From the NCBI GenBank assembly GCA_030426085.1, contig JAUHYW010000010.1, positions 1 through 64,000 of the forward strand: 64,000 nt of DNA. The letters are read 5' to 3'. The position numbers were made by a program, and so were the translations under genes. The number at the start of each line of letters is the position of its first letter. Within the stretch, counting starts at the first letter, position 1. Source of the stretch: a bacterium (GTDB lineage Bacteria; Myxococcota_A; Bradymonadia; UBA7976; UBA1532). The notes beneath the pieces are model-generated. The model ran no database searches, was not told where the DNA came from, and saw nothing but the letters and a program-made list of their open reading frames with translations. Positions 1 through 64,000 of this stretch are shown piece after piece.

Positions 1-289
1 CCCCCACACCGAAGCCCACGAGGCCGGCCCCGGGGGATCCCGGGCGACACTCGGCGCAGCCGATGAGCCCGGGACACCCCGGGTTCGCCGGCCGCCGATG
101 CGATACCCACCACCCCCATCACACACACCCGACCCCCACACCGAAGCCCGAAGGCCGGCCCCGGGGGATCCCGGGCGACACTCGGCGCAGCCGATGAGCC
201 CGGGACACCCCGGGACCGCCGGCCGACCATCACATCACCCACCCCACCGTGACACCCGCACCCCCACACCGAAGCCCACGAGGCCGACC
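1..289. repeat. Intergenic tandem repeat, about 130 bp unit, two copies plus a partial third
   Basis: Copies start at 1, 133 and 261, each opening with CCCCCACACCGAAGCCC; the third breaks off after about 29 bp. Each full copy carries a nested dyad: a TCGGC-GCA-GCCGA stem (51-63 and 182-194) flanked by CCCGGG blocks (39-44/68-73 and 170-175/199-204). It lies just past the kdsA stop, so it may act as a 3'-end or REP-like structure. The rest up to 367 is low-complexity C/A-rich sequence in which I see no gene. Confidence 0.85.
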
Positions 290-367
290 CACCGCAGCCA
301 TCTCCGGACGTCTCGACCACGACAACGACCACGACCACGACCACGACGGGGCGGCGGCGGGGCGGCC

Positions 368-1225
368 TCAGGCGCTCGCCGACCCCTTCACCAGCGCGTC
401 CAGCGCCACCAACCGATCCAGCAACGCCCCCACCCTCTCCAACGGCAGCGCGCACGGCCCATCGCACTTCGCCTGCGCCGGATCGGGGTGCACCTCCAGG
501 AACAACCCCGCGATCCCCTGCGACACCCCGGCCATCGCCAGCGGCTCGACCTGCGCGCCCCGGCCGCCCGTCGCGTCCCCCAGACCCCCAGGCAACTGCA
601 AGCTGTGGGTCACGTCGAACGTCACCGGCACCCCGAACCCCTTGAGCGCGCCGAACCCCAACATATCCACCACCAGCCGCCCGTACCCGAACAGCGTGCC
701 CCGCTCACACAACACCACCCCGCGGGCGCCCGACGCGGCGCACTTCGCCACCACGTTCCCCATCTCCTCCGGCGCCATCATCTGCATCTTCTTGAGGTGC
801 AGCGGCCGCCCCGTCGCCGCCGCCGCCGCGATCAGATCCGTCTGCCTCACGAGAAAGGCCGGGATCTGGATGAGATCCGCCACCTCAGCGGTCGGCGCGG
901 CCTGGGCGGCGGTGTGGATGTCGGTCACGATGGGCAGACCATGGGTCGCCTTGACCTTCGCCAGCCACCGCAGCCCCTCGTCCAGCCCCGGGCCGCGGAA
1001 GCTGCGCACGCTGCTCCGGTTGGCCTTGTCGAACGACGCCTTGAAGATGAGCGGCACCCCCCGCCGATCGGCCTCGCGCTTCAGCGCCTCGGCCACCCGC
1101 AGCGCCAGATCGAGCGACTCGAGCACGTTCAGCCCGGCGATGAGCGTCAGCGGCCGGTCGTTGGCCAGGGTGATGCCATCACCCACGCGGATGGCACCCG
1201 GCATCTCATGCATCTCGACTCCCAT
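368..1225 (-). CDS. kdsA: 3-deoxy-8-phosphooctulonate synthase
   Basis: Condenses phosphoenolpyruvate with arabinose 5-phosphate to KDO 8-phosphate, a cytoplasmic step in lipopolysaccharide inner-core synthesis. The 285-residue product follows the E. coli enzyme along its whole length: KASFDKANRSS near residue 65, GRRAQV-type (here GRGAQV) and HPDPAQAKCDG in the C-terminal third. Asn33 in the segment GLNVLES occupies the position that is Cys in metal-dependent KdsA, so this should be the metal-independent class. A second Met at residue 5 is an alternative start. It lies 12 bp after kdsB on the same strand, so the two consecutive KDO genes are probably co-transcribed. Confidence 0.96.
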   Translation of the reverse strand: MGVEMHEMPGAIRVGDGITLANDRPLTLIAGLNVLESLDLALRVAEALKREADRRGVPLIFKASFDKANRSSVRSFRGPGLDEGLRWLAKVKATHGLPIVTDIHTAAQAAPTAEVADLIQIPAFLVRQTDLIAAAAATGRPLHLKKMQMMAPEEMGNVVAKCAASGARGVVLCERGTLFGYGRLVVDMLGFGALKGFGVPVTFDVTHSLQLPGGLGDATGGRGAQVEPLAMAGVSQGIAGLFLEVHPDPAQAKCDGPCALPLERVGALLDRLVALDALVKGSASA

Positions 1226-1237
1226 TCGATGGTGCGT

Positions 1238-1954
1238 TCAGGCCGACAGCAGCGCCCGGGCCCGCTTCAAGTCAGCCGGCGTATCGACCCCGACCCCCCG
1301 CCAGTCGACCTCGACCATGCGGATGGGCCACCCATGATGCAGGGCGCGGAGCTGCTCCAGCCCTTCGATCAGCTCCAGCGGAGACGGCGGCGCGGCGGTG
1401 AACCGTTGCAGGGCCTCGGCCCGGAAGCCATACACCCCGAGGTGGATCCGGGTCGCGGCGTGGGCCCCGTCGCGGCCGAACGGGATGCCCGCCCGCGAGA
1501 AGTACAGCGCGTCGCCGTTGGCCGCGCACACCACCTTGACCGTGTGGGGGTCGGCCGCGTCGTCGTCGCCGCCGGCGGTCATCAGGCTGGCGATGCGCAC
1601 CGCCGGATCATCGAACGCGCCGACCAGCGCGTCGAGCACCGCGGGGGTCAGCGTCGGCTCGTCGGCCTGCACGTTGACGACGACGTCGGCGGCGAGCCCC
1701 CGGGCGGCGAAGGCGACCCGGTCGGTCCCGGTGGGGTGCCCGGCGCCGGTGCGCAGGACCTCGGCCCCGAAGGCCCGGCAGGCGCGCTCGATCGCGTCCG
1801 AGGCGGTGGCCACGTAGACCGCGTCGATCCGCTCGGCCGCGCGGGCGGCCTCGTACACCCAGCGGATCATCGGGCGCCCGCCGATGGGCAGCAGCACCTT
1901 GTTCGCCAGCCGGGTCGAGGCCAGCCGGGCGGGGATGATCGCGGCGACGGTCAC
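1238..1954 (-). CDS. kdsB: CMP-KDO synthetase (3-deoxy-manno-octulosonate cytidylyltransferase)
   Basis: Activates KDO as CMP-KDO for transfer to lipid A. The 238-residue product starts with the nucleotidyltransferase signature IPARLASTRL and contains GTDR, NVQADEP (usually NVQGDEP, so a Gly-to-Ala change beside a substrate-binding Asp), SRAGIPF and HLGVYGF. I chose GTG at 1952-1954: it overlaps the upstream stop as GTGA, and the IPAR motif follows within a few residues as usual. A longer reading to 2035 would add 27 Arg/Pro-rich residues not typical of the family. The enzymatic assignment is secure; the coupling to an anti-sigma-like gene is unusual. Confidence 0.94.
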   Translation of the reverse strand: MTVAAIIPARLASTRLANKVLLPIGGRPMIRWVYEAARAAERIDAVYVATASDAIERACRAFGAEVLRTGAGHPTGTDRVAFAARGLAADVVVNVQADEPTLTPAVLDALVGAFDDPAVRIASLMTAGGDDDAADPHTVKVVCAANGDALYFSRAGIPFGRDGAHAATRIHLGVYGFRAEALQRFTAAPPSPLELIEGLEQLRALHHGWPIRMVEVDWRGVGVDTPADLKRARALLSA

Positions 1955-3249
1955 AGGGCGAACGGCATGACGATGCGCATCGGGTCGCCGCTGAACTGCG
2001 GGAAGCGGAAGGCGCGCACCTTGCGCTCGACGCACGATCCGACCGGGGTCCCCCTGTGGGGCCCGCTCTTCACCTTGGCCGACGTCACCCGGCCCGCCCG
2101 GCCGATGGTCATCTCGACCGGCACGGTGCCGCTGGCGTCGGTGCCCTCTTTGCAGGTGGTGATGGTCCGGGCGTTGCGCTTCACCACGGTGAGGATCTGC
2201 CGCTTGGTGAGCTTCTCGGGCAGCATCGGATCGCCCGCAGGCGAGGGCGCGGGCGAGGCGGCCGGAGACGCGGCCCGGCTCTTGGAGCCACCGCCCGATC
2301 CGTCGAGCGCGCCGAGCAGATCGTCCACCTCGGAGGCGCTCTCCTCCTTCTGCCGGGCCGGCTTGCGGGGGCTGGGCCTTCGGGCGGCGGGCTTCGGCGC
2401 GGCGGCCGGCGCCGGGGCCCGGCGGGTGCGGCGGGTCGCCCGGCGGCTCGGCTTGGGCTTCGCCGCGGCGACCTCGTCCCCGTCGCCCTGCTCGCCGTCC
2501 GCGACCTCTTCCCCGTCATCGCCGTCCTCGGCCTCGGCGGCCGCCTTCTCCTCCGCGGCCCGCGCCTCGGCCTCGGCGGCCGCCTTCTCCGCCGCCGCCT
2601 TCTCTGCGGCCGCTGTCTCTGCCGCGGCCTTCGCCGCCTTCTCTTCGGCCGGCCCGCCCACCGCCTGCTTCGCCGGCGCGGTCGCCGTCGGCTGATTCGC
2701 GCCCACCTCCCCCGCCGCGGGCAGCCCCTCGCCCTCCAACCACATCGGCCGCCACAGCACGAACGCCAGCAGCGCCGCCGCCAGCGCCCCGCCGACCGCC
2801 ACGAACGCCGGCCAGCGCGACCGGCGGGTCGGCACCGCGGTCGGCGCCAGCGGGAGCGGAGCCGGGGTCGGGTCGACCATCTCGTCGAACGGGATCATCG
2901 CCATCGGCCGGGACAGCGCGCTCGGGCGGTCGGCCAGCGGCGCGCCCTGGGGGATGTCGGCCAGATCGAACGCGGGGGGCGCGGGCAGCGCGCCGTCGGG
3001 CGTCTCGGCCAGCGCCGCGAGGAAGTCCCGATCCGAGGCGTCGACCCCGGCCGGCATCTCGCCCAGCCCCAGCGCGGCCAGCGGCGCGTCGTCCGAGACG
3101 GCGTCTCCGATGAACCCCCGGTCGGTGAGCTGGGCCGCGGCCAGCGCCCGGGCGCAGGCGTCGCAGTCGGCGGCGTGCTCGGCCACCGCCCCGTCCAGGC
3201 GGTCGGCTTCGAGCGCGGCGAGCGTCTCGGGGGTGCGGGCGCAGCTCAT
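1951..3249 (-). CDS. Membrane-anchored anti-sigma-like protein with AgmX/TonB-type C-terminus
   Basis: A 432-residue protein. Residues 25-32 form His-x3-Cys-x2-Cys, the zinc-binding arrangement of ZAS anti-sigma factors, in a cytoplasmic N-terminal region. One transmembrane helix lies at about 147-167. A long Ala/Glu/Lys-rich helical stretch (about 195-245, KAAAE-like repeats) and a Pro/Arg-rich linker follow, and the last 100 residues resemble the AgmX/PglI-TonB C-terminal domain of Myxococcota. Its start overlaps the sigma-like gene as ATGA, and its stop overlaps kdsB. Inference: it sequesters the upstream sigma-like factor and senses the envelope. The C-terminal family assignment is by resemblance only. 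Confidence 0.7.
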   Translation of the reverse strand: MSCARTPETLAALEADRLDGAVAEHAADCDACARALAAAQLTDRGFIGDAVSDDAPLAALGLGEMPAGVDASDRDFLAALAETPDGALPAPPAFDLADIPQGAPLADRPSALSRPMAMIPFDEMVDPTPAPLPLAPTAVPTRRSRWPAFVAVGGALAAALLAFVLWRPMWLEGEGLPAAGEVGANQPTATAPAKQAVGGPAEEKAAKAAAETAAAEKAAAEKAAAEAEARAAEEKAAAEAEDGDDGEEVADGEQGDGDEVAAAKPKPSRRATRRTRRAPAPAAAPKPAARRPSPRKPARQKEESASEVDDLLGALDGSGGGSKSRAASPAASPAPSPAGDPMLPEKLTKRQILTVVKRNARTITTCKEGTDASGTVPVEMTIGRAGRVTSAKVKSGPHRGTPVGSCVERKVRAFRFPQFSGDPMRIVMPFAL

Positions 3250-3953
3250 CGCTCACCCTCGATCCAGGCGCGCATGCGCCCCAGCAGACGGTAGATGCGC
3301 TGCCGCGACATGCCCGTGTCCCGGGACACCTCGCTGATGGTGCCCCCCCCGAGCAGCCCCTCGAGCACCGGCATCGCCTCGGTCTCGTCGGCGAAGGCCA
3401 CCCGCACTTTGTCCACCACCAGCGCCGCCACCCGCCGCCCCCGCTCATCGGCCGAGCCGGGGCGGGCCTCGGGCAGATAGACCCCGCCGAAGCGCCGCTG
3501 ATAGCGGTCGCGGCGGCGCAGCTTGTCCTTGGCGCGCCAGCCGATGCGGGTGCGCAGCATGGCCAGCAGGTTGAGGTGGGCCGGGCGGCGGGCGCCGAGG
3601 CGCGAGGCGGCGGTCTCGAGGTAGGTGGCGAGGGCGTCGGCGTCGGCGAGCGCGTCCACCGCGGCGTCCCACAGGGCCTCGACCCAGCGGGCGTCCCCGT
3701 GCACGGCTCCGGGTTGCAGTCCGATGGCGGGCAGCAGCCAGGCGGTCATCCGGTTCGAGACCTCCCCCCGGGTGTCGGGGTCACGCAGCGCGGCGGCGAG
3801 GGCGCGCAGAGCCGTCGCGTAGGCGGCGGCTTCGTCGATGCCGGCGCCTTCGAGAGCGAGCACACGTTCGAGCGGACCCTGTGCGTCCACGCGCCTCCCC
3901 GCGGGCATACGCCCCATCACCGGCGAGCTGTCCAGCGGCCGGGCGGGCGCCAT
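3246..3953 (-). CDS. Sigma-factor-like DNA-binding protein
   Basis: The C-terminal 40 residues form a helix-turn-helix (GGTISEVSRDTGMSRQRIY), as in region 4 of sigma factors or a sigma-70-like transcription factor. The central region is basic (GWRAKDKLRRRDRY) and could correspond to a diverged region 2. Length from Met at 3953 is 235 residues; Met codons at 3917 and 3908 are alternatives, and none has a strong Shine-Dalgarno sequence. It overlaps the ZAS-like gene by four bases, the usual pairing of an ECF-type sigma factor with its anti-sigma factor. Its targets are unknown; its own operon, with the KDO genes, is a reasonable guess. Confidence 0.6.
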   Translation of the reverse strand: MAPARPLDSSPVMGRMPAGRRVDAQGPLERVLALEGAGIDEAAAYATALRALAAALRDPDTRGEVSNRMTAWLLPAIGLQPGAVHGDARWVEALWDAAVDALADADALATYLETAASRLGARRPAHLNLLAMLRTRIGWRAKDKLRRRDRYQRRFGGVYLPEARPGSADERGRRVAALVVDKVRVAFADETEAMPVLEGLLGGGTISEVSRDTGMSRQRIYRLLGRMRAWIEGER

Positions 3954-4074
3954 TTCACCACACCCTGGCCCGCGGCCCAACTCCGCTGACCGGGGCCGGC
4001 GCGCCGTGCCCCTTCCGTCGACCGCCCGGGGGTGCCAGACTGGCGCCGTCGACGACTGCCCCGCGGAGACGATC

Positions 4075-4284
4075 GTGACCGACATCAGCCCCCCGAACAG
4101 CGCCGGGCTCCACCCGCCCGACAGCCCTCGGGCCGCCCTGGACACCCTCGAACAGAGCCTGGCTCAAGCGGCCGGGCTCGCCGCCGAGAACGCGACCTTG
4201 ATCCAGCAGCAGGAGAACGTCGCCGCCCAGGCCGTGCTGACCGCGTCGGTCGATCGGCTGCTCGGCACGCAGGAGGCGCGCTGA
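4075..4284 (+). CDS. RebB-like small protein (possible R-body component)
   Basis: A 69-residue product from GTG at 4075. The C-terminal half reads [17 protein letters not shown] and then a short hydrophobic helix, closely following the Asn-Ala-x3-Gln-Gln-Gln-x-Asn-Val-x-Ala-Gln-Ala pattern of RebB-family proteins, which polymerise into refractile (R-) bodies in some proteobacteria. The usual N-terminal ITDAVTQ motif is absent here, but a similar one occurs in the next gene. The stop TGA shares its A with the next ATG. The family call rests on motif recognition; no other R-body gene is visible. It could be a diverged Reb paralogue with another role. Confidence 0.5.
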
Positions 4285-4649
4285 TGGCCGCCCCCAAGCC
4301 CGCGAAGCCCGACATGCCCGACGCGACGACCATCGACGCGGCCCGCGCCGCCGGGGAGAGCGTCGGCCAGGGCGTCGGCGAGGCGTCGACCCGGGTCGAC
4401 GACCGGGTGCCCGACGCCGTGACCGAGGCCGGCCGGGCCCAGGCCCTGTCGCTGGCCATGCTCGACGCCGCGGCCCATCTGCGCCGGCTCGAGACGCTGT
4501 CGCTCGCGGCCATCGCCGCCGGCCTGGAGAAGATCCTCGCCGGCGAGGCCGAGGCCGGCGCCGCCGCGCTCGAAGCGACCGAGGCCGGGCTCGACAAGGC
4601 CATCGACCGCCTCGCCCGGCTGGTGACGCTGGCCGGCGCCGCAGAGTGA
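4284..4649 (+). CDS. Small helical protein, possible second Reb-like component
   Basis: A 121-residue Ala-rich, probably all-helical protein with no signal peptide. Residues about 40-52 read [13 protein letters not shown], resembling the VNxQITDAVTQ segment of RebB proteins; an amphipathic stretch ([23 protein letters not shown]) and a second helix follow. It is translationally coupled to the RebB-like gene by the overlapping TGATG, which suggests equimolar partners. I do not recognise the family with certainty; the Reb link is inferred from the motif and the coupling. Confidence 0.45.
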
Positions 4650-4660
4650 AGGGCGATCCC

Positions 4661-5089
4661 ATGGCCGAGTCGTTTCGCAGCGTGCTCTTCCTGTGCGTGG
4701 CCAACTCGGCCCGCTCCCAGATGGCCGAGGGCCTCGCCCGCGATCTCTTCGGGGATCGGGTCACCGTGCAGTCGGCGGGCTCGCAGCCTTCCCGGGTGAA
4801 CCCGTATGCCATCGCCGCGATGGCCGAGCTGGACATCGACCTGTCGACCCACAGTTCGAAGTCGGTCGACACCATCGATCCCAAAGGCGTCGATCTGGTG
4901 ATCACGCTGTGCGCCGAGGAGGTCTGCCCGGTCTTCCTCGGCGGCGCCGAGCGCCTGCACTGGCCGCTGCCCGATCCCGATCGCAAGCACGAGGATCTGT
5001 CCGACGCCGAGCGGCTGAAGCACTTCCGCGTCACCCGGGACGCCATCCGGGGTCGGCTGGAAACGCTGGCCGCCGCGCGCCTGGGCTGA
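4661..5089 (+). CDS. arsC: Thioredoxin-coupled arsenate reductase / LMW tyrosine phosphatase-like protein
   Basis: A 142-residue product with the phosphatase loop CVANSAR (Cys12-x5-Arg18), a general-acid Asp in PLPDPDR (Asp105), and Cys84 and Cys89 in LCAEEVC, which match the redox relay of thioredoxin-dependent arsenate reductases (Cys10/82/89 in the staphylococcal enzyme). It would reduce arsenate to arsenite in the cytoplasm. ATG at 4661 follows GAAGGG at good spacing and is preferred over the GTG at 4646 that overlaps the previous stop. No arsenite pump or ArsR is nearby, so a phosphatase role or an orphan reductase remains possible. Confidence 0.85.
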
Positions 5090-5164
5090 GCCGACCCGCC
5101 CGTTACCGAATACAGACGCCCGCCCCCGCCGACACACCCCCACGGTGACGCAGATCCCGCTCGC

Positions 5165-5197
5165 TGGCCGGGCGCTGGTCGGGCGCTGGTCGGGCGC
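5165..5197. repeat. Three tandem 11-bp repeats upstream of a sigma54 promoter
   Basis: Three contiguous units at 5165, 5176 and 5187 read TGGCCGGGCGC, TGGTCGGGCGC and TGGTCGGGCGC. The period is close to one helical turn and the array ends five bases before the -24 element at 5202. This places identical faces of the DNA in phase, as expected for a protein-binding array, but slippage alone could also produce it. Confidence 0.85.
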
Positions 5198-5201
5198 GTG
5201 G

Positions 5202-5217
5202 TGGCACGGCCGTTGCT
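5202..5217 (+). promoter_or_regulatory. Sigma54 (-24/-12) promoter
   Basis: TGGCACGGCCGTTGCT matches the consensus TGGCACG-N4-TTGCW at every defined base. The expected start site is about 5228, giving a leader of roughly 28 bases before the protease ATG at 5256. An NtrC-family activator would be required; one with an intact GAFTGA loop is encoded at 25319-26644, though nothing proves it acts here. A GTTACC half-site lies at 5103-5108. Confidence 0.8.
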
Positions 5218-5255
5218 CTTAAGGCAGCCCGACTGGAACTGCCCCGGAATGAGCC

Positions 5256-6356
5256 ATGGCATGCGTCGCCGATCGCTTCGGCATCGTCCTGATCTGTCTG
5301 CTGGTCGCCCTGCCCGTCGGGGTGGGCCACGCCGAGCCCGAGCCGGAGCCGGAGCGCCCGGCGAGCGACCCGGCCCCGCGTGATGAGGACGATGGGCAGG
5401 CCGAGCGAGAGGCCCGAAAGCAGAAGAAGACCTTCAGCGGCGGCTGGTCGGCGTTCGGGCCCCGACCCCGGGTCTTCGATGGGCAGATGGACGGCGTCAG
5501 CCAGCCGGACGAGGTGCCCGAGGTCGCGCACGCGACAGACTCGATCCCTGACCTGCCGGACCCTCCCGCAGCAACGCGGTCGGTCCCGGATCTCCCTCCC
5601 GACCGAGTGGTGCATCCCGAGCCCCCATCAGAGCCGGGCCGCGTAACACCGCCCGGTCGCTCGACCGTCGAGCGCTTCCCCGACGTGCTCGCGGTCCACC
5701 GGCGCGGCCGCTCGCACTGCACCGCCGTGCTCATCGGGCCCGACGTGGCCCTGACCGCAGCCCACTGCCTGCCCGCCGAGCGCGTCACCGCCGGACCCAT
5801 CACGACCCGCCCCGCCGCCGCCCGGCGGGTCACCGCGTCCGTCGCGGCCCCCGATGGCCTCGACGCGGCCCTGCTCCACCTCGATCGCCCCCTGGATCTG
5901 CCCGTTCGGCCCCACCGCTCGGGTCGGGATCGCCGCCCCCCCACCGGAGAGGGCCGGGTCGTGGGCTTCGGCGCCACCGACGGGCGGGGCAGCCGGGGCG
6001 CCGGCATCCGCCGCTTCGGCACGGTGTGGCTCGACGGCTGGGGCTGCGACCGGGTGCGCCGGGCGTCGACCGGCTGCCGCCCGGGGGACGAGCTCGTCGT
6101 CGTCGGCGGCGGCGGGGCCGACACCTGCGACGGCGACAGCGGGGGCCCGGTCTTCGAGTTCCACGACGGCGGGTGGCGCCTGCTCGCGCTGACCGCCCGC
6201 CCGTTGCACGACGCCCGCCGACGCTGCGGCGACGGCGGGATCTACGTGCGCCTCGACCGCCTCGCCCCCTGGATCGAGGGCGTGCGCGCCCGCTGGTCCC
6301 CGACCGAGGACACCCCGACGGCCGACACCACCCTCACGTCGAAGGAGATGCCATGA
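5256..6356 (+). CDS. Secreted trypsin-like serine protease (S1 family)
   Basis: A 366-residue exported protease. The N-terminus has a hydrophobic signal peptide ending near residue 26 (GVGHA), then an acidic and Pro-rich propeptide-like stretch to about 135. The catalytic triad is complete: His170 in LTAAHC, Asp203 in LDAALL and Ser295 in CDGDSGGPV. Compact S1 domain, with cysteines flanking the active site. It is the first gene after a sigma54 promoter, and its stop overlaps the next start as ATGA, so protease and the following exported protein should be made together. Its substrate is unknown; the partner protein is one candidate. Confidence 0.88.
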   Translation: MACVADRFGIVLICLLVALPVGVGHAEPEPEPERPASDPAPRDEDDGQAEREARKQKKTFSGGWSAFGPRPRVFDGQMDGVSQPDEVPEVAHATDSIPDLPDPPAATRSVPDLPPDRVVHPEPPSEPGRVTPPGRSTVERFPDVLAVHRRGRSHCTAVLIGPDVALTAAHCLPAERVTAGPITTRPAAARRVTASVAAPDGLDAALLHLDRPLDLPVRPHRSGRDRRPPTGEGRVVGFGATDGRGSRGAGIRRFGTVWLDGWGCDRVRRASTGCRPGDELVVVGGGGADTCDGDSGGPVFEFHDGGWRLLALTARPLHDARRRCGDGGIYVRLDRLAPWIEGVRARWSPTEDTPTADTTLTSKEMP

Positions 6357-8800
6357 GCCACCTCGTCCCATCGTTCACTCTCGCCACGCTGCTCGCGTTC
6401 GTCGCGTTCGGCGTGCCGCCGGCCGTCGCCGCGGAGGACGACCCGGCCGATCAAGCCAGCCCCGAGAGCGACGCGGAGCCGGTCGAGTGCACGTCACGGC
6501 AAGGTGAGACCCGGACGTATGAGGTCCAGCTCCCCGCCCGCCCCCAGCGGCGGGTGTGGTGCGCCTTCCGCCAGAGCGACCGCCCGGGGACGCGCACGGT
6601 GACCTTCGATCCCAGCGTGAGCGACAGCCTCAGCCAGTCCATCACCCTGTCGCCCGGCATCTGGGAGATGCGCTGCTTCGCCGAGTCGATCCCGGTGGTC
6701 ATCGGCGACGAGAAGGACAGCAAGCGCTTTGATCTGAGCTGGCAGTTCAAGCCCTCGAAGTGGCAATGCCTCACCTCCGTTGCCAAGAAGTCATCCTCTA
6801 TCGAGGTCAAACAGACCCGGATGGCAGACGATGGGAAGAAGACGACCGATGGGAAGAAGACGACCGGCACGTCGCCTGGCACGTCGCCTGCCCCGGATTA
6901 CATCCGCCTCTTCGCTCACAGCGCGCGCCCGACGCTGGGTGAGGCCGCCCGGCAACTGGCGACCACCGCCGGCGGCGCGGCGGGCGGGCGCAGCCTGGAC
7001 GACACGGTGCCGGCCCTGGTGGTCGACACGCTGCACCTGCTGGCCGAGATCGCGCTGGAGCGCGCCCGGGGTCGAGCCGAGGCGCTGATCCTCCAGCCGC
7101 TGGTCAAGCTCGCGTGCGGGCGGGGGCCCGGCGCCGAGGACGGCGCGGTGCGTGCGCGGCTGGTGCATGCCCTGAGCGTCCTGCGTCGCGGCGCTGATCC
7201 CACCGCCGCCGAGCGGCTGCTCGACGCTCTGCTGCCCGCGGACAAGGCCCGGCTGCCCGCCACCTGCGCCGCCATCGACGGCCGGACGCTGGCCCAGCTC
7301 GCCGAGAGCGGGCCCGAGCTGGCCGACGCCATCGGCCGCGACCTGCTGCGGCTCTCCACCCGCCTCGCCCATCACTACGCCGTGGGGCACCTCAACGACC
7401 TCGACATGCCCCGGACCGCCACCCTGGCCGGGCACGCGATCGACCGGCTCGAAGCCACCCTGGCCCGGGTGGTCTCCACCGGCGACATGCCGACGCCGAC
7501 CGAGGTGCAACTCGTGCTGGTGGGGCTGGCGGGCGACGCGGCGGACGGCGTCGAGCGGTTCGCCGGCCACGACGCGACGGTGGCGCTGATCGCCCACCGG
7601 TTCGGCTGGCTGTTCCGCCCCTTCGGCCTCGAGTGGGGCGACGCGCCGACGCCGAAGGCGGGCCTGTCCGACCGGGTCGCGGTCTGCTCGGCTGCCCTGG
7701 GCTTCGCGGTGGCCGCCAAGTGCCACGGCGACGGCGACCGGTGCGACGCCCGCACCATCGCCGACCTGGTCCGCGAGCCCGGCGAGCTGTTCGATCTGGA
7801 GCTCTGCGAGCCGGCGCTGGCCGCCGCCGACCTGGACTGGATGCCGGGCTGGGTCGCCCGGCTCACCGAGGTGCTGATGCCGCCCGCGGGCGCCACGCCC
7901 CGGGATCAGGCCCGGCTGGCGCTCGACGTGACCTTCGAACTGCTCGACCGGGTGATCCGACCGGCCGACGGCGACCGCGGCGGGCGCCTCGAGAGCCGCC
8001 GCTTCGCCGCCGACATCGCCGCCGGGCTGCGCACCCTCTCGCTGGGGCTGGTCGATCAAGACGGCGGGCGGGCGGTGGTCGGCGTGCTCGATCTGATCCG
8101 GGTGCTCACCGGCCGGGCGCAGGCCCGCCTCGAAGCGCGGGCGGCGTGCACCCTCGGCGAGAAGCTGCCCACGGGCAAGACGTGCACCGAAGAGCTCCAG
8201 GATCGCAGCGAGATGATCGCCGTCTGGCTGCGGCGCAGCGAGCACGCCCTCAACCGGGCGGTGCGCGTCGGCAGCGCGCTGGTGGACAACGCCCGCAGCT
8301 TGAAGATCGCCGCCGACGATCCGGCCCAGACCGAGAGCCAGCGGGCGGCTCGCAAGCAGACGCTGGAGTCGCTCATCGAGGCGGTCACCGATCGCCGCTG
8401 GCGGGGCGAGGACTGGGTGCTGTCGCTGGGCGCCGGCGTGGGCGGGCTGATCTCGCCGCCGCAGCTCCGGCCCGACGAGGCCGATCACTGGTTCGCGCTG
8501 GCGCTGGCCGGCGGCTTCGCGGTGCAGAAGCTCGTGCCCCAGGACGGCTGGTGGGGCTTCCACAGCCAGCTCACGCTGGTCGACCTGGGCTACTTCCTGA
8601 TCACGGACGACGAGACCGACATCCAGTGGAACGACTTCGTCGCCCTCGGCTTCCAGGTCGGCGCCATCGTCGCCCCCTCGCCGGACGACGCCTTCATCTT
8701 CGGGCTCGACGGGCGCTACCTGCCCGGCGGCCGCTTCGCCCGCGACATGCAGCTCGGCCTGTTCGTGGGCTACTACGTGCCCTTCCTCGACCTCAACTGA
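6353..8800 (+). CDS. Exported 815-residue protein with barrel-like C-terminus, coupled to the S1 protease
   Basis: It starts at ATG 6353 inside the protease stop. A signal peptide (hydrophobic core LATLLAFVAFGV, cleavage near AVAAED) precedes a Cys-containing domain of about 130 residues, a short Lys/Thr-rich linker, a long Ala/Leu-rich helical region (about 190-680), and a final 130 residues of alternating aromatic and polar strands ending in YYVPFLDLN, which looks like membrane beta-strands. I do not recognise the family. Translational coupling suggests that it works with, or is cut by, the protease. The linker at 6830-6889 contains perfect in-frame duplications. Confidence 0.75.
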   Translation: MSHLVPSFTLATLLAFVAFGVPPAVAAEDDPADQASPESDAEPVECTSRQGETRTYEVQLPARPQRRVWCAFRQSDRPGTRTVTFDPSVSDSLSQSITLSPGIWEMRCFAESIPVVIGDEKDSKRFDLSWQFKPSKWQCLTSVAKKSSSIEVKQTRMADDGKKTTDGKKTTGTSPGTSPAPDYIRLFAHSARPTLGEAARQLATTAGGAAGGRSLDDTVPALVVDTLHLLAEIALERARGRAEALILQPLVKLACGRGPGAEDGAVRARLVHALSVLRRGADPTAAERLLDALLPADKARLPATCAAIDGRTLAQLAESGPELADAIGRDLLRLSTRLAHHYAVGHLNDLDMPRTATLAGHAIDRLEATLARVVSTGDMPTPTEVQLVLVGLAGDAADGVERFAGHDATVALIAHRFGWLFRPFGLEWGDAPTPKAGLSDRVAVCSAALGFAVAAKCHGDGDRCDARTIADLVREPGELFDLELCEPALAAADLDWMPGWVARLTEVLMPPAGATPRDQARLALDVTFELLDRVIRPADGDRGGRLESRRFAADIAAGLRTLSLGLVDQDGGRAVVGVLDLIRVLTGRAQARLEARAACTLGEKLPTGKTCTEELQDRSEMIAVWLRRSEHALNRAVRVGSALVDNARSLKIAADDPAQTESQRAARKQTLESLIEAVTDRRWRGEDWVLSLGAGVGGLISPPQLRPDEADHWFALALAGGFAVQKLVPQDGWWGFHSQLTLVDLGYFLITDDETDIQWNDFVALGFQVGAIVAPSPDDAFIFGLDGRYLPGGRFARDMQLGLFVGYYVPFLDLN
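6830..6889. repeat. In-frame tandem microduplications in the linker of the 815-residue protein
   Basis: Two perfect 18-bp copies at 6830-6847 and 6848-6865 (encoding DGKKTT twice) are followed immediately by two perfect 12-bp copies at 6866-6877 and 6878-6889 (encoding GTSP twice). Base composition here is less GC-rich than the surroundings. This is a likely site of length variation. Confidence 0.9.
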
Positions 8801-8826
8801 CAGCGCGCCCGACAGCGGTGGTCGGA

Positions 8827-11256
8827 TCAGTCGGGGCTTCGAGCCAGCGCGCTCCACGCGGCCCGGCTGATGGCGCGATCGGGATCGTCGGCGAAGGTCG
8901 CGATGCGCCGCCGGCTGTCATCGGAGCCCTCCCGCTGCCATTGCTCGATGGCATAAGTCACCAGCCGGGCCCGCGCGTCGGGGCACGCGGCGATCACTCG
9001 ACGCAGCGCCCCTTCGGCCTCGTCCAAGCCGGCGCGGGCCAGGGCGCCGAGCGGCGTCGAGACGCGCGCGCAGCCGCCGGGTGACTCGGCCGTCGCCGCG
9101 GCGTGCCGGGCGAGCATCAGGCCCACCTCGAGGCCGGCGGCGTCGGGCACCCGGGCCAGCGCATGGGCCGCGTGCCAGCCATCGGTCGGATGGCTCAGCC
9201 GATCGATCAGCGCCGCCCGCGCCCGGGGCGTGCCGTGGCGGCCGAGCGCCTCGATGATGTCGCCCCGGACGTGGGCCTCGCCCTCGCGCACGAGCGCCAC
9301 GATGAGGGCCGCCTCGACCTCGGGGTGACGCCGGCCCAGCGCCTCGGCCGCGCCCGATCGCACGTAGAAGACGGGGTCGCTGCGCATCAGCAGCATCAGC
9401 GCCGCCCGCGCCCGGTCGTCGTCCAGCCCGCCGAGGACCCGGGTCGCCGCCTGTCGGATGCGATCGGGCCGATCGGGCGCGCTCAGAGGCAGCGCGGCCT
9501 CGACCAGCGCGCCCTGCGACGCGCGCTCGGGCGGGCGATCGGCGAAGGCCCGGGCGTAGGCGTCGATCTGCCCCGGGGTCTCGGCGCGGGCCAGCCCGGC
9601 GGCGCGGGTCGGGCCGTCGCCGTGGCGGGCGATGAGGTCGTGCAGCGCCGAGCGGGGGTCGAGGCCCCGGGCGGTGGGGTCGTGGGGCGAGGTCTCGGGC
9701 AGCGCCGCCAGCGCCTGCCGGGCGGCCGCGCGGCGGGCGGCGGCGTCGGGGTCGACCTCGGCCAGCGCGTCGAGCATGGACATCCGCAGGCGGGGCGGCG
9801 CGGCGGGGATGGCGTCGCGCAGCGCGGCGGCGGCGGCGGCGGGCTCGGTCCGCCGGATCAGCTCGACCGCCTGCCCGGCGATGAGCGGATCGGGGTCTCT
9901 CAGCAGGGCGCGCGCCGCGTCGGCCACCCCCGGCACCCGCCACGCGGCGTGGTCCGGATCGGAGAGCGCCCGACTCCACGCGGCCCCGGCGACCGCCCGG
10001 TGCAGCGCGGGCGGCAGCGTCGGCGAGGCGCGCAGCAGGCCGGGCACCGCGGCGGTGTCGACGCCCAGGCCGCGGACGATCTCCACCCGCGCCGCCTCGG
10101 ACAGCGCCGGCTCGGCGACGAGCGCGGTCAGCCGGGCCCGAGCGCGGGGGTCGTTGCGCTCGGCGAAGCCCTGCACGATCGCGGCGACGACGGCATATCC
10201 CATGAAGCCGGCCGTGAGCTCGGGCATGCCATCGACAGTCAACCGGTCGAGGATGGCCCGCAGATCGGCGTCGCCGCCCACCCGGACCAGCGATCGCGCC
10301 GCCGCCGCCCGCACGCTCGTGGTATGGGGCGGGGCCATCATCGCCCGCAGGTGGGGCCGGGCGGCGGCGTTGCCGGGCCACGCCATGCCGTCGAGCAAGG
10401 CGGCGTGGTCTTCGCTGTCGGCGGTCTGCCGGTGCATCGCCTGCAAGCCGTGCTGGGTCGCGAGCGGGTTCGGCGGACGCAGCCCGCCGCGGCGCAGGGC
10501 GTCGGCGAGCGGGGGCAGAACGTAGGTCGGGCGGCGGGGCGGCTCATGGGCCGCGATGTGCGCCATCAGCCCGCCCAGCCACGGGCCGGGGTCGGTGGGC
10601 CAGGGGCGGTAGCGCTTGTCGAGCAGGACCCATGGCTCGATGGCACCCCGGGGCGCGAGGTACACCGGCGGGAGGGCGGCGATGACGACGCCCGCGGGCG
10701 CCGATGGCATGAGCGGCGCCGATGATCCCACGCCGGCGGGGTCGAATGGCACATAGTCGACGCCCGGGTCGGGGCCCCACCACCGCTCGCGCCAGCCGCC
10801 GTCCCAGCGCCAGACCGAGACCGCGCTCACCGAGTCCCCGCTGGTGTCGCCGACGACGAGCAGCTCGTCCCGCCCGTCGTCGTCCAGGTCGCCGATCCGC
10901 AAGTAGCCCGGGTCGCGATAGCCGCCGCTGATGATGGGATCACCCATGGCTTCGGGCAGCGCGTCGCCGACCGCCGCCCGATAGGGGTGGAGCTCGGTCT
11001 GCCAGGTGCCTTCGCCGGTGTATTCGGTGACCTCGACGATGTGCTCCCGCGGGGGCTGCCCGTCCAGCTCGGCGGTGCGCTGTGAGGTCAGCCAGCGCGC
11101 GCCGAGGCGGTGCAACTCGGGGTCGCCCTCGGCCACGAGCCCGTCCCGCTCGGCGAGGGCCCGCAGCGTATCGGCCGACAGCGCCCCGGGCGGGAGGTCG
11201 GCTCCGGCGGCGAGCGGGGCGAGGGTCACGGCGATGAGGGCGAGCGGTCGACGCAT
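8827..11256 (-). CDS. Exported HEAT-repeat protein
   Basis: An 809-residue protein from ATG 11256, with a short signal peptide (RRPLALIAVTLAPLAAGA). Residues about 40-250 include an FG-GAP-like calcium loop (IGDLDDDGRDELLVVGD), suggesting a propeller-type domain. From about 280 to the end there are repeated helical pairs of roughly 30 residues with RAAAARSLVRVGG and VRSGAAEALGRR-type motifs, typical of HEAT repeats. It probably acts as a periplasmic or surface scaffold. No catalytic motif was seen. It is convergent with the 815-residue gene and divergent from the FKBP gene. Confidence 0.75.
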   Translation of the reverse strand: MRRPLALIAVTLAPLAAGADLPPGALSADTLRALAERDGLVAEGDPELHRLGARWLTSQRTAELDGQPPREHIVEVTEYTGEGTWQTELHPYRAAVGDALPEAMGDPIISGGYRDPGYLRIGDLDDDGRDELLVVGDTSGDSVSAVSVWRWDGGWRERWWGPDPGVDYVPFDPAGVGSSAPLMPSAPAGVVIAALPPVYLAPRGAIEPWVLLDKRYRPWPTDPGPWLGGLMAHIAAHEPPRRPTYVLPPLADALRRGGLRPPNPLATQHGLQAMHRQTADSEDHAALLDGMAWPGNAAARPHLRAMMAPPHTTSVRAAAARSLVRVGGDADLRAILDRLTVDGMPELTAGFMGYAVVAAIVQGFAERNDPRARARLTALVAEPALSEAARVEIVRGLGVDTAAVPGLLRASPTLPPALHRAVAGAAWSRALSDPDHAAWRVPGVADAARALLRDPDPLIAGQAVELIRRTEPAAAAAALRDAIPAAPPRLRMSMLDALAEVDPDAAARRAAARQALAALPETSPHDPTARGLDPRSALHDLIARHGDGPTRAAGLARAETPGQIDAYARAFADRPPERASQGALVEAALPLSAPDRPDRIRQAATRVLGGLDDDRARAALMLLMRSDPVFYVRSGAAEALGRRHPEVEAALIVALVREGEAHVRGDIIEALGRHGTPRARAALIDRLSHPTDGWHAAHALARVPDAAGLEVGLMLARHAAATAESPGGCARVSTPLGALARAGLDEAEGALRRVIAACPDARARLVTYAIEQWQREGSDDSRRRIATFADDPDRAISRAAWSALARSPD

Positions 11257-11366
11257 GGCCCGGCATCGTGCACCGGCGACACCCGCGGCGCAACGGCGGT
11301 CGACCGCCCGTGACTCGATGGGCGCTCCGATGCTCATCGCCCCCGGTGCGGCCCGGCGAGGGCCGA

Positions 11367-11389
11367 TTCTGCCACAGCCTGTGGCAGAA
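11367..11389. promoter_or_regulatory. Perfect 10-bp inverted repeat with 3-bp loop in a divergent intergenic region
   Basis: TTCTGCCACA (11367-11376), loop GCC, TGTGGCAGAA (11380-11389). It sits 110 bp from the HEAT-repeat start and 160 bp from the FKBP start. No T-run follows, so an operator or a leader hairpin is more likely than a terminator. A weak promoter-like TTGACG (11477-11482) with TACGAA 17 bp later precedes the FKBP gene. Confidence 0.55.
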
Positions 11390-11551
11390 ATGCCGGGACA
11401 CCACACGCGGCCCGGCGAGAAGCCGGGCCCGCCGCACATCCGACCGGCGACGATCCCGAGCCCTGAGATCCCGGCCTTGACGGCGCCCGAGCGGGCGGCT
11501 ACGAAGCGGGCTCACCCGCGCCCCCCGGGGCGCCCCCGACCACGAGGTCCC

Positions 11552-11944
11552 ATGTCCGATCAGAAGCGCGCCGGCGCCGAGTTCCTGGCTGCCAACGGCA
11601 AGAAGAGCGACGTCGTCACCACCGCCTCCGGGCTCCAGTACACGGTCGTCACCGAAGGCACCGGGCGGTCGCCGAAGGCCAGCGACACCGTGCGGGTGCA
11701 CTACGCCGGGCGGCTGCTCGACGGCACCGAGTTCGACTCGAGCCACAAGCGGGGCCAGCCGGCGCAGTTCCCGGTGGGCGGGGTCATCGCCGGGTGGACC
11801 GAGGCGCTGCAGATGATGAAGGAAGGCGGCAAGTGGACCCTGTTCATCCCGTCGGATCTGGCCTACGGCGACCGGGGCTACCCCGGCGTCATCCCCGGCG
11901 GGGCGCTGCTGACGTTCGAGGTCGAGCTGCTGAAGGTCCTCTGA
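11552..11944 (+). CDS. FKBP-type peptidyl-prolyl cis-trans isomerase
   Basis: A 130-residue protein from ATG 11552, with no signal peptide and therefore cytoplasmic. A short N-terminal segment (EFLAANGKKSDV) leads into a complete FKBP fold: GLQYTVVTEGTG, VRVHYAGRLLDGTEFDSS, VIAGWTEAL, FIPSDLAYGDRG, LLTFEVELL. The conserved aromatic and Asp residues of the active site are present. It is shorter than FkpA/FklB because it lacks their dimerisation helices. It catalyses proline isomerisation in protein folding. The adjacent PhnB-like gene on the same strand shows no obvious functional link. Confidence 0.93.
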   Translation: MSDQKRAGAEFLAANGKKSDVVTTASGLQYTVVTEGTGRSPKASDTVRVHYAGRLLDGTEFDSSHKRGQPAQFPVGGVIAGWTEALQMMKEGGKWTLFIPSDLAYGDRGYPGVIPGGALLTFEVELLKVL

Positions 11945-12052
11945 ATCGCCTACCGAACTCGGCTCTGGTGCCGGCCCACGGGGCGGGGCAGACTGCTGCG
12001 CGGTCGTCCATGATCCGGACGATCGCGGACCCACAGCCGGGAGCAAGAGCCC

Positions 12053-12469
12053 ATGATCCGCGCGACCCAGCCCTACCTGAACTTCAACGGTGACGCCGCC
12101 GACGCCATCGAGCTGTACACGTCTGCCCTGGGGGCCGAGGTGGTCAGCATCATGCGCTGGGGCGACATGCCGAACGCCGACTTCCCCCCGGAGGTCGCCA
12201 AGCGGGTGATGCACGTCGAGCTGAAGATCGGCGAGGGCGTCGTGATGGCCAGCGACGTGCCGCCCGACCAGAAGGTCGAGGTCGGCTCGACCACGTCGGT
12301 GATGCTGCAGTTCACCGAGCCCGGCGAGATCGACGGCAAGTTCGACGCGCTCGCCAAGGGCGGTCAGGTGCTGATGCCGGTCGAGAATACGTTCTGGAAC
12401 GCCCGCTACGGCATGCTGGTCGACCGCTTCGGCATCCGCTGGCAGTTCCACTGCCCGCTGGATGGCTGA
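12053..12469 (+). CDS. PhnB-like VOC-superfamily protein
   Basis: A 138-residue protein of the glyoxalase/VOC fold, PhnB-like subgroup. It opens with TQPYLNFNGDAADAIELYTSAL, the usual PhnB start, and ends with VDRFGIRWQFHC, where the family has its last metal- or substrate-contact strand. Members of this subgroup are found across bacteria with mostly unknown substrates and are often mislabelled as demethylubiquinone methyltransferases. No partner is evident. The start is the Met preceded by GGAGCAAGAGCCC. Confidence 0.85.
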   Translation: MIRATQPYLNFNGDAADAIELYTSALGAEVVSIMRWGDMPNADFPPEVAKRVMHVELKIGEGVVMASDVPPDQKVEVGSTTSVMLQFTEPGEIDGKFDALAKGGQVLMPVENTFWNARYGMLVDRFGIRWQFHCPLDG

Positions 12470-12492
12470 GCGGTCGCCGGCCGGCTGATCGG

Positions 12493-13758
12493 CTACCCGT
12501 CCCGGGCGAGCCGCCGGGCGATCGCCCGGTGGCCGGCCACCTGCCGCCCCGACTCTTCCCGCGCCCGGCTCACGGCGCTGTCGAACGCCGCTCGGGCGCC
12601 GTCCACGATCCGCCCGGCGGCGTCCCGCGCGCCGGTCACGGCCCGGTCGAGCGCCGCCTCGATGTCGCTCAGCACGCTCTCGAGCGCGGCCCGACAGGCG
12701 GCGGCGGTGCCCGCGGCGTAATGCTCGGCCGCCTCGGCCAGCCCATCGAGCCCGCTCAGACCCTCGGCCACGTCGGCCGGGCGATCGACGCGGCCGCCAG
12801 CGATGCGCTCGACCGCGTCCCGGACATGCCCCGACCACTGCCCGAGGAAGGCCCCCAGCGCGGCTTCGGCTTGCCGGCGACGGGACTCGACGGCCCGCCC
12901 GATGCGGCCCCCGTGCAGCGCGGCCAGCGCGTCGAAGGCCGCCAGCCCGTCGGCCTCGGCGGCCGCCAGCGCGTCCCGGGCCCAGGTCACCGAGTCGTCG
13001 ATCGCGGCGTGTTGGGTGTCGCGCACGCCGCCCACCCCGTCGAGGGCCCGGCGGGCCTGTCGATCCAGCTCGGCCAGGGCCCGGGCCCCGCCGTCCGGGT
13101 CTTCTTCGATGCGAGCCGTCACGGCGTCGTGCGCCGACTGCGCCTCACCCCGGATGGCGCCTCCCGCGCTGTCGTGCGCCCCGCGGATGGCGGAGCGCGC
13201 CCCGTCGGCCGGGGCGTCGATGGCCGCCGCGGCCTCGGCGAACGCCTCGGTGATCAGCGCCCGCCGCCGGGCGACGAGCGCCTGCAACGCGCTGCGGGCT
13301 TCGCCCTCGACCGCCGCCAGCGCTCGGGCGATGCCTTCCCGAGCCCGGGTGATGCGTTGCAGCCGGACCTCGGCCGCGCTGCGGAAGTCGGCGGCCAGCC
13401 GCCGGCTGCTCTCGGTCCCCTGCCCCGGCTCGTCATCCCCCGTGTCCGGGGGCGGCGCCCAGTCATCGCGGGCGGCGTCGGGCTTCACCGCGGGCGCCCG
13501 GCGCGGGGCCTTCGGCGCGCGGCGCGCGGTCGAGGCCCAGCCGCCGTTGGCCTTCACGTCCGCGCTCTGGGCGGTCTCGGCGTTCCACACCAGCGGGTCG
13601 TCGGGCAGGTCGCCGAGCAGCTCCATCGACTGGAGGATCGACGACTGGCTGAACAGGCCCCCGTCGGGCTTGGGCTTGCGGGCGGGCGGGGTCGGCGCCG
13701 GGCGCTGCTCGTATCCGGCGTCCTTGGACTGCTCCCGCTCGCTGCGCTCGCCGCTCAT
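12493..13758 (-). CDS. Long helical protein of unknown function, last in the kinase/M23 group
   Basis: 421 residues from the ATG that overlaps the M23 stop (ATGA). A charged, Pro-rich N-terminal tail of about 55 residues is followed by a short conserved-looking segment (FSQSSILQSMELLGDLPDDPLVW). From about 110 to the end the protein is almost entirely Ala/Arg/Glu-rich amphipathic helix with spaced Gly, including repeated RxAIRGAHDSAGGAIRGEAQSAHDAV-like segments. No signal peptide or membrane segment was seen. It resembles large helical bundle or apolipoprotein-like folds. Function not recognised; co-translation with a cell-wall-type peptidase suggests a shared complex. Confidence 0.65.
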   Translation of the reverse strand: MSGERSEREQSKDAGYEQRPAPTPPARKPKPDGGLFSQSSILQSMELLGDLPDDPLVWNAETAQSADVKANGGWASTARRAPKAPRRAPAVKPDAARDDWAPPPDTGDDEPGQGTESSRRLAADFRSAAEVRLQRITRAREGIARALAAVEGEARSALQALVARRRALITEAFAEAAAAIDAPADGARSAIRGAHDSAGGAIRGEAQSAHDAVTARIEEDPDGGARALAELDRQARRALDGVGGVRDTQHAAIDDSVTWARDALAAAEADGLAAFDALAALHGGRIGRAVESRRRQAEAALGAFLGQWSGHVRDAVERIAGGRVDRPADVAEGLSGLDGLAEAAEHYAAGTAAACRAALESVLSDIEAALDRAVTGARDAAGRIVDGARAAFDSAVSRAREESGRQVAGHRAIARRLARDG

Positions 13759-14759
13759 CGGGCGGCGCCGGTGTCGGCGTAGATCACCCCGTCGTAGTCC
13801 GCCGCGGCGAACGGCAGATCCAGCGCTGGCCGGCGGGGGTTGCGCCGCCGGGTCAACGGATCGGACACCCGGTCGGTGAAGAGATAGGGCTCGAACGTGC
13901 GCTGAACGAGCGCCTCGAACGCCCGCTCGTCGGGGTCGGCGATGCCATCCAGATGGCTTCGAGCGGCGTCGCTCCGGCACCCGGCGATGAGCGCGTCGAC
14001 GGTGGCGTGATCCCACTCGGTGGGCTTCGCGGCGAGGGCCGGGCTGCCGTCGTCAGGGGTCGGCTGCGGGCCCCGGCGCCACAGGCAGACCTCGTCGTCG
14101 ACGGCGAAGGGATCGACCGGGATGCCATCGAGCAGCACGTTGAAGTGCACATGCGGAGGCAGCCACGGGCAGAAGAGGATGCCATCCACCCCCGACATGC
14201 CCGACAGGCCGATGACATCCCCCCGCTCTACCCGATCACCGGGCCGTGCAGTGGCCTCGGCGAGGTGCCCGCTGGTGGTGGCGAGGCCGTCGCCGTGGTC
14301 GATGCACACCTTGAGCCCGCCCCGCTCCAGGCGCCGCTCGACCCGCCGCACGACGCCCGGGGCGGCGGCCACGACCGCGGTGCCCGGGGGCACGGCGAAG
14401 TCGGTGCCGATGTGGCTGTCGTAGGTCAGCCGCCGGCCGCGGTAGTCCCGGGCGTAGGTGCAGCGCACGCTGTAGCCGGCGGTGGTCTCGTGATCGGCGC
14501 TGGGCGGGCCGACCCGGTTGGGCAGGTTCATGATCACCGCCTTGCGATCGCGCCGGCTGCGCCCGAGCCACAGCGGCAGCGCCAGCCCCGGCCGCAGGAT
14601 GCGCAGGCTCGACGGGCCCCACTTGCTCGGCGGGGCGAGCGGATCGCCGACGATCGCCTTGCGGCATTGGCGCAGCCCCTCGCCGAGCGGGCGCAGGCCG
14701 AAGACGTCGAGCGGGTGGACCGGGTGTACGCGGGGGCGGGTCGTCATGGGGCGATGCAA
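13755..14759 (-). CDS. M23 (LytM-type) metallopeptidase domain protein
   Basis: 334 residues. The M23 zinc site is complete: His116-x3-Asp120 (SHIGTD), His165 and His203-x-His205 (PHVHF), within the usual GTDFAVPPGTAVVAAAPGVV and RGDVIGLSGMSG framework. Active members cleave peptidoglycan cross-bridges. No signal peptide is visible at either possible start (14759 or 14747), so export is unclear. The C-terminal 100 residues are unrelated to M23. It lies 28 bp after the Ser/Thr kinase gene and overlaps the helical protein gene, so the three probably act together. Confidence 0.85.
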   Translation of the reverse strand: MHRPMTTRPRVHPVHPLDVFGLRPLGEGLRQCRKAIVGDPLAPPSKWGPSSLRILRPGLALPLWLGRSRRDRKAVIMNLPNRVGPPSADHETTAGYSVRCTYARDYRGRRLTYDSHIGTDFAVPPGTAVVAAAPGVVRRVERRLERGGLKVCIDHGDGLATTSGHLAEATARPGDRVERGDVIGLSGMSGVDGILFCPWLPPHVHFNVLLDGIPVDPFAVDDEVCLWRRGPQPTPDDGSPALAAKPTEWDHATVDALIAGCRSDAARSHLDGIADPDERAFEALVQRTFEPYLFTDRVSDPLTRRRNPRRPALDLPFAAADYDGVIYADTGAAR

Positions 14760-14787
14760 GCACGTCCCGCGGCGCAGCGCCAGCGGG

Positions 14788-16287
14788 TCAGGCCGCGGGC
14801 GGGGCGTCCGGGCGGCCGCCGGGGTCGAGGCCCAGGCTGCGCACCTCGCGCCAGGTGCCGATGACCGCGCTGGCGGCGCCGGCGAAGATCGCGACCGAGA
14901 ACACCATCGGCGGCGGCGCTTCGAAGACGGCCACGCCGATCGATCCCAGCGCGAAGGCGAGGGCGGTCATGAAGGCCCACCGGGCGACGAGGAACCCGGC
15001 CAGCAGCGCCAGGATGCTCATCGCCATCAGGTCGACGCTGAGCATGGCCCGCGCGTCGATGCCATTCAGGATCGCCGCCACCCGGGTGATGATCGGCGAC
15101 GCCAGCGTCAACAGCAGCCACGTCGAGAGGCGCCGGGTGTGGGCGGTCGCGCCGATGCGCCGCCGGAAGACCCACGCCAGCCCGAAGACGACGGCGACCC
15201 CGGCCCCGTCGGTGACGATCAGCTCGGCGCTGGTGGGCATGCCGTCCAGCGTGGCCCAGACGATCACCGCCAGCGACGCGGCCATCACCAGCGCCAGCCC
15301 GGTGAAGAAGGTCAGTCGGCTGCGGGCGCCCACGCTGCGGTCGTCGCGCTCGTCCCACCCGATGGCGTCGAGCAGGGCGTGCATCGAGGGCCATCGGTCC
15401 TCCGGCGCGGCCGAGAGCCCCCGGTCGATCGCGCCGAGGATGGCTGTCGGCGCGCCGCAGCGCGAGGCCTCGATCGCCCCGGCCTCGATCCGGGCCAGCC
15501 GCGCCGTCAGCCCGTCCCCGCCGAAGGGCGGGATCCCGTTCAGCGCCTCGAAGAGCGCCACCGCGAAGGCGAACTGGTCACAGGCCGGGCCCACCGCCTC
15601 GCCCCGGATCTGCTCCGGCGCCATGTAGGCCGGCGTGCCGAGCACGCTGCCGGCGAGGGTCAGCGGCGAGGCGAGTAGATCGTCGCGGCCCGGTGGGTCT
15701 GCGGCTGGCGTCGGATCGGGGGCGTCGTGCTCGGCCCGGGCGAGGCCGAAGTCGATGATGCGCGGCCGGCCGTCGTGGCCCACCAGGACGTTCTGGGGCT
15801 TGAAGTCGCGGTGCATCATGCCCGCGTCGTGGGCCGCGGCCAGCCCGGCGCCGACCCGGGCGTACATCGCCAGCACCGCGGGCCACGGCCGGGGGTCGGC
15901 CTGCCACTCGGCCAGGGTGACCCCGTCGACGTACTCCATCGCGATCCAGGTCTGCCCCCGGTGGGCGCCGACGTCGTAGATCTGGGCCACGTTGGGGTGC
16001 GACAGCCGGGCCATCGCGTGGGCCTCGCGGCGGATGCGGCGGGACTGCTCGGGGCGCTCGACGCCGCTGCGCAGCAGCTTGAGCGCGACCCGCCGATCGA
16101 GGTTGGGATCGTAGGCCGCATACACCCGGCCCATGCCGCCCTCGCCGAGCAGGTCGAGGACGTGGAACCGCCCGATGCGCTCCGGCGCGAGCGGGGCCGC
16201 GGGTGGGGCCTCGTCGGGATCGAGCGTCGGCGCGGTCGGATCGGCCCCCCGCGCGTCGAGGGTGTCGGCGATCGCGCTCCGCCCCAT
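14788..16287 (-). CDS. Membrane Ser/Thr protein kinase (Hanks type)
   Basis: 499 residues. The kinase domain spans about 38-310, with the glycine loop GEGGMG (48-53), ATP-binding Lys70, catalytic HRD (159-161) followed by FKPQN, DFG (179-181) and the APEQ motif, so all key residues for activity are present. The C-terminal 170 residues contain about six hydrophobic helices instead of an extracellular sensor, an uncommon layout that suggests it senses a membrane-embedded signal. It is separated by 3 bp from the PQQ dehydrogenase gene and lies upstream of the M23 and helical-protein genes, possible substrates. Confidence 0.92.
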   Translation of the reverse strand: MGRSAIADTLDARGADPTAPTLDPDEAPPAAPLAPERIGRFHVLDLLGEGGMGRVYAAYDPNLDRRVALKLLRSGVERPEQSRRIRREAHAMARLSHPNVAQIYDVGAHRGQTWIAMEYVDGVTLAEWQADPRPWPAVLAMYARVGAGLAAAHDAGMMHRDFKPQNVLVGHDGRPRIIDFGLARAEHDAPDPTPAADPPGRDDLLASPLTLAGSVLGTPAYMAPEQIRGEAVGPACDQFAFAVALFEALNGIPPFGGDGLTARLARIEAGAIEASRCGAPTAILGAIDRGLSAAPEDRWPSMHALLDAIGWDERDDRSVGARSRLTFFTGLALVMAASLAVIVWATLDGMPTSAELIVTDGAGVAVVFGLAWVFRRRIGATAHTRRLSTWLLLTLASPIITRVAAILNGIDARAMLSVDLMAMSILALLAGFLVARWAFMTALAFALGSIGVAVFEAPPPMVFSVAIFAGAASAVIGTWREVRSLGLDPGGRPDAPPAA

Positions 16288-16290
16288 CGC

Positions 16291-17601
16291 TCAGCGGGCG
16301 GCGACGAGCTGGTAGATGGCACCCCCGCCGAAGTCCACCGCGAGCACCTCGCCGTCGGCGGTGCGCCCGAAGGCCGACACCAGGATCCCCCAGCGCCCCA
16401 GGCTGTGCACCTGCGCGATGCCATCCGGCTTCGCGCCGGGCGTCGCCGAGGTCGGCGGCAGGTCCAGGGCCCACAAGCGACCCGAGAGGAAGTCACCGAA
16501 GACGTAGCGCCCCTTCAATTCCGGGATGCCATCGCCGGTGTAGACGTGGCCGCCGGTGATCGAGCCGCCGTCCTGCCGCCCGTACTCGTAGATCGGATCG
16601 ATCAAGCCCTCGGTGGGGCAGTCGTCGACCTCGGGCGGGAAGCAGTGGGCCGCCTCCCGGATCGCCCAGCCGGCGTTCTGCCCGGCGCCGACGAGGGTGA
16701 CCTCTTCGTACATGTCCTGCCCGACGTCGCCGATGACCAGCCGCCCGTCGGGCGCGAAGCTGTAGCGCCATGGGTTGCGCAGGCCCCAGGCCCAGATCTC
16801 GGGCCGCGGGGTGCCGTCGGGGTCGGACGGCGCCCCGGCGAACGGGTTGTCGGGCGGGATGGCGTAGCCGCGCTCGGCGGTGGCGCCGTCCACGTCGAGC
16901 CGCAGCATGGCGCCCAGCAGGGTCGTGCGATCCTGGCCGTGCCCGTGGGGATCGTCGGCGAAGCCGCCGTCGCCCAGGCCCACGTAGAGCATGCCGTCGG
17001 GGCCGAAGGCGAGGTCGCCCGCGTTGTGGTTCTGGTAGGGCTGCTCGATCTCGATCACGGTCTGCTCGAGCGTCGGCTTCGCCTGCCGCAGGTCGCTGCC
17101 GGCGGGGATCGCGAAGCGCATGACCCGGGTGACGTCGCCCCTGTCTGCAGCGACGGTGGCGTTGACGAAGAAGCGCCCGTTCTCGGCGAAGCGGGGGTGG
17201 AAGACGATGCCCAGCAGGCCCTGCTCGCCGGCCACGAGCACCGGCACGTCGACGAGCACGCCCCGCGTCTGCGTCTCGGCCCGGTCGAACCACCACGCCT
17301 TGCCCGCCTTCTCGAGCACGACGAGCAGCCCCGGCTCGCCGGGCACCGGCACCACCGCCACCGGCTGCTCGAAGCCGTCGGCCAGCTTGCCCAGCCCGAT
17401 CTCGATGCGGGGGCGGTCGGCGTCGAGGCCGTCGAAGATGGCGGTCTTGTCGCCGGCGTCGGCCGGCGGGTGGTACTCGGGGGTGAGCACATCGATCGCC
17501 AGCCGGCGCAGCGCGCTGCCGCCGAACGGGGTCAGCGCGAAGAGCACGATCGCGACGAGGACGAGGGCGACGGCGAGGACGATCTTGAGCGGGCGGGACA
17601 C
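16291..17601 (-). CDS. PQQ-dependent aldose (glucose/sorbosone-type) dehydrogenase
   Basis: 436 residues. One N-terminal transmembrane anchor (about 5-25) leads to a six-bladed propeller of the soluble aldose-sugar dehydrogenase family: EQGLLGIVFHP, YQNHNAGDLAFGPDGMLYVGLGDGG, WGLRNPWRYSF, IGDVGQDMYEEV, GGHVYTG and YVFGDFLSGRLWAL. The His and Arg/Asn residues that bind PQQ and calcium in this family lie in these segments. It would oxidise sugars in the periplasm and pass electrons to the respiratory chain. No PQQ synthesis genes are in the window. It lies between phaB and a kinase gene on the same strand. Confidence 0.88.
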   Translation of the reverse strand: MSRPLKIVLAVALVLVAIVLFALTPFGGSALRRLAIDVLTPEYHPPADAGDKTAIFDGLDADRPRIEIGLGKLADGFEQPVAVVPVPGEPGLLVVLEKAGKAWWFDRAETQTRGVLVDVPVLVAGEQGLLGIVFHPRFAENGRFFVNATVAADRGDVTRVMRFAIPAGSDLRQAKPTLEQTVIEIEQPYQNHNAGDLAFGPDGMLYVGLGDGGFADDPHGHGQDRTTLLGAMLRLDVDGATAERGYAIPPDNPFAGAPSDPDGTPRPEIWAWGLRNPWRYSFAPDGRLVIGDVGQDMYEEVTLVGAGQNAGWAIREAAHCFPPEVDDCPTEGLIDPIYEYGRQDGGSITGGHVYTGDGIPELKGRYVFGDFLSGRLWALDLPPTSATPGAKPDGIAQVHSLGRWGILVSAFGRTADGEVLAVDFGGGAIYQLVAAR

Positions 17602-17652
17602 GGCGGCTCCGGGCGCGGTGGCAGGCGCCCCAGCATACGCCGCCGGCGCCGC

Positions 17653-18375
17653 TCAGTACATGTGCTGGCCGCCGTTGATCGACAGGGTCGACCCGGTGAT
17701 GAAGCCGGCGTCGTCGGCCACCAGGAACCGCACCCCCCGCGCGATCTCGCTGGCCTGCCCCAGCCGCTGGACCGGGATGCGGGCGATGATCTTGTCCAGG
17801 ACCTTCTCCGGCACCTGGCGCACCATGTCGGAGTCGATATAGCCCGGCGCGATGGCGTTGACGGTGACCCCGAACCGGGCCCCCTCCTGGGCCAGCGCCT
17901 TGGTGAAGCCGTGGATGCCCGACTTGGCCGCGGCGTAGTTCACCTGTCCGTACTGCCCGGCCTGCCCGTTGATCGAGCCCACGTTGACGATGCGCCCGAA
18001 GCCGCGGCCCCGCATGTCGGGGTAGGTCACCCGGCACATGTTGAAGCACGAGGTCAGGTTGGTCTGAATGACCGCCTGCCACGCCTCGAGCGGCATCTTG
18101 TGCAGCGTGCCGTCGCGGGTGATGCCGGCGTTGTTGACCAGCACGTCGACCGGCCCGAGGGCCTCGGCGACCTCGGCGACCCCCGCCGCGCAGGCGTCGA
18201 AGTCCCCGACGTCCCAGCGGAAGGTCGGGATGCCGGTCTCGGCTTCGAACGCGCCCGCCTGGCGGGTGTCGCTGCGATAGGTCGCCGCGACGATGTAGCC
18301 CGCCTCGGCGAGCGCGGTGCTGATGGCGGCCCCGATGCCACGGGTGCCGCCGGTGACGATGGCGACTCGGCTCAT
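17653..18375 (-). CDS. phaB: Acetoacetyl-CoA reductase
   Basis: 240 residues; reduces acetoacetyl-CoA to (R)-3-hydroxybutyryl-CoA with NADPH, the second step of polyhydroxybutyrate synthesis. Short-chain dehydrogenase features: TGGTRGIG nucleotide loop, NNAGITRD, Ser-Tyr-Lys catalytic set around SINGQAGQYGQVNYAAAK, and the PhaB-typical stretch SGIHGFTKALAQEG. Ends with the usual STLSINGGQHMY. It follows the thiolase gene by 48 bp. No PHA synthase (phaC) is in the window, so the polymerase must be elsewhere; a FabG-like role is less likely given the diagnostic PhaB segments. Confidence 0.93.
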   Translation of the reverse strand: MSRVAIVTGGTRGIGAAISTALAEAGYIVAATYRSDTRQAGAFEAETGIPTFRWDVGDFDACAAGVAEVAEALGPVDVLVNNAGITRDGTLHKMPLEAWQAVIQTNLTSCFNMCRVTYPDMRGRGFGRIVNVGSINGQAGQYGQVNYAAAKSGIHGFTKALAQEGARFGVTVNAIAPGYIDSDMVRQVPEKVLDKIIARIPVQRLGQASEIARGVRFLVADDAGFITGSTLSINGGQHMY

Positions 18376-18423
18376 GTCATCCTCCCTCGTATCTGATGTG
18401 CGGGCGCGGACCGGCGCCCGGGT

Positions 18424-19602
<1,179 letters not shown>

Positions 19603-19633
19603 GGCATGTCTCCCGGACGGCGCCGCGCGCCGA

Positions 19634-21595
<1,962 letters not shown>

Positions 21596-21616
21596 GGCAT
21601 GCGCTCCGGGGTCGGG

Positions 21617-21636
21617 GTGATGGTGCGCACCATCAC
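21617..21636. promoter_or_regulatory. Perfect 20-bp palindrome between porin and acs
   Basis: GTGATGGTGCGCACCATCAC is an exact palindrome overlapping the porin stop codon (21633-21635) and ending 22 bp before the acs start. It could be an operator for acs, an attenuating hairpin between the two genes, or a processing site that separates porin from acs mRNA. Confidence 0.6.
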
Positions 21637-22937
21637 AGGAAGAACTGGGTCTGGAAGATGACTTCGCTGGCCGATCCGTCGGCGGACGGCTTCTCGGCGC
21701 CGTCCTCGAGCTGGAAGATCGGGCGCAGGCGGTAGTGCAGGGTCCACTTGGCGCTGTGGCCGAAGAGGTAGGCGTTGAGGCCGACGTCGATGGTGTTGGC
21801 CGCCCCGTCGAGCGCCTCGAACTGCCCCATGGTGAAGGCGGCGTACGGCTGGAGCTGCGTCCGACCGATGGTGAACGGCAGCAGGTAGCCCGCCTGGGCG
21901 TAGAGCAGCGTGCCGGTGCCCAGCGTGGGGTAGGCGTTGCCCGCCCCGTTGGCGCTGCTGCCCGAGCCGCTGTCGCCGATGTTCATGATGCCGATGTTGC
22001 GCAGGTTGTCGGGGCCGAAGTCGTACAGGTAGAACGCCGCGTAGGCGGTCAGCGCCTGGTCGTCGCCGAGCGGCAGGTCGAGGAAGACGTCGACCGCGGC
22101 GGCGAGCAGGTCGGCGTCCACCTTCTCACCCTCGCCGTCGTCGCCGATCTCGAGGTGGCTGATGCCATCCGGCTGGAAGTGGGCCCCGGCGCCGATGTTG
22201 AAGACCCGCTTCTTGCCGAGGTAGGTCCCGGTCGTATAGGGCAGCAGGTTCGACTCGGCGTCCCAGAACTCGTACTTGAGGTAGCCCCCGAAGGCCAGCC
22301 CGCTCGCCGCGGGGTTGTAGTCGCCCCGGGGGGTGACCTCGGCGTCGACCGCGAAGGGATCGACGACCGCCAGCCGGTAGTCGAGGCCGCCGACCTTGCC
22401 CTTCGCGTAGAAGCCGTACTGCCGGGCGAACTGGTCGGTGCGCTCGATGGTCGGCCAGTTGTGGATCGGCGCGTCGAGGGCCAGGAAGTTGAGCGTGCTC
22501 GCCGCCGACATCCGGCTGGGGCCCATGTGATAGATGAGGCCCCCGCCGAGGGCGAGGACCTCGGGCACCGCCTCGTACTCGACCCAGGCGTCGTGCATGA
22601 AGAGCTGGGGCTTCTTGCCGCCGGCGAAGGTCTGGTTGTCGAACCCGAAGTGGGTCACGATCGTCAGCCGGGGGGCGATCTTGCCCAGCACGAGGAAGCG
22701 GCTGCGGCGCATGCCGATGTCGAAGTGATCGTCGGTCTCTTCGCCGCGGATGGTCGTGTCGGGGTTCAGCTCGGTGTACCGGGCCCAGAGCTGGTGCCAG
22801 GTGATGAACCGGACCCACTGTTTGCCGTCTTCGCTCAGGTCGAACTTGACCGGCTGGTAGCTCGTCTCGGCGGCGGCTGGACCAGCGAGGGTGGCTGCGA
22901 GAGCCAGAGCGGCGGCGATCGAACGGACGGATGGCAT
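21633..22937 (-). CDS. Outer-membrane porin, OprO/OprP-like
   Basis: 434 residues with a clear signal peptide (ALALAATLAGPAAA, cleavage before ETSYQP). The mature part alternates polar and aromatic residues, with repeated strand-like segments such as RFLVLGKIAPRLTIVTHFGF and LQPYAAFTMGQFEAL, and ends in QTQFFL, a typical membrane-inserting C-terminus. This is the pattern of phosphate-selective-type porins. Its position between the symporter and acs suggests that it passes acetate or other small carboxylates through the outer membrane. Substrate specificity cannot be read from the sequence. Confidence 0.8.
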   Translation of the reverse strand: MPSVRSIAAALALAATLAGPAAAETSYQPVKFDLSEDGKQWVRFITWHQLWARYTELNPDTTIRGEETDDHFDIGMRRSRFLVLGKIAPRLTIVTHFGFDNQTFAGGKKPQLFMHDAWVEYEAVPEVLALGGGLIYHMGPSRMSAASTLNFLALDAPIHNWPTIERTDQFARQYGFYAKGKVGGLDYRLAVVDPFAVDAEVTPRGDYNPAASGLAFGGYLKYEFWDAESNLLPYTTGTYLGKKRVFNIGAGAHFQPDGISHLEIGDDGEGEKVDADLLAAAVDVFLDLPLGDDQALTAYAAFYLYDFGPDNLRNIGIMNIGDSGSGSSANGAGNAYPTLGTGTLLYAQAGYLLPFTIGRTQLQPYAAFTMGQFEALDGAANTIDVGLNAYLFGHSAKWTLHYRLRPIFQLEDGAEKPSADGSASEVIFQTQFFL

Positions 22938-23065
22938 GGCGGTCCCTCCCTCGCGGCGTGCGCACCGCGGGTGTGTCGGCCGTTGCCGGCCGATGGCATG
23001 GCGAGTTGCTGGCGGTCTCGGTCCGGCCGGGCGGCGGTGCCCGGCCGGCGCGTGGGCTCAGGGGC

Positions 23066-24850
23066 TCAGTGGGTGTGGGCTTCCCCGGCGCCCCGGGGCA
23101 CCCGGATCTCTTCGACCATCGCCTGCACCTCCTCCGGCGGCGGCGGGAAGAACCGGCCCAGCCCCAGCGCGACGGCGAAGTTGATCAGCATGCCGAAGGT
23201 GCCGATGCCCTCCGGCGAGATGCCGAACCACCACTGCTCGGCCGAGCCACCGAGGAACTTGAAGTAGACGATGTAGCCCCCGGTGAAGAGCAGCCCGGCG
23301 AGCATGCCGGCGACGACGCCCTCCCGGTTGGCCCGCTTGGAGAAGATGCCAAGGATGATGGCCGGGAAGAAGGTCGAGGCGGCCAGACCGAAGGCGAAGG
23401 CGACCACCTGGGCCACGAAGCCGGGCGGGTTGATGCCGAAGTAGCCGGCGATGCACACCGCGAACGCGGCGGCGATGCGGGCGGCGAGCAGCTCCTTCTT
23501 CTCCGAGATGTCGGGCATCAGGGTGCGCTTGAGCAGGTCGTGGCTGACCGCGGTGGAGACCACCAGCAGCAGCCCGGCGGCGGTGGACAGCGCCGCGGCG
23601 AGGGCCCCGGCGGCGACCAGCGCGATGATCCAGTTGGGCAGCCCGGCGATCTCGGGGTTGGCCAGGACCATGATGTCCCGGTCGACGTACAGCTCGTTCT
23701 CGTTCTCGGTGGGCGGGTTGAGCACCATGCGCTGCCCCACCGGCCCCCGCTCGTCCCCGAAGTCGGGCTTGCCGACGAAGGCCGCCCCGGCGACGTACTG
23801 CACCTTGCCGTCGGCGTTCTTGTCGACCCAGGCCAGCAGCCCGCTGTCTTCGTACTTTCGGAACCACTCGGGCATCGCCGCCCGATCGGCCGTGCCGGCG
23901 TCGGCGGCGTACGGGGTGTCGGTCACCGTGTCGAGCAGGTTGGCCCGGGCGAAGGCGGCCACCGCGGGGGCGGTCGTGTAGAGGATGGCGATGCACAGCA
24001 GCGCGTAGCCGGCCGAGATGCGGGCGTCGCGCACCTTGGGCACGGTGTAGAACCGGATGATGACGTGGGGCAGGCCGGCGGTGCCCACCATCAGCGCCAT
24101 GGTGATGCAGAAGACGTCCAGCATCGACTTGGAGCCGTCGGTGTACTCGGCGAAGCCCAGCTCGGCGTGCAGCCCGTTGAGCTTCTGCAGGAGCGAGACC
24201 CCCGGCTCGACCTCGCCCCCGAACCCGAGCTGGGGGATGGGGTTGTCGGTGACCATCAGCGAGATGAAGATCGCCGGCACCATGTAGGCGAAGATGAGCA
24301 CGACATACTGGGCGACCTGGGTGTAGGTGATGCCTTTCATGCCACCCAGCACCGCATAGAAGAACACCACCGCCATGCCGATGAGCACGCCGATGGTGAT
24401 GTCGACCTCGAGGAAGCGGCTGAAGACGACCCCGACGCCTCGCATCTGGCCCGCGACGTAGGTGAACGAGACGAAGATGGCGCACACGACGGCCACCAGC
24501 CGGGCGGTCTGGGAGTAATAGCGGTCACCCACGAAGTCGGGCACGGTGAACTTGCCGAACTTGCGCAGGTAGGGGGCGAGCAGCAGCGCGAGCAGCACGT
24601 AGCCCCCGGTCCAGCCCATGAGATAGACCGATCCGTCGTATCCCATGAACGAGATGAGGCCGGCCATCGAGATGAACGAGGCGGCCGACATCCAGTCGGC
24701 GCCGGTGGCCATGCCGTTGGCCAGGGGCGAGACCCCGCCCCCGGCGACGTAGAAGTCCTTGGTCGAGGACGCCCGGGACCAGATGGCGATGCCGATGTAC
24801 AGGGCGAAGGTCAGCCCGACGATGATGAAGGTCCAGGTCTGAACACTCAT
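23066..24850 (-). CDS. Na+/solute symporter, ActP-like (VC_2705 subfamily)
   Basis: 594 residues, SSS family, about 13 membrane helices. Typical segments: DFYVAGGGVSPLANGMATGADWMSAASF near the N-terminus, FTVPDFVGDRY, GGMKGITYTQVAQY and a late LAAALSTAAGLLLVVSTAV sodium-site helix. A soluble insertion of about 90 residues (roughly 310-400), absent from E. coli ActP, marks the subfamily that pairs with a small DUF4212 subunit, encoded here just upstream with an ATGA overlap. Presumed to import acetate or related short carboxylates; the downstream acs and pha genes support acetate. Confidence 0.92.
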   Translation of the reverse strand: MSVQTWTFIIVGLTFALYIGIAIWSRASSTKDFYVAGGGVSPLANGMATGADWMSAASFISMAGLISFMGYDGSVYLMGWTGGYVLLALLLAPYLRKFGKFTVPDFVGDRYYSQTARLVAVVCAIFVSFTYVAGQMRGVGVVFSRFLEVDITIGVLIGMAVVFFYAVLGGMKGITYTQVAQYVVLIFAYMVPAIFISLMVTDNPIPQLGFGGEVEPGVSLLQKLNGLHAELGFAEYTDGSKSMLDVFCITMALMVGTAGLPHVIIRFYTVPKVRDARISAGYALLCIAILYTTAPAVAAFARANLLDTVTDTPYAADAGTADRAAMPEWFRKYEDSGLLAWVDKNADGKVQYVAGAAFVGKPDFGDERGPVGQRMVLNPPTENENELYVDRDIMVLANPEIAGLPNWIIALVAAGALAAALSTAAGLLLVVSTAVSHDLLKRTLMPDISEKKELLAARIAAAFAVCIAGYFGINPPGFVAQVVAFAFGLAASTFFPAIILGIFSKRANREGVVAGMLAGLLFTGGYIVYFKFLGGSAEQWWFGISPEGIGTFGMLINFAVALGLGRFFPPPPEEVQAMVEEIRVPRGAGEAHTH

Positions 24851-25155
24851 TTCTCATCCACCCCGTGCTGCGCGTCGAGGCGGTTCATGAGAACCACGTA
24901 GACGAAGATCAGCGCCACGAACACATAGATGCTGCCTTGCTGCGCGAACCAGAACCCCAGCGGGAAGCCCGTCCAGGGGATGGTGACCGCGTTGAGCTGC
25001 TCGACGAACACGATGCCACACAGGTATGACACCGTGAACCAGATCCCGAGCAGGATCGCGAGGTAGCGCAGGTTCGCCTTCCAGTAGGCTTGCCGGTTCG
25101 TGGACGGATCGGGGGCGTGCGCGCCCTCGCCGTCCGGCGGGGTCGGATCGCTCAT
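24847..25155 (-). CDS. DUF4212 small subunit of Na+/solute symporter
   Basis: 102 residues with two membrane helices (about 30-50 and 70-92) and the family signature YWKANLRYLAILLGIWF near residue 24. Proteins of this family are encoded next to VC_2705-type symporters and are thought to be their small subunit. The stop overlaps the symporter start as ATGA. GGAG lies a few bases before its ATG. It is the first gene after a sigma54 promoter, so it should head the acetate-use transcript. Confidence 0.92.
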   Translation of the reverse strand: MSDPTPPDGEGAHAPDPSTNRQAYWKANLRYLAILLGIWFTVSYLCGIVFVEQLNAVTIPWTGFPLGFWFAQQGSIYVFVALIFVYVVLMNRLDAQHGVDEK

Positions 25156-25194
25156 CGGGGGTTCTCCTCACCGTGTCGTGCATCGGTCTGTATC

Positions 25195-25209
25195 GCAACC
25201 CCCGTGCCA
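25195..25209 (-). promoter_or_regulatory. Sigma54 (-24/-12) promoter of the symporter/acetate genes
   Basis: Read on the minus strand, TGGCAC (25209-25204), five G residues, TTGC (25198-25195): exact match to TGGCACG-N4-TTGC. Expected transcription start near 25183, 28 bases before the DUF4212 ATG. The gene for an NtrC-type activator with GAFTGA ends 110 bp upstream, and two palindromes lie between the two. Confidence 0.85.
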
Positions 25210-25261
25210 GCCGCGCGCGGGCGGTGGCTTTACGGGATCCGACGGTCGGGGCGCCCCGGGT

Positions 25262-25312
25262 GTTACCGATGGTAGCGGGTGGGGTGTGGGGGTGGGTGTT
25301 ACCGGCGGTAAC
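25262..25312. promoter_or_regulatory. Two palindromic activator sites (putative upstream activating sequences)
   Basis: Site 1, 25262-25276: GTTACC-GAT-GGTAGC (one mismatch). Site 2, 25298-25312: GTTACC-GGC-GGTAAC (perfect). Centres are 36 bp apart, and they lie about 53 and 89 bp upstream of the sigma54 -24 element, the normal position for NtrC-family activators. Both carry TGTTAC, similar to half-sites I recall for CbrB. The neighbouring activator is the obvious candidate ligand. Confidence 0.7.
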
Positions 25313-25318
25313 GCGGCT

Positions 25319-26644
25319 TCACTTCGGCCGGGGGATGCCCATCTTCTTGCGGCGCTCCCACAGCGACTTGCGGCTGATGCCCAGCCGGCGGGCGATCTCG
25401 GTCTCGCTCAGCTCGGCCTGGTGACGCAGGACAAAAGCCCGGAAGTAGTCGTCGAGCGACAGGTCGACCGCCGCCCGGGGCGGGCTCGACGGGGGAGCGC
25501 CCGCCTCGAGGCCGAGATCGGCGGGGCCGACCGGCCCCCCGGCGTGCAGGATGACCGCCCGCTCGATGGCGTTCTCGAGCTCGCGCACGTTGCCCGGCCA
25601 ATCGTAGCGCCGGATGGCCCCCGGGGTGTCGTCGGCGAACTCGAGCCCGGGGCGGCCGAGCTTGGCGGCGGCCTTGTCGAGCAGGGTCCGGGCGAGCAGC
25701 TCGACGTCGTCCCCCCGGGCCCGCAGCGGCGGCAGCTCGATCTCGATGACCCGCAGCCGGTAGTACAGGTCGCGGCGGAAGTGCCCCGCCTCGCTCATCG
25801 CCGCGAGGTCGCGGTGGGTGGCGCAGACCACCCGGGTGTCGATGGGCCGGGCCCGGGTCGCCCCCACCGGGCGCACCTCCCCCTCTTGCAGCACCCGGAG
25901 CAGGCGGGCCTGGGCCGGGGCCGGCAGCTCGCCGATCTCGTCGAGGAACAGCGTGCCCCCCGAGGCGGCCTCGAACAGGCCCGCCTGCCGGGTATGGGCC
26001 CCGGTGAACGCGCCCCGCTCGTGCCCGAAGAGCTGGCTCTCGATGAGGCTCTCGGGGATCGACGCGCAGTTGACCGGCACGAACGCCGCCGCCGAGCGGG
26101 GGCTCTGGCGGTGGATCGCCCGCGCGATCAGCTCCTTGCCGGTGCCCGACTCGCCGAGTACGAGCACCGTGGCCGCGGTCGGCGCCGCCCGGGCCACCCG
26201 GTCGAAGGCGACCCGCATCGCCGGGCAGTCGCCGACCATGCCCTCGACGGTGTACTGCCGGTCGACCTCCTGCTGGAGCGCGTCGCTGCGCCGGGCCAGC
26301 GCGCGGCGCTCCAGGGCCCGTTCGAGGGTCACCAGCAGCGCGTCGGGCTCGAAGGGCTTGGTGAGGTAGTCCGCCGCGCCGCGCCGCATCGCGTCCACCG
26401 CCGACTGCACGCTGCCGTGGGCGGTCATCACGACCACCGGGGCCGGGGCCCTCTCGATGAGCACGTCCCCGCTCTCACCGGGCAGGCGCAGATCGGTCAG
26501 GATGAGATCGAAGCCGTCGAGGCCGATGGCTTCGGCGGCCGAGACCTGCTCGACCGCTTCGACCGTGTGGCCGGCCCGGCGCAGCGTGCGCTGGATCTCG
26601 AACCGGATGACGGGCTCGTCCTCGACGACCAGGATGCGGCTCAT
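25319..26644 (-). CDS. NtrC-type sigma54 response regulator, CbrB-like
   Basis: 441 residues. Receiver domain 1-120 with phospho-acceptor Asp51 (LILTDLRLP) and Lys in YLTKPF; AAA+ domain about 140-370 with Walker A GESGTGKE, the sigma54-contact loop GAFTGA and Walker B LFLDEIGE; C-terminal Fis-type helix-turn-helix ending SRKSLWERRKKMG. All features needed to activate sigma54 promoters are intact. Its ATG overlaps the stop of the sensor kinase. Because the kinase is CbrA-like and the next genes are for acetate uptake and activation, it probably activates the sigma54 promoter just downstream. Confidence 0.93.
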   Translation of the reverse strand: MSRILVVEDEPVIRFEIQRTLRRAGHTVEAVEQVSAAEAIGLDGFDLILTDLRLPGESGDVLIERAPAPVVVMTAHGSVQSAVDAMRRGAADYLTKPFEPDALLVTLERALERRALARRSDALQQEVDRQYTVEGMVGDCPAMRVAFDRVARAAPTAATVLVLGESGTGKELIARAIHRQSPRSAAAFVPVNCASIPESLIESQLFGHERGAFTGAHTRQAGLFEAASGGTLFLDEIGELPAPAQARLLRVLQEGEVRPVGATRARPIDTRVVCATHRDLAAMSEAGHFRRDLYYRLRVIEIELPPLRARGDDVELLARTLLDKAAAKLGRPGLEFADDTPGAIRRYDWPGNVRELENAIERAVILHAGGPVGPADLGLEAGAPPSSPPRAAVDLSLDDYFRAFVLRHQAELSETEIARRLGISRKSLWERRKKMGIPRPK

Positions 26645-29541
26645 GGCTCGTCCTCGGGTGGCGGGGGTGGCTGGGATGGCAGGGGCGGATCGGACGGCGG
26701 GGGCGGCCCGGACGACACCCGCGGCAGCCGGACCCGGAAGGTCGTCGGCAGGTCGGCGAGCAGCTCGAGGTGGCCCCGGTGCTCGTCGACGATGCGGTGG
26801 CACACGGCCAGCCCCAGGCCGGTGCCCTCGCCGGGCGGCTTGCTGGTGAAGAAGGGCTCGAAGATGCGCTCGACCGCGTCGGGCGACACGCCCGGGCCGT
26901 CGTCGGTGATCCGGATCTCGGCGAAGGCCCCGTCGGCGCCTGCGGCCAGCGCGATCTCGACCCACGAGCCGGCGGCGTCGCGGGCGTTGGCCAGCAGGTT
27001 GACCAGCACCTGCCGCAGCGCCTGGCGGTCGGCCTCGATGGTGAGCGGATCGGCGATCGATACCCGCCACTCGAGCGCCCGAGCCCGCTTGCCGAGCCGC
27101 ACCAGCTTCACCGCGTCCTCGACGAGCGCGGCCAGATCGACCGCGCCGCGGGCCGGGCCGTCCCCTTCCCGGCTGAAGCCGAGCAGCGTGCGCACGATGG
27201 CGTCGATGCGCTTCGCCTCGCCGATGACCAGATCCAACCGCTCGGCGGCGTCGTCGGCCTCGGGCTCGAGGCGCAGGTTGCGGGCGACCATCAAGATGCC
27301 GGTCAGCGGGTTGCGGATCTCGTGGGCCACGCCGGCCGCGAGCCGGCCGATCGACGCCAACCGATCCTGGTGGGCCGCCTGGGCCCGGAGCTGGCGGCGG
27401 GCGGTGATGTCTTCGACCACCAGCACCGCCGCCGCCTCTTCGGGCAGATCCGCGCTGCGCAGCCGCAGGATGCGCGGGCGCCGGCCGCCGAGGGAGCGCT
27501 CGATGAAGCCCGAGCCGTCCCGGACCTCGCGCAGCATGTGGCCCCACGGATCGGGCAGATCGGCCAGCGCGCTGTCGGCCACCGCGTCGCCGTCGAGGCC
27601 GGTGATGCCGGTCAGGGCCCGGTTCCACACCACGACCCGCCCGTCGTCGTCGAGCGCGCACACCCCGACCGGCATCTCGTCGAGCACGGTGGCGAGGTAG
27701 CGCTGCACCCGGGCCAGCGCCCGCTGCATGCCCCGGGGCGGGGTGGCCCCGCGGCCCTGCCCGCTGACGAATCGCAGCTCGGCGGCCAGCGCGGCGGGCG
27801 CGTCGCCCCGGCCGACGAGGGCCCGGGCGGCGAGCGGGCCGACGAGCCCCGACAGCGCGCGCTCGACCCGGGCCGAGAGGCGCTGCAGCTCGGCCGGGCG
27901 GCGCTCGTCGGCGGCGATGCCCAGCTCGGTGAGGAAGCGGTCGATCTGGCGCCGGGCGCCCTCGGGCCCCAGCACCACCGCCAGCCGCCGACGCAGCGCG
28001 TCGGGCCCCTGCACCGCGCCCCCCGGCGGGGCGTCGGGATCGCGACAGAAGGTCGCCGCCCGGGCCTCGGCCCGGCGGGGCGGCGCCGTGAGCGAGCCGA
28101 TGGCGAACAGCAGGCTGTTGAGCCCCAGGCTGAGCCCGACGGTCACGCTGCGGTGGTCGACGTCGAGGCCGGCCGCGCGCAGCGCCCCGCCCAGGCTCGG
28201 CCCGCCGAGCTGGGGCAGCGCGGCGTCCAGCAACCAGATCAGGCCCCCACCGCACAGCCCCCATACGAAGCCCCGCCGAGTGGCCCGGGTCCAGAAGAGC
28301 ACCCCGATGATCCCCGGCACGAGCTGGAGCACGGCGGTGAACGAGACGAGCCCCAGATCGGCCAGCGTGCCGGCCCGGGGCGCGAGCAGGTGCACCGCCA
28401 GCCCGGCGAAGACCAGGCCGGCCATCACCAGCCGGCGCAGCGCGGTCAGGCGCTGGTAGATCCAGCCCCGAGCCGGCTGAAGCGGCAGCACGAGGTGGTT
28501 GACCACCATGCCCGACAGCGCCACGGCGCAGACCAGGATCATGGCGCTGGACGCCGAGATGCCGCCGAGGAAGGCGATCGCCCGGACCCCCGGCCGCTCG
28601 GACGCCAGCAGCACGAAGACGTCGGCCGGGGCGCCGACCGGGGCCCGGATCTGGCCGGCCCAATAGATGATCGGCAGCGGCAGGTGCAGCAGCAGCAGCA
28701 GCGTGGGCAGCACCCACATCACATGCCGCAGCCCGGGGTCGTCCCCCCGCTCGACGAAGGCGACGTGAAACTGCCGGGGCAGGAGGAAGGCGGCGACGAA
28801 GGCCAGCACGGTCAGGGGCACCCACGGGCCGTCGACCACCGGTCGATACAGATCGGCCAGCGCCTGCGGGTGGGCCGCGAGCCAGGCGTCGAGGCCGTCG
28901 AGGCCGCCGAAGACGTCGCTCAAAGTCACCGCGCCGACGACGGTGATGGCCAGCACCTTGACCCCCGACTCCACCGCAAGCGCCGCCAGCAGCCCCGGGC
29001 GGTCGGGGCGCGGCTCGGCGTAGCGCGATCCCAGGCCCATGGCGAAGAGGCTGAGCAGGATGGCGAAGGCGGGGCCGGTCCAGCCGTAGGACGCGTCGCC
29101 CAGCCAGCGGGCGGCGTCGGCGATGGCCCGCATCTGCAGCGACAGGTAGGGCAGGAGCCCGGCGACCATGAAGACGGCCACCGCCGCGCCCACCGCCCGA
29201 GACTGATAGCGATAGGCCAGCAGATCCGCCGCGCTCTGGAGCTGGCGGGCGCGCACCACCCGGGCCAGCGGGCGCCACACGAGCGGGATGGCGAGGCACG
29301 ACAGGGCCACCCCCACGCTGATGGCCAGGAAGTTGTAGCCTTCGGTCGCCGCGAAGCCGACCCCGCCGTAGAACGTCCACGAGGTGGCGTAGACCCCCAG
29401 CGCGAGGCCCACGCTGATGGGGTGGCGGGCCAGCCGCCGCAGCCGGGGACACCGCTCGACGACGACCGCGATGAGAGACAGCAGGCCCAGGTACAGGGCG
29501 GCGGCCGCCACCGCCAGCACGCCGCCGGGCATGTCACTCAT
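26641..29541 (-). CDS. Symporter-fused sensor histidine kinase, CbrA/CrbS-like
   Basis: 966 residues. About 13 N-terminal membrane helices form an SLC5/SSS-type transporter-like domain (to about 490), followed by a STAC-like linker (about 510-600), a PAS domain (EMPVGVCALDDDGRVVVWN), HisKA with AHEIRNPL, and HATPase with NLLANARDAAG, DDGPGV and GEGTGLGLAV. Known relatives, CbrA and CrbS, control carbon use and the acetate switch. A Pro-rich tail of about 25 residues ends the protein. It overlaps the small gene upstream by 8 bp and the regulator downstream by 4 bp. Confidence 0.93.
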   Translation of the reverse strand: MSDMPGGVLAVAAAALYLGLLSLIAVVVERCPRLRRLARHPISVGLALGVYATSWTFYGGVGFAATEGYNFLAISVGVALSCLAIPLVWRPLARVVRARQLQSAADLLAYRYQSRAVGAAVAVFMVAGLLPYLSLQMRAIADAARWLGDASYGWTGPAFAILLSLFAMGLGSRYAEPRPDRPGLLAALAVESGVKVLAITVVGAVTLSDVFGGLDGLDAWLAAHPQALADLYRPVVDGPWVPLTVLAFVAAFLLPRQFHVAFVERGDDPGLRHVMWVLPTLLLLLHLPLPIIYWAGQIRAPVGAPADVFVLLASERPGVRAIAFLGGISASSAMILVCAVALSGMVVNHLVLPLQPARGWIYQRLTALRRLVMAGLVFAGLAVHLLAPRAGTLADLGLVSFTAVLQLVPGIIGVLFWTRATRRGFVWGLCGGGLIWLLDAALPQLGGPSLGGALRAAGLDVDHRSVTVGLSLGLNSLLFAIGSLTAPPRRAEARAATFCRDPDAPPGGAVQGPDALRRRLAVVLGPEGARRQIDRFLTELGIAADERRPAELQRLSARVERALSGLVGPLAARALVGRGDAPAALAAELRFVSGQGRGATPPRGMQRALARVQRYLATVLDEMPVGVCALDDDGRVVVWNRALTGITGLDGDAVADSALADLPDPWGHMLREVRDGSGFIERSLGGRRPRILRLRSADLPEEAAAVLVVEDITARRQLRAQAAHQDRLASIGRLAAGVAHEIRNPLTGILMVARNLRLEPEADDAAERLDLVIGEAKRIDAIVRTLLGFSREGDGPARGAVDLAALVEDAVKLVRLGKRARALEWRVSIADPLTIEADRQALRQVLVNLLANARDAAGSWVEIALAAGADGAFAEIRITDDGPGVSPDAVERIFEPFFTSKPPGEGTGLGLAVCHRIVDEHRGHLELLADLPTTFRVRLPRVSSGPPPPSDPPLPSQPPPPPEDEP

Positions 29542-29749
29542 CGTCGTGGACCGGGCCCCGGCGGCGCCCGGCTTCCCGCGCGGCCAGCCACGCCCCGCCC
29601 ACGCACAGCCCGCCCCACAGCGCGAACGGCAGCCACCACGGGGCTTCGGGCCGGGCCCAGATCACCCGGGCCGGCGAGGCGACGAGCGCCACCGCCACCG
29701 CCAGCACCACCGCGGCCCGGGCCCGCTGATCGGGATCTGGGGATGCCAT
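29534..29749 (-). CDS. Small two-helix membrane protein, CbrX-like position
   Basis: 71 residues with two hydrophobic helices (about 12-28 and 38-57) and a charged C-terminus. Its stop lies inside the kinase start region (8-bp overlap), so kinase translation is likely coupled to it. In Pseudomonas a similarly placed small ORF, cbrX, overlaps cbrA. Homology cannot be judged by eye at this length; position, size and membrane character fit. It could be a coupling leader or a real subunit of the transporter-like sensor. Confidence 0.65.
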   Translation of the reverse strand: MASPDPDQRARAAVVLAVAVALVASPARVIWARPEAPWWLPFALWGGLCVGGAWLAAREAGRRRGPVHDDE

Positions 29750-29838
29750 CCCGCTGACGCTCCTCCCGTGCCGGGCGTGTATCTCGCGGTCACGCTACAC
29801 GATGCCCCCCGCGGCCGGCCAGTGGGGGCCGCCGCCGA

Positions 29839-29869
29839 GTTCGACACACGAACGCCATATAGATGTAAT
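29839..29869 (+). promoter_or_regulatory. Candidate promoter with overlapping inverted repeat, AT-rich divergent region
   Basis: A short AT-rich island (about 29850-29885) stands out. TTCGAC (29840-29845), 18 bp, TGTAAT (29864-29869) is a plausible -35/-10 pair for the collagen-like gene. The inverted repeat GTTCG-ACACA-CGAAC (29839-29853) covers the -35, so a repressor could act there. The same island could serve the divergent cbrX-like operon. Weak consensus match. Confidence 0.35.
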
Positions 29870-29944
29870 TTTCGACTATGATTGGAATACGCAATCGCGG
29901 CGCCGACCCGCATCCGGCGCCGCGCCCGATCGGTGAGGAGTGCC

Positions 29945-32900
29945 ATGATCCATCCCCTGCCCCCGCGGCGCATGCGCCGGGCGGCCCGCGTCGCGACCGT
30001 GATCGCCGCCGCCCTGCTCGTCGCCCCCACAGCCCATGCGCTGCCCGACCAGATCGTGCAGGAGGGCCTGCTGCTCGACGACGACGGCCGCCCGCTCGAG
30101 GGCGTGGTCCGCGTCCGGGTGGGCCTGTACGCCGAGCCCGACGGCGGCCCCCGCCTCTTCGACGAGGTGCACCCGGCCGTCGAGCTGTTCGAAGGCTACT
30201 ACGCGGTCTTCATCGGCAGCATCGAGCCGCTCGATCCGGCGCTCTTCGCCCGGCCGCAGCTCTACCTGGGGTTGAGCCTGAACAACGGCGCCGAGCTGCG
30301 CCCCCGCACCCCGCTGATGAAGGTGCCGGCGGCGATGCTGGCCGACGTGGCGCTCGACGCGGTGGGTGACATCACCCCCCGGACCGTCTCGATCGCCGGG
30401 GTGGGTCCGGTCATCGACGAGAACGGGCGCTGGGTGGGGGATCCCACCGGCTTGCAGGGGCCCGAGGGCCCGGCCGGGCCAGCGGGACCGGCCGGGCCGC
30501 GCGGGGCACGGGGCCCGGCCGGTCAGTCCGGCGGCGACGGCAGCCCCGACACCCCGGCTCAGGTGCGGGACAAGCTGGTGCAGGTCGACGGCGCCGGCTC
30601 GGGCGTCGACGCCGATCTGGTCGATGGCCTGCACGCCGACCGCTTCATGCGCATCGACCGCCACACCGGCACCATCGGCAACCTCGAGACCGCCCAGACC
30701 CTCAGCGCGGCCCGCATCCGGCTGACCGCGCCGGGCGCCGGCTCGACCATCGTCTGGCCGGCCGACGGCGGGGCCCCTGATCCCAACGCGGCGGGCATCG
30801 CCCTCAACAACCGCAACGTGGTGGGGGTCAACGGCATGGCGTTCGCCGATCCCGGCCCCGACGGGGTGCTCACCTGGGCCGGCACCGCCGCCCGGGTCTA
30901 TGTCGCCAGGCTCGACGACACCGACGGCGACGGCCTGCTGCGGCTGCGCAACGACGAAGGCATCAGCCTCGAAGACACCGTGCGCATCACCGGAAACCTC
31001 ACGATGGAGGCCGGGGCGAGCATCAGCCTGCGCGACCGGCACGTCACCGGGGTCGAGCACTTCGCCTTCGCCGATCCGGGGCCCGACGGCCGCATCTCGT
31101 GGGGTGGATCCCAAGCCCAGGTCTTCGTCGCGCCGCTCGACGGGGCCAACAGCGACGGCTGGCTGCGGCTGCTGAACGATGAAGGCATCAGCCTCGAGAG
31201 CCCGGTGCGGGCCACCGATGACATGACGGTCTCCGGGCGCCTGGGCGTCGGCACGACGGCGCCGACGGCCAAAGTCATGGTGCAGGACGACTCGGCGGCC
31301 GAGACCGGGGTCGTCGTGCGCAACCATCGCGCGGGCGGTGACACCCGGCCCTTCGTGCGGCTCGAGGCCCTGACGTCGGCCAACCAGGGCGTCTGGGGCA
31401 TGATCCGGGCCCTGGCCGGTGAGCGGGCCGGCGGCGCGGAGGGGTCGAACCACGGCGGCTTGCAGCTCGTGGTGAGCACCGGGGGCAACGGCACGCCCAA
31501 CCCGGCGATGACCATCCAGCACGACGGGGACGTGGGCCTGGGCACCGAGGATCCCCGCGACGCGCTGCACGTCGCCCGCCCGGCCCACATCAACGCCATC
31601 CTCGACCGCACCGACAGCGACGACCACCTGACGATGGTGGTGGGCAACAGCGGCTCGGGGCTGCGCTACAGCGACTCCAACTCGTTCTTCATCGGCACCC
31701 AGCCCTACGCCGATCGGGACGACAACGGCGGCGGCACCTCGCGCCTGCGCATCACCCCCGACGGCAACATCGGCGTCGGCACCGACACCCCCCACCACCG
31801 GCTGGACGTGCGGGGCGTCATCCGGGGCCCGGCGATGACATCGAACCGCACGCCCCAGGGCTTCGAGCACAACTTGCTGTTCAACGCCCACCTCCGGTTC
31901 AGGGTCAGCCAGCAGGGCCCGGCCACGTTCGATCCGGCGGCGTTGTTCGACGGCAACCTCCAGCCGTACTACCCGGGGGGCACGCCCACCGCGAACAACC
32001 CGCAGGTCATCGTGATCGAGGGCCTGCCGGCCCATCACACCCAGGCCGGCGCCTGGATCGGCTGGACCACCCGCTACTGGCCCGCCCGCCGGTGGAAGAT
32101 GGAGGGCTATGACACCGGCAACCAGCGGTGGGATGTCTTCGCCGACTTCGAGAACACCGACTTCACCGGCAGCGACTTCATGGTCAAGGTGCCCCACGCC
32201 AGCTACAACGCGCTGCGCTGGACCCTCTACGCCGGCACCGGCCAGAACGGTCGGGTGGGCCTCTCGGAGCTGTTCTTCATCCACCCCGAGGCGACGACGC
32301 CCTACGCCGGGCTGCTCACCGGGGAGAACACCGACTGCCATCGGCCGAGCATCAGCGGCGGCGATGACATCGGGGCAGTGCTCGCGCCCTACCTCAGCGC
32401 CTATCGCTGTGTGTACTTGCAGCTCTCGGCCAATACGACCTATCGCTGGGAGACCCCGATCTCGGTCGGCGCGCGCAAGGATCTGACGATCAACGGCGCC
32501 GGCTGGAGCAACGGCGCGGGCAACATCACCAGCGTCATCGAGATGAACGGCGCCCGCACCGTCAACCGCGACGGCAACATCTATCGCTGCGTCAACCGGG
32601 TGGTGACCGGCGACTTCGCGACGTTCCGCATGCGCGGCATCCGGGTGCGCGAGCGCATCGCGGACAACCGCGCGCTCTACCCCTCGTCGACGTGCCAGGC
32701 GCTGTTCAACGTGGGCGAGATGTCGGTGGTCGAGCTGAGCCAGAGCCGGTACGAGGTCACCGAGGATCTGGTGAACTTCTACGGCCACAAGTACGGCCGG
32801 GCCAAGTTCGGCCACACCTTCGTCGACCGCAGCAACAACAGCCCGCGCAACGTCTACATCGTCAAGGCCGACTCGGGGTGGAACTTCGCCGGGCACGGGG

Positions 32901-32980
32901 GCGTGGTCTCCCGCTCGCACACCCACCTCGGGGGCGGGGTGAGCTACCACGACTCGAACCGCATCGAGTACCTGCCATGA
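29945..32980 (+). CDS. Exported collagen-like, tail-fibre-like surface protein
   Basis: 1011 residues from ATG 29945 (GAGGAG four bases upstream). A twin-Arg-rich N-terminus and hydrophobic segment (VATVIAAALLVAPTAHA) form a signal peptide. After a domain of about 140 residues come nine Gly-X-Y triplets (GPEGPAGPAGPAGPRGARG), then duplicated blocks sharing FADPGPDG and RLLNDEGISLE, and repeats such as GVGTDTPHHRLDVRG typical of phage-tail or adhesin fibres. The C-terminal 300 residues, with two Cys-bearing stretches, are unrecognised. Probably a trimeric surface fibre. Its stop overlaps the TSP3 lipoprotein start (ATGA). Confidence 0.75.
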   Translation: MIHPLPPRRMRRAARVATVIAAALLVAPTAHALPDQIVQEGLLLDDDGRPLEGVVRVRVGLYAEPDGGPRLFDEVHPAVELFEGYYAVFIGSIEPLDPALFARPQLYLGLSLNNGAELRPRTPLMKVPAAMLADVALDAVGDITPRTVSIAGVGPVIDENGRWVGDPTGLQGPEGPAGPAGPAGPRGARGPAGQSGGDGSPDTPAQVRDKLVQVDGAGSGVDADLVDGLHADRFMRIDRHTGTIGNLETAQTLSAARIRLTAPGAGSTIVWPADGGAPDPNAAGIALNNRNVVGVNGMAFADPGPDGVLTWAGTAARVYVARLDDTDGDGLLRLRNDEGISLEDTVRITGNLTMEAGASISLRDRHVTGVEHFAFADPGPDGRISWGGSQAQVFVAPLDGANSDGWLRLLNDEGISLESPVRATDDMTVSGRLGVGTTAPTAKVMVQDDSAAETGVVVRNHRAGGDTRPFVRLEALTSANQGVWGMIRALAGERAGGAEGSNHGGLQLVVSTGGNGTPNPAMTIQHDGDVGLGTEDPRDALHVARPAHINAILDRTDSDDHLTMVVGNSGSGLRYSDSNSFFIGTQPYADRDDNGGGTSRLRITPDGNIGVGTDTPHHRLDVRGVIRGPAMTSNRTPQGFEHNLLFNAHLRFRVSQQGPATFDPAALFDGNLQPYYPGGTPTANNPQVIVIEGLPAHHTQAGAWIGWTTRYWPARRWKMEGYDTGNQRWDVFADFENTDFTGSDFMVKVPHASYNALRWTLYAGTGQNGRVGLSELFFIHPEATTPYAGLLTGENTDCHRPSISGGDDIGAVLAPYLSAYRCVYLQLSANTTYRWETPISVGARKDLTINGAGWSNGAGNITSVIEMNGARTVNRDGNIYRCVNRVVTGDFATFRMRGIRVRERIADNRALYPSSTCQALFNVGEMSVVELSQSRYEVTEDLVNFYGHKYGRAKFGHTFVDRSNNSPRNVYIVKADSGWNFAGHGGVVSRSHTHLGGGVSYHDSNRIEYLP

Positions 32981-34203
32981 ATCGAATGGGTATCCGCATG
33001 ACTCCGAGATGGCTCTACACCGCAACCCTGGCCGCGTCGCTGACGCTGATGGGGGTGGCCTGTGACGACGACATGACGATCGACGCCGACGGCGGCGGGG
33101 CCGGCGGCGAGGGCGCGATCGGCGGGCCGGGCGGCACGAGTGGCGCCGGCGGCATGGGTGGCGCCGGCGCGAGCGCCGGCATGGGTGGCGGCGGTGACAT
33201 GCCCGATATGGGCGACGCCGGGCCGGACGCCGTGATCGTGACCGAGGATCGCGACGGGGACGGGGTCGCCGATCAGATCGACAACTGCCCCGACGAGCCC
33301 AACCCCGATCAGGCCGACGCCGACGACGACGGCCTCGGCGACGCCTGCGACACCCCGCCCCCCGGGCCCGACATGATGCCCCCGCCCCCGCCCGACGGCG
33401 ACGAGGACGGCGTGCCCGACGGCATGGACAACTGCCCGGCGGTTTTCAACCCCGATCAGGCCGACGCCGACGGCGACGGCGTCGGCGACGCCTGCGCCCC
33501 GCCTGAGCCCGACGCGGGCCCCACGGTGGGTGACGCCGACGAGGACGACGTGCCCGACGATCGGGACAACTGCCCCAACGCCTTCAACCCCGATCAGACC
33601 GACAGCGACGGCGACGGCCGGGGCGACATCTGCGACGTCTCGCTCGACATGGGGCCGCCGCCCGACGGCGACCTCGACGGGGATGGCGTCTCGGACATGA
33701 TCGACAACTGCCCCGCCGAGGCCAACCCGCAGCAGGGCGACGTCGACAACGACGGCCTCGGCGATGCGTGCGACAACTGCCCCGAGCAGGGCAACCCCAT
33801 CCAGCGGGACACCGACGAGGATGACATCGGCGACGTCTGCGACATGTGCCCCGACAACCCCGACCCCGAGTGCGGCATGCCCGGCCCCGACATGGGCCCG
33901 CCGATCGATCAGGACGGGGACGGGATCGACGACGCGCAGGACAACTGCCCGCTGCTGTTCAACCCCGAGCAGGAGGACGGCGACGGCAACGGCATCGGCG
34001 ACGCCTGCGAGATGGTGATGGGCGACGACCGGGACGGCGACGGGGTGCTCAACTTCCGCGACAACTGCCCCGACGTCGCCAACCCGGACCAGTTCGACCT
34101 CGACGGCGATCAGATCGGCGACGCGTGCGACCCCTGCCCCGAGGAGCCGTTCGATCCGGCGGTGCCGTGCATGGTGGGCGACATCCCCGACGCGGGGCCG
34201 TGA
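32977..34203 (+). CDS. Lipoprotein with thrombospondin type-3 calcium repeats
   Basis: 408 residues. Signal peptide with a lipobox-like end (LMGVAC), then a Gly/Ala/Met-rich linker (about 40-75). From about 85 to the end there are roughly eight acidic DxDxDGxxDxxDNCPxxxNPDQxDxDxDGxGDxC units, the thrombospondin type-3 calcium-binding pattern with paired cysteines, separated by Pro-rich spacers. Such rods bind many calcium ions and stiffen cell-surface proteins. ATGs at 32986 and 32998 are alternatives to the coupled start at 32977. Translational coupling suggests partnership with the collagen-like fibre. Confidence 0.85.
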   Translation: MNRMGIRMTPRWLYTATLAASLTLMGVACDDDMTIDADGGGAGGEGAIGGPGGTSGAGGMGGAGASAGMGGGGDMPDMGDAGPDAVIVTEDRDGDGVADQIDNCPDEPNPDQADADDDGLGDACDTPPPGPDMMPPPPPDGDEDGVPDGMDNCPAVFNPDQADADGDGVGDACAPPEPDAGPTVGDADEDDVPDDRDNCPNAFNPDQTDSDGDGRGDICDVSLDMGPPPDGDLDGDGVSDMIDNCPAEANPQQGDVDNDGLGDACDNCPEQGNPIQRDTDEDDIGDVCDMCPDNPDPECGMPGPDMGPPIDQDGDGIDDAQDNCPLLFNPEQEDGDGNGIGDACEMVMGDDRDGDGVLNFRDNCPDVANPDQFDLDGDQIGDACDPCPEEPFDPAVPCMVGDIPDAGP

Positions 34204-34222
34204 GCCGTCGACGTACCGCGGG

Positions 34223-35893
34223 CTACTCGGCGGGCCACTTGTAGAGCACGCCCACCGCCATGAGGCACATCTCGTCGAGCGTCTCGTCGCCCAGCTCGAC
34301 GTCCTGGGGGGCGTCGAGCCCCTGCTCGGCGAGCGCCTCGCGCACGAAGGGGTTGTTCATCGAGTTGTCGAACGTGCACTCGAACTCGAGCACGTCGCCC
34401 GCCTCGACCAACGGCAGCTCACGAATCGGCGCGTCGTAGCGATAGGACCGCTGCCACTCGAAGTTCCAATCGGGGGTCTCGAGCAGGCACTCCTCGGCCG
34501 GCTGTCGGGGGATCGATCCGTACTGGGCCGGGCGGCGCACCGTGCTGCACCCCTCGTAGATCGCGTCGACGTCGTCGGTCCCCTGGCTCAGCAGGCAGTC
34601 CCCGCAGATGTTGGAGAGCTGCCCCACCTCGCCCGCGCAGCGGCTGATCGCGCAGTCGTACAGCGCGTTGCCCCCCGCCCCGGCGCAGCTCGTCTCGACG
34701 CATCGCCGCAGCGGGTCGAGGGCGCCGGTGGTGCACGCGGGGGTCTTCTCGGGCCGCACCAGCCGCATGCGCATGCCGGTGCCCACGTAGTGCATGTGGG
34801 TCGCCACGGTGTGCACGAACATCCCGGGGAAGGGCCGCCCCTCGTGCTGGTCGGGCACGGTGTACCGCATGCGCTCGACGTGCCCGCTGGCCCCGGCCGG
34901 GATGCGGAACTCGGGCCACGACTCCCCCGGCTCGGGCAGCAGCCCGTCGCCGTCGCCGAACCCGCCCTGGAAGTTGCCGATGAGGGTGGTCAGCGCCAGG
35001 TACTCGGGGGTGTGATCGGTGTAGCGGAGCTGCACGGTGGTGGTGTCTTCCTGGGGGTCGTCGGCCCCCTTCGGGTGGTAGTGGATCTGCAAGACGAGCC
35101 GGGCCCCGACCCGCAGCCGCGTGCCCGATCCGGCGGGCATCTCGGTGGGCACCCCGCCCGGGGCCCAGGCCCCCAGCAGCTCGGCGTCGGAGAAGCCGGG
35201 GCCGCCGAAGCAGTCGTAGCCCCCGTCGGCGTCGGCTCGCCGCTCGGCGTCGTCCCCGTTCTGATCGACGTAGAGCAGCGCGTGGTGCACCACCTGGGGG
35301 TTGCCGGGCACGAAGTGTACCCCGTCGACGAAGACGTCCTCGTCGAGCTGAGGGTCGAGCACGAAGCAGCGAAACTGATCCCGGGTGCCGACGGTGGTGA
35401 ACGGCACCGCGCTGGCCAGGGTCTGGTCGACCCCGGCCAGGGTGGCGAGCGGGATCGACGGCAGCGGAGCCGCGGTCGCCGGATCGCCCTCGGGCGCGCC
35501 CTGATCGGCCCAGCGGGCCAGCAGCGCCACCTCGCGGTCGCTCAGCCGCAGGTCGTCGACGAACGGCCGCCGCGGATCACACTGCGCCGTCTCCCGCGCG
35601 CCCCACGGCGGCATGCGCCCGGCCTGAACCGCCGCCGCGCTGGGCCCGGCGAGGGCGGCCGCGTCGGCGTACGACGCCAGCGAGAACGGGGCGATGCCGC
35701 TGTCGTCGTGGCAGCCGACGCAGCTCCGATGCACCAGCGGGGCCACGTCCCGATGCCACGTGGGCTGATCGGGCAGCGGCGGCTCGTCGGGCTCGCCGCC
35801 AGACGAGCCGCTCCCGCCGACGCAGCCGACAGCGAAGAGGCCCGTCATGGACAGGATCAGGAGAGCGGGCAGCGGTCCGAGGGCGCAGGTCAC
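34223..35893 (-). CDS. Lipoprotein with haem-c motif and copper type II (PHM-like) monooxygenase fold
   Basis: 556 residues from GTG 35893, which follows GAGGAG. Lipobox Cys24 (FAVGC). A cytochrome-c motif Cys58-x2-Cys61-His62 lies in a short domain (45-135). The rest resembles the copper type II ascorbate-dependent monooxygenase family: His203-His204 (VVHHALLY), His271-x-His273 (IHYH), His366-x-His368 and Met374 (THMHYVGTGM), which would form the two copper sites. A Cys-rich insertion (about 385-470) is extra. Predicted to hydroxylate a substrate outside the inner membrane using electrons delivered through the haem. Substrate unknown. Confidence 0.8.
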   Translation of the reverse strand: MTCALGPLPALLILSMTGLFAVGCVGGSGSSGGEPDEPPLPDQPTWHRDVAPLVHRSCVGCHDDSGIAPFSLASYADAAALAGPSAAAVQAGRMPPWGARETAQCDPRRPFVDDLRLSDREVALLARWADQGAPEGDPATAAPLPSIPLATLAGVDQTLASAVPFTTVGTRDQFRCFVLDPQLDEDVFVDGVHFVPGNPQVVHHALLYVDQNGDDAERRADADGGYDCFGGPGFSDAELLGAWAPGGVPTEMPAGSGTRLRVGARLVLQIHYHPKGADDPQEDTTTVQLRYTDHTPEYLALTTLIGNFQGGFGDGDGLLPEPGESWPEFRIPAGASGHVERMRYTVPDQHEGRPFPGMFVHTVATHMHYVGTGMRMRLVRPEKTPACTTGALDPLRRCVETSCAGAGGNALYDCAISRCAGEVGQLSNICGDCLLSQGTDDVDAIYEGCSTVRRPAQYGSIPRQPAEECLLETPDWNFEWQRSYRYDAPIRELPLVEAGDVLEFECTFDNSMNNPFVREALAEQGLDAPQDVELGDETLDEMCLMAVGVLYKWPAE

Positions 35894-35969
35894 GGGACAC
35901 TCCTCTCGTGGGCGGGCGCCCGGTAATGGGATCGAAGGCCCCGTCGACGCAAGGGCAATCGAGCCGAAC

Positions 35970-36365
35970 TCACCCGAGCGGCGCGAAGAGATCGACCGTG
36001 TTGCCATCGGGATCACGCACCAGCGCGTAGCGCTGACCCCAGAACGCGTCCCATGGCGCGCGCACGCTGTCGTAGCCCGCTTCGACGATCGCGGCGTGGG
36101 TCGCGTCGACCCCGGCCGGCGTCTCGCAGTGGAAGGCGAGGTTGATCCGCTGCCCCCGAGGGTCTTCCCACTCGGGGTGCAGCTTCTGCATGAGCGCCGC
36201 GGTGTTCCACGACAGCCGGATGCCGCCGGCCAGCGTCGTCTCGGCGTAGGGTCGGTCGGGCGCCGGATCGGGCACGTCGAGGCCCAGCAGGCGGTAGAAC
36301 TTCAGCGACCGGGGGATATCGGCGACGGTCAGGCCGATCATGTCGACCCGGGGGGATGTGGCCAT
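35970..36365 (-). CDS. Glyoxalase/VOC-superfamily protein
   Basis: 131 residues with one VOC fold: DMIGLTVADIPRSLKFYRLLG at the start, LAFHCETPAGVDATHAAI in the middle and LVRDPDGNTVDLFAPL at the end, where metal-binding residues normally sit. It may be a dioxygenase-like, lyase-like or binding member; the substrate cannot be predicted. It lies between unrelated neighbours and has no evident operon partner. Confidence 0.85.
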   Translation of the reverse strand: MATSPRVDMIGLTVADIPRSLKFYRLLGLDVPDPAPDRPYAETTLAGGIRLSWNTAALMQKLHPEWEDPRGQRINLAFHCETPAGVDATHAAIVEAGYDSVRAPWDAFWGQRYALVRDPDGNTVDLFAPLG

Positions 36366-36425
36366 CGGGGGCTCCGTTCAGCGTGGGCGCGGACGGATGA
36401 TGCCCCCGACGGGCGCGGTGAACCA

Positions 36426-36441
36426 GACCCGATTTCGGGTC
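36426..36441 (-). terminator. Short hairpin after the peroxiredoxin gene
   Basis: GACCCGA-TT-TCGGGTC, a perfect 7-bp stem with a two-base loop, 14 bp past the stop at 36455. No T-run follows, so intrinsic termination is uncertain; it may protect the 3' end. Confidence 0.35.
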
Positions 36442-36454
36442 GGGCGTCCACGGC

Positions 36455-37177
36455 TCAGCGGGCGGCGATCCACTCCGCGAGCTCTTCGGCCCCGCCCACG
36501 AGCTGGCCGTCGACGAAGACCCGGGGGGTGGTCGAGGTGGCCGAGACCGCCCGCAGCATGGTCAGGTTGGCGTCGATCGCCTCGTAGGCCAGCCCGGCCT
36601 CGCTCAGCATGCTCTTGGCCCGCGCGCAGTGGCTGCAGCCGGGCTTGGTGAGCATGAAGATGTCGTGGGGCGCCTCGGCGTTCGGCGCGATGTGGGCCAG
36701 CATGGTGTCGGCGTCGCTGACCTGGAACGGGTCGCCGGGCACCTCGGGCTCGATGAACTGCTTCTCGATGACGCCATCCTTCACCAGCATCGAGTAGCGC
36801 CACGAGCGCTTGCCGAAGCCGAGGTCGGACTTGTCGACGAGCAGGCCCATCGCCTCGGTGAAGGCCCCGTTGCCGTCGGCCCACATGGTGACGTTCTCGG
36901 CGCTCTGGTCGACGGCCCAGGCGCTCATCACGAACCCGTCGTTGACCGAGACGCAGACGATCTCGTCGACGCCGTGCTCGGCGAAGACCGGCGCGAGCTG
37001 GTTGTAGCGGGGCACGTGCGAGGTGGAGCAGGTGGGGGTGAAGGCCCCCGGCAGGCCGAAGACGATGACCGTGCGGCCGGCGAAGAACTCCGCCGTCTCG
37101 ACCTTCTTCATGCCGCTGCCGTCGAGCATGGTGAGCACGACTTCGGGGATGCGCTGGCCTTCCTTGTTCTCGAACAT
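36455..37177 (-). CDS. Peroxiredoxin-glutaredoxin fusion (hybrid Prx5)
   Basis: 240 residues. The N-terminal peroxiredoxin-5 domain (1-165) has PGAFTPTCSTSHVP with the peroxidatic Cys; the C-terminal glutaredoxin domain (about 168-240) has the CxxC motif KPGCSHCARAK and TTPRVFVDG. This natural fusion reduces peroxides with glutathione, the glutaredoxin domain recycling the peroxiredoxin. It implies glutathione use in this organism. Its start is preceded by AGAGGAGT. No OxyR-type regulator is adjacent. Confidence 0.95.
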   Translation of the reverse strand: MFENKEGQRIPEVVLTMLDGSGMKKVETAEFFAGRTVIVFGLPGAFTPTCSTSHVPRYNQLAPVFAEHGVDEIVCVSVNDGFVMSAWAVDQSAENVTMWADGNGAFTEAMGLLVDKSDLGFGKRSWRYSMLVKDGVIEKQFIEPEVPGDPFQVSDADTMLAHIAPNAEAPHDIFMLTKPGCSHCARAKSMLSEAGLAYEAIDANLTMLRAVSATSTTPRVFVDGQLVGGAEELAEWIAAR

Positions 37178-37269
37178 GGGACTCCTCTGTGGGTGATGCG
37201 GGCCATGGGCCCGGCTTGCGATCGCGGTGAGATGTCGCTCGCCGGCCGGAGGTCGCAGATGACGTGTCC

Positions 37270-37316
37270 CCGTGGTTCCACCGATGCTTCAGGCGCAGCC
37301 GTCGGTGGACTCACGG
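37270..37316 (-). terminator. Long interrupted hairpin at the end of the lipoprotein-phosphoesterase operon
   Basis: Arms CCGTG(gtt)CCACCGA at 37270-37284 and TCGGTGG(act)CACGG at 37302-37316 pair with a symmetric 3-base internal loop. The structure spans the stop codon of the NTF2-like gene (37311-37313). No U-tract, so rho-independent termination is not assured. Confidence 0.35.
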
Positions 37317-37733
37317 GCTCCGGGCGGCGTCGCCCGGTGGCACAGGCGGCAGGTAGCAGTCGTAGTTGCGCTGGCCGATGATCCGCCCGTCGCGCAGCTC
37401 GATGACCGCGCAGATCCGGGCCGCCAGCAGCGTGCCTTCAGGCAGCGGGCCGAGGTCGACGGCGGTCGTGCCGCTCCAGTCGAACTCGGCGACGACCATG
37501 TCACCGGAGACGACGAGCGCCGGCTCGCCATACCGCTGCTCGGCCATGATCCGGGCGCCGGCCTCGAGGCCGGAGAGCATCCCGGCGCGATCCCGGCTCC
37601 GGTTCACCGGGCTCAGGGCGTTGGCATACTCGGTCTGCTTCACGTCGGGGTGCAGCAGCGCGTCGATCGCTTCGACCGGGCCCCCGGCGGCGACCAGCTC
37701 GAGGTAGCGGATGACGATGTCACGGGCGCTCAT
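37311..37733 (-). CDS. SnoaL/NTF2-like protein
   Basis: 140 residues with the cone-shaped NTF2-like pattern: an N-terminal helix (ARDIVIRYLELVAAGGPVEAIDALLHPDV), a central RDRAGMLSGLEAGARIM helix and C-terminal strands (VVAEFDWSGTT, AARICAVIELRDGRIIGQRNYDCY). Family members range from polyketide cyclases to ketosteroid isomerases and accessory proteins, so function is open. It overlaps the preceding small membrane-protein gene by 14 bp and ends the four-gene group starting at 43021. Confidence 0.8.
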   Translation of the reverse strand: MSARDIVIRYLELVAAGGPVEAIDALLHPDVKQTEYANALSPVNRSRDRAGMLSGLEAGARIMAEQRYGEPALVVSGDMVVAEFDWSGTTAVDLGPLPEGTLLAARICAVIELRDGRIIGQRNYDCYLPPVPPGDAARSP

Positions 37734-38085
37734 CGGGGTCTCCTGGGGCTGGCGCCCACCACTTCAGCTCGATCACACCGTCTCCGGCGACCACGAAGCG
37801 GCGGGTGCGGGTCGCCTCGCCCACCCGCAGCCGCGCCTGGAACTCGCCCCTGGGGAGCTGCACGGCGTGGCTGCGCGCGACGCCGGCCGAGAACTCGGTG
37901 CGCCGCATGCGCTCGCCGTCGGCGTCGCGCAGATCGACCGTCATGGGGCCGCGAGGCGCGCCGAGGTAGCGCAGGGTGACGTCATTGGCCGCGTCGTCCC
38001 AGACCCGGGCCCCGTAGGCGAGCGCGAGCGCGGCGCAGATCACCGCCCCGTAGCGCAGCCCGTCGCGCAGGGTGATCCGACTCAC
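37720..38085 (-). CDS. Small membrane-anchored protein of unknown function
   Basis: 121 residues from a GTG start overlapping the phosphoesterase stop (GTGA). One N-terminal membrane segment (about 11-25), then about 90 residues of beta-rich periplasmic sequence (TLRYLGAPRGPMTVDLRDADG, FQARLRVGEATRTRRFVVAGDGVIELKW). No family recognised. It is coupled on both sides, so probably a subunit or accessory of the phosphoesterase/NTF2 group. Confidence 0.7.
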   Translation of the reverse strand: MSRITLRDGLRYGAVICAALALAYGARVWDDAANDVTLRYLGAPRGPMTVDLRDADGERMRRTEFSAGVARSHAVQLPRGEFQARLRVGEATRTRRFVVAGDGVIELKWWAPAPGDPDERP

Positions 38086-39008
38086 GAGGCGCGGGCGACG
38101 TCCAGCGGGCGGCCGGCGACGTCGTGAGGCACGAAGCGGCCGGTCTCGGGGTCGTGGATGTGGCGCTCGATGCGGGTCAGGCGGCGATCGTCGATGACGT
38201 AGACGTTGAACTCGGCCCGGCTGCGGTTGCCGGCCCGGCTGGCGCTGGCCACCTGGATCAACGGGGTGCTCGTCCCGGGCACCGTCTGGGCCTTGAACTC
38301 GTGGTTGTGCCCGTGCACGACGAGGTGCGGGCGGCTGGCGGGCTCGGTGCGCAGGGCGTCGATGACGGCGTCGGCGTTGACCAGCCGCCGCATCTTGTCC
38401 AGCCGGCGGGCGGGCTCGGGCAGCAGCGGGTGGTGCAGCAGCACGAGCCGGAACCGGTCGCGGGCCCGGGGGTGGCGCAGCGCGATCTCGAGCCCGGCGA
38501 GCTGATCCCGCCCGATCTCGCCGTTGGCCACGAAGACCGGGGTCGGGATGGCCGAGCTGAGGCCGATGACGACGACCTCGTCATCGATGATCCGGGTGAC
38601 CGGGTAGCGGGTGCCTTCGAGGCCGAGGTCGATATCGCCGGGCAGGAAGTCGCCGAAGTGCGCCTCGAAGAGCGCGTCGGCGATGGCCTCCTTGACATAG
38701 TAGTCGTGGTTGCCGGGCACCACCGTCAGCCGGTCGGGCGTGAAGCGGCTGCTCAGCAGCGCGTGCACCATCTCGAACTCGGGCTCGAGCGCCAGGTTCA
38801 CCAGATCGCCGGTGCAGACGGCGTGATCGACGCCCAGCTCGACGATCGCGTCGAGCAGGTCGACGAAGATCTCGACCCGGTAGTGCCGCGAGCGGTTGAG
38901 GGCGAGGTTGACCGCGCCGGTCCAGCGTTTGTTGAGGAACCGGCGGGGCTTGACCCCCTTGAGCGAGAGGACGTGGGTGTCGGAGAAGTGGGCGATCCGC
39001 AGGGTCAC
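38082..39008 (-). CDS. Calcineurin-like metallophosphoesterase
   Basis: 308 residues from GTG 39008 (GTGA overlap with the lipoprotein stop); the longer reading to 39020 adds four residues. The metal-binding blocks are in order: HFSDTH, GDLVN, GNHDYY, LLHHPLL and HGHNHE, so the dinuclear site is intact. It would hydrolyse a phosphomonoester or diester such as a nucleotide, lipid or cyclic nucleotide. No signal peptide. It is the second gene of a coupled group led by a large lipoprotein, an unusual pairing. Confidence 0.9.
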   Translation of the reverse strand: MTLRIAHFSDTHVLSLKGVKPRRFLNKRWTGAVNLALNRSRHYRVEIFVDLLDAIVELGVDHAVCTGDLVNLALEPEFEMVHALLSSRFTPDRLTVVPGNHDYYVKEAIADALFEAHFGDFLPGDIDLGLEGTRYPVTRIIDDEVVVIGLSSAIPTPVFVANGEIGRDQLAGLEIALRHPRARDRFRLVLLHHPLLPEPARRLDKMRRLVNADAVIDALRTEPASRPHLVVHGHNHEFKAQTVPGTSTPLIQVASASRAGNRSRAEFNVYVIDDRRLTRIERHIHDPETGRFVPHDVAGRPLDVARAS

Positions 39009-42000
39009 GGCAGCTCCCACGTCAGGGTGTAGCTGTTGCGCGCGTCGTCGAAGCCGTCCACCCCGATGAGCAGGCCGGTGGGGCCGTCGATGTCGAAGGT
39101 GACCGACTCGGGGGCACCCTCGGTGGCCGACTCGCCGAGCAGGGCCCCGCCTCCGAAGCCGTCGAGCACGACGAGATCGAGGTCACCGGCGGCGGGGTCG
39201 AAGTCGAGGGTCACGGTGACCGGGCCGACGCCGTCGACGAAGACCGCGAACCAGTCCTCGGTGAACGGGCAGATGATGCCGCCCTCGTATCCCCCGTCGA
39301 GCGCATCGAGCTCGGCGGCGCCGACCGGGCCTTCGTTGTTGCGCGGGTCGTCGTCCTCGCAGGCGGCGAGCACCTCGAACGGCGCGGCGGCGACATCGTT
39401 GCTGGGGCGCACGTCGGCGATCTGCCGGTCGGGATCGGCGACGGCGAGCACGAACCACGGGCCGGGCTCGACGTCGGCCGGGATGTCGAGCCGCTGGGCG
39501 AGATCGACCGCGGCCGCGCCGTCGACGAAGGGCAGGATCCGCTCGCCGATGACGACGTCGTCCACCGAGGGCTCGTCGTCGTCCGAGAGCAGGAACCGCA
39601 GCAGCACATCGGCCGCCGGATCACCCCGGCGGTTGCTCAGGTGCACCCGGGCCCGGAGGTCGGCGCCGGGCTCGACCGCGAGGCGCGACAGGTCGAGCTC
39701 GTCGACGCTGAGGTCGACCCCGCTCACCCCGCTCACCCGGAGCTGGTAGGCCACCTCGGCGGCGCCGCCCACCGAGACCTCGAGGTAGTAGAAGCCGTTG
39801 TACTGCGCGAGGTGGGCGATGCGGCGGTCGTCCTCGGCGATGACCGCGCCGTTCTGGTCGTACAGTCGGAGCAGCACCCCCGCCCCGCCGGACGAGACCT
39901 GCCAGCTCACGGTGTTGCCCGCGGGGATCGCGAAGCGGAACCAGTCGGTGTCGCCGGGACAGAGATACAGATCGTGCACCCCGTCGGGCAGCAACGACGC
40001 GTCGAGGCGCTCGCCGTTGGGCTCGTAGTCGTCGTCGGGGCACGCCTCGGCCTCGGCCAGCGAGATGTCGAGGCTGTAGGTCGCCGAACGGGCGGCGCCG
40101 CTGAGGTAGACCCGCACGTACCACACCCCGGCTGCCGGCGCCCGCAGCAGCTCGACCTCTTCCCGGCCCTGGAGCCCGGTGCTCTCGTCGATCACGGCGT
40201 TGCCATCGGGCGCGTACAGCGCCATCTCGAGGTCGCCCTCAGCCGGATCGAAGTCGATGCCCGCGGTCAGCCGCTGCCCGGGCATCAGCGCGACGGCGTA
40301 CCAGTCGTCGTCGCCCTCGCACGCGACCAGATCGGGGTAGGTGCCCGGCTCGACCACCGCTTCGAGGGCCACCGCCCCCTCCTCGTAGGGGCTGGCGTTG
40401 GGCTCGAACGGGTCGGCGAGGCAGGCGTCCTCCCGATCGACGCGCAGCCGGACCCGGCCCGTATTGTCGTCCTCGTCGGCCTCGTCGACCGCGTCCCCTT
40501 CGTCGGCCCGCAGCGCGAGCACGTAGCGCCCGTCGGGGATGTCGCCCGGCAGCTCGATGCGCCCCTGCACCGAGGCCACGGCGCCCGCGTCCAGCGCCGG
40601 GCTGTCGATGGCGCCCCGTAGCACGGCGTCGGAGAGATCGGCCGCCAGCCCGGTGAGCACCGCGGTGTCGGTCGCCGGTGCGGGGGCCCCGCCGGCGTTG
40701 ACCAGCTCGAAGTTGACCGCGACCACCGCGCCCGGTTGGGCCACGGCCGGCGCAGGCACCACCCGCCGCACCCGCAGGTTGGGGCCGTCGGGCACCGGGG
40801 TCAGCGCCACCCGCAGGTCGTATTGCAGGGAGAACGCCGTGGGCAGGATCTCGACGAGCACGGTGCGCTCCCGCTCGGCGGGCAGGGTGAAGGCCACCGC
40901 CTCGCCGGGCAGGCCCTCGCCCGCTTGCAGCGTCTCGCCCGCGGTGTCGGTCAACCGCATGGTCACCGCGCCCTCGTTCGGGACCCAGCTCGCCGCCACG
41001 TCGAGGATCTGCCCCCCCGGCACCACGATCTGGTACCAGTCGGAGGCGTCGCAGGCGCCCAGCCCGGGGTACTCGCCGGCTTCGATCAGCGTCGCCGCGC
41101 CCCGGCCGTCGTTGGGCTCGAACGCGTCCTCGCCGCAGCCGCCCATCGCGCCGGAGACGATCAGATCGCCCGGCGCGAAGGCGATGTTGTTCATCTCGCT
41201 GCGCTCGCCGCTCAGGCGGTCGTCGGGGTCGATGACCACCGCCACCCGCCACACCTCGACCTGCTGGTCCAACTCCACCGGCACCACCACCGAGCGCTCG
41301 ATGTCGGTCCGGCTGTCCCCGGCGAGGTCGTCGACGTCGAAGGTGTCGATGACGATGTCCTCCGGCCCGTAGACCGCGTCGGCGCTGAGCACGATCACCC
41401 CTTCGAGCGCGCCGGTGGAGTCCACCCCGCCGTTGCCGACGGTGGCCCGCACGGTGAGCATGCTGCCGGCGTCGATCATGAACGGGGCGAAGTCGACCCC
41501 GCTGACCGTGGCGTCGACGTCGGGCTCGCCGCCCAGCTCGAGCACCCCGGGGAAGGTACGCCGGTTGTTGGCCTCGTTGACGTCGTCGGTCCCGTTGGTC
41601 GGATCGGCCACCGCCACGATGCGATAGTCGCCCTCGTCGATCCGCCGGTTGATCTCGAGCCGCAGGTCGAACGGCTGCTCGGCGCCTGCGGCGAGGGACG
41701 GCACGTTGAGCGACCCGATCTGGATCGCGGGCCCGCCGTTCACCGGCTCGGCGCTGACCCGCACCACGAAGAACCGCTCCACGTCGGTGTCGCCCCGGTT
41801 GACCAGCGTCAGCGAGCCGCCGAGCACCTGGCCCCAGAAGACCCGCTCGCTGTTGAGCTGGAAGTCGGTGATGACCAGATCGACGCCCTCGACCTCGCCC
41901 GGCTCGACGACCCGGATCGGCGCCCCGTAGCCCCGCAGGTTGTTGTCCTCCTGCTGCTCGTCGACATCCTCGTCGGGATCGGCCACCACGAACAGGTAGT

Positions 42001-43021
42001 AATCCCCGGGATCGACCGAGAGGTCGACCAGCTCGTCGGAGAACGCCCGATCACCCGGCGCCAGGGCCAGCCCCCCGCGCACCCCGACGAGCGTGTCGTC
42101 GGGGTCGAACGTGTCGTCCTCGCTCAGGTAGATCGCGAAGCGGGCCAGGGGCACCGGGCTGTCGCCGTTGTTGGCCAGGCAGACCTCGACACCGAGCTGG
42201 TCGGAGACCTGGGCGGTGGGCATCACGTCGGGGGGCAGCATGTCGAACGCGGCGATGGCGATGCCGCACACGACCAGATCGGGCCCGGTCTCGGTGGGGT
42301 TGCGGACCTGGACCTCGGCGCCGGCGAAGGCGACGTTGTCGCTGCGGTCGGCGTCCCCCACCCGCTCGTCGGGATCGGCGACCACGGCCAGCCGGTAGTC
42401 CCCCGAGGCGACGCCATCGGGCAGGGCGAAGGTCAGCTCCTGACCGGTGGCGGCGGCGACCGCGGCCGGGCCCGCCAGCCGGGCGATGATCGGATCGACG
42501 TCGGGCCCGTCGATGACGTCGTCCGCCGACAGCACCACCACCTGCTCCCAGGCCCCGACGACCACCTCGCCCCGGTTGCCGATGGCCCACGAGACCGTCA
42601 TCTCGGCCCCCGTGCGCAGGCGGCGGGGGGCGAAGACCACATCGGAGACGACCAGATCGGCCGAGGGGATCACGTCGACCGGGGTCTCGGCGACGCCCGA
42701 TCCGCCAGCGGTTTCATCGGTGACCGTCAGCCGGACGGTGTAGCTCCCGGGGGCGCCGAAGACGTGCTCCGGGTTCTCCTCGGCGCTCCGCTCGCCGTCG
42801 CCGAAGTCCCAGGCATAGGTGTACACGCTGTCGAGCGGGCCCCGGTTGAGGCTCTCGAAGCGCACCCGCAGCGGGGCGTTGCCCGAGACGGGCTCGGCGA
42901 TGATGCGCACGTCGAAAGTCGTCGGCTGGTCGTCGTCACAGGCCACAAGACCCAGGACGCACGCGGCGAGCAGCGCCTGGAGCAAAAGGGTCCGGGCGGG
43001 TCGGATCGAGCTGTCGTTCAC
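39005..43021 (-). CDS. Large lipoprotein with PKD, CARDB and PPC domains
   Basis: 1338 residues from GTG 43021 (GGAG upstream). Lipobox Cys28 (GLVAC) is followed by DDDQ. A PKD domain (about 35-120; YAWDFGDGERS) precedes about four CARDB-type domains (DLVVSDVVFAPRRL, ADPDERVGDADRSDN-like ends) and at least four pre-peptidase C-terminal modules with DAFEPNDGRGAAT, DPFEPNASPYEEG and DDYEPNGERLD starts and paired Cys. CARDB and PPC modules alternate in the second half. All are adhesion/stalk modules with no enzyme domain. Likely a long surface adhesin or recognition protein. Confidence 0.88.
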   Translation of the reverse strand: MNDSSIRPARTLLLQALLAACVLGLVACDDDQPTTFDVRIIAEPVSGNAPLRVRFESLNRGPLDSVYTYAWDFGDGERSAEENPEHVFGAPGSYTVRLTVTDETAGGSGVAETPVDVIPSADLVVSDVVFAPRRLRTGAEMTVSWAIGNRGEVVVGAWEQVVVLSADDVIDGPDVDPIIARLAGPAAVAAATGQELTFALPDGVASGDYRLAVVADPDERVGDADRSDNVAFAGAEVQVRNPTETGPDLVVCGIAIAAFDMLPPDVMPTAQVSDQLGVEVCLANNGDSPVPLARFAIYLSEDDTFDPDDTLVGVRGGLALAPGDRAFSDELVDLSVDPGDYYLFVVADPDEDVDEQQEDNNLRGYGAPIRVVEPGEVEGVDLVITDFQLNSERVFWGQVLGGSLTLVNRGDTDVERFFVVRVSAEPVNGGPAIQIGSLNVPSLAAGAEQPFDLRLEINRRIDEGDYRIVAVADPTNGTDDVNEANNRRTFPGVLELGGEPDVDATVSGVDFAPFMIDAGSMLTVRATVGNGGVDSTGALEGVIVLSADAVYGPEDIVIDTFDVDDLAGDSRTDIERSVVVPVELDQQVEVWRVAVVIDPDDRLSGERSEMNNIAFAPGDLIVSGAMGGCGEDAFEPNDGRGAATLIEAGEYPGLGACDASDWYQIVVPGGQILDVAASWVPNEGAVTMRLTDTAGETLQAGEGLPGEAVAFTLPAERERTVLVEILPTAFSLQYDLRVALTPVPDGPNLRVRRVVPAPAVAQPGAVVAVNFELVNAGGAPAPATDTAVLTGLAADLSDAVLRGAIDSPALDAGAVASVQGRIELPGDIPDGRYVLALRADEGDAVDEADEDDNTGRVRLRVDREDACLADPFEPNASPYEEGAVALEAVVEPGTYPDLVACEGDDDWYAVALMPGQRLTAGIDFDPAEGDLEMALYAPDGNAVIDESTGLQGREEVELLRAPAAGVWYVRVYLSGAARSATYSLDISLAEAEACPDDDYEPNGERLDASLLPDGVHDLYLCPGDTDWFRFAIPAGNTVSWQVSSGGAGVLLRLYDQNGAVIAEDDRRIAHLAQYNGFYYLEVSVGGAAEVAYQLRVSGVSGVDLSVDELDLSRLAVEPGADLRARVHLSNRRGDPAADVLLRFLLSDDDEPSVDDVVIGERILPFVDGAAAVDLAQRLDIPADVEPGPWFVLAVADPDRQIADVRPSNDVAAAPFEVLAACEDDDPRNNEGPVGAAELDALDGGYEGGIICPFTEDWFAVFVDGVGPVTVTLDFDPAAGDLDLVVLDGFGGGALLGESATEGAPESVTFDIDGPTGLLIGVDGFDDARNSYTLTWELP

Positions 43022-43182
43022 CTCGTGCTCCCAGGTCGGACGGCAGCCGGGCGGCGGCCCGTTACACAGATTCGCCCCGCGCGGCGGGGGTCGCCGTCGA
43101 GCGCATCTTCGAATAGCCAAACCGTTCGTGCGGACGCAAGACCGGGAGCGCGACGAGGGGCCCGCGAGGGCGGTTGAAACGC

Positions 43183-43210
43183 TTGACCACCGGCGCGAGC
43201 GGGGTATACG
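43183..43210 (+). promoter_or_regulatory. Sigma70-type promoter
   Basis: TTGACC (43183-43188), 16-bp spacer, TATACG (43205-43210). It precedes the TTG-start gene at 43255 with a leader of about 38 bases that includes the ribosome-binding site GGAGGAA (43244-43250). Confidence 0.6.
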
Positions 43211-43254
43211 GTCGGGTCTCCGGAGGACGGAGCCGTACAGGGCGGAGGAAGCCG

Positions 43255-44667
43255 TTGAGCGACGGGAACAAGAAGCCGGGCCTGAGAGACATCAGCGACC
43301 TGAAGGCGCGCCTGGGCATGCTGAACACGGGCGCCGGTCCGGGCGCGCCGCGCGGCCCACGCCCCCCGGGCGCTGCGCCGGGCAATCCGTTCGCCCCCAA
43401 GGCCCCCGCGACGCCATCGGCGCCCCCGCCGCCGGACGCGGCGGCTGCGCCCCCGCCGCCGGTCGGCTCCGGGCCCCCGGCGGCCCCGGGTATGCCCGCC
43501 GTGCCGTCGGCGCCCCCGGCCGCGCCGCCCGCAGCCCCCCGGGCACCGGCCGCGCCGGCCGCCCCTTCCGGGCTCAGCGTCGGCGGTGACCTCTTCAAGA
43601 AGCCGCCGCCCCAGGCCGCCCCGGCCGCGGCCCAGGCCCGCCCCCAGGCGCGGTCGTCCCAGGCCGATCAAGCCCAGCTCGAGGCGATGTTCGACGCGCC
43701 GTCGCGGCAGGTGCTCGACGAGGCCCCCAAGCCCGAGGCCGAGTTCGCCAACCCGCTGCAGCAGGGCGAGTACGCCCAGGCCGCCGCGCCGGTGGATCTG
43801 ACGGCTGAAGAAGAAGCGGCGCTCTCGAGCTACGAGCACAAGCAGGTCGGCATGAAGCCGACCCTCGCCATCGGCATGACCGTCGGCGTCGGCGTGCTGA
43901 TGCTGTTCATCGGCTACGCGATCGGCGACTCGATCCGCGCCCGACGGTTCATCAACGCCCAGATCGATGCGTCGGAGCGGGTCAAGGGCCAACTCCAGGA
44001 TCCGATCAACACCTATGAGAAGCTGCGCCCCATCCTGCTGTCGATGAACCCCCAGCAGGTCGAATGGGACAAGGTCAAGGCGCTGCCCGAGCTGCCCGAC
44101 GTGAGCGGGGCCATCTTCGCGACCCCGGTGCCCCTGCACCCCGACCTCGCCCCCCGGGTGGCCCGCTTCGTGGTCGACCTCAACGCGCTGTACGAGGCGC
44201 TCAAGGAGCACGAGCGGATCACGACGAAGCGGGACAAGGCCGAGCTCGAGGCCATGGAGGCCGGCTCGTCCTTCCTGCAGCGCCCGAGCTTCGCGGTGCT
44301 CTACGATCCGGTCGATCCCGAGGCCAGCGGGCCCTACATCCCGCCGGTCGGCAAGATCGTCGCGGTCACCGGGCGCCCGGTGGAGAAGGAGGTCGAGCGC
44401 AAGGTCGGCCGCCGCAAGAAGATGGTGACCGAGTACTTCCTGCCCATCATCGATCGCCAGGGCAAGGAGGCCGAGGTCAACCTGCGGCGCCTGCTGCAGA
44501 TCAAGAAGGACCAGTTCCTCGCCGCTGGCGAGGCCAACCCCCTCTCGCTGTACGAGAAGCGGGTCACCGACCTCAAGGCCCGCATCACCCAGATCGACAC
44601 CTACTTCGATCTGCTGCAGGACGCCCTCAAGACGCAGGCCGAGCGGGAGAAGGTCTTCTCGCTCTGA
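43255..44667 (+). CDS. Single-pass membrane protein with long Pro/Ala-rich cytoplasmic region
   Basis: 470 residues from TTG 43255, chosen because GGAGGAA lies just upstream and the N-terminal GLRDISDLKARLGML motif, which I associate with Myxococcota membrane proteins, begins within ten residues. A disordered Pro/Ala/Gly-rich stretch (about 20-135) leads to one transmembrane helix (about 203-222; IGMTVGVGVLMLFIGYAIG). The periplasmic part (about 225-470) is helical with coiled-coil-like segments near the end (VTDLKARITQIDTYFDLLQDALKTQ). No catalytic motif seen; a structural or regulatory envelope role is possible. Confidence 0.75.
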   Translation: MSDGNKKPGLRDISDLKARLGMLNTGAGPGAPRGPRPPGAAPGNPFAPKAPATPSAPPPPDAAAAPPPPVGSGPPAAPGMPAVPSAPPAAPPAAPRAPAAPAAPSGLSVGGDLFKKPPPQAAPAAAQARPQARSSQADQAQLEAMFDAPSRQVLDEAPKPEAEFANPLQQGEYAQAAAPVDLTAEEEAALSSYEHKQVGMKPTLAIGMTVGVGVLMLFIGYAIGDSIRARRFINAQIDASERVKGQLQDPINTYEKLRPILLSMNPQQVEWDKVKALPELPDVSGAIFATPVPLHPDLAPRVARFVVDLNALYEALKEHERITTKRDKAELEAMEAGSSFLQRPSFAVLYDPVDPEASGPYIPPVGKIVAVTGRPVEKEVERKVGRRKKMVTEYFLPIIDRQGKEAEVNLRRLLQIKKDQFLAAGEANPLSLYEKRVTDLKARITQIDTYFDLLQDALKTQAEREKVFSL

Positions 44668-44852
44668 CGGCCGCCGCCAGTCGCTGCCTGCCTCGGGGTC
44701 GAGCATCGCTCCCCCACCTGCCCCACTCGCCCAAGATAACCATCCCCCCGTTGGCCGCCGCGCCCCCGCTCAGGGCTCATCGGTCGTCGGTCCGGCGTCC
44801 GCGATGACCCAAAGACCTGTCCATCGGGCGCCGTCGGGGCTATCCTCCCTGC

Positions 44853-45581
44853 GTGGAAAACTTCACCTCAGCACGGGATAAACTGCTGACCCTCGGCCTG
44901 GTCGGCCTGGGTCTGGCGCACGAACTCAACTCGCCGCTCACCGCGACGGGGCTCGGGCTCGAGCTGCTCGCCGATCGCTTGCGTCGGCCCGATCCGCCGA
45001 GCCCGGCCGAGGCCGCCGAGGCCGTCGATCGGGTCCTGAGCCGGATCCGTCGGATGGCCGCGCTCGTCGATCGCTTCCGCCAGTTCGCCCGTGGCGAAGG
45101 CGGGCGACCGACCTGGGTCGAGCTGGATGCCGTCGCCGACGGGGTGCACGCCCTGGTGCGGCCGACCCTGGCCGAGCTGACCCACATCGCGCTGGTTCGG
45201 GGCGACCGCCTGCCCGGCGCGACGGTGTACGCCGACCGGCTGCTGCTGGAACAGGCGCTGGCGATCGCGGTGCTGAACGCGGCCGACGCGCTCGGTGATC
45301 GAGAGGGCTGCATCGAGCTGCACGTCGCCCCTCACCGACCCGGCTGGGTCCGGGTCGACGTGGACGACGACGGGCCGGGCTTCGACTCGGTGAACGACTC
45401 GGTGGAGCTGGGCTTCTCCACCAAAGGCGATGACGGCATGGGGGTGGGGCTGGCTTTGGCCAAGGGCATCGTCGAGTCGGCGGGCGGCACTCTGGAGGCG
45501 TCCAACCGTGACGAAGGCGGGGCGCGGCTGCGGACGTGCTTGCCGGTCCGGCCGAGCGCCGCAGGCGGAGCGGCCGACTGA
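44853..45581 (+). CDS. Soluble histidine kinase (HisKA-HATPase only)
   Basis: 242 residues from GTG 44853, with no sensor or membrane segment. The phospho-acceptor is in LGLAHELNSPL near residue 24, almost at the N-terminus. HATPase motifs: VLNAADAL (N box), DDDGPGF (G1) and GFSTKGDDGMGVGLALAKG (F/G2). The minimal form must receive its signal from a partner protein or respond to cytoplasmic state. No response regulator is adjacent, so it is an orphan. TATCCT just before the GTG hints at a short or absent leader. Confidence 0.85.
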   Translation: MENFTSARDKLLTLGLVGLGLAHELNSPLTATGLGLELLADRLRRPDPPSPAEAAEAVDRVLSRIRRMAALVDRFRQFARGEGGRPTWVELDAVADGVHALVRPTLAELTHIALVRGDRLPGATVYADRLLLEQALAIAVLNAADALGDREGCIELHVAPHRPGWVRVDVDDDGPGFDSVNDSVELGFSTKGDDGMGVGLALAKGIVESAGGTLEASNRDEGGARLRTCLPVRPSAAGGAAD

Positions 45582-45701
45582 CGTCGCAGCCAGATGCCGG
45601 AATCGGGCTATGGTGGGTGTGGATTCACGTCCAGCCTACGCGACATGAACATCGCGTGAAGCGAGCTTCGGAGCGGGGTCAGCGGGATCGCGGGCGCGAT
45701 C

Positions 45702-46226
45702 TCAGTCCCCGTCGGACTTGGCGTCCTTGTCTTTGCGGGGCTCGACCGTCGCGGTGACCCCACCCCCTTCGAGCTGGGGGCGGGCGGTCATCGTGCCGAC
45801 ATCGTCGAGCTTCGACACCAGATCGTTGAGCTGGGCCACCCAGCGGTCGGTCACTGCCCGCTCGCGGCCTCGCATCCGTACGACGAACCGCACCCGATCG
45901 CCGCCTTCGAGGAAGCGGCGGGCGTGCCGCAGCTTCGTCGCCAGGTCGTTGGGATCGGTCTTCGGCCGCAGCTTGATGATCTTCGTCTGCATCTGGTGCT
46001 GCTTCTTCTGGCGCTTGCGCTGCTCATACTTGAAGCGGCCGTAATCCATGATGCGGCAGACCGGTGGCCGGGCGTTGGGGGCGACCTCGACGAGATCGAG
46101 CCCCTTGTCCCCGGCGATGCGGCGACCGTCTTCGGGCGTCATCACGCCCAGCATCGTCCCGTCCTCGTCGATGACCATGATCTGCGAAATGCGGATCTGG
46201 TGGTTGATCCTTCTGCGCTCTTCCAA
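45702..46226 (-). CDS. infC: Translation initiation factor IF-3
   Basis: 174 residues. N-domain: RRRINHQIRISQIMVIDEDG and DLVEVAPNARPPVCRIMDYGRFKYEQ; C-domain: KIIKLRPKTDPNDLATKLRHARRFLEGGDRVRFVVRMRGRE. It blocks premature subunit joining and checks initiator tRNA. The start is TTG at 46226, in keeping with the rare start codons that autoregulate infC elsewhere. A charged tail (PRKDKDAKSDGD) is extra. It stands alone: rpmI and rplT, which normally follow, are missing, and thrS is not upstream. It may be a second IF-3 copy. Confidence 0.93.
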   Translation of the reverse strand: MEERRRINHQIRISQIMVIDEDGTMLGVMTPEDGRRIAGDKGLDLVEVAPNARPPVCRIMDYGRFKYEQRKRQKKQHQMQTKIIKLRPKTDPNDLATKLRHARRFLEGGDRVRFVVRMRGRERAVTDRWVAQLNDLVSKLDDVGTMTARPQLEGGGVTATVEPRKDKDAKSDGD

Positions 46227-46500
46227 GGTCTCGCGATTTCCCCCGCGTTGCGGCGCCAGAGTCGCCCCTGCCCGCCGATACCGATGTCACCCGGCCTCGA
46301 GCGGGCCAGCCGGACTTTCATACCCCACCCGCCGGCCGATCACCAGTGTTGCGCGGACATCGGCCGGATTTGCCCCCTCGGGGGCCCATTCTCCGCTCAC
46401 GTCGGGTCACGTCCCAAGCCGACGGGGGCCGCGAATTGCCCCTCCGGGGAGGCATCTGCTAACTGTCGGCGGTGAGTCGACATCCAGAGGAGTGAGGCAC

Positions 46501-48075
46501 ATGCGGGTATGGCGTGGCGGGTTGATGGCCCTGATTCTGGCCGGCTGTACCGGCGGCGGGTCGGATGACCCGGAGGCCGACGCGCTGCTCGACGGGACGC
46601 TGCTCGACAGTGATCGCCCCGACGCGGCGCCGATGCCGGATCTCGGGCCCGATATGGAGCTGGCGCCGGACGTCGGCCCCCCGACCTGTTTCTCGGAGGG
46701 CGGCGCGCTGGTCGAGGCCTCCACCAGCGACCCCTACTTCGGCCTGGAGGCGTTCCGGGCGGACGTCGACCCCGACGGCGATGGGCTGCCCGATCTGCTC
46801 CTGCGGCGGGTGGCGGACGACGGGCTGTACTTCGAACTGGCCGACGGCCTGACCCTCGAGACGTCCGGCGCCTACGGCGCGCTCGCGGCCATCGACGGGC
46901 GCTTCATGCCCGAGGTCTGGCCGCCGGAGGCCCTGCACACGCCGCTGACCGTCGCCGAGGCCGACGAGTGGCTGGTGCACGAGATCCGGGCCGCCGACGA
47001 CCGCCTCGTGCGGGTCGACGCGGCCGATCTGACGGCGACTGAGGTCTACCCGCTCACCACCCACGCGACCCGGGTCCAGACGGTGCGCAGCGCCCGGCCG
47101 ATGGCGCTGGTCGACCGGGACGACGGCGGGTGCACGGCGATCACGCTGGAGCCCGACGGGCCGACGGCCGAGTGGGGCCTGTGCCGGCTGGTGGCCACGC
47201 CGGATGTCAACGGTGACGAGATCCCCGACGTGGTCCGGTTCGGCCGGGCGGGCATCGAGATGTTCGACGGGGTCGGGCTCGAGTCCATCGCCTTCCTGCC
47301 CGACATCGACATCGAGGCGGTGGGCGTCATCCCCGACCCTCCGCTGGACCTGCGGGGCGAGGGGCCCGAGCTGATGAGCGTGGCGATCGAAGACGGCGGC
47401 GCGCTGGTGGCCCGGTACCACGACCCGGTCGATCTGCGGCTGACCGGGGGCCCGGAGACGGTGCGGCCGACAGGCGTCTACACCCGCCTGACCTTCGTCT
47501 ACGACGGCGAGTCGTTGCGCATCGCCGCCGAGCTCGACCGCAACGGCCAGTTCTTCCTGCACCTCATCAGGCCCGGCCGCGAGGTGCGGCGCCTCGGCGA
47601 GTACGGGCCGTTCCAGGTGCTGCGCTGGTCGACGCCGGGCGACATCGACGGTGACGGGCGCCTGGACATCGAGCTGCGCGGGGGGTCGTTTGAGGACGGG
47701 ACGAACACCGACGTGACCTATCTGCGCCTGCGGGACGGGGCCGAGATCTTCGAGATCGACAGCGAGCGCGCGGCGCGCTTCGATCACATCTGGTCGAACA
47801 CGCTGCCGCCCACTGCGGCCGATCTCGACGGCTGCCCGGGGGTCGATCGGGTGCTCCTGCGCAGCGGGCCGCCCCGCGCGGGTGGAGTGCGGGCGACGCG
47901 GGTACACTTCATCGATGAGGACGGCCGCCTGCGCGATCGCAGCGATCCGTACGACGGGCGGGTGCACGCGCTGGGCATCGCCGATCTGGACGGCACCCCC
48001 CCCGCCGAGCTGCTCGAGATCCGCAGCGAGAGCGACACCAGCGCCCGGCTGCGGGTCTACACCCCGATGCCCTGA
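46501..48075 (+). CDS. Lipoprotein with FG-GAP-like calcium repeats
   Basis: 524 residues from ATG 46501 (GAGGAGTGAG upstream). Signal peptide with lipobox LAGC, then an Asp/Pro-rich linker (about 20-60). The main domain has repeated DVDPDGDGLPDLLL, TPDVNGDEIPDVVRF and PGDIDGDGRLDIEL motifs, the calcium-binding loops of FG-GAP/VCBS beta-propellers. It is probably an outer-membrane-anchored surface propeller protein with no visible enzymatic site. It is divergent from infC, with about 270 bp between them. Confidence 0.8.
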   Translation: MRVWRGGLMALILAGCTGGGSDDPEADALLDGTLLDSDRPDAAPMPDLGPDMELAPDVGPPTCFSEGGALVEASTSDPYFGLEAFRADVDPDGDGLPDLLLRRVADDGLYFELADGLTLETSGAYGALAAIDGRFMPEVWPPEALHTPLTVAEADEWLVHEIRAADDRLVRVDAADLTATEVYPLTTHATRVQTVRSARPMALVDRDDGGCTAITLEPDGPTAEWGLCRLVATPDVNGDEIPDVVRFGRAGIEMFDGVGLESIAFLPDIDIEAVGVIPDPPLDLRGEGPELMSVAIEDGGALVARYHDPVDLRLTGGPETVRPTGVYTRLTFVYDGESLRIAAELDRNGQFFLHLIRPGREVRRLGEYGPFQVLRWSTPGDIDGDGRLDIELRGGSFEDGTNTDVTYLRLRDGAEIFEIDSERAARFDHIWSNTLPPTAADLDGCPGVDRVLLRSGPPRAGGVRATRVHFIDEDGRLRDRSDPYDGRVHALGIADLDGTPPAELLEIRSESDTSARLRVYTPMP

Positions 48076-48095
48076 ACACCCGTGGGGATCGTGAT

Positions 48096-48121
48096 GCGAT
48101 CGATCATATCGCGATCGATCA
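48096..48121. repeat. Two 11-bp direct repeats upstream of the PBP gene
   Basis: GCGATCGATCA at 48096-48106 and again at 48111-48121, separated by TATC (period 15). They lie about 110 bp upstream of the transpeptidase start and 25 bp before the CRP-like site. Possible regulator-binding pair. Confidence 0.7.
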
Positions 48122-48145
48122 GGGGCAGATCGACGTCGCCTCGGG

Positions 48146-48161
48146 GGTGACACAGGTCACC
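48146..48161. promoter_or_regulatory. CRP/FNR-type binding site
   Basis: GGTGAC-ACAG-GTCACC is a perfect inverted repeat; its core GTGA-N6-TCAC is the CRP-family pattern. It is centred about 18 bp upstream of the -35 element at 48172, near -53 relative to the predicted start, a position used by CRP-type activators. Confidence 0.55.
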
Positions 48162-48171
48162 GTTATTTTCC

Positions 48172-48200
48172 TTGCAGCGTGGATCACACGGGCCTACATT
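48172..48200 (+). promoter_or_regulatory. Sigma70-type promoter of the PBP gene
   Basis: TTGCAG (48172-48177), 17-bp spacer, TACATT (48195-48200). The predicted start is about 48207, leaving about 25 bases before the GTG at 48232, with GGAG at 48222-48225. Confidence 0.55.
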
Positions 48201-48231
48201 CGCTCCACCCCTCGTTCTCCCGGAGTGGCGC

Positions 48232-49533
48232 GTGTCGCGGAGCGTTCGGCTGATCGGCCCCTGGTTCCTGCTGATCCACCTCGTGGCCCTGCACCTGGTG
48301 CTGACGTGGTTCGAAGGCGACGCCGACGGCGCGCCGCTCGCCGCCGAGCCGGCCTACCTCGCCGAGTTGGAGACCGCCGAGCCGACCGAGGCCCCGGCCG
48401 AGACGCCCGCCGAGGCGACCGATCGCGAAACGATCGTCCCGGTCGAGCGCCCCGGGCCGCTGGATCTCGGCCGGATCTACACCGACGGCGACCGCATGCG
48501 AGCCGACCTCGAGCACGGGTGGGTCGCCGAGCTGACCACCGTGCCCGACCTGCAGAAAGCGGCCACCCGCATCCTGAACCGGGGCAAGGTGCCGTTCGGG
48601 GCCGTGGTGCTGCTCGACGTGACGTCGGGCGAGGTCCTGGCGATGGCCGATCGGTTCGACGCCGAGCACCCCATCGCCCCCGATCTGGATCCGGCTGGCC
48701 CCCCGCACCTCGCGCTGCGGGCCCTGGCCCCGTCGGCGAGCGTCTTCAAGATCGTGACCTCGGCGGCCCTGCTCGAGGTCGGCGTCTCGGGCACCCGGGA
48801 CTACCCGTTCAACCCGGCGAAGCGGCGGGTCTACGAGAAGACGCTGGCCAAGCCGGGCCCCGGGGCGCCGAAGTCCGACATGGGTCAGGCGCTGGCGAGC
48901 AGCAACAACGGCTTCTTCTCGCGCATGGCCGACCGCAAGCTGGCCCGCGAGGATTTGGACCTCATCTCCCGGCGCTTCGCTTTCAACCGGGTGGTGCCCT
49001 TCCCACTGCTGACCGACGCCAGCACGGCCACCGTGCCCCGCAACCGCCTGGAGCGGGCCCGCATGGCGGCCGGCTTCTGGCACACCCGGCTGACACCGCT
49101 GCACGGCGCGCTGATCGCGGCGGCGGTGGCCGGCGACGGCGCTGTGCCGATGCCCCGGCTGGTGCGGCGCCTCGAAGGGCCCGACGGGCGGGTGGTCGAC
49201 GCCCCGGATCGGGGGCCGCTCACCCGGGCCATGAAGCCCGAGACCGCGAAGACCATGCGGAGCATGATGGCCCGCACGATCTCCCACGGGACGGGGCGAC
49301 GGGCGTTCCAGAAGTGGCCCCGCTCGCTGTCGAAGATCAACGTGGCGGGCAAGACCGGGACCCTGGCGATCCGCGAGCCGTACACCGCCTACACCTGGTT
49401 CGTCGGCTTCGCGCCGGCGGACGACCCCCAGGTGGCGATCGCGGTGATGGTGGGCAACGGCGAGCTGTGGTGGCAGCGGGCGATCGACATCGGCCGGGAC
49501 GTGCTGGCCGACTACTTCCGCCGCCAGGGGTGA
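48232..49533 (+). CDS. Penicillin-binding-protein-type D,D-transpeptidase
   Basis: 433 residues from GTG 48232. One N-terminal membrane anchor (about 8-26) and an acidic Pro/Glu-rich linker precede a transpeptidase domain with all three active-site motifs: Ser170-x2-Lys173 (SVFK), Ser224-Asn225-Asn226 and Lys374-Thr375-Gly376. It lacks the glycosyltransferase and pedestal domains of large PBPs, so it is a compact single-domain class. It cross-links peptidoglycan or acts on another D-Ala substrate. No divisome or rod partner is nearby. An upstream CRP-like site suggests condition-dependent expression. Confidence 0.87.
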   Translation: MSRSVRLIGPWFLLIHLVALHLVLTWFEGDADGAPLAAEPAYLAELETAEPTEAPAETPAEATDRETIVPVERPGPLDLGRIYTDGDRMRADLEHGWVAELTTVPDLQKAATRILNRGKVPFGAVVLLDVTSGEVLAMADRFDAEHPIAPDLDPAGPPHLALRALAPSASVFKIVTSAALLEVGVSGTRDYPFNPAKRRVYEKTLAKPGPGAPKSDMGQALASSNNGFFSRMADRKLAREDLDLISRRFAFNRVVPFPLLTDASTATVPRNRLERARMAAGFWHTRLTPLHGALIAAAVAGDGAVPMPRLVRRLEGPDGRVVDAPDRGPLTRAMKPETAKTMRSMMARTISHGTGRRAFQKWPRSLSKINVAGKTGTLAIREPYTAYTWFVGFAPADDPQVAIAVMVGNGELWWQRAIDIGRDVLADYFRRQG

Positions 49534-49560
49534 TCGGACCCGCCGGATAATTCGCAAGTC

Positions 49561-49597
49561 GCTGTTCAAAAAGCAGAAATCGCTCATCCCGAACAGC
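49561..49597. repeat. Spaced inverted repeat after the PBP gene
   Basis: GCTGTTC (49561-49567) and GAACAGC (49591-49597) are exact complements separated by 23 bases, 28 bp after the PBP stop. Could be a weak 3' hairpin or a dyad operator for the next gene. Confidence 0.4.
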
Positions 49598-49655
49598 CGC
49601 GGGAGATTTGCCCGCCCCCAACCCCCTTGATAGAGTGACCGCAGTCCGAAGACGG

Positions 49656-49670
49656 TTCACCGTTGGTGAA
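49656..49670. promoter_or_regulatory. 15-bp palindrome before the rod-like gene
   Basis: TTCACC-GTT-GGTGAA, perfect arms, 29 bp before the ATG at 49699. It may be an operator or an RNA hairpin upstream of the ribosome-binding site (GGGGGGA, 49687-49693). Confidence 0.45.
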
Positions 49671-49698
49671 TATCTCCGGTCGGATCGGGGGGATCGAC

Positions 49699-49998
49699 AT
49701 GACGCCAGCCCTCACCGGCGCCCGCAGCGGGCTCGCGCTCGCCGCGGCCGAAGTGGGCACCGCTGCCCACAACACCGCCAACCTGCTGACCGAAGGTGCC
49801 CCCCGGATACGGGCTTCGGGCGTGGCGCAGCCGACGGGCGGGGTCTCGGTGCAGATCTCGGCCTCGGCCCGCGCCGGCGCCGATCCGGTGGCCGACGTGG
49901 TGAGCCTCGAGCGGGGCGAGCTGTTGTATCGGGCCAACCTCCAGGTCATCGCGGCGGAGGACGAGCGCCTCGGCGCGACGGTCGATCTGCTCGGCTGA
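49699..49998 (+). CDS. Mini flagellar-rod-like protein (FlgC/FlgG-type termini)
   Basis: 99 residues from ATG 49699. The N-terminus (ALTGARSGLALAAAEVGTAAHNTANL) matches the rod-protein start in which AxNxAN motifs follow a helix, and the C-terminus (VVSLERGELLYRANLQVIAAEDERLGATVDLL) matches the rod-type C-terminal helix (normally QRAYEANAKVI). The middle domain of real rod or hook proteins is gone. Such short relatives occur in several Gram-negative genomes away from flagellar loci. No other flagellar gene is in the window. It lies 28 bp before the OmpA fusion gene on the same strand. Confidence 0.7.
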   Translation: MTPALTGARSGLALAAAEVGTAAHNTANLLTEGAPRIRASGVAQPTGGVSVQISASARAGADPVADVVSLERGELLYRANLQVIAAEDERLGATVDLLG

Positions 49999-50026
49999 GC
50001 CATTGCCGGAGGCGCGGCGCGCGTCG

Positions 50027-53000
50027 ATGAGACTCCTCTTCCCAGCCCTGCTCCTCGCCCTGCCGGCCGCCGCTCAGCCGATCTGTCTGGCGGACGACGC
50101 CCGGCTGCCGTTCATCGACGCCGAAGTGCTCGCCTGCGACCCCCCGAGGCTGGTGCTCGTACGCGAGGAGGCGGCCTACGACGCCGAGCTGGGCGAGTGG
50201 CAGCAAGCCATCCTGCTCCGGTTCGCCAACCCCGGCGAAGAGGAGCTGATCGTCAGCGGGGTCGTTGAGCTGGCCGGCGCCGAACTCATCGGCGAGCCGA
50301 GCTATCGAGCGGCCGACTTGCGGCGGGGCGACTTCGAGTGGGCCGTCGCGCCGCTGTCCCACTACGAAGATCCCGGCGACTGCTCAGCGCTGCTCGACCC
50401 GCCGTTGCCCCACCCGACCCGCGGGCTCGAGTTCGGCGATCTGATGCGCTTCGGGCCCGACGGCGTGCGCTTCGAGTTCGCGGCGGCGGCCGATCTGGAC
50501 GACGTCCGGTTCATCGTCGCCTCGCCCGATCCGGCCTCCGCCGGCTCTGTGCGGGTCGAGTTGTTCGACATCCTCACCAGCCCCGACGTGCCGATCCAGG
50601 TCGGCGCGGCCGATGCGAACTGGACGCCCGACGACGGCCTGTACGATGGCCTGCGGGTCACCGCGCGGCTGCGGGAGGTCGATCTGGCCATCCCCCAGGA
50701 CTGCGTCGCGGGCACCAGCGATGGGGGGCTGATCTTCGATCTGGAGGTGCCGGTGGACGCGCCGGCCGATCGGAGCCGGCGGGCGGATCGCAACGGCGAT
50801 CTGGGCCCGGTGGAGGCGCTGGGCGCGCCGTCGGCGCTGCGCTGGCGCCCGAGTGATCTGCTCTCGGCCGATGGGGATGTGCTGCAAGTGGTCGAGCTCG
50901 ACGGGCTGGATCCCGCGCTGTGTGCCGCGGGCGACGTCTCGCTGCCGCTGACCGCCTTGATCGAGCCGGCAGACCTCGTGCCGGACGGCGTCTACGGGGG
51001 CACGATCGAGGTCTGGGAGGACACCGACGGCGACCGCCGCTTCGACGCCAACGAGGCCGGGGACACGGTGCGACTGGCAGTCGTCGTGGGGCCGGATCCG
51101 GGCGAGGACCCCTGCGAGCTGCTGCCCATCGAGCCCGACGCGGGCTTCGACCCGGGTCCGCTGGACGCTGATCGCCCCCCGCCCGACGCCGCGCTGGACG
51201 CCTCGCCGGACGCCGACCTCGACGCGGGCATCGATCCCCCCGACGGCGATCTGCCCGACGCCGGGCTGGATGCCGCCATCGATCTGGACGCGGGGGGCGA
51301 CGCGGCCGCCGACGGTGGGCCTGATGGGGAGGTCGACGGGGATGGGCCGATCCTGCCTCTGCTCGATGGGGCCGTGGACCGCGGGGCGCTGGCCGACGCC
51401 GGACAGGCCGACGGCGCGCCGGATGGAGCCCCAGCGCTGGATGGCGCCGCGGCGGACGTCGAGCTGATGGATGGCGCGATCGACGGGGGCGTGGCGGACG
51501 GCGGCCCTGGGGACGGGGATCCGGGCGACGACGGTCCGGGCGACGAGGGGCCGGGCGACGGGGGGCCGAGCGACGGGGGGCCGGGCGATGGCGGCGCGGG
51601 CGATGGCGGCGTGGGTGACGGCGCACCGCAGGACGGCGCGCCCGGCGACGCCACCAGCCTCGACGCGGACGCCGCGACCGACGCCGATCTGCCGGACACG
51701 TACCCCCCAGCGGACGGAGGAGTCGATGGTGCCCCGACCGACACCGCCGACCTCGACCCCTCTGACGGGGCGCCGACAGACGCGGGCGTGTCGGACGTGG
51801 CCCCGACCCCGGCCGACCCCGGTGATCCCCAGGGCGGCTCTTTGTCCTGCCAGACCACCCCCGGCCGCGGCGGCTCCCCCGCCCTGCTCCTCGTGCTCTT
51901 CGCTCTGCTCGCGTTCCGCCGCCGGCTCCTGCTCCCGGCCCTGCTGATCGCCTTCGCCGCGCCGGCCGATGCCCAGGTCGACGTGCGCCGGTTCACCCCG
52001 ACCCCCGCCTTCTCGCCCTACCTGAACCTGGACGGCGCCGAGACCCTCGGCCCGGGCCGCGTCGGCGCCCGGGTCATCTCGGTCATCGAGCAGCGCCCGC
52101 TGGTCTTCGCCCGGGACGGCGAGCGCACCGTCGACATCATCAGCATCCGTCTCGGCCTCGACACCGCGGTGGCGGTCGGCGTGACCGACTGGCTCGACGT
52201 GGGCGCCAACCTGCCCCTCGTGCTGTTGCAGGACGGCCGGACCATCGCCGGCGGCACGCTGGATGGCTTCGCCCTCGCCGATCCGTCGCTGGCGGCCAAG
52301 GTGCGGTTCCTCTCGCCCACCGAGGGCGTCGGTCTGGCGCTGCGGCTGGGCGGCAGCGCGCCGATGGGTGATCCCGACGCGCTCGCCGGGGAGCCGGGGC
52401 CCACCGGCACCGCCATGCTCGCGCTCGAGCTCCCCGTCTCGAGCCGCTTCGACATCGCGCTCGACGTGGGCTATCGGCTGCGCGAGGCGACCCGGCTGGG
52501 CGACGTCGAGGTGGGTGACGAGCTGCTCTTCGGGCTCGGGGCGAGCTGGCGGGTGACCCCGGCCTTCGCCCTGGCCGCCGAGTTCACCGGCGCGACCGGC
52601 GCAGCGGATCCGTTCGGCGTCGACCAGCAGACGCCCGGGGAGCTGGACGCGCTGGCCCGGGTCGAGGTCGTGGACGAGCTGGCGGCTGTCGTGGGCGTCG
52701 GCGCCGGGCTGCTGCCGGGGTACGGATCGCCGATGTATCGGGCCTTCGTGGGCCTGCAATACGCGCCGCGCAACCACGACTTCGATGGGGACGGGCTGGC
52801 CGATGGGCGTGATCGCTGCGTCGAGACGGCGGGGGTCCCGGTCGAGCAGGGCTGCCCGGCGCCCGCGCGGGTGGCGGCCGCGGTCGAAGAGAAGCCGGTG
52901 AGCCGCGACCAGGACGGCGACGGGCTGCTCGACGCGCTCGATCAGTGCCCGTTCCTGCCCGAAGATCGAGACGGCTTCCGCGACGACGACGGCTGCCCCG

Positions 53001-54094
53001 ACGCGGACAACGACCTCGACCTGCTGGCCGACGGCTTCGACGCCGATCCGCTCGGGCCCGAGGACTGGGACGCCTTCGAGGATCGCGACGGCATCCCCGA
53101 TCCGGACAACGACCGCGACGGCCTGGCCGACTTCCGCGATCCGTGCCCCGACGAGAAGGGCGGCGAAGACGGCTGCCCGACGAGCCTGGCGCCGAGCACG
53201 CCGGACGCCGCGCGCGGGCTGGCCGGGGGCGAAGGGCCACAAGCCCCGCTCGTGCTCGGGCGCACGCTGCATCCCGCCGAGCCGATCATCTTCGAGTTCG
53301 CCCGCCCGGGGCTGACCCCCGAGGCCGGCCCGCTGGTCGACGGGCTCGCCCGCTACTTGATCGAGCACCCCGAGCTGGACCGGGTCGAGGTCGGGGTGCA
53401 CGTCGACGCGATGGGCAGCCGCCGGTGGAAGCACTGGCTCTCCCGGGCGCGGGCGGCGTCGGTCGTCGCGGCGCTGGTCGACCGCGGCGTGCCGCCCGAG
53501 CGGGTGTTTCCCCGCGGATATGGCCCCGAGGTCCCGGTGGACAGCAACCGCACCAAGGCCGGGCGCTTCAAGAACCGGCGGGTCGAGCTGCGGGCGCTGC
53601 TGCCATTCGAAGTGGCCCGACCGACCCGGGCGGTCCAGCCGGATCGATCGCCGCGCCTGCCCCGCAAGCGCTCGACACTGCCTGAGCCCCGCGCCCGGTG
53701 GCTCGCGCCCGACGCCCTCGTCCTGCGGCCGACCGCCCCGATCATCTTCACCCGGAGGAGAGCGAGCCTCACCCCGGGCGCCGCGCCCCGCGTCGCGGAG
53801 CTGGCCGCGCGCTTGAAGGCCAACCCGAGCTGGCGCCGGGTCGAGGTCGGGGTGCACACCGACGGCCTGGGCGACCGCGACTGGAAGCTGCGGCTGAGCC
53901 GGGATCGGGCCGCGGCAGTCGTCGACGCCCTGGTCGCCGAGGGGGTCGAGCGGTCGCGCCTCACGCCGCGGGGCTACGGCGCCACCCGCCGGCTGCGGGG
54001 GGACGACACGCTGGAGGATCGGGCGACGAATCGACGCGTCGAGCTGCGGGTGCTCGACACCAGCGTCTCGCTCGCGCCGGGAGATGGGCGATGA
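50027..54094 (+). CDS. Exported domain + MYXO-CTERM-like signal + barrel + TSP3 + tandem OmpA fusion
   Basis: 1355 residues. Order: signal peptide (1-17); an exported domain (to about 365); a very acidic Asp/Gly/Pro linker (about 370-600); Cys608, hydrophobic helix, Arg631-633, a layout like MYXO-CTERM sorting signals; immediately a second signal-peptide-like segment (LLLPALLIAFAAPADA, about 634-649); a beta-barrel domain (about 650-920) starting VDVRRFTPTPAF; TSP3-like calcium repeats; and two OmpA peptidoglycan-binding domains (about 1085-1190 and 1240-1345) that keep the TD/VD and SRxRA residues. An internal GTG at 51893 could start the barrel part separately, but it lacks a ribosome-binding site. 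Confidence 0.85.
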   Translation: MRLLFPALLLALPAAAQPICLADDARLPFIDAEVLACDPPRLVLVREEAAYDAELGEWQQAILLRFANPGEEELIVSGVVELAGAELIGEPSYRAADLRRGDFEWAVAPLSHYEDPGDCSALLDPPLPHPTRGLEFGDLMRFGPDGVRFEFAAAADLDDVRFIVASPDPASAGSVRVELFDILTSPDVPIQVGAADANWTPDDGLYDGLRVTARLREVDLAIPQDCVAGTSDGGLIFDLEVPVDAPADRSRRADRNGDLGPVEALGAPSALRWRPSDLLSADGDVLQVVELDGLDPALCAAGDVSLPLTALIEPADLVPDGVYGGTIEVWEDTDGDRRFDANEAGDTVRLAVVVGPDPGEDPCELLPIEPDAGFDPGPLDADRPPPDAALDASPDADLDAGIDPPDGDLPDAGLDAAIDLDAGGDAAADGGPDGEVDGDGPILPLLDGAVDRGALADAGQADGAPDGAPALDGAAADVELMDGAIDGGVADGGPGDGDPGDDGPGDEGPGDGGPSDGGPGDGGAGDGGVGDGAPQDGAPGDATSLDADAATDADLPDTYPPADGGVDGAPTDTADLDPSDGAPTDAGVSDVAPTPADPGDPQGGSLSCQTTPGRGGSPALLLVLFALLAFRRRLLLPALLIAFAAPADAQVDVRRFTPTPAFSPYLNLDGAETLGPGRVGARVISVIEQRPLVFARDGERTVDIISIRLGLDTAVAVGVTDWLDVGANLPLVLLQDGRTIAGGTLDGFALADPSLAAKVRFLSPTEGVGLALRLGGSAPMGDPDALAGEPGPTGTAMLALELPVSSRFDIALDVGYRLREATRLGDVEVGDELLFGLGASWRVTPAFALAAEFTGATGAADPFGVDQQTPGELDALARVEVVDELAAVVGVGAGLLPGYGSPMYRAFVGLQYAPRNHDFDGDGLADGRDRCVETAGVPVEQGCPAPARVAAAVEEKPVSRDQDGDGLLDALDQCPFLPEDRDGFRDDDGCPDADNDLDLLADGFDADPLGPEDWDAFEDRDGIPDPDNDRDGLADFRDPCPDEKGGEDGCPTSLAPSTPDAARGLAGGEGPQAPLVLGRTLHPAEPIIFEFARPGLTPEAGPLVDGLARYLIEHPELDRVEVGVHVDAMGSRRWKHWLSRARAASVVAALVDRGVPPERVFPRGYGPEVPVDSNRTKAGRFKNRRVELRALLPFEVARPTRAVQPDRSPRLPRKRSTLPEPRARWLAPDALVLRPTAPIIFTRRRASLTPGAAPRVAELAARLKANPSWRRVEVGVHTDGLGDRDWKLRLSRDRAAAVVDALVAEGVERSRLTPRGYGATRRLRGDDTLEDRATNRRVELRVLDTSVSLAPGDGR
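51500..51630. repeat. Degenerate 15-bp repeat encoding PGDGG units
   Basis: About eight imperfect copies encode pentapeptides of the type G-P-G-D-G, with changes to D, E, S, A or V. It is part of the acidic linker in the fusion protein and a likely site of length variation. Confidence 0.8.
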
Positions 54095-55902
54095 AGCGGA
54101 TGACCTGGGCAGCGGCGCTGTGCGCGCTGGGCCTCGCGGGCGGCGCGTGGGCCCAGAGTCCGCCGGATGGCTACCGGGTCCGCATCGGACCGGCCGATCG
54201 CGCGCCGAGCGAAGATCCGCTGGCGCCGCCCCCCGACGATGGCCGGACGGACGGCGAGCTCGACGAGGTCGAAGGGGCCCCATCGACCTCGCCCGTGGAC
54301 GCCCCGGATCCGAACGAAGATGCACAGCGAGACGAACCCACCGCACCGGCGCCCGGGGCCGCCGAGGCCGGGCGGAGGACGCGGCGAGCCCGCCCGAAGC
54401 GCCGGGCGCTCCGGTGGGGTCGAGGGGAGACGGTCACCCCGCTCGAAGCCGCGCACCGGCTGGAGGCGACCCCTGGCGAGGCGATCGAGTTCGCCCGCCC
54501 GCTCACCTTCCGCCACGACTCGGTCGAGATGACCCCGAACGCTGCGCCGGCGCTCGCCGAGATCGTCGACTACCTCCAAGCGTCGCCCGAGATCCGGCTG
54601 GTGCTGATCGAAGGCCACAGCGACGCGACCGGCGCCCTGCGCTACAACCAGCGGCTCAGCGAGGCCCGGGCGGCCGCGGTGCGCAAGGCGCTCGTCACCC
54701 GCGGGGTGGCCCCCGAGCGGCTGGTGGCCTACGGCTACGGCGAGACCCGGCCCGCCGCGCCCGACCGCGAGGCGAACCGGCGGGTCGTCTTCCGGGTGAT
54801 CGAGGGTGATCGCAAGGCCCTGGTGCGGCGGGTGGCCACCGAGTGGGGCCAGGTGGCCCTGGTCGACGGCCGGGGCGCGGTCGAGGTCGCCGACAGCCCC
54901 GAGTCGAACGCTGATCGGGCGCTCGAGCCGGAGTCGGCGCACCGGCGCGATGCCCCGGCGTCGCAGTCGGCCGATCGATCCGCCGGCCCGCCGACGCCCG
55001 ATCCTCGACGGCCGGACGGGGCGTTCGCCCTGCACATCGCCCCGCCGGCCGCCGCCCCCACACCGCAGCCGGTCACGCCGGTCGCCATCAGCCGGAGCGG
55101 TGGGCCCGATCTGCCCGACGACGCGCTGAGCTGGCGCGCGTTCGAGGCGCGCAGTCAGATCGGCGAGGGCCACGACATCCGGACCGACCGCAGCGGCTGG
55201 GCCCTCCTGCGGTTGCCCGACCTGAGCCGGCTGTGGCTCGGCCCCGGTACCCGCGTCCGCCTGAGCAAGCTCTTCCACGACCGGGCCAACGGCAAGACAT
55301 ACGTCTCGCTCCGCGTCCGGCGAGGCACCGTCCGGGCCATGCTGAACCCGCTCGAGCGCAGTATCTCCCGCAGCCTGATCGCGCTGCCCGGGGGATCCCT
55401 CGAAGCGGTGGCCGCGGACTTCGAGATCCAGCTCGATCACGACGCCACCGGCCGCCTGCGGGTCGATCGGGGGCGGCTCGACGCGGCTGGGGGCGGCGCC
55501 GCGTCGCGGGCCATCTACGCCGGGCAGGTCGTGGGCCTGGGCGTGGGCGACGGCGCGCCCCGGGCTCAGCTCCCGCCGCCGTCGGTGATCTCGCCCCGCA
55601 ATGGCCGCTTCGCGCGGGCCCCGCCGCTGGTGTGGCAGCCGGTCGCCGACGCCGCCGGGTACATCGTCGAGGTCGCCGAAGACGTCGACTTCCATCGCCC
55701 CGTCCTGCGCGCGCGCACGATGCCACCCCGGTTCGAGCCCCGCGTGCTGACGCCGGACCGGGAACACTACTGGCGGATCCGCGCCGTGAGCCGCGAGGGG
55801 CTGCCGGGCGCCGCCTCCCGGGTGCACGCCTTCCGCACCGCACCCCGCCGGGAGACCCCGCCCGCCGCCGCGCGCCTCGACGTGCCCGACGGCGCGCGCT
55901 GA
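54091..55902 (+). CDS. OmpA-FecR domain outer-envelope protein
   Basis: 603 residues; its ATG overlaps the preceding stop (ATGA). Signal peptide (ALCALGLAGGAWA), an acidic Pro-rich stretch, an OmpA domain (about 145-250) with EGHSDATG and LSEARAAAVRKAL, a Pro/Ala linker, a FecR-like domain (about 350-450; IGEGHDIRTDRSGWALLRLPD, VSLRVRRGTVRAML), and a fibronectin-III-like end (LVWQPVADAAGYIVEVAED). It binds peptidoglycan and may support the barrel fusion encoded before it. FecR domains elsewhere sense or regulate TonB uptake; here no sigma factor or TonB receptor is adjacent. Confidence 0.85.
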   Translation: MKRMTWAAALCALGLAGGAWAQSPPDGYRVRIGPADRAPSEDPLAPPPDDGRTDGELDEVEGAPSTSPVDAPDPNEDAQRDEPTAPAPGAAEAGRRTRRARPKRRALRWGRGETVTPLEAAHRLEATPGEAIEFARPLTFRHDSVEMTPNAAPALAEIVDYLQASPEIRLVLIEGHSDATGALRYNQRLSEARAAAVRKALVTRGVAPERLVAYGYGETRPAAPDREANRRVVFRVIEGDRKALVRRVATEWGQVALVDGRGAVEVADSPESNADRALEPESAHRRDAPASQSADRSAGPPTPDPRRPDGAFALHIAPPAAAPTPQPVTPVAISRSGGPDLPDDALSWRAFEARSQIGEGHDIRTDRSGWALLRLPDLSRLWLGPGTRVRLSKLFHDRANGKTYVSLRVRRGTVRAMLNPLERSISRSLIALPGGSLEAVAADFEIQLDHDATGRLRVDRGRLDAAGGGAASRAIYAGQVVGLGVGDGAPRAQLPPPSVISPRNGRFARAPPLVWQPVADAAGYIVEVAEDVDFHRPVLRARTMPPRFEPRVLTPDREHYWRIRAVSREGLPGAASRVHAFRTAPRRETPPAAARLDVPDGAR

Positions 55903-55975
55903 ACCGCGGAAGCTCTGGCATCGGCCGGCGGTCGATGCTACCCGTCGACTGCGGACTTTGCGGAGACACCGCCCC

Positions 55976-56962
55976 ATGGCGCTGCCGAACCCGACCCGCC
56001 TGCCCATCCGGTTGCTCGACGACATGGTCTTCGGCGCCTCCGATCAGGCACGCAAGGCGCACGCCGCCCACCTGCTGCGTCAGGCGGCGCGGGGCCTGGG
56101 CTGGCCGGCCGAGGTCAAGGGGCTGACCCGCCTCGGCGACGGGCTGACCTACGAGACCTTCGCCGCCCGCATCGCCGGCCAGGACGTGGTCGTGCGCATC
56201 CCCCACGGCGACGACATCGACGAACAGGTCGAAGTGGCGACGTCGACCGCGGCCCTGCTCGCCCGCAGCGCCTCGCTGCGGCTGCCCTTCGAGCGCCCCC
56301 TCACCCTGGCGCTCATCGACATCCCCGACGGCATGGCCTCGGTGCAGACCCGGCTCTTCGGGGTGCCGCTGTGGAAGCTGGTGGGGCACAAAAAGGCCGG
56401 CGAGCGGGTCCACCCCGAGCCGTGGAAGGCGGTGGCCTGCGCCGCTGCTGGCGTCCACAGCCTTCCCCGCCACCTGGCCACCGGGCTGCACGTCAGCTTC
56501 GAGACCCGCCGGGCGCACGCCGAGTCGATGGCCGAGCCCGCGGCCTACGCCGACGCGCCGTATATGGACGAGGTCGAGGACTGGCTGACCGACAACCTGC
56601 CGCCTGACACACCATCACACCTGCTGCACGGCGACCTTCTGGGCCAGAACGTGCTGTGGCAGCCGGGCAGCGAGTCGGTGAGCGTCATCGACTGGGAGGC
56701 GGCGCGGCTGGGTGATCCGGCCTACGATCTGGCCATCATCACCCGCGGTCGCCGCAAGCCGTTCGGGCGCACCGAGGGCCTGAAACTGCTGCTCGACGCC
56801 TACAACCGCTCGGCGCCGCTCGAGCTGTCGGAGCGGGCGGTGCGCTTCCACGAACTCTCGCTGATGGCGGCGTGGATCGCCGACAGCGAAGGCGAGAGCG
56901 CGAACGCCGACTACCGCCGGCGGGGCGCGGCGCTGTGGAAGCGGGTCCAGGCCCTCGGCTGA
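55976..56962 (+). CDS. APH/choline-kinase-type phosphotransferase
   Basis: 328 residues from ATG 55976 (GGAGA upstream). The kinase-like fold is shown by the catalytic loop HGDLLGQNVLW (Brenner motif HxDxxxxN), the metal-binding VIDWEAARLGDPAYDLA, and an N-lobe nucleotide region GLTRLGDGLTYETFAARI. Members phosphorylate aminoglycosides, choline, homoserine or sugars, or act on acyl-CoA-linked substrates. Nothing nearby identifies the substrate, and resistance should not be assumed. Confidence 0.85.
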   Translation: MALPNPTRLPIRLLDDMVFGASDQARKAHAAHLLRQAARGLGWPAEVKGLTRLGDGLTYETFAARIAGQDVVVRIPHGDDIDEQVEVATSTAALLARSASLRLPFERPLTLALIDIPDGMASVQTRLFGVPLWKLVGHKKAGERVHPEPWKAVACAAAGVHSLPRHLATGLHVSFETRRAHAESMAEPAAYADAPYMDEVEDWLTDNLPPDTPSHLLHGDLLGQNVLWQPGSESVSVIDWEAARLGDPAYDLAIITRGRRKPFGRTEGLKLLLDAYNRSAPLELSERAVRFHELSLMAAWIADSEGESANADYRRRGAALWKRVQALG

Positions 56963-56971
56963 GGGCCTCGA

Positions 56972-57382
56972 TCAGACCAGAGTCCGGCAGGCCCGCAGGA
57001 TGTCGATGTAGCTGATGATGCCGACGAGCACCCGCTGCCCGGCCTCCACCACCGGCACCGCGCCGATCTTCTGGTCGAGCATCAGGTCGATGACCTCGGC
57101 CACCGGCGTCTGCCGCTCGACGGCCACGACGTCCCCCCGCATCAGATCACCCGCCGCGCGGTCGTAGCTCTTGCGGGCCTCGTCGGGGTTCTCGAAAGCG
57201 GCCAGCACCGGCAACGTCGATTCGCGCACGTCGCGGTCGCTGATCATGCCGATGAGCTCACCGTTGCGCACGATCGGCACGTGGCGCACATCCAGCGAAA
57301 ACAGCAGATCGATGACGTCGCGCACGCTGTCGTCGGGGCCGAGGAATGCGGGATCGGGGGTCATCAACTCGTCGACGGTCAT
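56972..57382 (-). CDS. CBS-domain pair protein
   Basis: 136 residues from ATG 57382, chosen because GGAGGAG lies five bases upstream and CBS proteins often begin with this MTVDELMTPDP segment; ATG 57415 (11 residues longer) is the alternative. Two CBS motifs: residues about 1-60 (VRHVPIVRNGELIGMISDRDV) and 75-136 (IGAVPVVEAGQRVLVGIISYIDIL). Such stand-alone pairs bind adenine nucleotides and regulate partners. It is divergent from the DUF11 fusion gene, so the two may share control. Confidence 0.88.
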   Translation of the reverse strand: MTVDELMTPDPAFLGPDDSVRDVIDLLFSLDVRHVPIVRNGELIGMISDRDVRESTLPVLAAFENPDEARKSYDRAAGDLMRGDVVAVERQTPVAEVIDLMLDQKIGAVPVVEAGQRVLVGIISYIDILRACRTLV

Positions 57383-57477
57383 GCTCTCCTCCACTCGATG
57401 GGTCTCAGTGGACATAGCGGGTCCGACGGTCGGCGGCAAGGGGTGCGCCGCGAGCAGCCCCCGGGGCGGCGCGGCAA

Positions 57478-57507
57478 TTGGCGGCCTCTGCGCCGAGACT
57501 CTATAAC
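57478..57507 (+). promoter_or_regulatory. Sigma70-type promoter of the DUF11-barrel fusion gene
   Basis: TTGGCG (57478-57483), 18-bp spacer, TATAAC (57502-57507). The predicted start, about 57514, falls at the edge of an inverted repeat. Confidence 0.6.
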
Positions 57508-57514
57508 AGGGCAC

Positions 57515-57532
57515 GGTCGCGGCCTCGCGACC
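57515..57532. promoter_or_regulatory. Inverted repeat at the start site of the DUF11-barrel gene
   Basis: GGTCGCG-GCCT-CGCGACC, perfect 7-bp arms with a 4-base loop. It begins at or next to the predicted transcription start, so it could be an operator or, in RNA, a 5'-terminal hairpin that stabilises the message. GAGGAG follows before the ATG at 57555. Confidence 0.55.
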
Positions 57533-57554
57533 GGCGCGATGGACGAGGAGACGG

Positions 57555-60269
57555 ATGGCGGCCGGACGGCGCCATATCGGGGCGCTGGCCCTGTGGAGTT
57601 CGCTGGTGGCCGGCCCGGCGACGGCGCAGGTCATCGCCTTCGAACCCCAGGCGCGAGCCGCCGGTCCGGTGGGCGCGGCCTATGCCGCCAACGCCCTGGT
57701 GAGCTGCGACAGCGGCGACCCCCGCTGCGCCGACGTGCGCGCCGGGCGGGTCGAGATCCAGAACACTCAGATCGAGATGCGCTTCATCGACGCCGACCCG
57801 CTCGCGCTCGGGGACGTGGACGGCGACGGCCGAGACGACACGGTCAACGCCAGCGCGGCCCGGCTCGAGCTGCCCGAAGGCGCCGTCATCGAGCGGGCGC
57901 TGCTCTATGTGGGCGGCATCTGGAGCGTGGACAACGTCGACCGCTGCGGCGAGCCCCGGGCGATCCCGGCCGAGGCCCGGACCCGGGTGCGCTTCGCCCC
58001 GCCCGGCGCGGCGGCCTACGTCGACCTCGAGGGCGCGCTGCTCGGCGACGACGCCCAATCGGTGGGCGCGGGCTACGCGGCGGTGTTCGACGTCGGCCCC
58101 CACCTCGACGGACCGGGGGAGATCTGGGTCGCCGACGCCGCGCTGATCGAGGGCCCCTGCGCGGGCGGCGGCTGGGCCCTGGCCGTGATCTACCGCGCCC
58201 CCGACGCCCCGCCGCGCACCGTCGCGCTCTTCGCCGGCTACGCCCGGGTCAACATCGACGCCCGGGTCGAGGTCACCGCGAGGGATCTGCTGACCCCGCC
58301 CGCCGGCCCGGTGGCCGCCGAGATCGCGGTCGGCGCCGTGGAGGGTGATCGGGGGCTGGCCGGCGATCAGCTCACGCTCGATGGCCAGCCGATCGGCGAC
58401 GGGGCCAACCCGGCCGACGACTTCTTCAACTCCAGCATCACCCGCGCCGGCGAGATCGTGCTGGCCCGCACGCCGGCCCACGCCAACACCATCGCGTTCG
58501 ACTTCGACGTGCTCGCCGTCGACGGCCCGGCCGCCGCCCGGGAGTCGGTTCTGGGCATCTCGACGAGCCGGGACATCGTCAAGGCGTTCTTCATCGGGGT
58601 CGCGATCGACCTGGCGGTGCCCGACGTGGCGCTGACCAAGCGGGTGGAGAACCTCGACCGAGCACCCGGGGAGCCGGCCCGACCCGGAGATCGGCTCCGC
58701 TACACGCTCGAGGCGACCCCGTCGGCCGACAACATCGACGACGTGGTCGACCTGCTGATCGAAGACACGCTGCCCGACGCCCTGGAGTGGATCGAAGGCC
58801 AGCTCGAGGCGCGGGGGCCGGGCGGCGCGTTCGAGGCCGGCGGCGCGAGCCACGACCCCGAGACCCGCCTGATCCGAGCCCGGTTCGCGGGCCCGCTCGG
58901 CCCCGGCGATTCGGTCGCGGTGCGGTTCGACGCCCGGCTCACGGCCGGCGGCCCCGTCGAGAACACCGGCCGCGCGATCTGGTCCGGGGTCGCCGCCGGG
59001 CCCGAGTTCAGCGCCGAGGCCGACTCGGACGGCGACCCCGAGCAGCCGGGCGCGCAGCCCACCGTGGTCGACGTCTTGCGCCCGGATCTGGGGCCAGTCG
59101 ACCAGGGGCCCACCGACATGGCCCCTGCCCTGGACGGGGGCCCGCCCCCGGACAGCGAGCCCCCGACTGACCTCGGCCAGCCGCCGGACGCCGCGGGCCT
59201 CGACGCCGGAGACGACGCCGACGGGGCCGGGGCCGACGCCGGCCGGCGCCGGACCGAGAGCCTGCTGGCCGAAGGCGAAGAGGTCGGCGGTGGCCTGATC
59301 CTGGGCTGCGCAGTCGGGGCACCAGGGCACCCCGAGCCCACGCCCTGGCTGCTCGCGCTCGGCGCGCTCGCGGCCCTGCGCCGCCGACGCGGCTCGCGCC
59401 GCCCCCCGCTCTGGCCGCTCGCGCTGCTCCTCCTCTGGCGCCCGGCGACCGCCGACGATCGCTTCGCCGTCCAGCGGTTCGCGCCGACGACCGACCCGGC
59501 GCAGCACGGCCTGCGCCTCGTCTCCGCGCGGCCGCACCCCGGGCCGCAGTGGTCGGCGACGCTGCTCGTGGACCACGCCGACGACCCCCTCGTCGTGCGG
59601 ATCGACGGCGAGCGCACCCGCAGCCTCGTCGCCGCCCACACCCGGGCCCACCTGCTGGCGAGCGGCGCGTTGAGCGAAGGGGTCGAGGTCGGGGTCGCGA
59701 TCCCGGTGATGCTCGACGCCGCCGGTGACGCAGTCGCCGATGGCCCGGGCGTCGGCGACATGCGGATCCAGACCCGGTTCGTGCTGTGGCAACAGGACGA
59801 GGAGGCGCCCCGCAGCGCGGTGGCGCTGGCGATGGACGCCTACCTGGGCACCGGCGACCTCGACGCCTTTCACGGCGACGGGCTGCGCTTCGAGCCGCGG
59901 CTGGCGGCGGCCCATCGCCTCGCCGGCGGCGTGGACATGCGCGTCAACCTGGGCTGGCAGTTCCGCGACGCCGCCCGCCTGGGCGACCTCGAGGTGGACG
60001 ACCTACTCACCTTCGGCATCGGCGCCGAGATCCCGCTGGGCCCCGGCTGGGCCCTGCTGCCCGAGATCGACGGGGCGCTGTCGGCGCTCTCCGACAGCTT
60101 CGACGCCGCCGAGGCCCCCATCGAGGCGCTGATCGCCGCCCGCTGGGCGCCCACCCGGACCTGGGTCGCGCTGGTGGGCGCCGGCGCGGGCCTCTCGCCC
60201 GGCGCAGGGGTCCCCGACTGGCGGATCATCCTCGGCTTCGGCTTCACCCGGGCGCTGAAGCCCTGGTGA
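57555..60269 (+). CDS. Exported DUF11-type domain + MYXO-CTERM-like signal + beta-barrel fusion
   Basis: 904 residues. Signal peptide (ALWSSLVAGPATA), a DUF3344-like exported domain (about 30-355) with the VLGISTSRDIVKAFFIGVAIDL end, a DUF11-like domain (about 360-475; LTKRVENLD, RPGDRLRYTLE), and an Asp/Pro linker (about 495-560). Then Cys585, a hydrophobic helix and Arg609-612, a MYXO-CTERM-like layout, followed by a second signal-like segment (PLWPLALLLLWRPATA) and a barrel domain (about 635-904) that starts FAVQRFAPT and is related to the barrel of the 50027-54094 protein (shared DGERT and FRDAARLGDLEV/LREATRLGDVEV segments). No OmpA domain here. Confidence 0.83.
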   Translation: MAAGRRHIGALALWSSLVAGPATAQVIAFEPQARAAGPVGAAYAANALVSCDSGDPRCADVRAGRVEIQNTQIEMRFIDADPLALGDVDGDGRDDTVNASAARLELPEGAVIERALLYVGGIWSVDNVDRCGEPRAIPAEARTRVRFAPPGAAAYVDLEGALLGDDAQSVGAGYAAVFDVGPHLDGPGEIWVADAALIEGPCAGGGWALAVIYRAPDAPPRTVALFAGYARVNIDARVEVTARDLLTPPAGPVAAEIAVGAVEGDRGLAGDQLTLDGQPIGDGANPADDFFNSSITRAGEIVLARTPAHANTIAFDFDVLAVDGPAAARESVLGISTSRDIVKAFFIGVAIDLAVPDVALTKRVENLDRAPGEPARPGDRLRYTLEATPSADNIDDVVDLLIEDTLPDALEWIEGQLEARGPGGAFEAGGASHDPETRLIRARFAGPLGPGDSVAVRFDARLTAGGPVENTGRAIWSGVAAGPEFSAEADSDGDPEQPGAQPTVVDVLRPDLGPVDQGPTDMAPALDGGPPPDSEPPTDLGQPPDAAGLDAGDDADGAGADAGRRRTESLLAEGEEVGGGLILGCAVGAPGHPEPTPWLLALGALAALRRRRGSRRPPLWPLALLLLWRPATADDRFAVQRFAPTTDPAQHGLRLVSARPHPGPQWSATLLVDHADDPLVVRIDGERTRSLVAAHTRAHLLASGALSEGVEVGVAIPVMLDAAGDAVADGPGVGDMRIQTRFVLWQQDEEAPRSAVALAMDAYLGTGDLDAFHGDGLRFEPRLAAAHRLAGGVDMRVNLGWQFRDAARLGDLEVDDLLTFGIGAEIPLGPGWALLPEIDGALSALSDSFDAAEAPIEALIAARWAPTRTWVALVGAGAGLSPGAGVPDWRIILGFGFTRALKPW

Positions 60270-60278
60270 GCGCGGGTC

Positions 60279-61253
60279 TCACCCGCCCGGAGGACCCGCC
60301 CCACCCGGCTCCAGAGCCACCAGACACGCCGCCAGGGCCTCCAGGTTGCTCTCTTCCTCGGGATCGATGCGGCCGTTCTCGGCATAGCGCCGGCGGGCGC
60401 CGGCCAGGATCCGGGCATGCACCGCCCGCGCCGTCTCGTCGTCGATGCCCAGCCGGATGCGAGCGGCGCGCACCGCCTCCCGACCGTCCGCGTCGACCTC
60501 GAGCCGGGCCACCGCCCGCACCACCGCGTCCAGATAGCGGCGCTTGGGCGAGACCGCGGCCGCGCCGGCCTCGCCGCGGGCGCGGGGCTTCAGCGGAACC
60601 TGCCGGGCGCCGGTCACCAGCGGCACCGCGGGCAACGTCGGTCGCGTCAGGGCATCCAGCCAGCGCCCGGTGACCCGCATGCGGCGGGCCCGGGCGAGCA
60701 AGGCGCCGAACGTCTCCACCCCCGCCTCGCCGAGCCGACCACGCTGCACCTGCCACAACGCGGCGGTGGCCACCGCGTCCCCCCGAGCCGAGTGAGCCTG
60801 CCCGTCGAACGGCACACCGGCCCGCTGACACGCCCACCACAGCGGCCACCGGGCCGGCCGGTCGAACAGCGCCGGCAGGCGCATCGTGCAGACATGAGGC
60901 GGCTCGAGGGTGCGGCCGAGCCGCTCGAACTCCATGCGCAGAAAGCGCAGATCGAACCCGGCGTTGTGCCCGACGATCACCCGCTCGGCCATCAGCGCCC
61001 GCACGGCGTCGGCCAGCTCGGAGAAGCGCGGCGCGTCGGCGACGTCGGCCTCGGTGATGCCGTGGATCGCCGTCGCCGCCATCGCCCGCTCGGGCCGTAT
61101 GAGCGTGTCGAAGACCACCCGCGCCGTGCCATCGGGCGAGACCCGCACCGCCGAGACCTCGACCACCCGATCGTAGCTCGCGTCGAGGCCGGTGGTCTCG
61201 ACGTCGACCACCAGGAACGGCGTCTCGGCGATCGCCCGATCAGCGAGGCGCAC
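60279..61253 (-). CDS. DnaQ-like 3'-5' exonuclease with C-terminal extension
   Basis: 324 residues from GTG 61253. Exo I: VVDVETTGLD; Exo II: VGHNAGFDLRFL; Exo III: HSARGDA with the catalytic His and Asp, so the DEDDh site is complete. It resembles the stand-alone epsilon-like exonucleases more than the Pol III subunit. The last 150 residues are helical (KRRYLDAVVRAVARLEVDADGREAVRAARI) and unrelated to the exonuclease fold. It overlaps the preceding Cys-rich gene by 14 bp. Likely role in DNA repair or RNA/DNA end trimming. Confidence 0.87.
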   Translation of the reverse strand: MRLADRAIAETPFLVVDVETTGLDASYDRVVEVSAVRVSPDGTARVVFDTLIRPERAMAATAIHGITEADVADAPRFSELADAVRALMAERVIVGHNAGFDLRFLRMEFERLGRTLEPPHVCTMRLPALFDRPARWPLWWACQRAGVPFDGQAHSARGDAVATAALWQVQRGRLGEAGVETFGALLARARRMRVTGRWLDALTRPTLPAVPLVTGARQVPLKPRARGEAGAAAVSPKRRYLDAVVRAVARLEVDADGREAVRAARIRLGIDDETARAVHARILAGARRRYAENGRIDPEEESNLEALAACLVALEPGGAGPPGG

Positions 61254-61569
61254 CGGCCGCCCCCTCCCCGGCCGGGCAGCGGGACGGCGGCGCGCAGACG
61301 AAGTACGCCGGATCGCCCGCGCCGAGGTGGTCCACGCAGCACCAGCCCTCGCCGCAGCCATCGCCAGCGGGGCACAGCCGGGTGCAGATCCCGTCGGGCA
61401 TCGTCGAATCGCGCAGGCAGAACGGGGCGTCGCCCTGGCACTCGACCGCGCCGATGGCGCAGCCATCGCGGGGCGGCGGCGGGGTGAACCACCAGATGGC
61501 GACGCACAGCCCGACGCAGACCGCCGACGCGATCGCCATCATTCGAATGCGGCTCTCGGGGGTATCCAC
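61240..61569 (-). CDS. Small membrane-anchored Cys-rich protein
   Basis: 109 residues from GTG 61569. One membrane segment (about 11-28; AIASAVCVGLCVAIWWF) is followed by about 75 residues with ten cysteines (DGC, VEC, FC, IC, LC, GC, WCC, VC, RC), probably five disulphides outside the membrane. Myxococcota encode many such short disulphide-rich domains on the surface. No named family recognised. The start is inferred, since the open frame extends upstream into the permease gene. Confidence 0.65.
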   Translation of the reverse strand: MDTPESRIRMMAIASAVCVGLCVAIWWFTPPPPRDGCAIGAVECQGDAPFCLRDSTMPDGICTRLCPAGDGCGEGWCCVDHLGAGDPAYFVCAPPSRCPAGEGAAGAPR

Positions 61570-61621
61570 TCGGGCCTCGCGCGCGCTGGGTGGGTCGGTA
61601 TCCTCTGCGAGCGCGCGGCTG

Positions 61622-62836
61622 TCAACCGGGTCGTGGGGCCACGGCCGCCGGGTAGCCGGCGTCTTCGAGGCGGGCGAGCAGCGCGGGGGTGGGCGCCGAG
61701 CCGACGACCCGGGTCCGACCGCTGGCGACATCCACCTCGACCCCCTCGACGCCGTCGACCTCGCGCAGCGCCGCGTCGACCTTGCGGGCGCAGCCGCCGC
61801 AGGTGATGCCCTGCACGTCCAGATCGACGGCCAGGGCGTCGGCCGGCGCCGCCCGCCGCCGCACCCGCGCGACGATGGCCTCGACCGCGAAGCCGGCGAA
61901 CGCGACCAGCCCGACGATCGCCCCGGCCACCGACCACCACGCGGTGTGCTGGTGGGCCACCGCCGCCGAGACCGCGCCGGGGTCGATGACCGCCTCGAAG
62001 AGGTACCCCAGGCCGACGCTGCCGACGATGATCGTCGCCAGGTACACCGCCAGGATCCGCGCGCCGAAGCCGCGGTAGACCGCGCCGATGGTGGCCACAT
62101 TCGTCGCCGGCCCGGCCATCAAGAACACCAACGCCGCCCCGGCCGGCATGCCCGAGGCGACCAGCGCCGCGGCGATGGGCACCGAGGCGGTGGCGCAGAC
62201 ATACAACGGGACCGACAGCAGGAGCGCGCCCAGGAAGGGCAGCGCGGCGCCGTAGGCGTTCAGCCGGGCGAAGAGATCGGGCGGCAGCCACAGGGTGATC
62301 GCCGCCGAGAGCACCACCCCGAACACGACCCAGCCGGCGATCGTGCGCAGCAGCATCAGCCCGTGGGACCAGCCATCGCGCCAGCCCCGGCCACCCGCGC
62401 CGGCTGCCGCGCTTGCGGCGGGCGCGTCGCCCCCCTGCCCGTCGGAGACCGCCTCGGCCCACAGCCCGCCGATCACGCCGGTGACCGCGGCGCTCGCCAG
62501 CTTGAAGATCGCGAAGGGCCAGCCGAGGAAGGTCGCGCTGACGAGGATCGAGTCGACCCCGGTCTGGGGGGTGCTGATGAGGAAGCCGACCGAGGCGCCG
62601 TCGGAGGCGCCGTCCTTCTTGAGCCCGAGCCCGGTCGGGATGACACCGCACGAGCAGAGCGGCAGGGGCACGCCGAAGAGGACCGCCTTGAAGACGCCGC
62701 CGGGCCCGGTGAGCTGCCGCCGCATGAAGTCGGGGGGCAGCCAGACGTGCAGCGCCGCCGCGATGGCTGCCCCGACGAGCAGCCACGGCGCCAGCTCGAG
62801 CCAGACGCGCCACATACCGTGCAGCAGTTCGAGCAT
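61622..62836 (-). CDS. SO_0444-type Cu/Zn efflux permease with HMA domain
   Basis: 404 residues from ATG 62836 (GGAGG six bases upstream). About ten membrane helices of the DUF318/ArsP-like permease family, with the signature PLPLCSCGVIPTGLGLKKDGAS and a second half resembling it (GPATNVATIGAVY). The C-terminal 65 residues are a heavy-metal-associated domain with the metal-binding GITCGGCARKV. This domain pairing is known from proteins annotated as Cu/Zn efflux transporters. A His-poor, Ala-rich loop separates the halves. No metal-responsive regulator is adjacent. Confidence 0.9.
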   Translation of the reverse strand: MLELLHGMWRVWLELAPWLLVGAAIAAALHVWLPPDFMRRQLTGPGGVFKAVLFGVPLPLCSCGVIPTGLGLKKDGASDGASVGFLISTPQTGVDSILVSATFLGWPFAIFKLASAAVTGVIGGLWAEAVSDGQGGDAPAASAAAGAGGRGWRDGWSHGLMLLRTIAGWVVFGVVLSAAITLWLPPDLFARLNAYGAALPFLGALLLSVPLYVCATASVPIAAALVASGMPAGAALVFLMAGPATNVATIGAVYRGFGARILAVYLATIIVGSVGLGYLFEAVIDPGAVSAAVAHQHTAWWSVAGAIVGLVAFAGFAVEAIVARVRRRAAPADALAVDLDVQGITCGGCARKVDAALREVDGVEGVEVDVASGRTRVVGSAPTPALLARLEDAGYPAAVAPRPG

Positions 62837-62962
62837 CAGCCGCCTCCTTCCGATCGGGGGTCGCCGCCGGCGCCGCCCGAGGTCGTCGAAGAGTGATGCT
62901 CCGCGGCCGGCCGGGGTGTCGCCCATTCGCCCGCGCAGGCACGGCGCGGGCGCCGGAGGCCG

Positions 62963-64000
62963 TCAGGCGGGCGAGGCCCACTCGGTCGAGGCCCCATCCG
63001 CCGACGCTCCAGCCGTCGGCGCCGGCCCACTTCGCAGGGCCTCCACCCGAGGATCCATCACCGCGCGCCAGAGGGGCGGCACCAGGGCCACCAGGAACAT
63101 CGTCGCGTAGCCCGCCGGGAGCTGCGGCGCGTCCCCGTGGTGGCGCAGGATCGCGTAGGGCCGGCTGGCCAGGTAGTGGTGGTCGGAGTGCCGGGGCAGC
63201 CCGAAGAGGTAGAGCTTGGTCAGCAGGTGGGCCGAGTTCCACGAGTGGGCCGGCTGCACCCGCTCGTAGCGCCCGGGGCGGGTCTCGCGCCGCTCGAGCC
63301 CGTAGTGTTCGAGGTAGTTGATGACCTCGAGCATCAGGAACCCGGTCACCCCCTGGGCCACGAAGAGCAGCGCGCCCAGCGGCCCGAAGACCAGCAGCGC
63401 GGCGGCGACGCACAGCGCCCAGACCAGCGGATAGCGGAGCCGCCGATTGCGCAGGTCGAAGCGCCCGTAGCCCTTGCGCGCCGCCAGCTCGCCCTCGATG
63501 CGCCAGAAGCTGCGCATGCCGCCGAGCACCGAGCGGGGCAGGAAGCGATAGACCGCCTCGCCGAAGCGGGCGGTCGCCGGATCGAGGGGCGTGGCGACGT
63601 TCTTGTGATGCCCGTAGATGTGCTCCACGCAGAAGTGGGTGTAGCTCACCGAGGTCATCAAGGCCTCGGCCAGCGCCTTGTCGAGCTTCGCCTTGCGGTG
63701 CATCAGCTCGTGGGCCACGTTGATGCCGGCCCCTCCGAGGATGCCCAGGCTCACCACCAGACCGACCAGCTCGAACCCCGACAGGTGCCCCCGGGTCGCG
63801 ACCCACAGACCGGCGACGAGCACCCCGATCTGCACCGGCACCCACATCCGCACGACCACGTCGTAGGCCCGGTTGGTCTTCTCGGCCGCCTCGCCGCTCT
63901 CATCCAGGTTCGACTCGTCGAGGCCGATGAGGTGGTCGAGGATCGGCGTCAGCGCGAAGACGAAGAGCAGGGTGGACAGCAGCCACCACCCGCCCAGGGT
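62963..64000 (-). CDS. alkB: AlkB-type alkane 1-monooxygenase (5' end beyond the window)
   Basis: 345 residues visible; the frame stays open to the window edge, where LLFVFALTPILDHLIG and DLDESGEAAEKTNRAYD-like segments typical of the AlkB N-terminal part are read, so perhaps 40-60 residues are missing. The histidine boxes are complete: HELMHR, EHIYGHHKNV, NYLEHYG and RHSDHHY, the di-iron ligands of membrane alkane hydroxylases, between several membrane helices. It would oxidise medium-chain alkanes to alcohols with rubredoxin as electron donor. No rubredoxin gene is visible. A 126-bp gap separates it from the permease gene. Confidence 0.92.
   Translation of the reverse strand, partial: TLGGWWLLSTLLFVFALTPILDHLIGLDESNLDESGEAAEKTNRAYDVVVRMWVPVQIGVLVAGLWVATRGHLSGFELVGLVVSLGILGGAGINVAHELMHRKAKLDKALAEALMTSVSYTHFCVEHIYGHHKNVATPLDPATARFGEAVYRFLPRSVLGGMRSFWRIEGELAARKGYGRFDLRNRRLRYPLVWALCVAAALLVFGPLGALLFVAQGVTGFLMLEVINYLEHYGLERRETRPGRYERVQPAHSWNSAHLLTKLYLFGLPRHSDHHYLASRPYAILRHHGDAPQLPAGYATMFLVALVPPLWRAVMDPRVEALRSGPAPTAGASADGASTEWASPA

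Follow-up and report, generated by a model that had tools for sequence, protein, structure and literature searches.

Organization of the locus

The window analysed here, a stretch of 64,000 nucleotides from a bacterium of the class Bradymonadia (Myxococcota_A), carries on its minus strand a transporter-like sensor kinase, an NtrC-type response regulator and a set of genes predicted to take up and activate a short monocarboxylic acid (Table 1). The regulator and the first gene of the putative operon are separated by an intergenic gap of 163 bp, between the end of the activator stop codon at 25319 and the DUF4212 start codon at 25155. This gap contains a −24/−12 element of the sigma-54 type and two palindromes.

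Table 1. Features of the kinase/regulator locus and the adjoining operon (positions in the window)
Feature	Position	Strand	Basis or remark
Acetoacetyl-CoA reductase, probable operon member	17653–18375	−	TIGR01829, 340.6 bits (cut-off 302.1)
Acetyl-CoA C-acetyltransferase (thiolase), probable operon member	18424–19602	−	TIGR01930, 459.9 bits (cut-off 240.55)
Acetate-CoA ligase (AcsA)	19634–21595	−	TIGR02188, 927.2 bits (cut-off 724.95)
Outer-membrane porin-like protein	21633–22937	−	weak NF040900 match below cut-off; homologues in the same operon of relatives
VC_2705-family sodium/solute symporter, large subunit	23066–24850	−	TIGR03648, 851.6 bits (cut-off 320.75)
DUF4212 / symporter small subunit, first operon gene	24847–25155	−	PF13937, E 3.9e-33; TIGR03647
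Sigma-54 −24/−12 element TGGCACGGGGGTTGC	25195–25209	−	exact match; position after activator gene conserved
Proximal enhancer-like palindrome GTTACCGATGGTAGC	25262–25276		one mismatch to GTTAC-N5-GTAAC; centre 60 bp upstream of promoter element
Distal enhancer-like palindrome GTTACCGGCGGTAAC	25298–25312		perfect GTTAC-N5-GTAAC; centre 96 bp upstream of promoter element
NtrC-type response regulator	25319–26644	−	Pfam Response_reg, Sigma54_activat, AAA_lid_14; orthologue alignment
CbrA-type sensor	26641–29541	−	SLC5/STAC region, PAS, HisKA, HATPase_c; PDB 10ED match and Pfam

The start codon of the regulator gene overlaps the stop codon of the kinase gene. The regulator consists of a receiver, an AAA+ sigma-54 interaction domain and a helix-turn-helix labelled Fis-like by eye, and is 56–59% identical to the regulators of four relatives. 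The GAFTGA motif that the sequence-only reading had attributed to this activator lies at residues 211–216 and is invariant in 5/5 orthologues, as is aspartate D51, which we take to be the phosphoacceptor. Residues 13–576 of the kinase match PDB 10ED (E 5.4e-104) and are followed by PAS, HisKA and HATPase domains; the Pfam SSF model stayed below threshold on the kinase. The STAC assignment comes solely from alignment with 10ED, which a preprint identifies as the SLC5-STAC portion of CbrA from Pseudomonas (PMC13022988). No C-terminal receiver (Response_reg) was detected in the kinase by Pfam search.

The operon substrate is most likely acetate, and the thiolase and acetoacetyl-CoA reductase could possibly provide a route from acetate to 3-hydroxybutyryl-CoA. 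At two related loci, the gene directly upstream of the kinase gene, in the same orientation, encodes an extra acyl-CoA synthetase that shares 37% identity with the acetate ligase (L034 5590–7476, L035 10407–12347).

The probable sigma-54 promoter element

On the minus strand, the element reads TGGCAC-GGGGG-TTGC (25209 to 25195), including the GG-N10-GC core of sigma-54 promoters, and the C of its −12 part lies 40 bases from the first ATG base of DUF4212. The exact match, the gap length and the distance to DUF4212 proposed in the sequence-only reading are thus borne out by the coordinates. Transcription is expected to start near 25183, 12 bp past the −12 element. RpoN is encoded elsewhere in the same genome (Sigma54_DBD, E 1.1e-65).

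The expectation that fewer than one exact TGGCAC-N5-TTGC would occur in the window was also correct: the mean was 0.08 in 100 dinucleotide shuffles, none of which reached the two exact matches observed. The second match (5202–5216, plus strand), unmentioned in that reading, sits 40 bp before an ORF (5256–6356) that by eye encodes a secreted trypsin-like protease, and a search near it allowing one mismatch gave no GTTACC-N3-GGTARC palindrome. Across the 10.1-Mb genome, 17 exact matches were counted versus one for the motif read backwards. Matches with one mismatch, in contrast, were at chance level in the window (3 observed versus 2.68 expected), and the weight therefore rests on the exact match and its context. 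The one-mismatch count is what would be expected if the element were a chance match in G+C-rich DNA; the excess of exact matches in window and genome and the conservation of the context across related loci nonetheless make this explanation exceedingly improbable.

Palindromic sites in the gap

The two palindromes, each 15 bp long and overlooked in the earlier reading, are centred roughly 86 and 122 bp before the predicted transcription start. Four strand-wise palindrome matches were observed versus 0.07 expected. The genome holds seven places with at most one mismatch to the palindrome (both strands counted once), two of them in the gap, and the perfect palindrome is unique to 25298–25312. A further regulon in this genome is not claimed on the basis of the five other one-mismatch places, because the reversed pattern alone gives 17 places per strand. 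The palindromes are best explained as enhancer sites of the neighbouring activator.

Conservation across related loci

Within the phylum, relatives of the transporter part of the kinase were found in 5/282 genomes, the present one included, with at most four candidates scored per genome. In all four other genomes the kinase and regulator adjoin acs, and in two of them DUF4212, symporter and porin do so as well; the contig of the third stops within acs, and the fourth has a symporter of another type. A palindrome and a −24/−12-like site precede the operon in 4/4; the promoter sites of two of these loci (L025, L036) were spotted by eye and then found by script in their twin records (L038, L102).

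A scan of species genomes yielded at least 80 loci, of which the best 80 were kept; their hosts are mainly Myxococcota and non-Pseudomonas Gammaproteobacteria. Among these 80, 64 have the last domain of the regulator on the kinase strand with at least 120 nt after it. A palindrome lies within 700 nt after the activator gene in 42 of the 64, and in 39 it is accompanied by a promoter-like site 30–150 nt downstream, whereas 59 permuted half-sites gave on average 0.51 palindromes and 0.05 with such a site. Other spacer lengths were found in 0–7 loci. The site consensus is YGTTACSNNNSGTAACR. The threshold of 8/10 for a promoter-like site is loose, with sites in 33/64 control stretches of the regulator's own coding DNA; at 9/10, sites remain in 30/64 loci versus none on the other strand and 0–7 at control offsets.

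In 12 of the remaining 25 loci of this set, the pair of palindrome and promoter-like site is found elsewhere. Five loci have other DNA between regulator and operon (L049, L073, L076, L078, L083), and here the pair stands ahead of the porin match by about 211 nt, indicating that it follows the operon; in the Myxococcus xanthus locus (L078), the palindrome and TGGCAGACACGTTGC stand before the porin. Another five (L080, L099, L101, L109, L112) have the pair at a different place, ahead of a related operon or porin. In L056 it lies farther downstream with no recognised gene after it, and in L108 it precedes the kinase only. The pair was absent from the DNA examined in 13 of the 64 loci, including L051, L088 and L105, although acs or porin closely follows the regulator in these three. 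Over whole loci, 53 of the best 80 contain the pair (permuted half-sites, average 1.6, maximum 15), and in 37 of the 80 it lies within 300 nt of the start of an operon-type gene (permuted average 0.05, maximum 1).

In two gammaproteobacterial loci (L080, L100), the site is followed first by a gene that by eye encodes a cyclic-nucleotide/CBS/DUF294-type protein and stands ahead of DUF4212. Further, a palindrome and promoter-like site occur shortly before the kinase gene at L044 120, L079 9812, L101 4684 and L108 6040, which suggests autoregulation of the kinase at these loci.

A kinase tree of the window's kinase and 38 cluster representatives separates four second SLC5 kinases from CbrA and all of these 39 with support of 100, the order near CbrA being left unsettled. 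Possession of the pair fits this tree no more closely than shuffled labels do (106/500 as low). Second, more distant SLC5-type kinases, with 32–33% identity, are encoded downstream of acs in three Ectothiorhodospiraceae loci (L084 19348–21198, L092 19415–21277, L116 19461–21314) and may belong to a CrbS-type system located at this operon.

Spacing and natural controls

Distances from palindrome to promoter cluster near 61, 72, 83 and 94. With loci clustered at 80% (30 distances from 38 clusters), Rayleigh R was 0.64 at 10.5 bp, a value reached in 0/20000 simulations; with clustering at 70% (17 distances), it was 0.62 at 10.5 bp (p 0.00095). A 12-bp period fits about as well at 70% (R 0.70), and the period is thus not sharply fixed. 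Palindromes would also suit an unrelated repressor, with the operon read from a different, non-sigma-54 promoter. Such an arrangement is very unlikely, since the spacing to the −24/−12 element is stepped near one helical turn, as for a looping activator contacting the polymerase, and the half-site equals the TGTTAC/GTAACA half-site of CbrB (PMC6296734).

Seven relatives that have DUF4212 with 500 nt upstream and lack the arrangement served as natural controls, the flanks of six being examined for the kinase and regulator. Two other relatives were excluded: one is truncated by the end of its contig, and in the other (G042) DUF4212 is an internal gene of the operon. The palindrome occurs in 0/7 controls and a weak promoter-like site in 1/7. 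One control is a genome of the same genus; its symporter is 92.6% identical, yet neither a kinase nor a regulator of this type is encoded in the 17 kb examined.

These controls bear on whether a genuine sigma-54 promoter could be served by another activator, with the neighbouring regulator acting mainly elsewhere. Related enhancer-binding proteins share AAA+ domains, a large genome can be expected to hold several of them, and neighbourhood alone is no proof. Against this, the palindrome and promoter-site pair tracks the kinase and regulator across phyla, in adjacent position and over whole loci, the palindrome is missing where the kinase/regulator pair is missing, and no other perfect palindrome is available to the regulator in this genome. 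Service by another activator is therefore improbable, though less so than the repressor.

Proposed mechanism

We are highly confident that the element at 25195–25209 acts as the RpoN promoter for an operon that takes up and activates a short monocarboxylic acid, and that the neighbouring kinase and regulator serve it through the palindromes. The sigma-54 assignment made in the sequence-only reading is supported by the exact −24/−12 element, the adjoining NtrC-type activator gene, the presence of RpoN, the palindromes and the conserved arrangement. In the mechanism we infer from these features, the CbrA-type kinase would phosphorylate the regulator, dimers of which would occupy both palindromes and assemble an active AAA+ ring. 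The GAFTGA motif would then remodel the closed sigma-54 polymerase complex at the promoter element, and transcription from about 25183 would proceed through DUF4212, symporter, porin, acetate-CoA ligase, thiolase and acetoacetyl-CoA reductase. The arrangement is very probably a real nutrient-sensing switch, because many other bacteria carry it next to the same sensor and activator genes.

For a family of SLC5-type sensor kinases outside Pseudomonas, it is now possible to propose the regulator, the motif it would bind and the genes it would control. The arrangement is present in Myxococcus, Corallococcus and Ectothiorhodospira, hosts with named strains in which the motif is testable. In addition, the local version, with one sensor and one operon, would offer a simpler setting than the global CbrAB system for the question of which signal a CbrA-type sensor perceives; the signal triggering CbrA is described as elusive (PMC13022988).

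Comparison with known systems

Tandem palindromes upstream of a −24/−12 element are also seen at NtrC-type enhancers. The dimer site of NtrC has a 17-bp geometry, and its half-site sequence differs from the one found here. Among the titles and abstract openings surveyed, neither a palindromic CbrB-like site nor a sigma-54 acetate operon with such a sensor was described, and a literature search for DUF4212 returned no paper.

CrbS/CrbR (MxtR/ErdR) likewise employs an SLC5/STAC sensor kinase and is reported to control acs and an acetate symporter (PMC5715377, PMC9100948). CrbS, however, is described as a hybrid kinase that ends in a receiver domain, and CrbR as a LuxR-type regulator (PMC9100948), and identity with CrbS/CrbR is ruled out by the receiver-less kinase and the NtrC-type regulator. 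RpuS/RpuR of Sinorhizobium fredii similarly places an SLC5/STAC kinase over a monocarboxylate symporter operon, but RpuS is again described as a hybrid with a C-terminal REC domain, and its target is the pyruvate symporter MctP (PMC9100948).

The closest likeness is to CbrA/CbrB of Pseudomonas and Azotobacter, which share an SLC5/STAC-PAS-HisKA-HATPase sensor without a receiver, an adjoining gene for an NtrC-type sigma-54 regulator, the half-site TGTTAC/GTAACA and a controlled unit beside the regulator gene. In that system crcZ lies directly downstream of cbrB. The order cbrA-cbrB-crcZ is described as conserved (PMC6296734, PMC8871633), which is what places the controlled unit by the regulator gene in CbrAB. 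At the present locus, in contrast, a monocarboxylate operon rather than crcZ lies downstream of the regulator; a Crc-type RNA after the regulator was considered and rejected, as no Rfam match was obtained in positions 14000–34000 of the window or at seven related loci. The host also differs, CbrAB being described as unique to Pseudomonadaceae, as does the site geometry, a compact N5 palindrome here versus the widely spaced, non-palindromic TGTTAC-N12-14-GTAACA-N15-19-GTAACA of CbrB (PMC6296734, PMC8871633). Wide, CbrB-like spacing at related loci was considered and rejected: in a 12-base test the N5 palindrome was present in 25/64 regions, while N12, N13 and N14 were not enriched (0, 2 and 1 of 64).

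Since the half-site and the types of sensor and regulator agree while geometry, target and host differ, the present system would work like CbrAB and is not filed as CbrAB. The promoter itself appears to be of an ordinary kind, opening onto a conserved CbrAB-like variant with palindromic sites, putatively dedicated to monocarboxylate uptake. More tentatively, and with somewhat less than even probability, CbrAB may be one branch of an older, widespread switch of transporter-like sensor and NtrC-type regulator, which originally controlled monocarboxylate uptake locally, by means of palindromic enhancers lying right behind the regulator gene; in Pseudomonas, the downstream unit would have turned into crcZ and the palindrome would have been drawn apart into separated half-sites. 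If true, a local acetate switch became a global carbon regulator in Pseudomonas.

Follow-up and report, generated by a model that had tools for sequence, protein, structure and literature searches.

The window, meaning the whole analysed stretch of 64,000 nucleotides, contains two genes (50027-54094 and 57555-60269) in which a signal peptide, a passenger region, a MYXO-CTERM sorting signal, a second signal peptide and a TraB-like beta-barrel follow one another in the same frame (Table 1). According to the ORF translations, each is one uninterrupted frame, of 1355 aa from the ATG at 50027 for protein 1 and of 904 aa from the ATG at 57555 for protein 2. No Pfam domain, PA14 included, was matched in either passenger.

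Table 1. Sequence features of proteins 1 and 2; a slash marks the predicted cleavage site
Feature	Positions	Strand	Basis
Protein 1, N-terminal signal peptide	50027..50074	+	MRLLFPALLLALPAAA/Q, translation; cleavage site predicted from AxA
Protein 1, passenger, Asp/Gly-rich stalk	50075..51832	+	Homology to stand-alone passenger genes in two of three relatives
Protein 1, internal MYXO-CTERM	51833..51925	+	TIGR03901, 26.8 bits (curated cut-off 20)
Protein 1, second signal peptide, ends ADA/Q	51917..51973	+	Sequence
Protein 1, TraB-like outer-membrane beta-barrel	51974..52762	+	NF033763 match, AlphaFold2 model, Foldseek
Protein 1, Asp-rich thrombospondin type 3-like repeats	52763..53206	+	Sequence; boundaries approximate
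Protein 1, two OmpA peptidoglycan-binding domains	53291..54058	+	PF00691, two stretches, E 5.8e-28
Protein 2, N-terminal signal peptide	57555..57626	+	Translation
Protein 2, passenger, weak DUF11-type repeat	57627..59303	+	TIGR01451, E 0.019, below cut-off
Protein 2, internal MYXO-CTERM	59304..59390	+	TIGR03901, 24.4 bits (cut-off 20)
Protein 2, second signal peptide, ends ATA/D	59379..59453	+	Sequence
Protein 2, TraB-like beta-barrel	59454..60266	+	NF033763 residues 13-284, E 8e-19; PF13557, E 3e-5

The initial annotation had placed a MYXO-CTERM in the middle of both proteins, and the TIGR03901 matches, which exceed the cut-off, bear this out, with the Cys codons at 51848 and 59307 as it had read them. 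In protein 1 the invariant Cys is followed by a hydrophobic helix and by RRR (51917-51925), and in protein 2 by a helix and RRRR; 722 and 292 residues, respectively, lie downstream, so that neither signal is C-terminal. The second in-frame segment resembling a signal peptide, ending in Ala-x-Ala and leading into a barrel, was also found in both proteins as described there. In protein 1 the arginines of the MYXO-CTERM are at the same time the basic n-region of this second signal peptide. The junctions read SC-QTTPGRGGSP-ALLLVLFALLAF-RRR-LLLPALLIAFAAPADA/QVDVRRF in protein 1 and GC-AVGAPGHPEPTP-WLLALGALAAL-RRRRGSRR-PPLWPLALLLLWRPATA/DDRFAVQRF in protein 2.

An internal signal of this type is known from MXAN_5598 of Myxococcus xanthus, in which an atypical MYXO-CTERM is followed by a barrel and OmpA within one ORF that includes an adhesin region (mBio 2025, PMC11980579); the earlier statement that MYXO-CTERM signals are C-terminal by definition was thus too strong. 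Its authors described the likeness to TraA plus TraB, proposed gene fusion and internal processing, and termed such ORFs rare (PMC11980579). The protein has been detected by mass spectrometry in vesicle preparations. Compared by this published description, the window proteins have the same single-ORF layout, and they are proteins of the MXAN_5598 kind, an architecture that is already known. Protein 1 shows the complete order of adhesin, MYXO-CTERM, barrel and OmpA in a single frame, together with the barrel, TSP3 linker and OmpA layout of TraB. Protein 2 ends with the barrel, at a C-terminal aromatic residue, and has no OmpA domain, unlike MXAN_5598; it thus has the barrel alone of the TraB layout and all but OmpA of the MXAN_5598-type order. 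MXAN_5598 adjoins ftsA/ftsZ, whereas the loci fetched here showed no FtsZ motif, and a neighbourhood of that type was rejected for them. The closest system is the TraA/TraB pair, in which TraA is a MYXO-CTERM surface protein, TraB its barrel-TSP3-OmpA partner, and the two genes overlap by 4 nt. These are separate genes, while passenger and barrel are fused in the window, where the passengers have no PA14 match in Pfam; relatives of protein 1 share the arrangement of the pair.

Between the two proteins, the barrels align as paralogues (30% over 273 aa, E 3e-22) and no alignment was obtained for the passengers (best E 1.3), in agreement with the earlier view of a shared barrel behind differing passengers. 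With the TraB model NF033763, protein 1 scored 211.6 bits, in a match that covers the TSP3/OmpA part besides the N-terminal barrel, and protein 2 scored 67.0 bits. Since both values are far under the curated cut-off of 700, the barrels are called TraB-like, and true TraB orthology was rejected. An AlphaFold2 barrel model built from six relatives has about 12 long strands (pLDDT 76.8, pTM 0.77); a narrower barrel profile scan, used for the fold, found 4 loci. The closest solved folds were FapF (Foldseek E 4.8e-10) and a COG4313 channel; profile comparison with barrels of this FapF/COG4313 type gave E 0.004, and PF13557 was matched in 8 of 12 members of the barrel family. The fold is alike in these PF13557-like barrels, yet identity is only about 13%, and no evidence of amyloid export by the window barrels was found in this analysis. 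The protein 2 passenger is homologous to that of another fused protein (G048:C3:38807, L122; 28% over 492 aa), whose barrel sits in a different clade from the protein 2 barrel; homologous passengers on barrels of different clades may reflect re-pairing of the two parts.

Both fused orthologues are present in another species of this genus (G209), on one contig, about 7.7 kb apart and free of stops. Identity is 69% over residues 1-1353 of protein 1 and 54% over residues 16-900 of protein 2, and dN/dS was about 0.38 for the passenger and 0.22 for the barrel of protein 1, and about 0.66 and 0.60 for those of protein 2. A sequencing error or misassembly, which the initial annotation had thought unlikely, was rejected on the strength of these two orthologues. 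At neither window junction is there an in-frame ATG, and the GGAG/GAGG/AGGA Shine-Dalgarno motif is absent from the junction DNA of both genes. Protein 1 is a real fusion, because its junction has no stop, start or Shine-Dalgarno match and the sister species is fused as well. In the G209 orthologue of protein 1, the junction does contain an in-frame ATG, with no Shine-Dalgarno match seen, and some internal initiation is possible there. A further fused MYXO-CTERM/barrel junction of G209 (G209:C81:138334-139341, L272) lies inside an open frame of 7322 aa.

In three genomes of the same family (L111, L114 and L102), the gene order around protein 1 is kept, with passenger and barrel as separate genes: a penicillin-binding transpeptidase, a small protein (identified at two of these loci), the passenger, a barrel with OmpA domains, and a FecR/OmpA protein. 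The corresponding flanking genes of the window, the transpeptidase at 48172-49533 upstream and the FecR/OmpA-domain protein at 54084-55902 downstream, are kept in all three relatives. Homology to protein 1 was found for the passenger at two of the three split loci (27-32% identity over about 360 aa) and for the barrel gene at all three (47-52% identity). There, the MYXO-CTERM ends the passenger gene, the stop of which overlaps the barrel start as ATGA, and GGAGG stands among arginine codons just 5' of that start. A start codon and ribosome-binding site at the junction in relatives, a point on which the initial annotation had made its reading depend, are thus present at these three orthologous loci, while the window has neither and the sister species is fused. 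The 4 nt overlap of receptor and barrel genes is likewise seen in the three syntenic relatives of protein 1 and is replaced by fusion in the window. Because orthologous loci of the same family show the ATGA overlap and GGAGG, protein 1 is most simply explained as a two-gene fusion; it most likely arose from two ATGA-overlapping genes, a direction of change suggested by the sequence comparison.

The architecture is widespread across the phylum, not rare. In the survey that had been suggested for the barrel, 151 barrels in 58 genomes were examined at the DNA level: 33 are fused (19 genomes), 14 are split, that is, a separate MYXO-CTERM gene ends just upstream, and 104 are neither. This genome alone has 15 such barrels, 8 of them fused behind a MYXO-CTERM, 1 behind a separate MYXO-CTERM gene and 6 without one; the two cases of the window, both real, are therefore two of eight such loci in this genome. 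With a profile of junction plus barrel, the fused architecture was found in at least 46 of 379 genomes. Start positions among the matches listed were bimodal, with 72 at profile positions 1-4 (fused; median frame 1564 aa; 46 genomes) versus 77 at 9-38, nearly all at 25 or beyond (separate; median frame 640 aa). As the profile was built from fused members, 72 of the 150 listed matches is not a prevalence, and the genome count alone was used, as a lower bound. A quick tree implies 15 or more changes for the fused state, counted mostly without direction; well-supported branches make 9 of these unavoidable. Many of the passengers carry adhesin-type repeats, including TSP3, MopE-type metal-binding motifs, Ig-like domains and DUF11.

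The 50 listed MYXO-CTERM matches of this genome comprise 43 at the C-terminus, one close to it (23 residues follow) and six internal. A second signal sequence comes after each of the six, and it leads to a barrel in three and to a lipobox in the other three (LVGGC, TLLGC and LLIGC). Given three barrel and three lipobox continuations, the junction of MYXO-CTERM and second signal seems to be a general connector rather than one specific to barrels. The lipobox loci, G000:C150:42663 (L234), G000:C155:28903 (L235) and G000:C5:35214 (L236), have frames of 5439, 1874 and 1427 codons, respectively, and their arrangement, an internal MYXO-CTERM followed immediately by a type II (lipoprotein) signal, is undescribed in the open-access literature searched. 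Another family yielded one lipobox case (G188, locus L255). The three-row profile for lipobox junctions had low sensitivity: from 189 genomes it returned its own three loci, G188 and three weak matches confined to the MYXO-CTERM half.

It is quite probable, as judged from the sequence, that each of the two genes encodes a polyprotein, in which a TraA-like lipid-anchored surface protein is fused to its TraB-like barrel partner and from which the two are cut apart. The continuous frame, the motifs, the homology, the conservation and the overlapping separate genes at the orthologous locus were observed directly; from them we infer the topology, both cleavages, the lipidation and the pairing of the products. 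The first signal peptide would direct Sec export of the passenger, until the MYXO-CTERM helix stops transfer and leaves its arginines in the cytoplasm. Together with the hydrophobic segment that follows, these arginines would form the second signal peptide and restart export for the barrel; from the succession of helix, Arg loop, helix and AxA, a hairpin with a cytoplasmic loop is predicted. A myxosortase would then cut at the MYXO-CTERM, where the Cys would be lipidated, and the passenger would reach the cell surface via the type II secretion system. Signal peptidase I would cut after AxA and free the barrel for outer membrane assembly, and in protein 1 the two OmpA domains would hold the cell wall. 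Passenger and anchor would thereby come 1:1 from one translation event, and the single gene probably serves to supply both partners in equal amounts, by cleavage of one translated protein. In M. xanthus, MrtX cuts MYXO-CTERM proteins in a Cys-dependent manner, and type II secretion is proposed to bring TraA to the surface (PMC11980579); TraA and TraB act as 1:1 complexes (PMC12045341). This genome encodes an MrtP-family myxosortase (G000:C169:80791-81759; L243:5774-6895; 374-aa frame, 357.6 bits, cut-off 250) and GspD, the type II secretin.

Translation of the barrel could instead start chiefly at an internal codon other than ATG, such as GTG 51893, the continuous frame being a side effect of stop-poor, GC-rich DNA. 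Such a second start would fit the separate starts of the relatives, the rarity of stops at a GC content near 75%, and the GTG/TTG codons that are present in many of the surveyed junctions. It is nevertheless unlikely. Without a stop in the frame, any ribosome that begins at the passenger has to make the whole precursor, and internal initiation could only add to this; the sister species retains the fusion; and protein 2 has no in-frame ATG, GTG or TTG from the Arg cluster to the barrel. Among the surveyed junctions, 10 of 14 split and 2 of 33 fused ones combine a start codon with a Shine-Dalgarno match (p = 1e-5); 31 of the fused junctions thus lack the combination. Chance read-through of GC-rich DNA was rejected as an explanation, since junctions lack a start or Shine-Dalgarno match and the architecture recurs repeatedly.

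That the junction is left uncut, giving a full-length protein with a two-helix inner-membrane hairpin between adhesin and barrel, appears very improbable. The MYXO-CTERM does lie away from the C-terminus, the position where the enzyme was studied; however, the hairpin would tether to the inner membrane a barrel and OmpA domains whose proper place is the outer membrane and periplasm, the family conserves both the MYXO-CTERM Cys and AxA-like sites, and MrtP is encoded in the genome. A processing site between the parts, as the initial annotation had suggested, is likely in view of the mid-protein MYXO-CTERM and the AxA at the junction. Its comparison with autotransporters holds up less well. Type V autotransporters also consist of one precursor with the passenger before the barrel, and the FapF-like fold is that of a polypeptide transporter, as would suit a barrel that secretes the passenger N-terminal to it. 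In the window proteins, by contrast, two signal peptides are present and a sorting tag stands between the parts, no autotransporter barrel domain was matched by Pfam in proteins 1 and 2 or in barrel family members, and 104 of the 151 homologous barrels have no MYXO-CTERM just upstream. Because the Arg-rich, presumably cytoplasmic loop and the second signal peptide precede the barrel, it should be exported by its own signal, and because they separate it from the passenger, cleavage at the inner membrane should part the two. An autotransporter identity, extremely unlikely on these grounds, was rejected.

The polyprotein reading is therefore the one retained, and it would enforce a 1:1 stoichiometry of TraA/TraB-like partners. 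To our knowledge, it is unusual for a bacterial precursor to be cleaved into two different exported partners. Apparently new, relative to the open-access literature, are the extent of the architecture, its exchange with ATGA-coupled pairs as seen at one orthologous locus, the double role of the arginines, and the lipoprotein variant. More tentatively, though on balance favoured, a general polyprotein strategy of the Myxococcota may be at work, in which the MYXO-CTERM arginines serve as the n-region of the next signal peptide (type I for a barrel, type II for a lipoprotein), an intramembrane protease and a signal peptidase yield two surface partners with different anchors, and genes change back and forth, more than once, between the polyprotein and ATGA-coupled pairs. 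If true, the published view of internal MYXO-CTERMs as rare would need revision for many Myxococcota, and internal myxosortase cleavage would become directly testable. The fusions would also name the cognate barrel for dozens of MYXO-CTERM proteins, as a Rosetta-stone signal, and TraA/TraB would be, as is suggested here, one case of a broad passenger-plus-barrel family.
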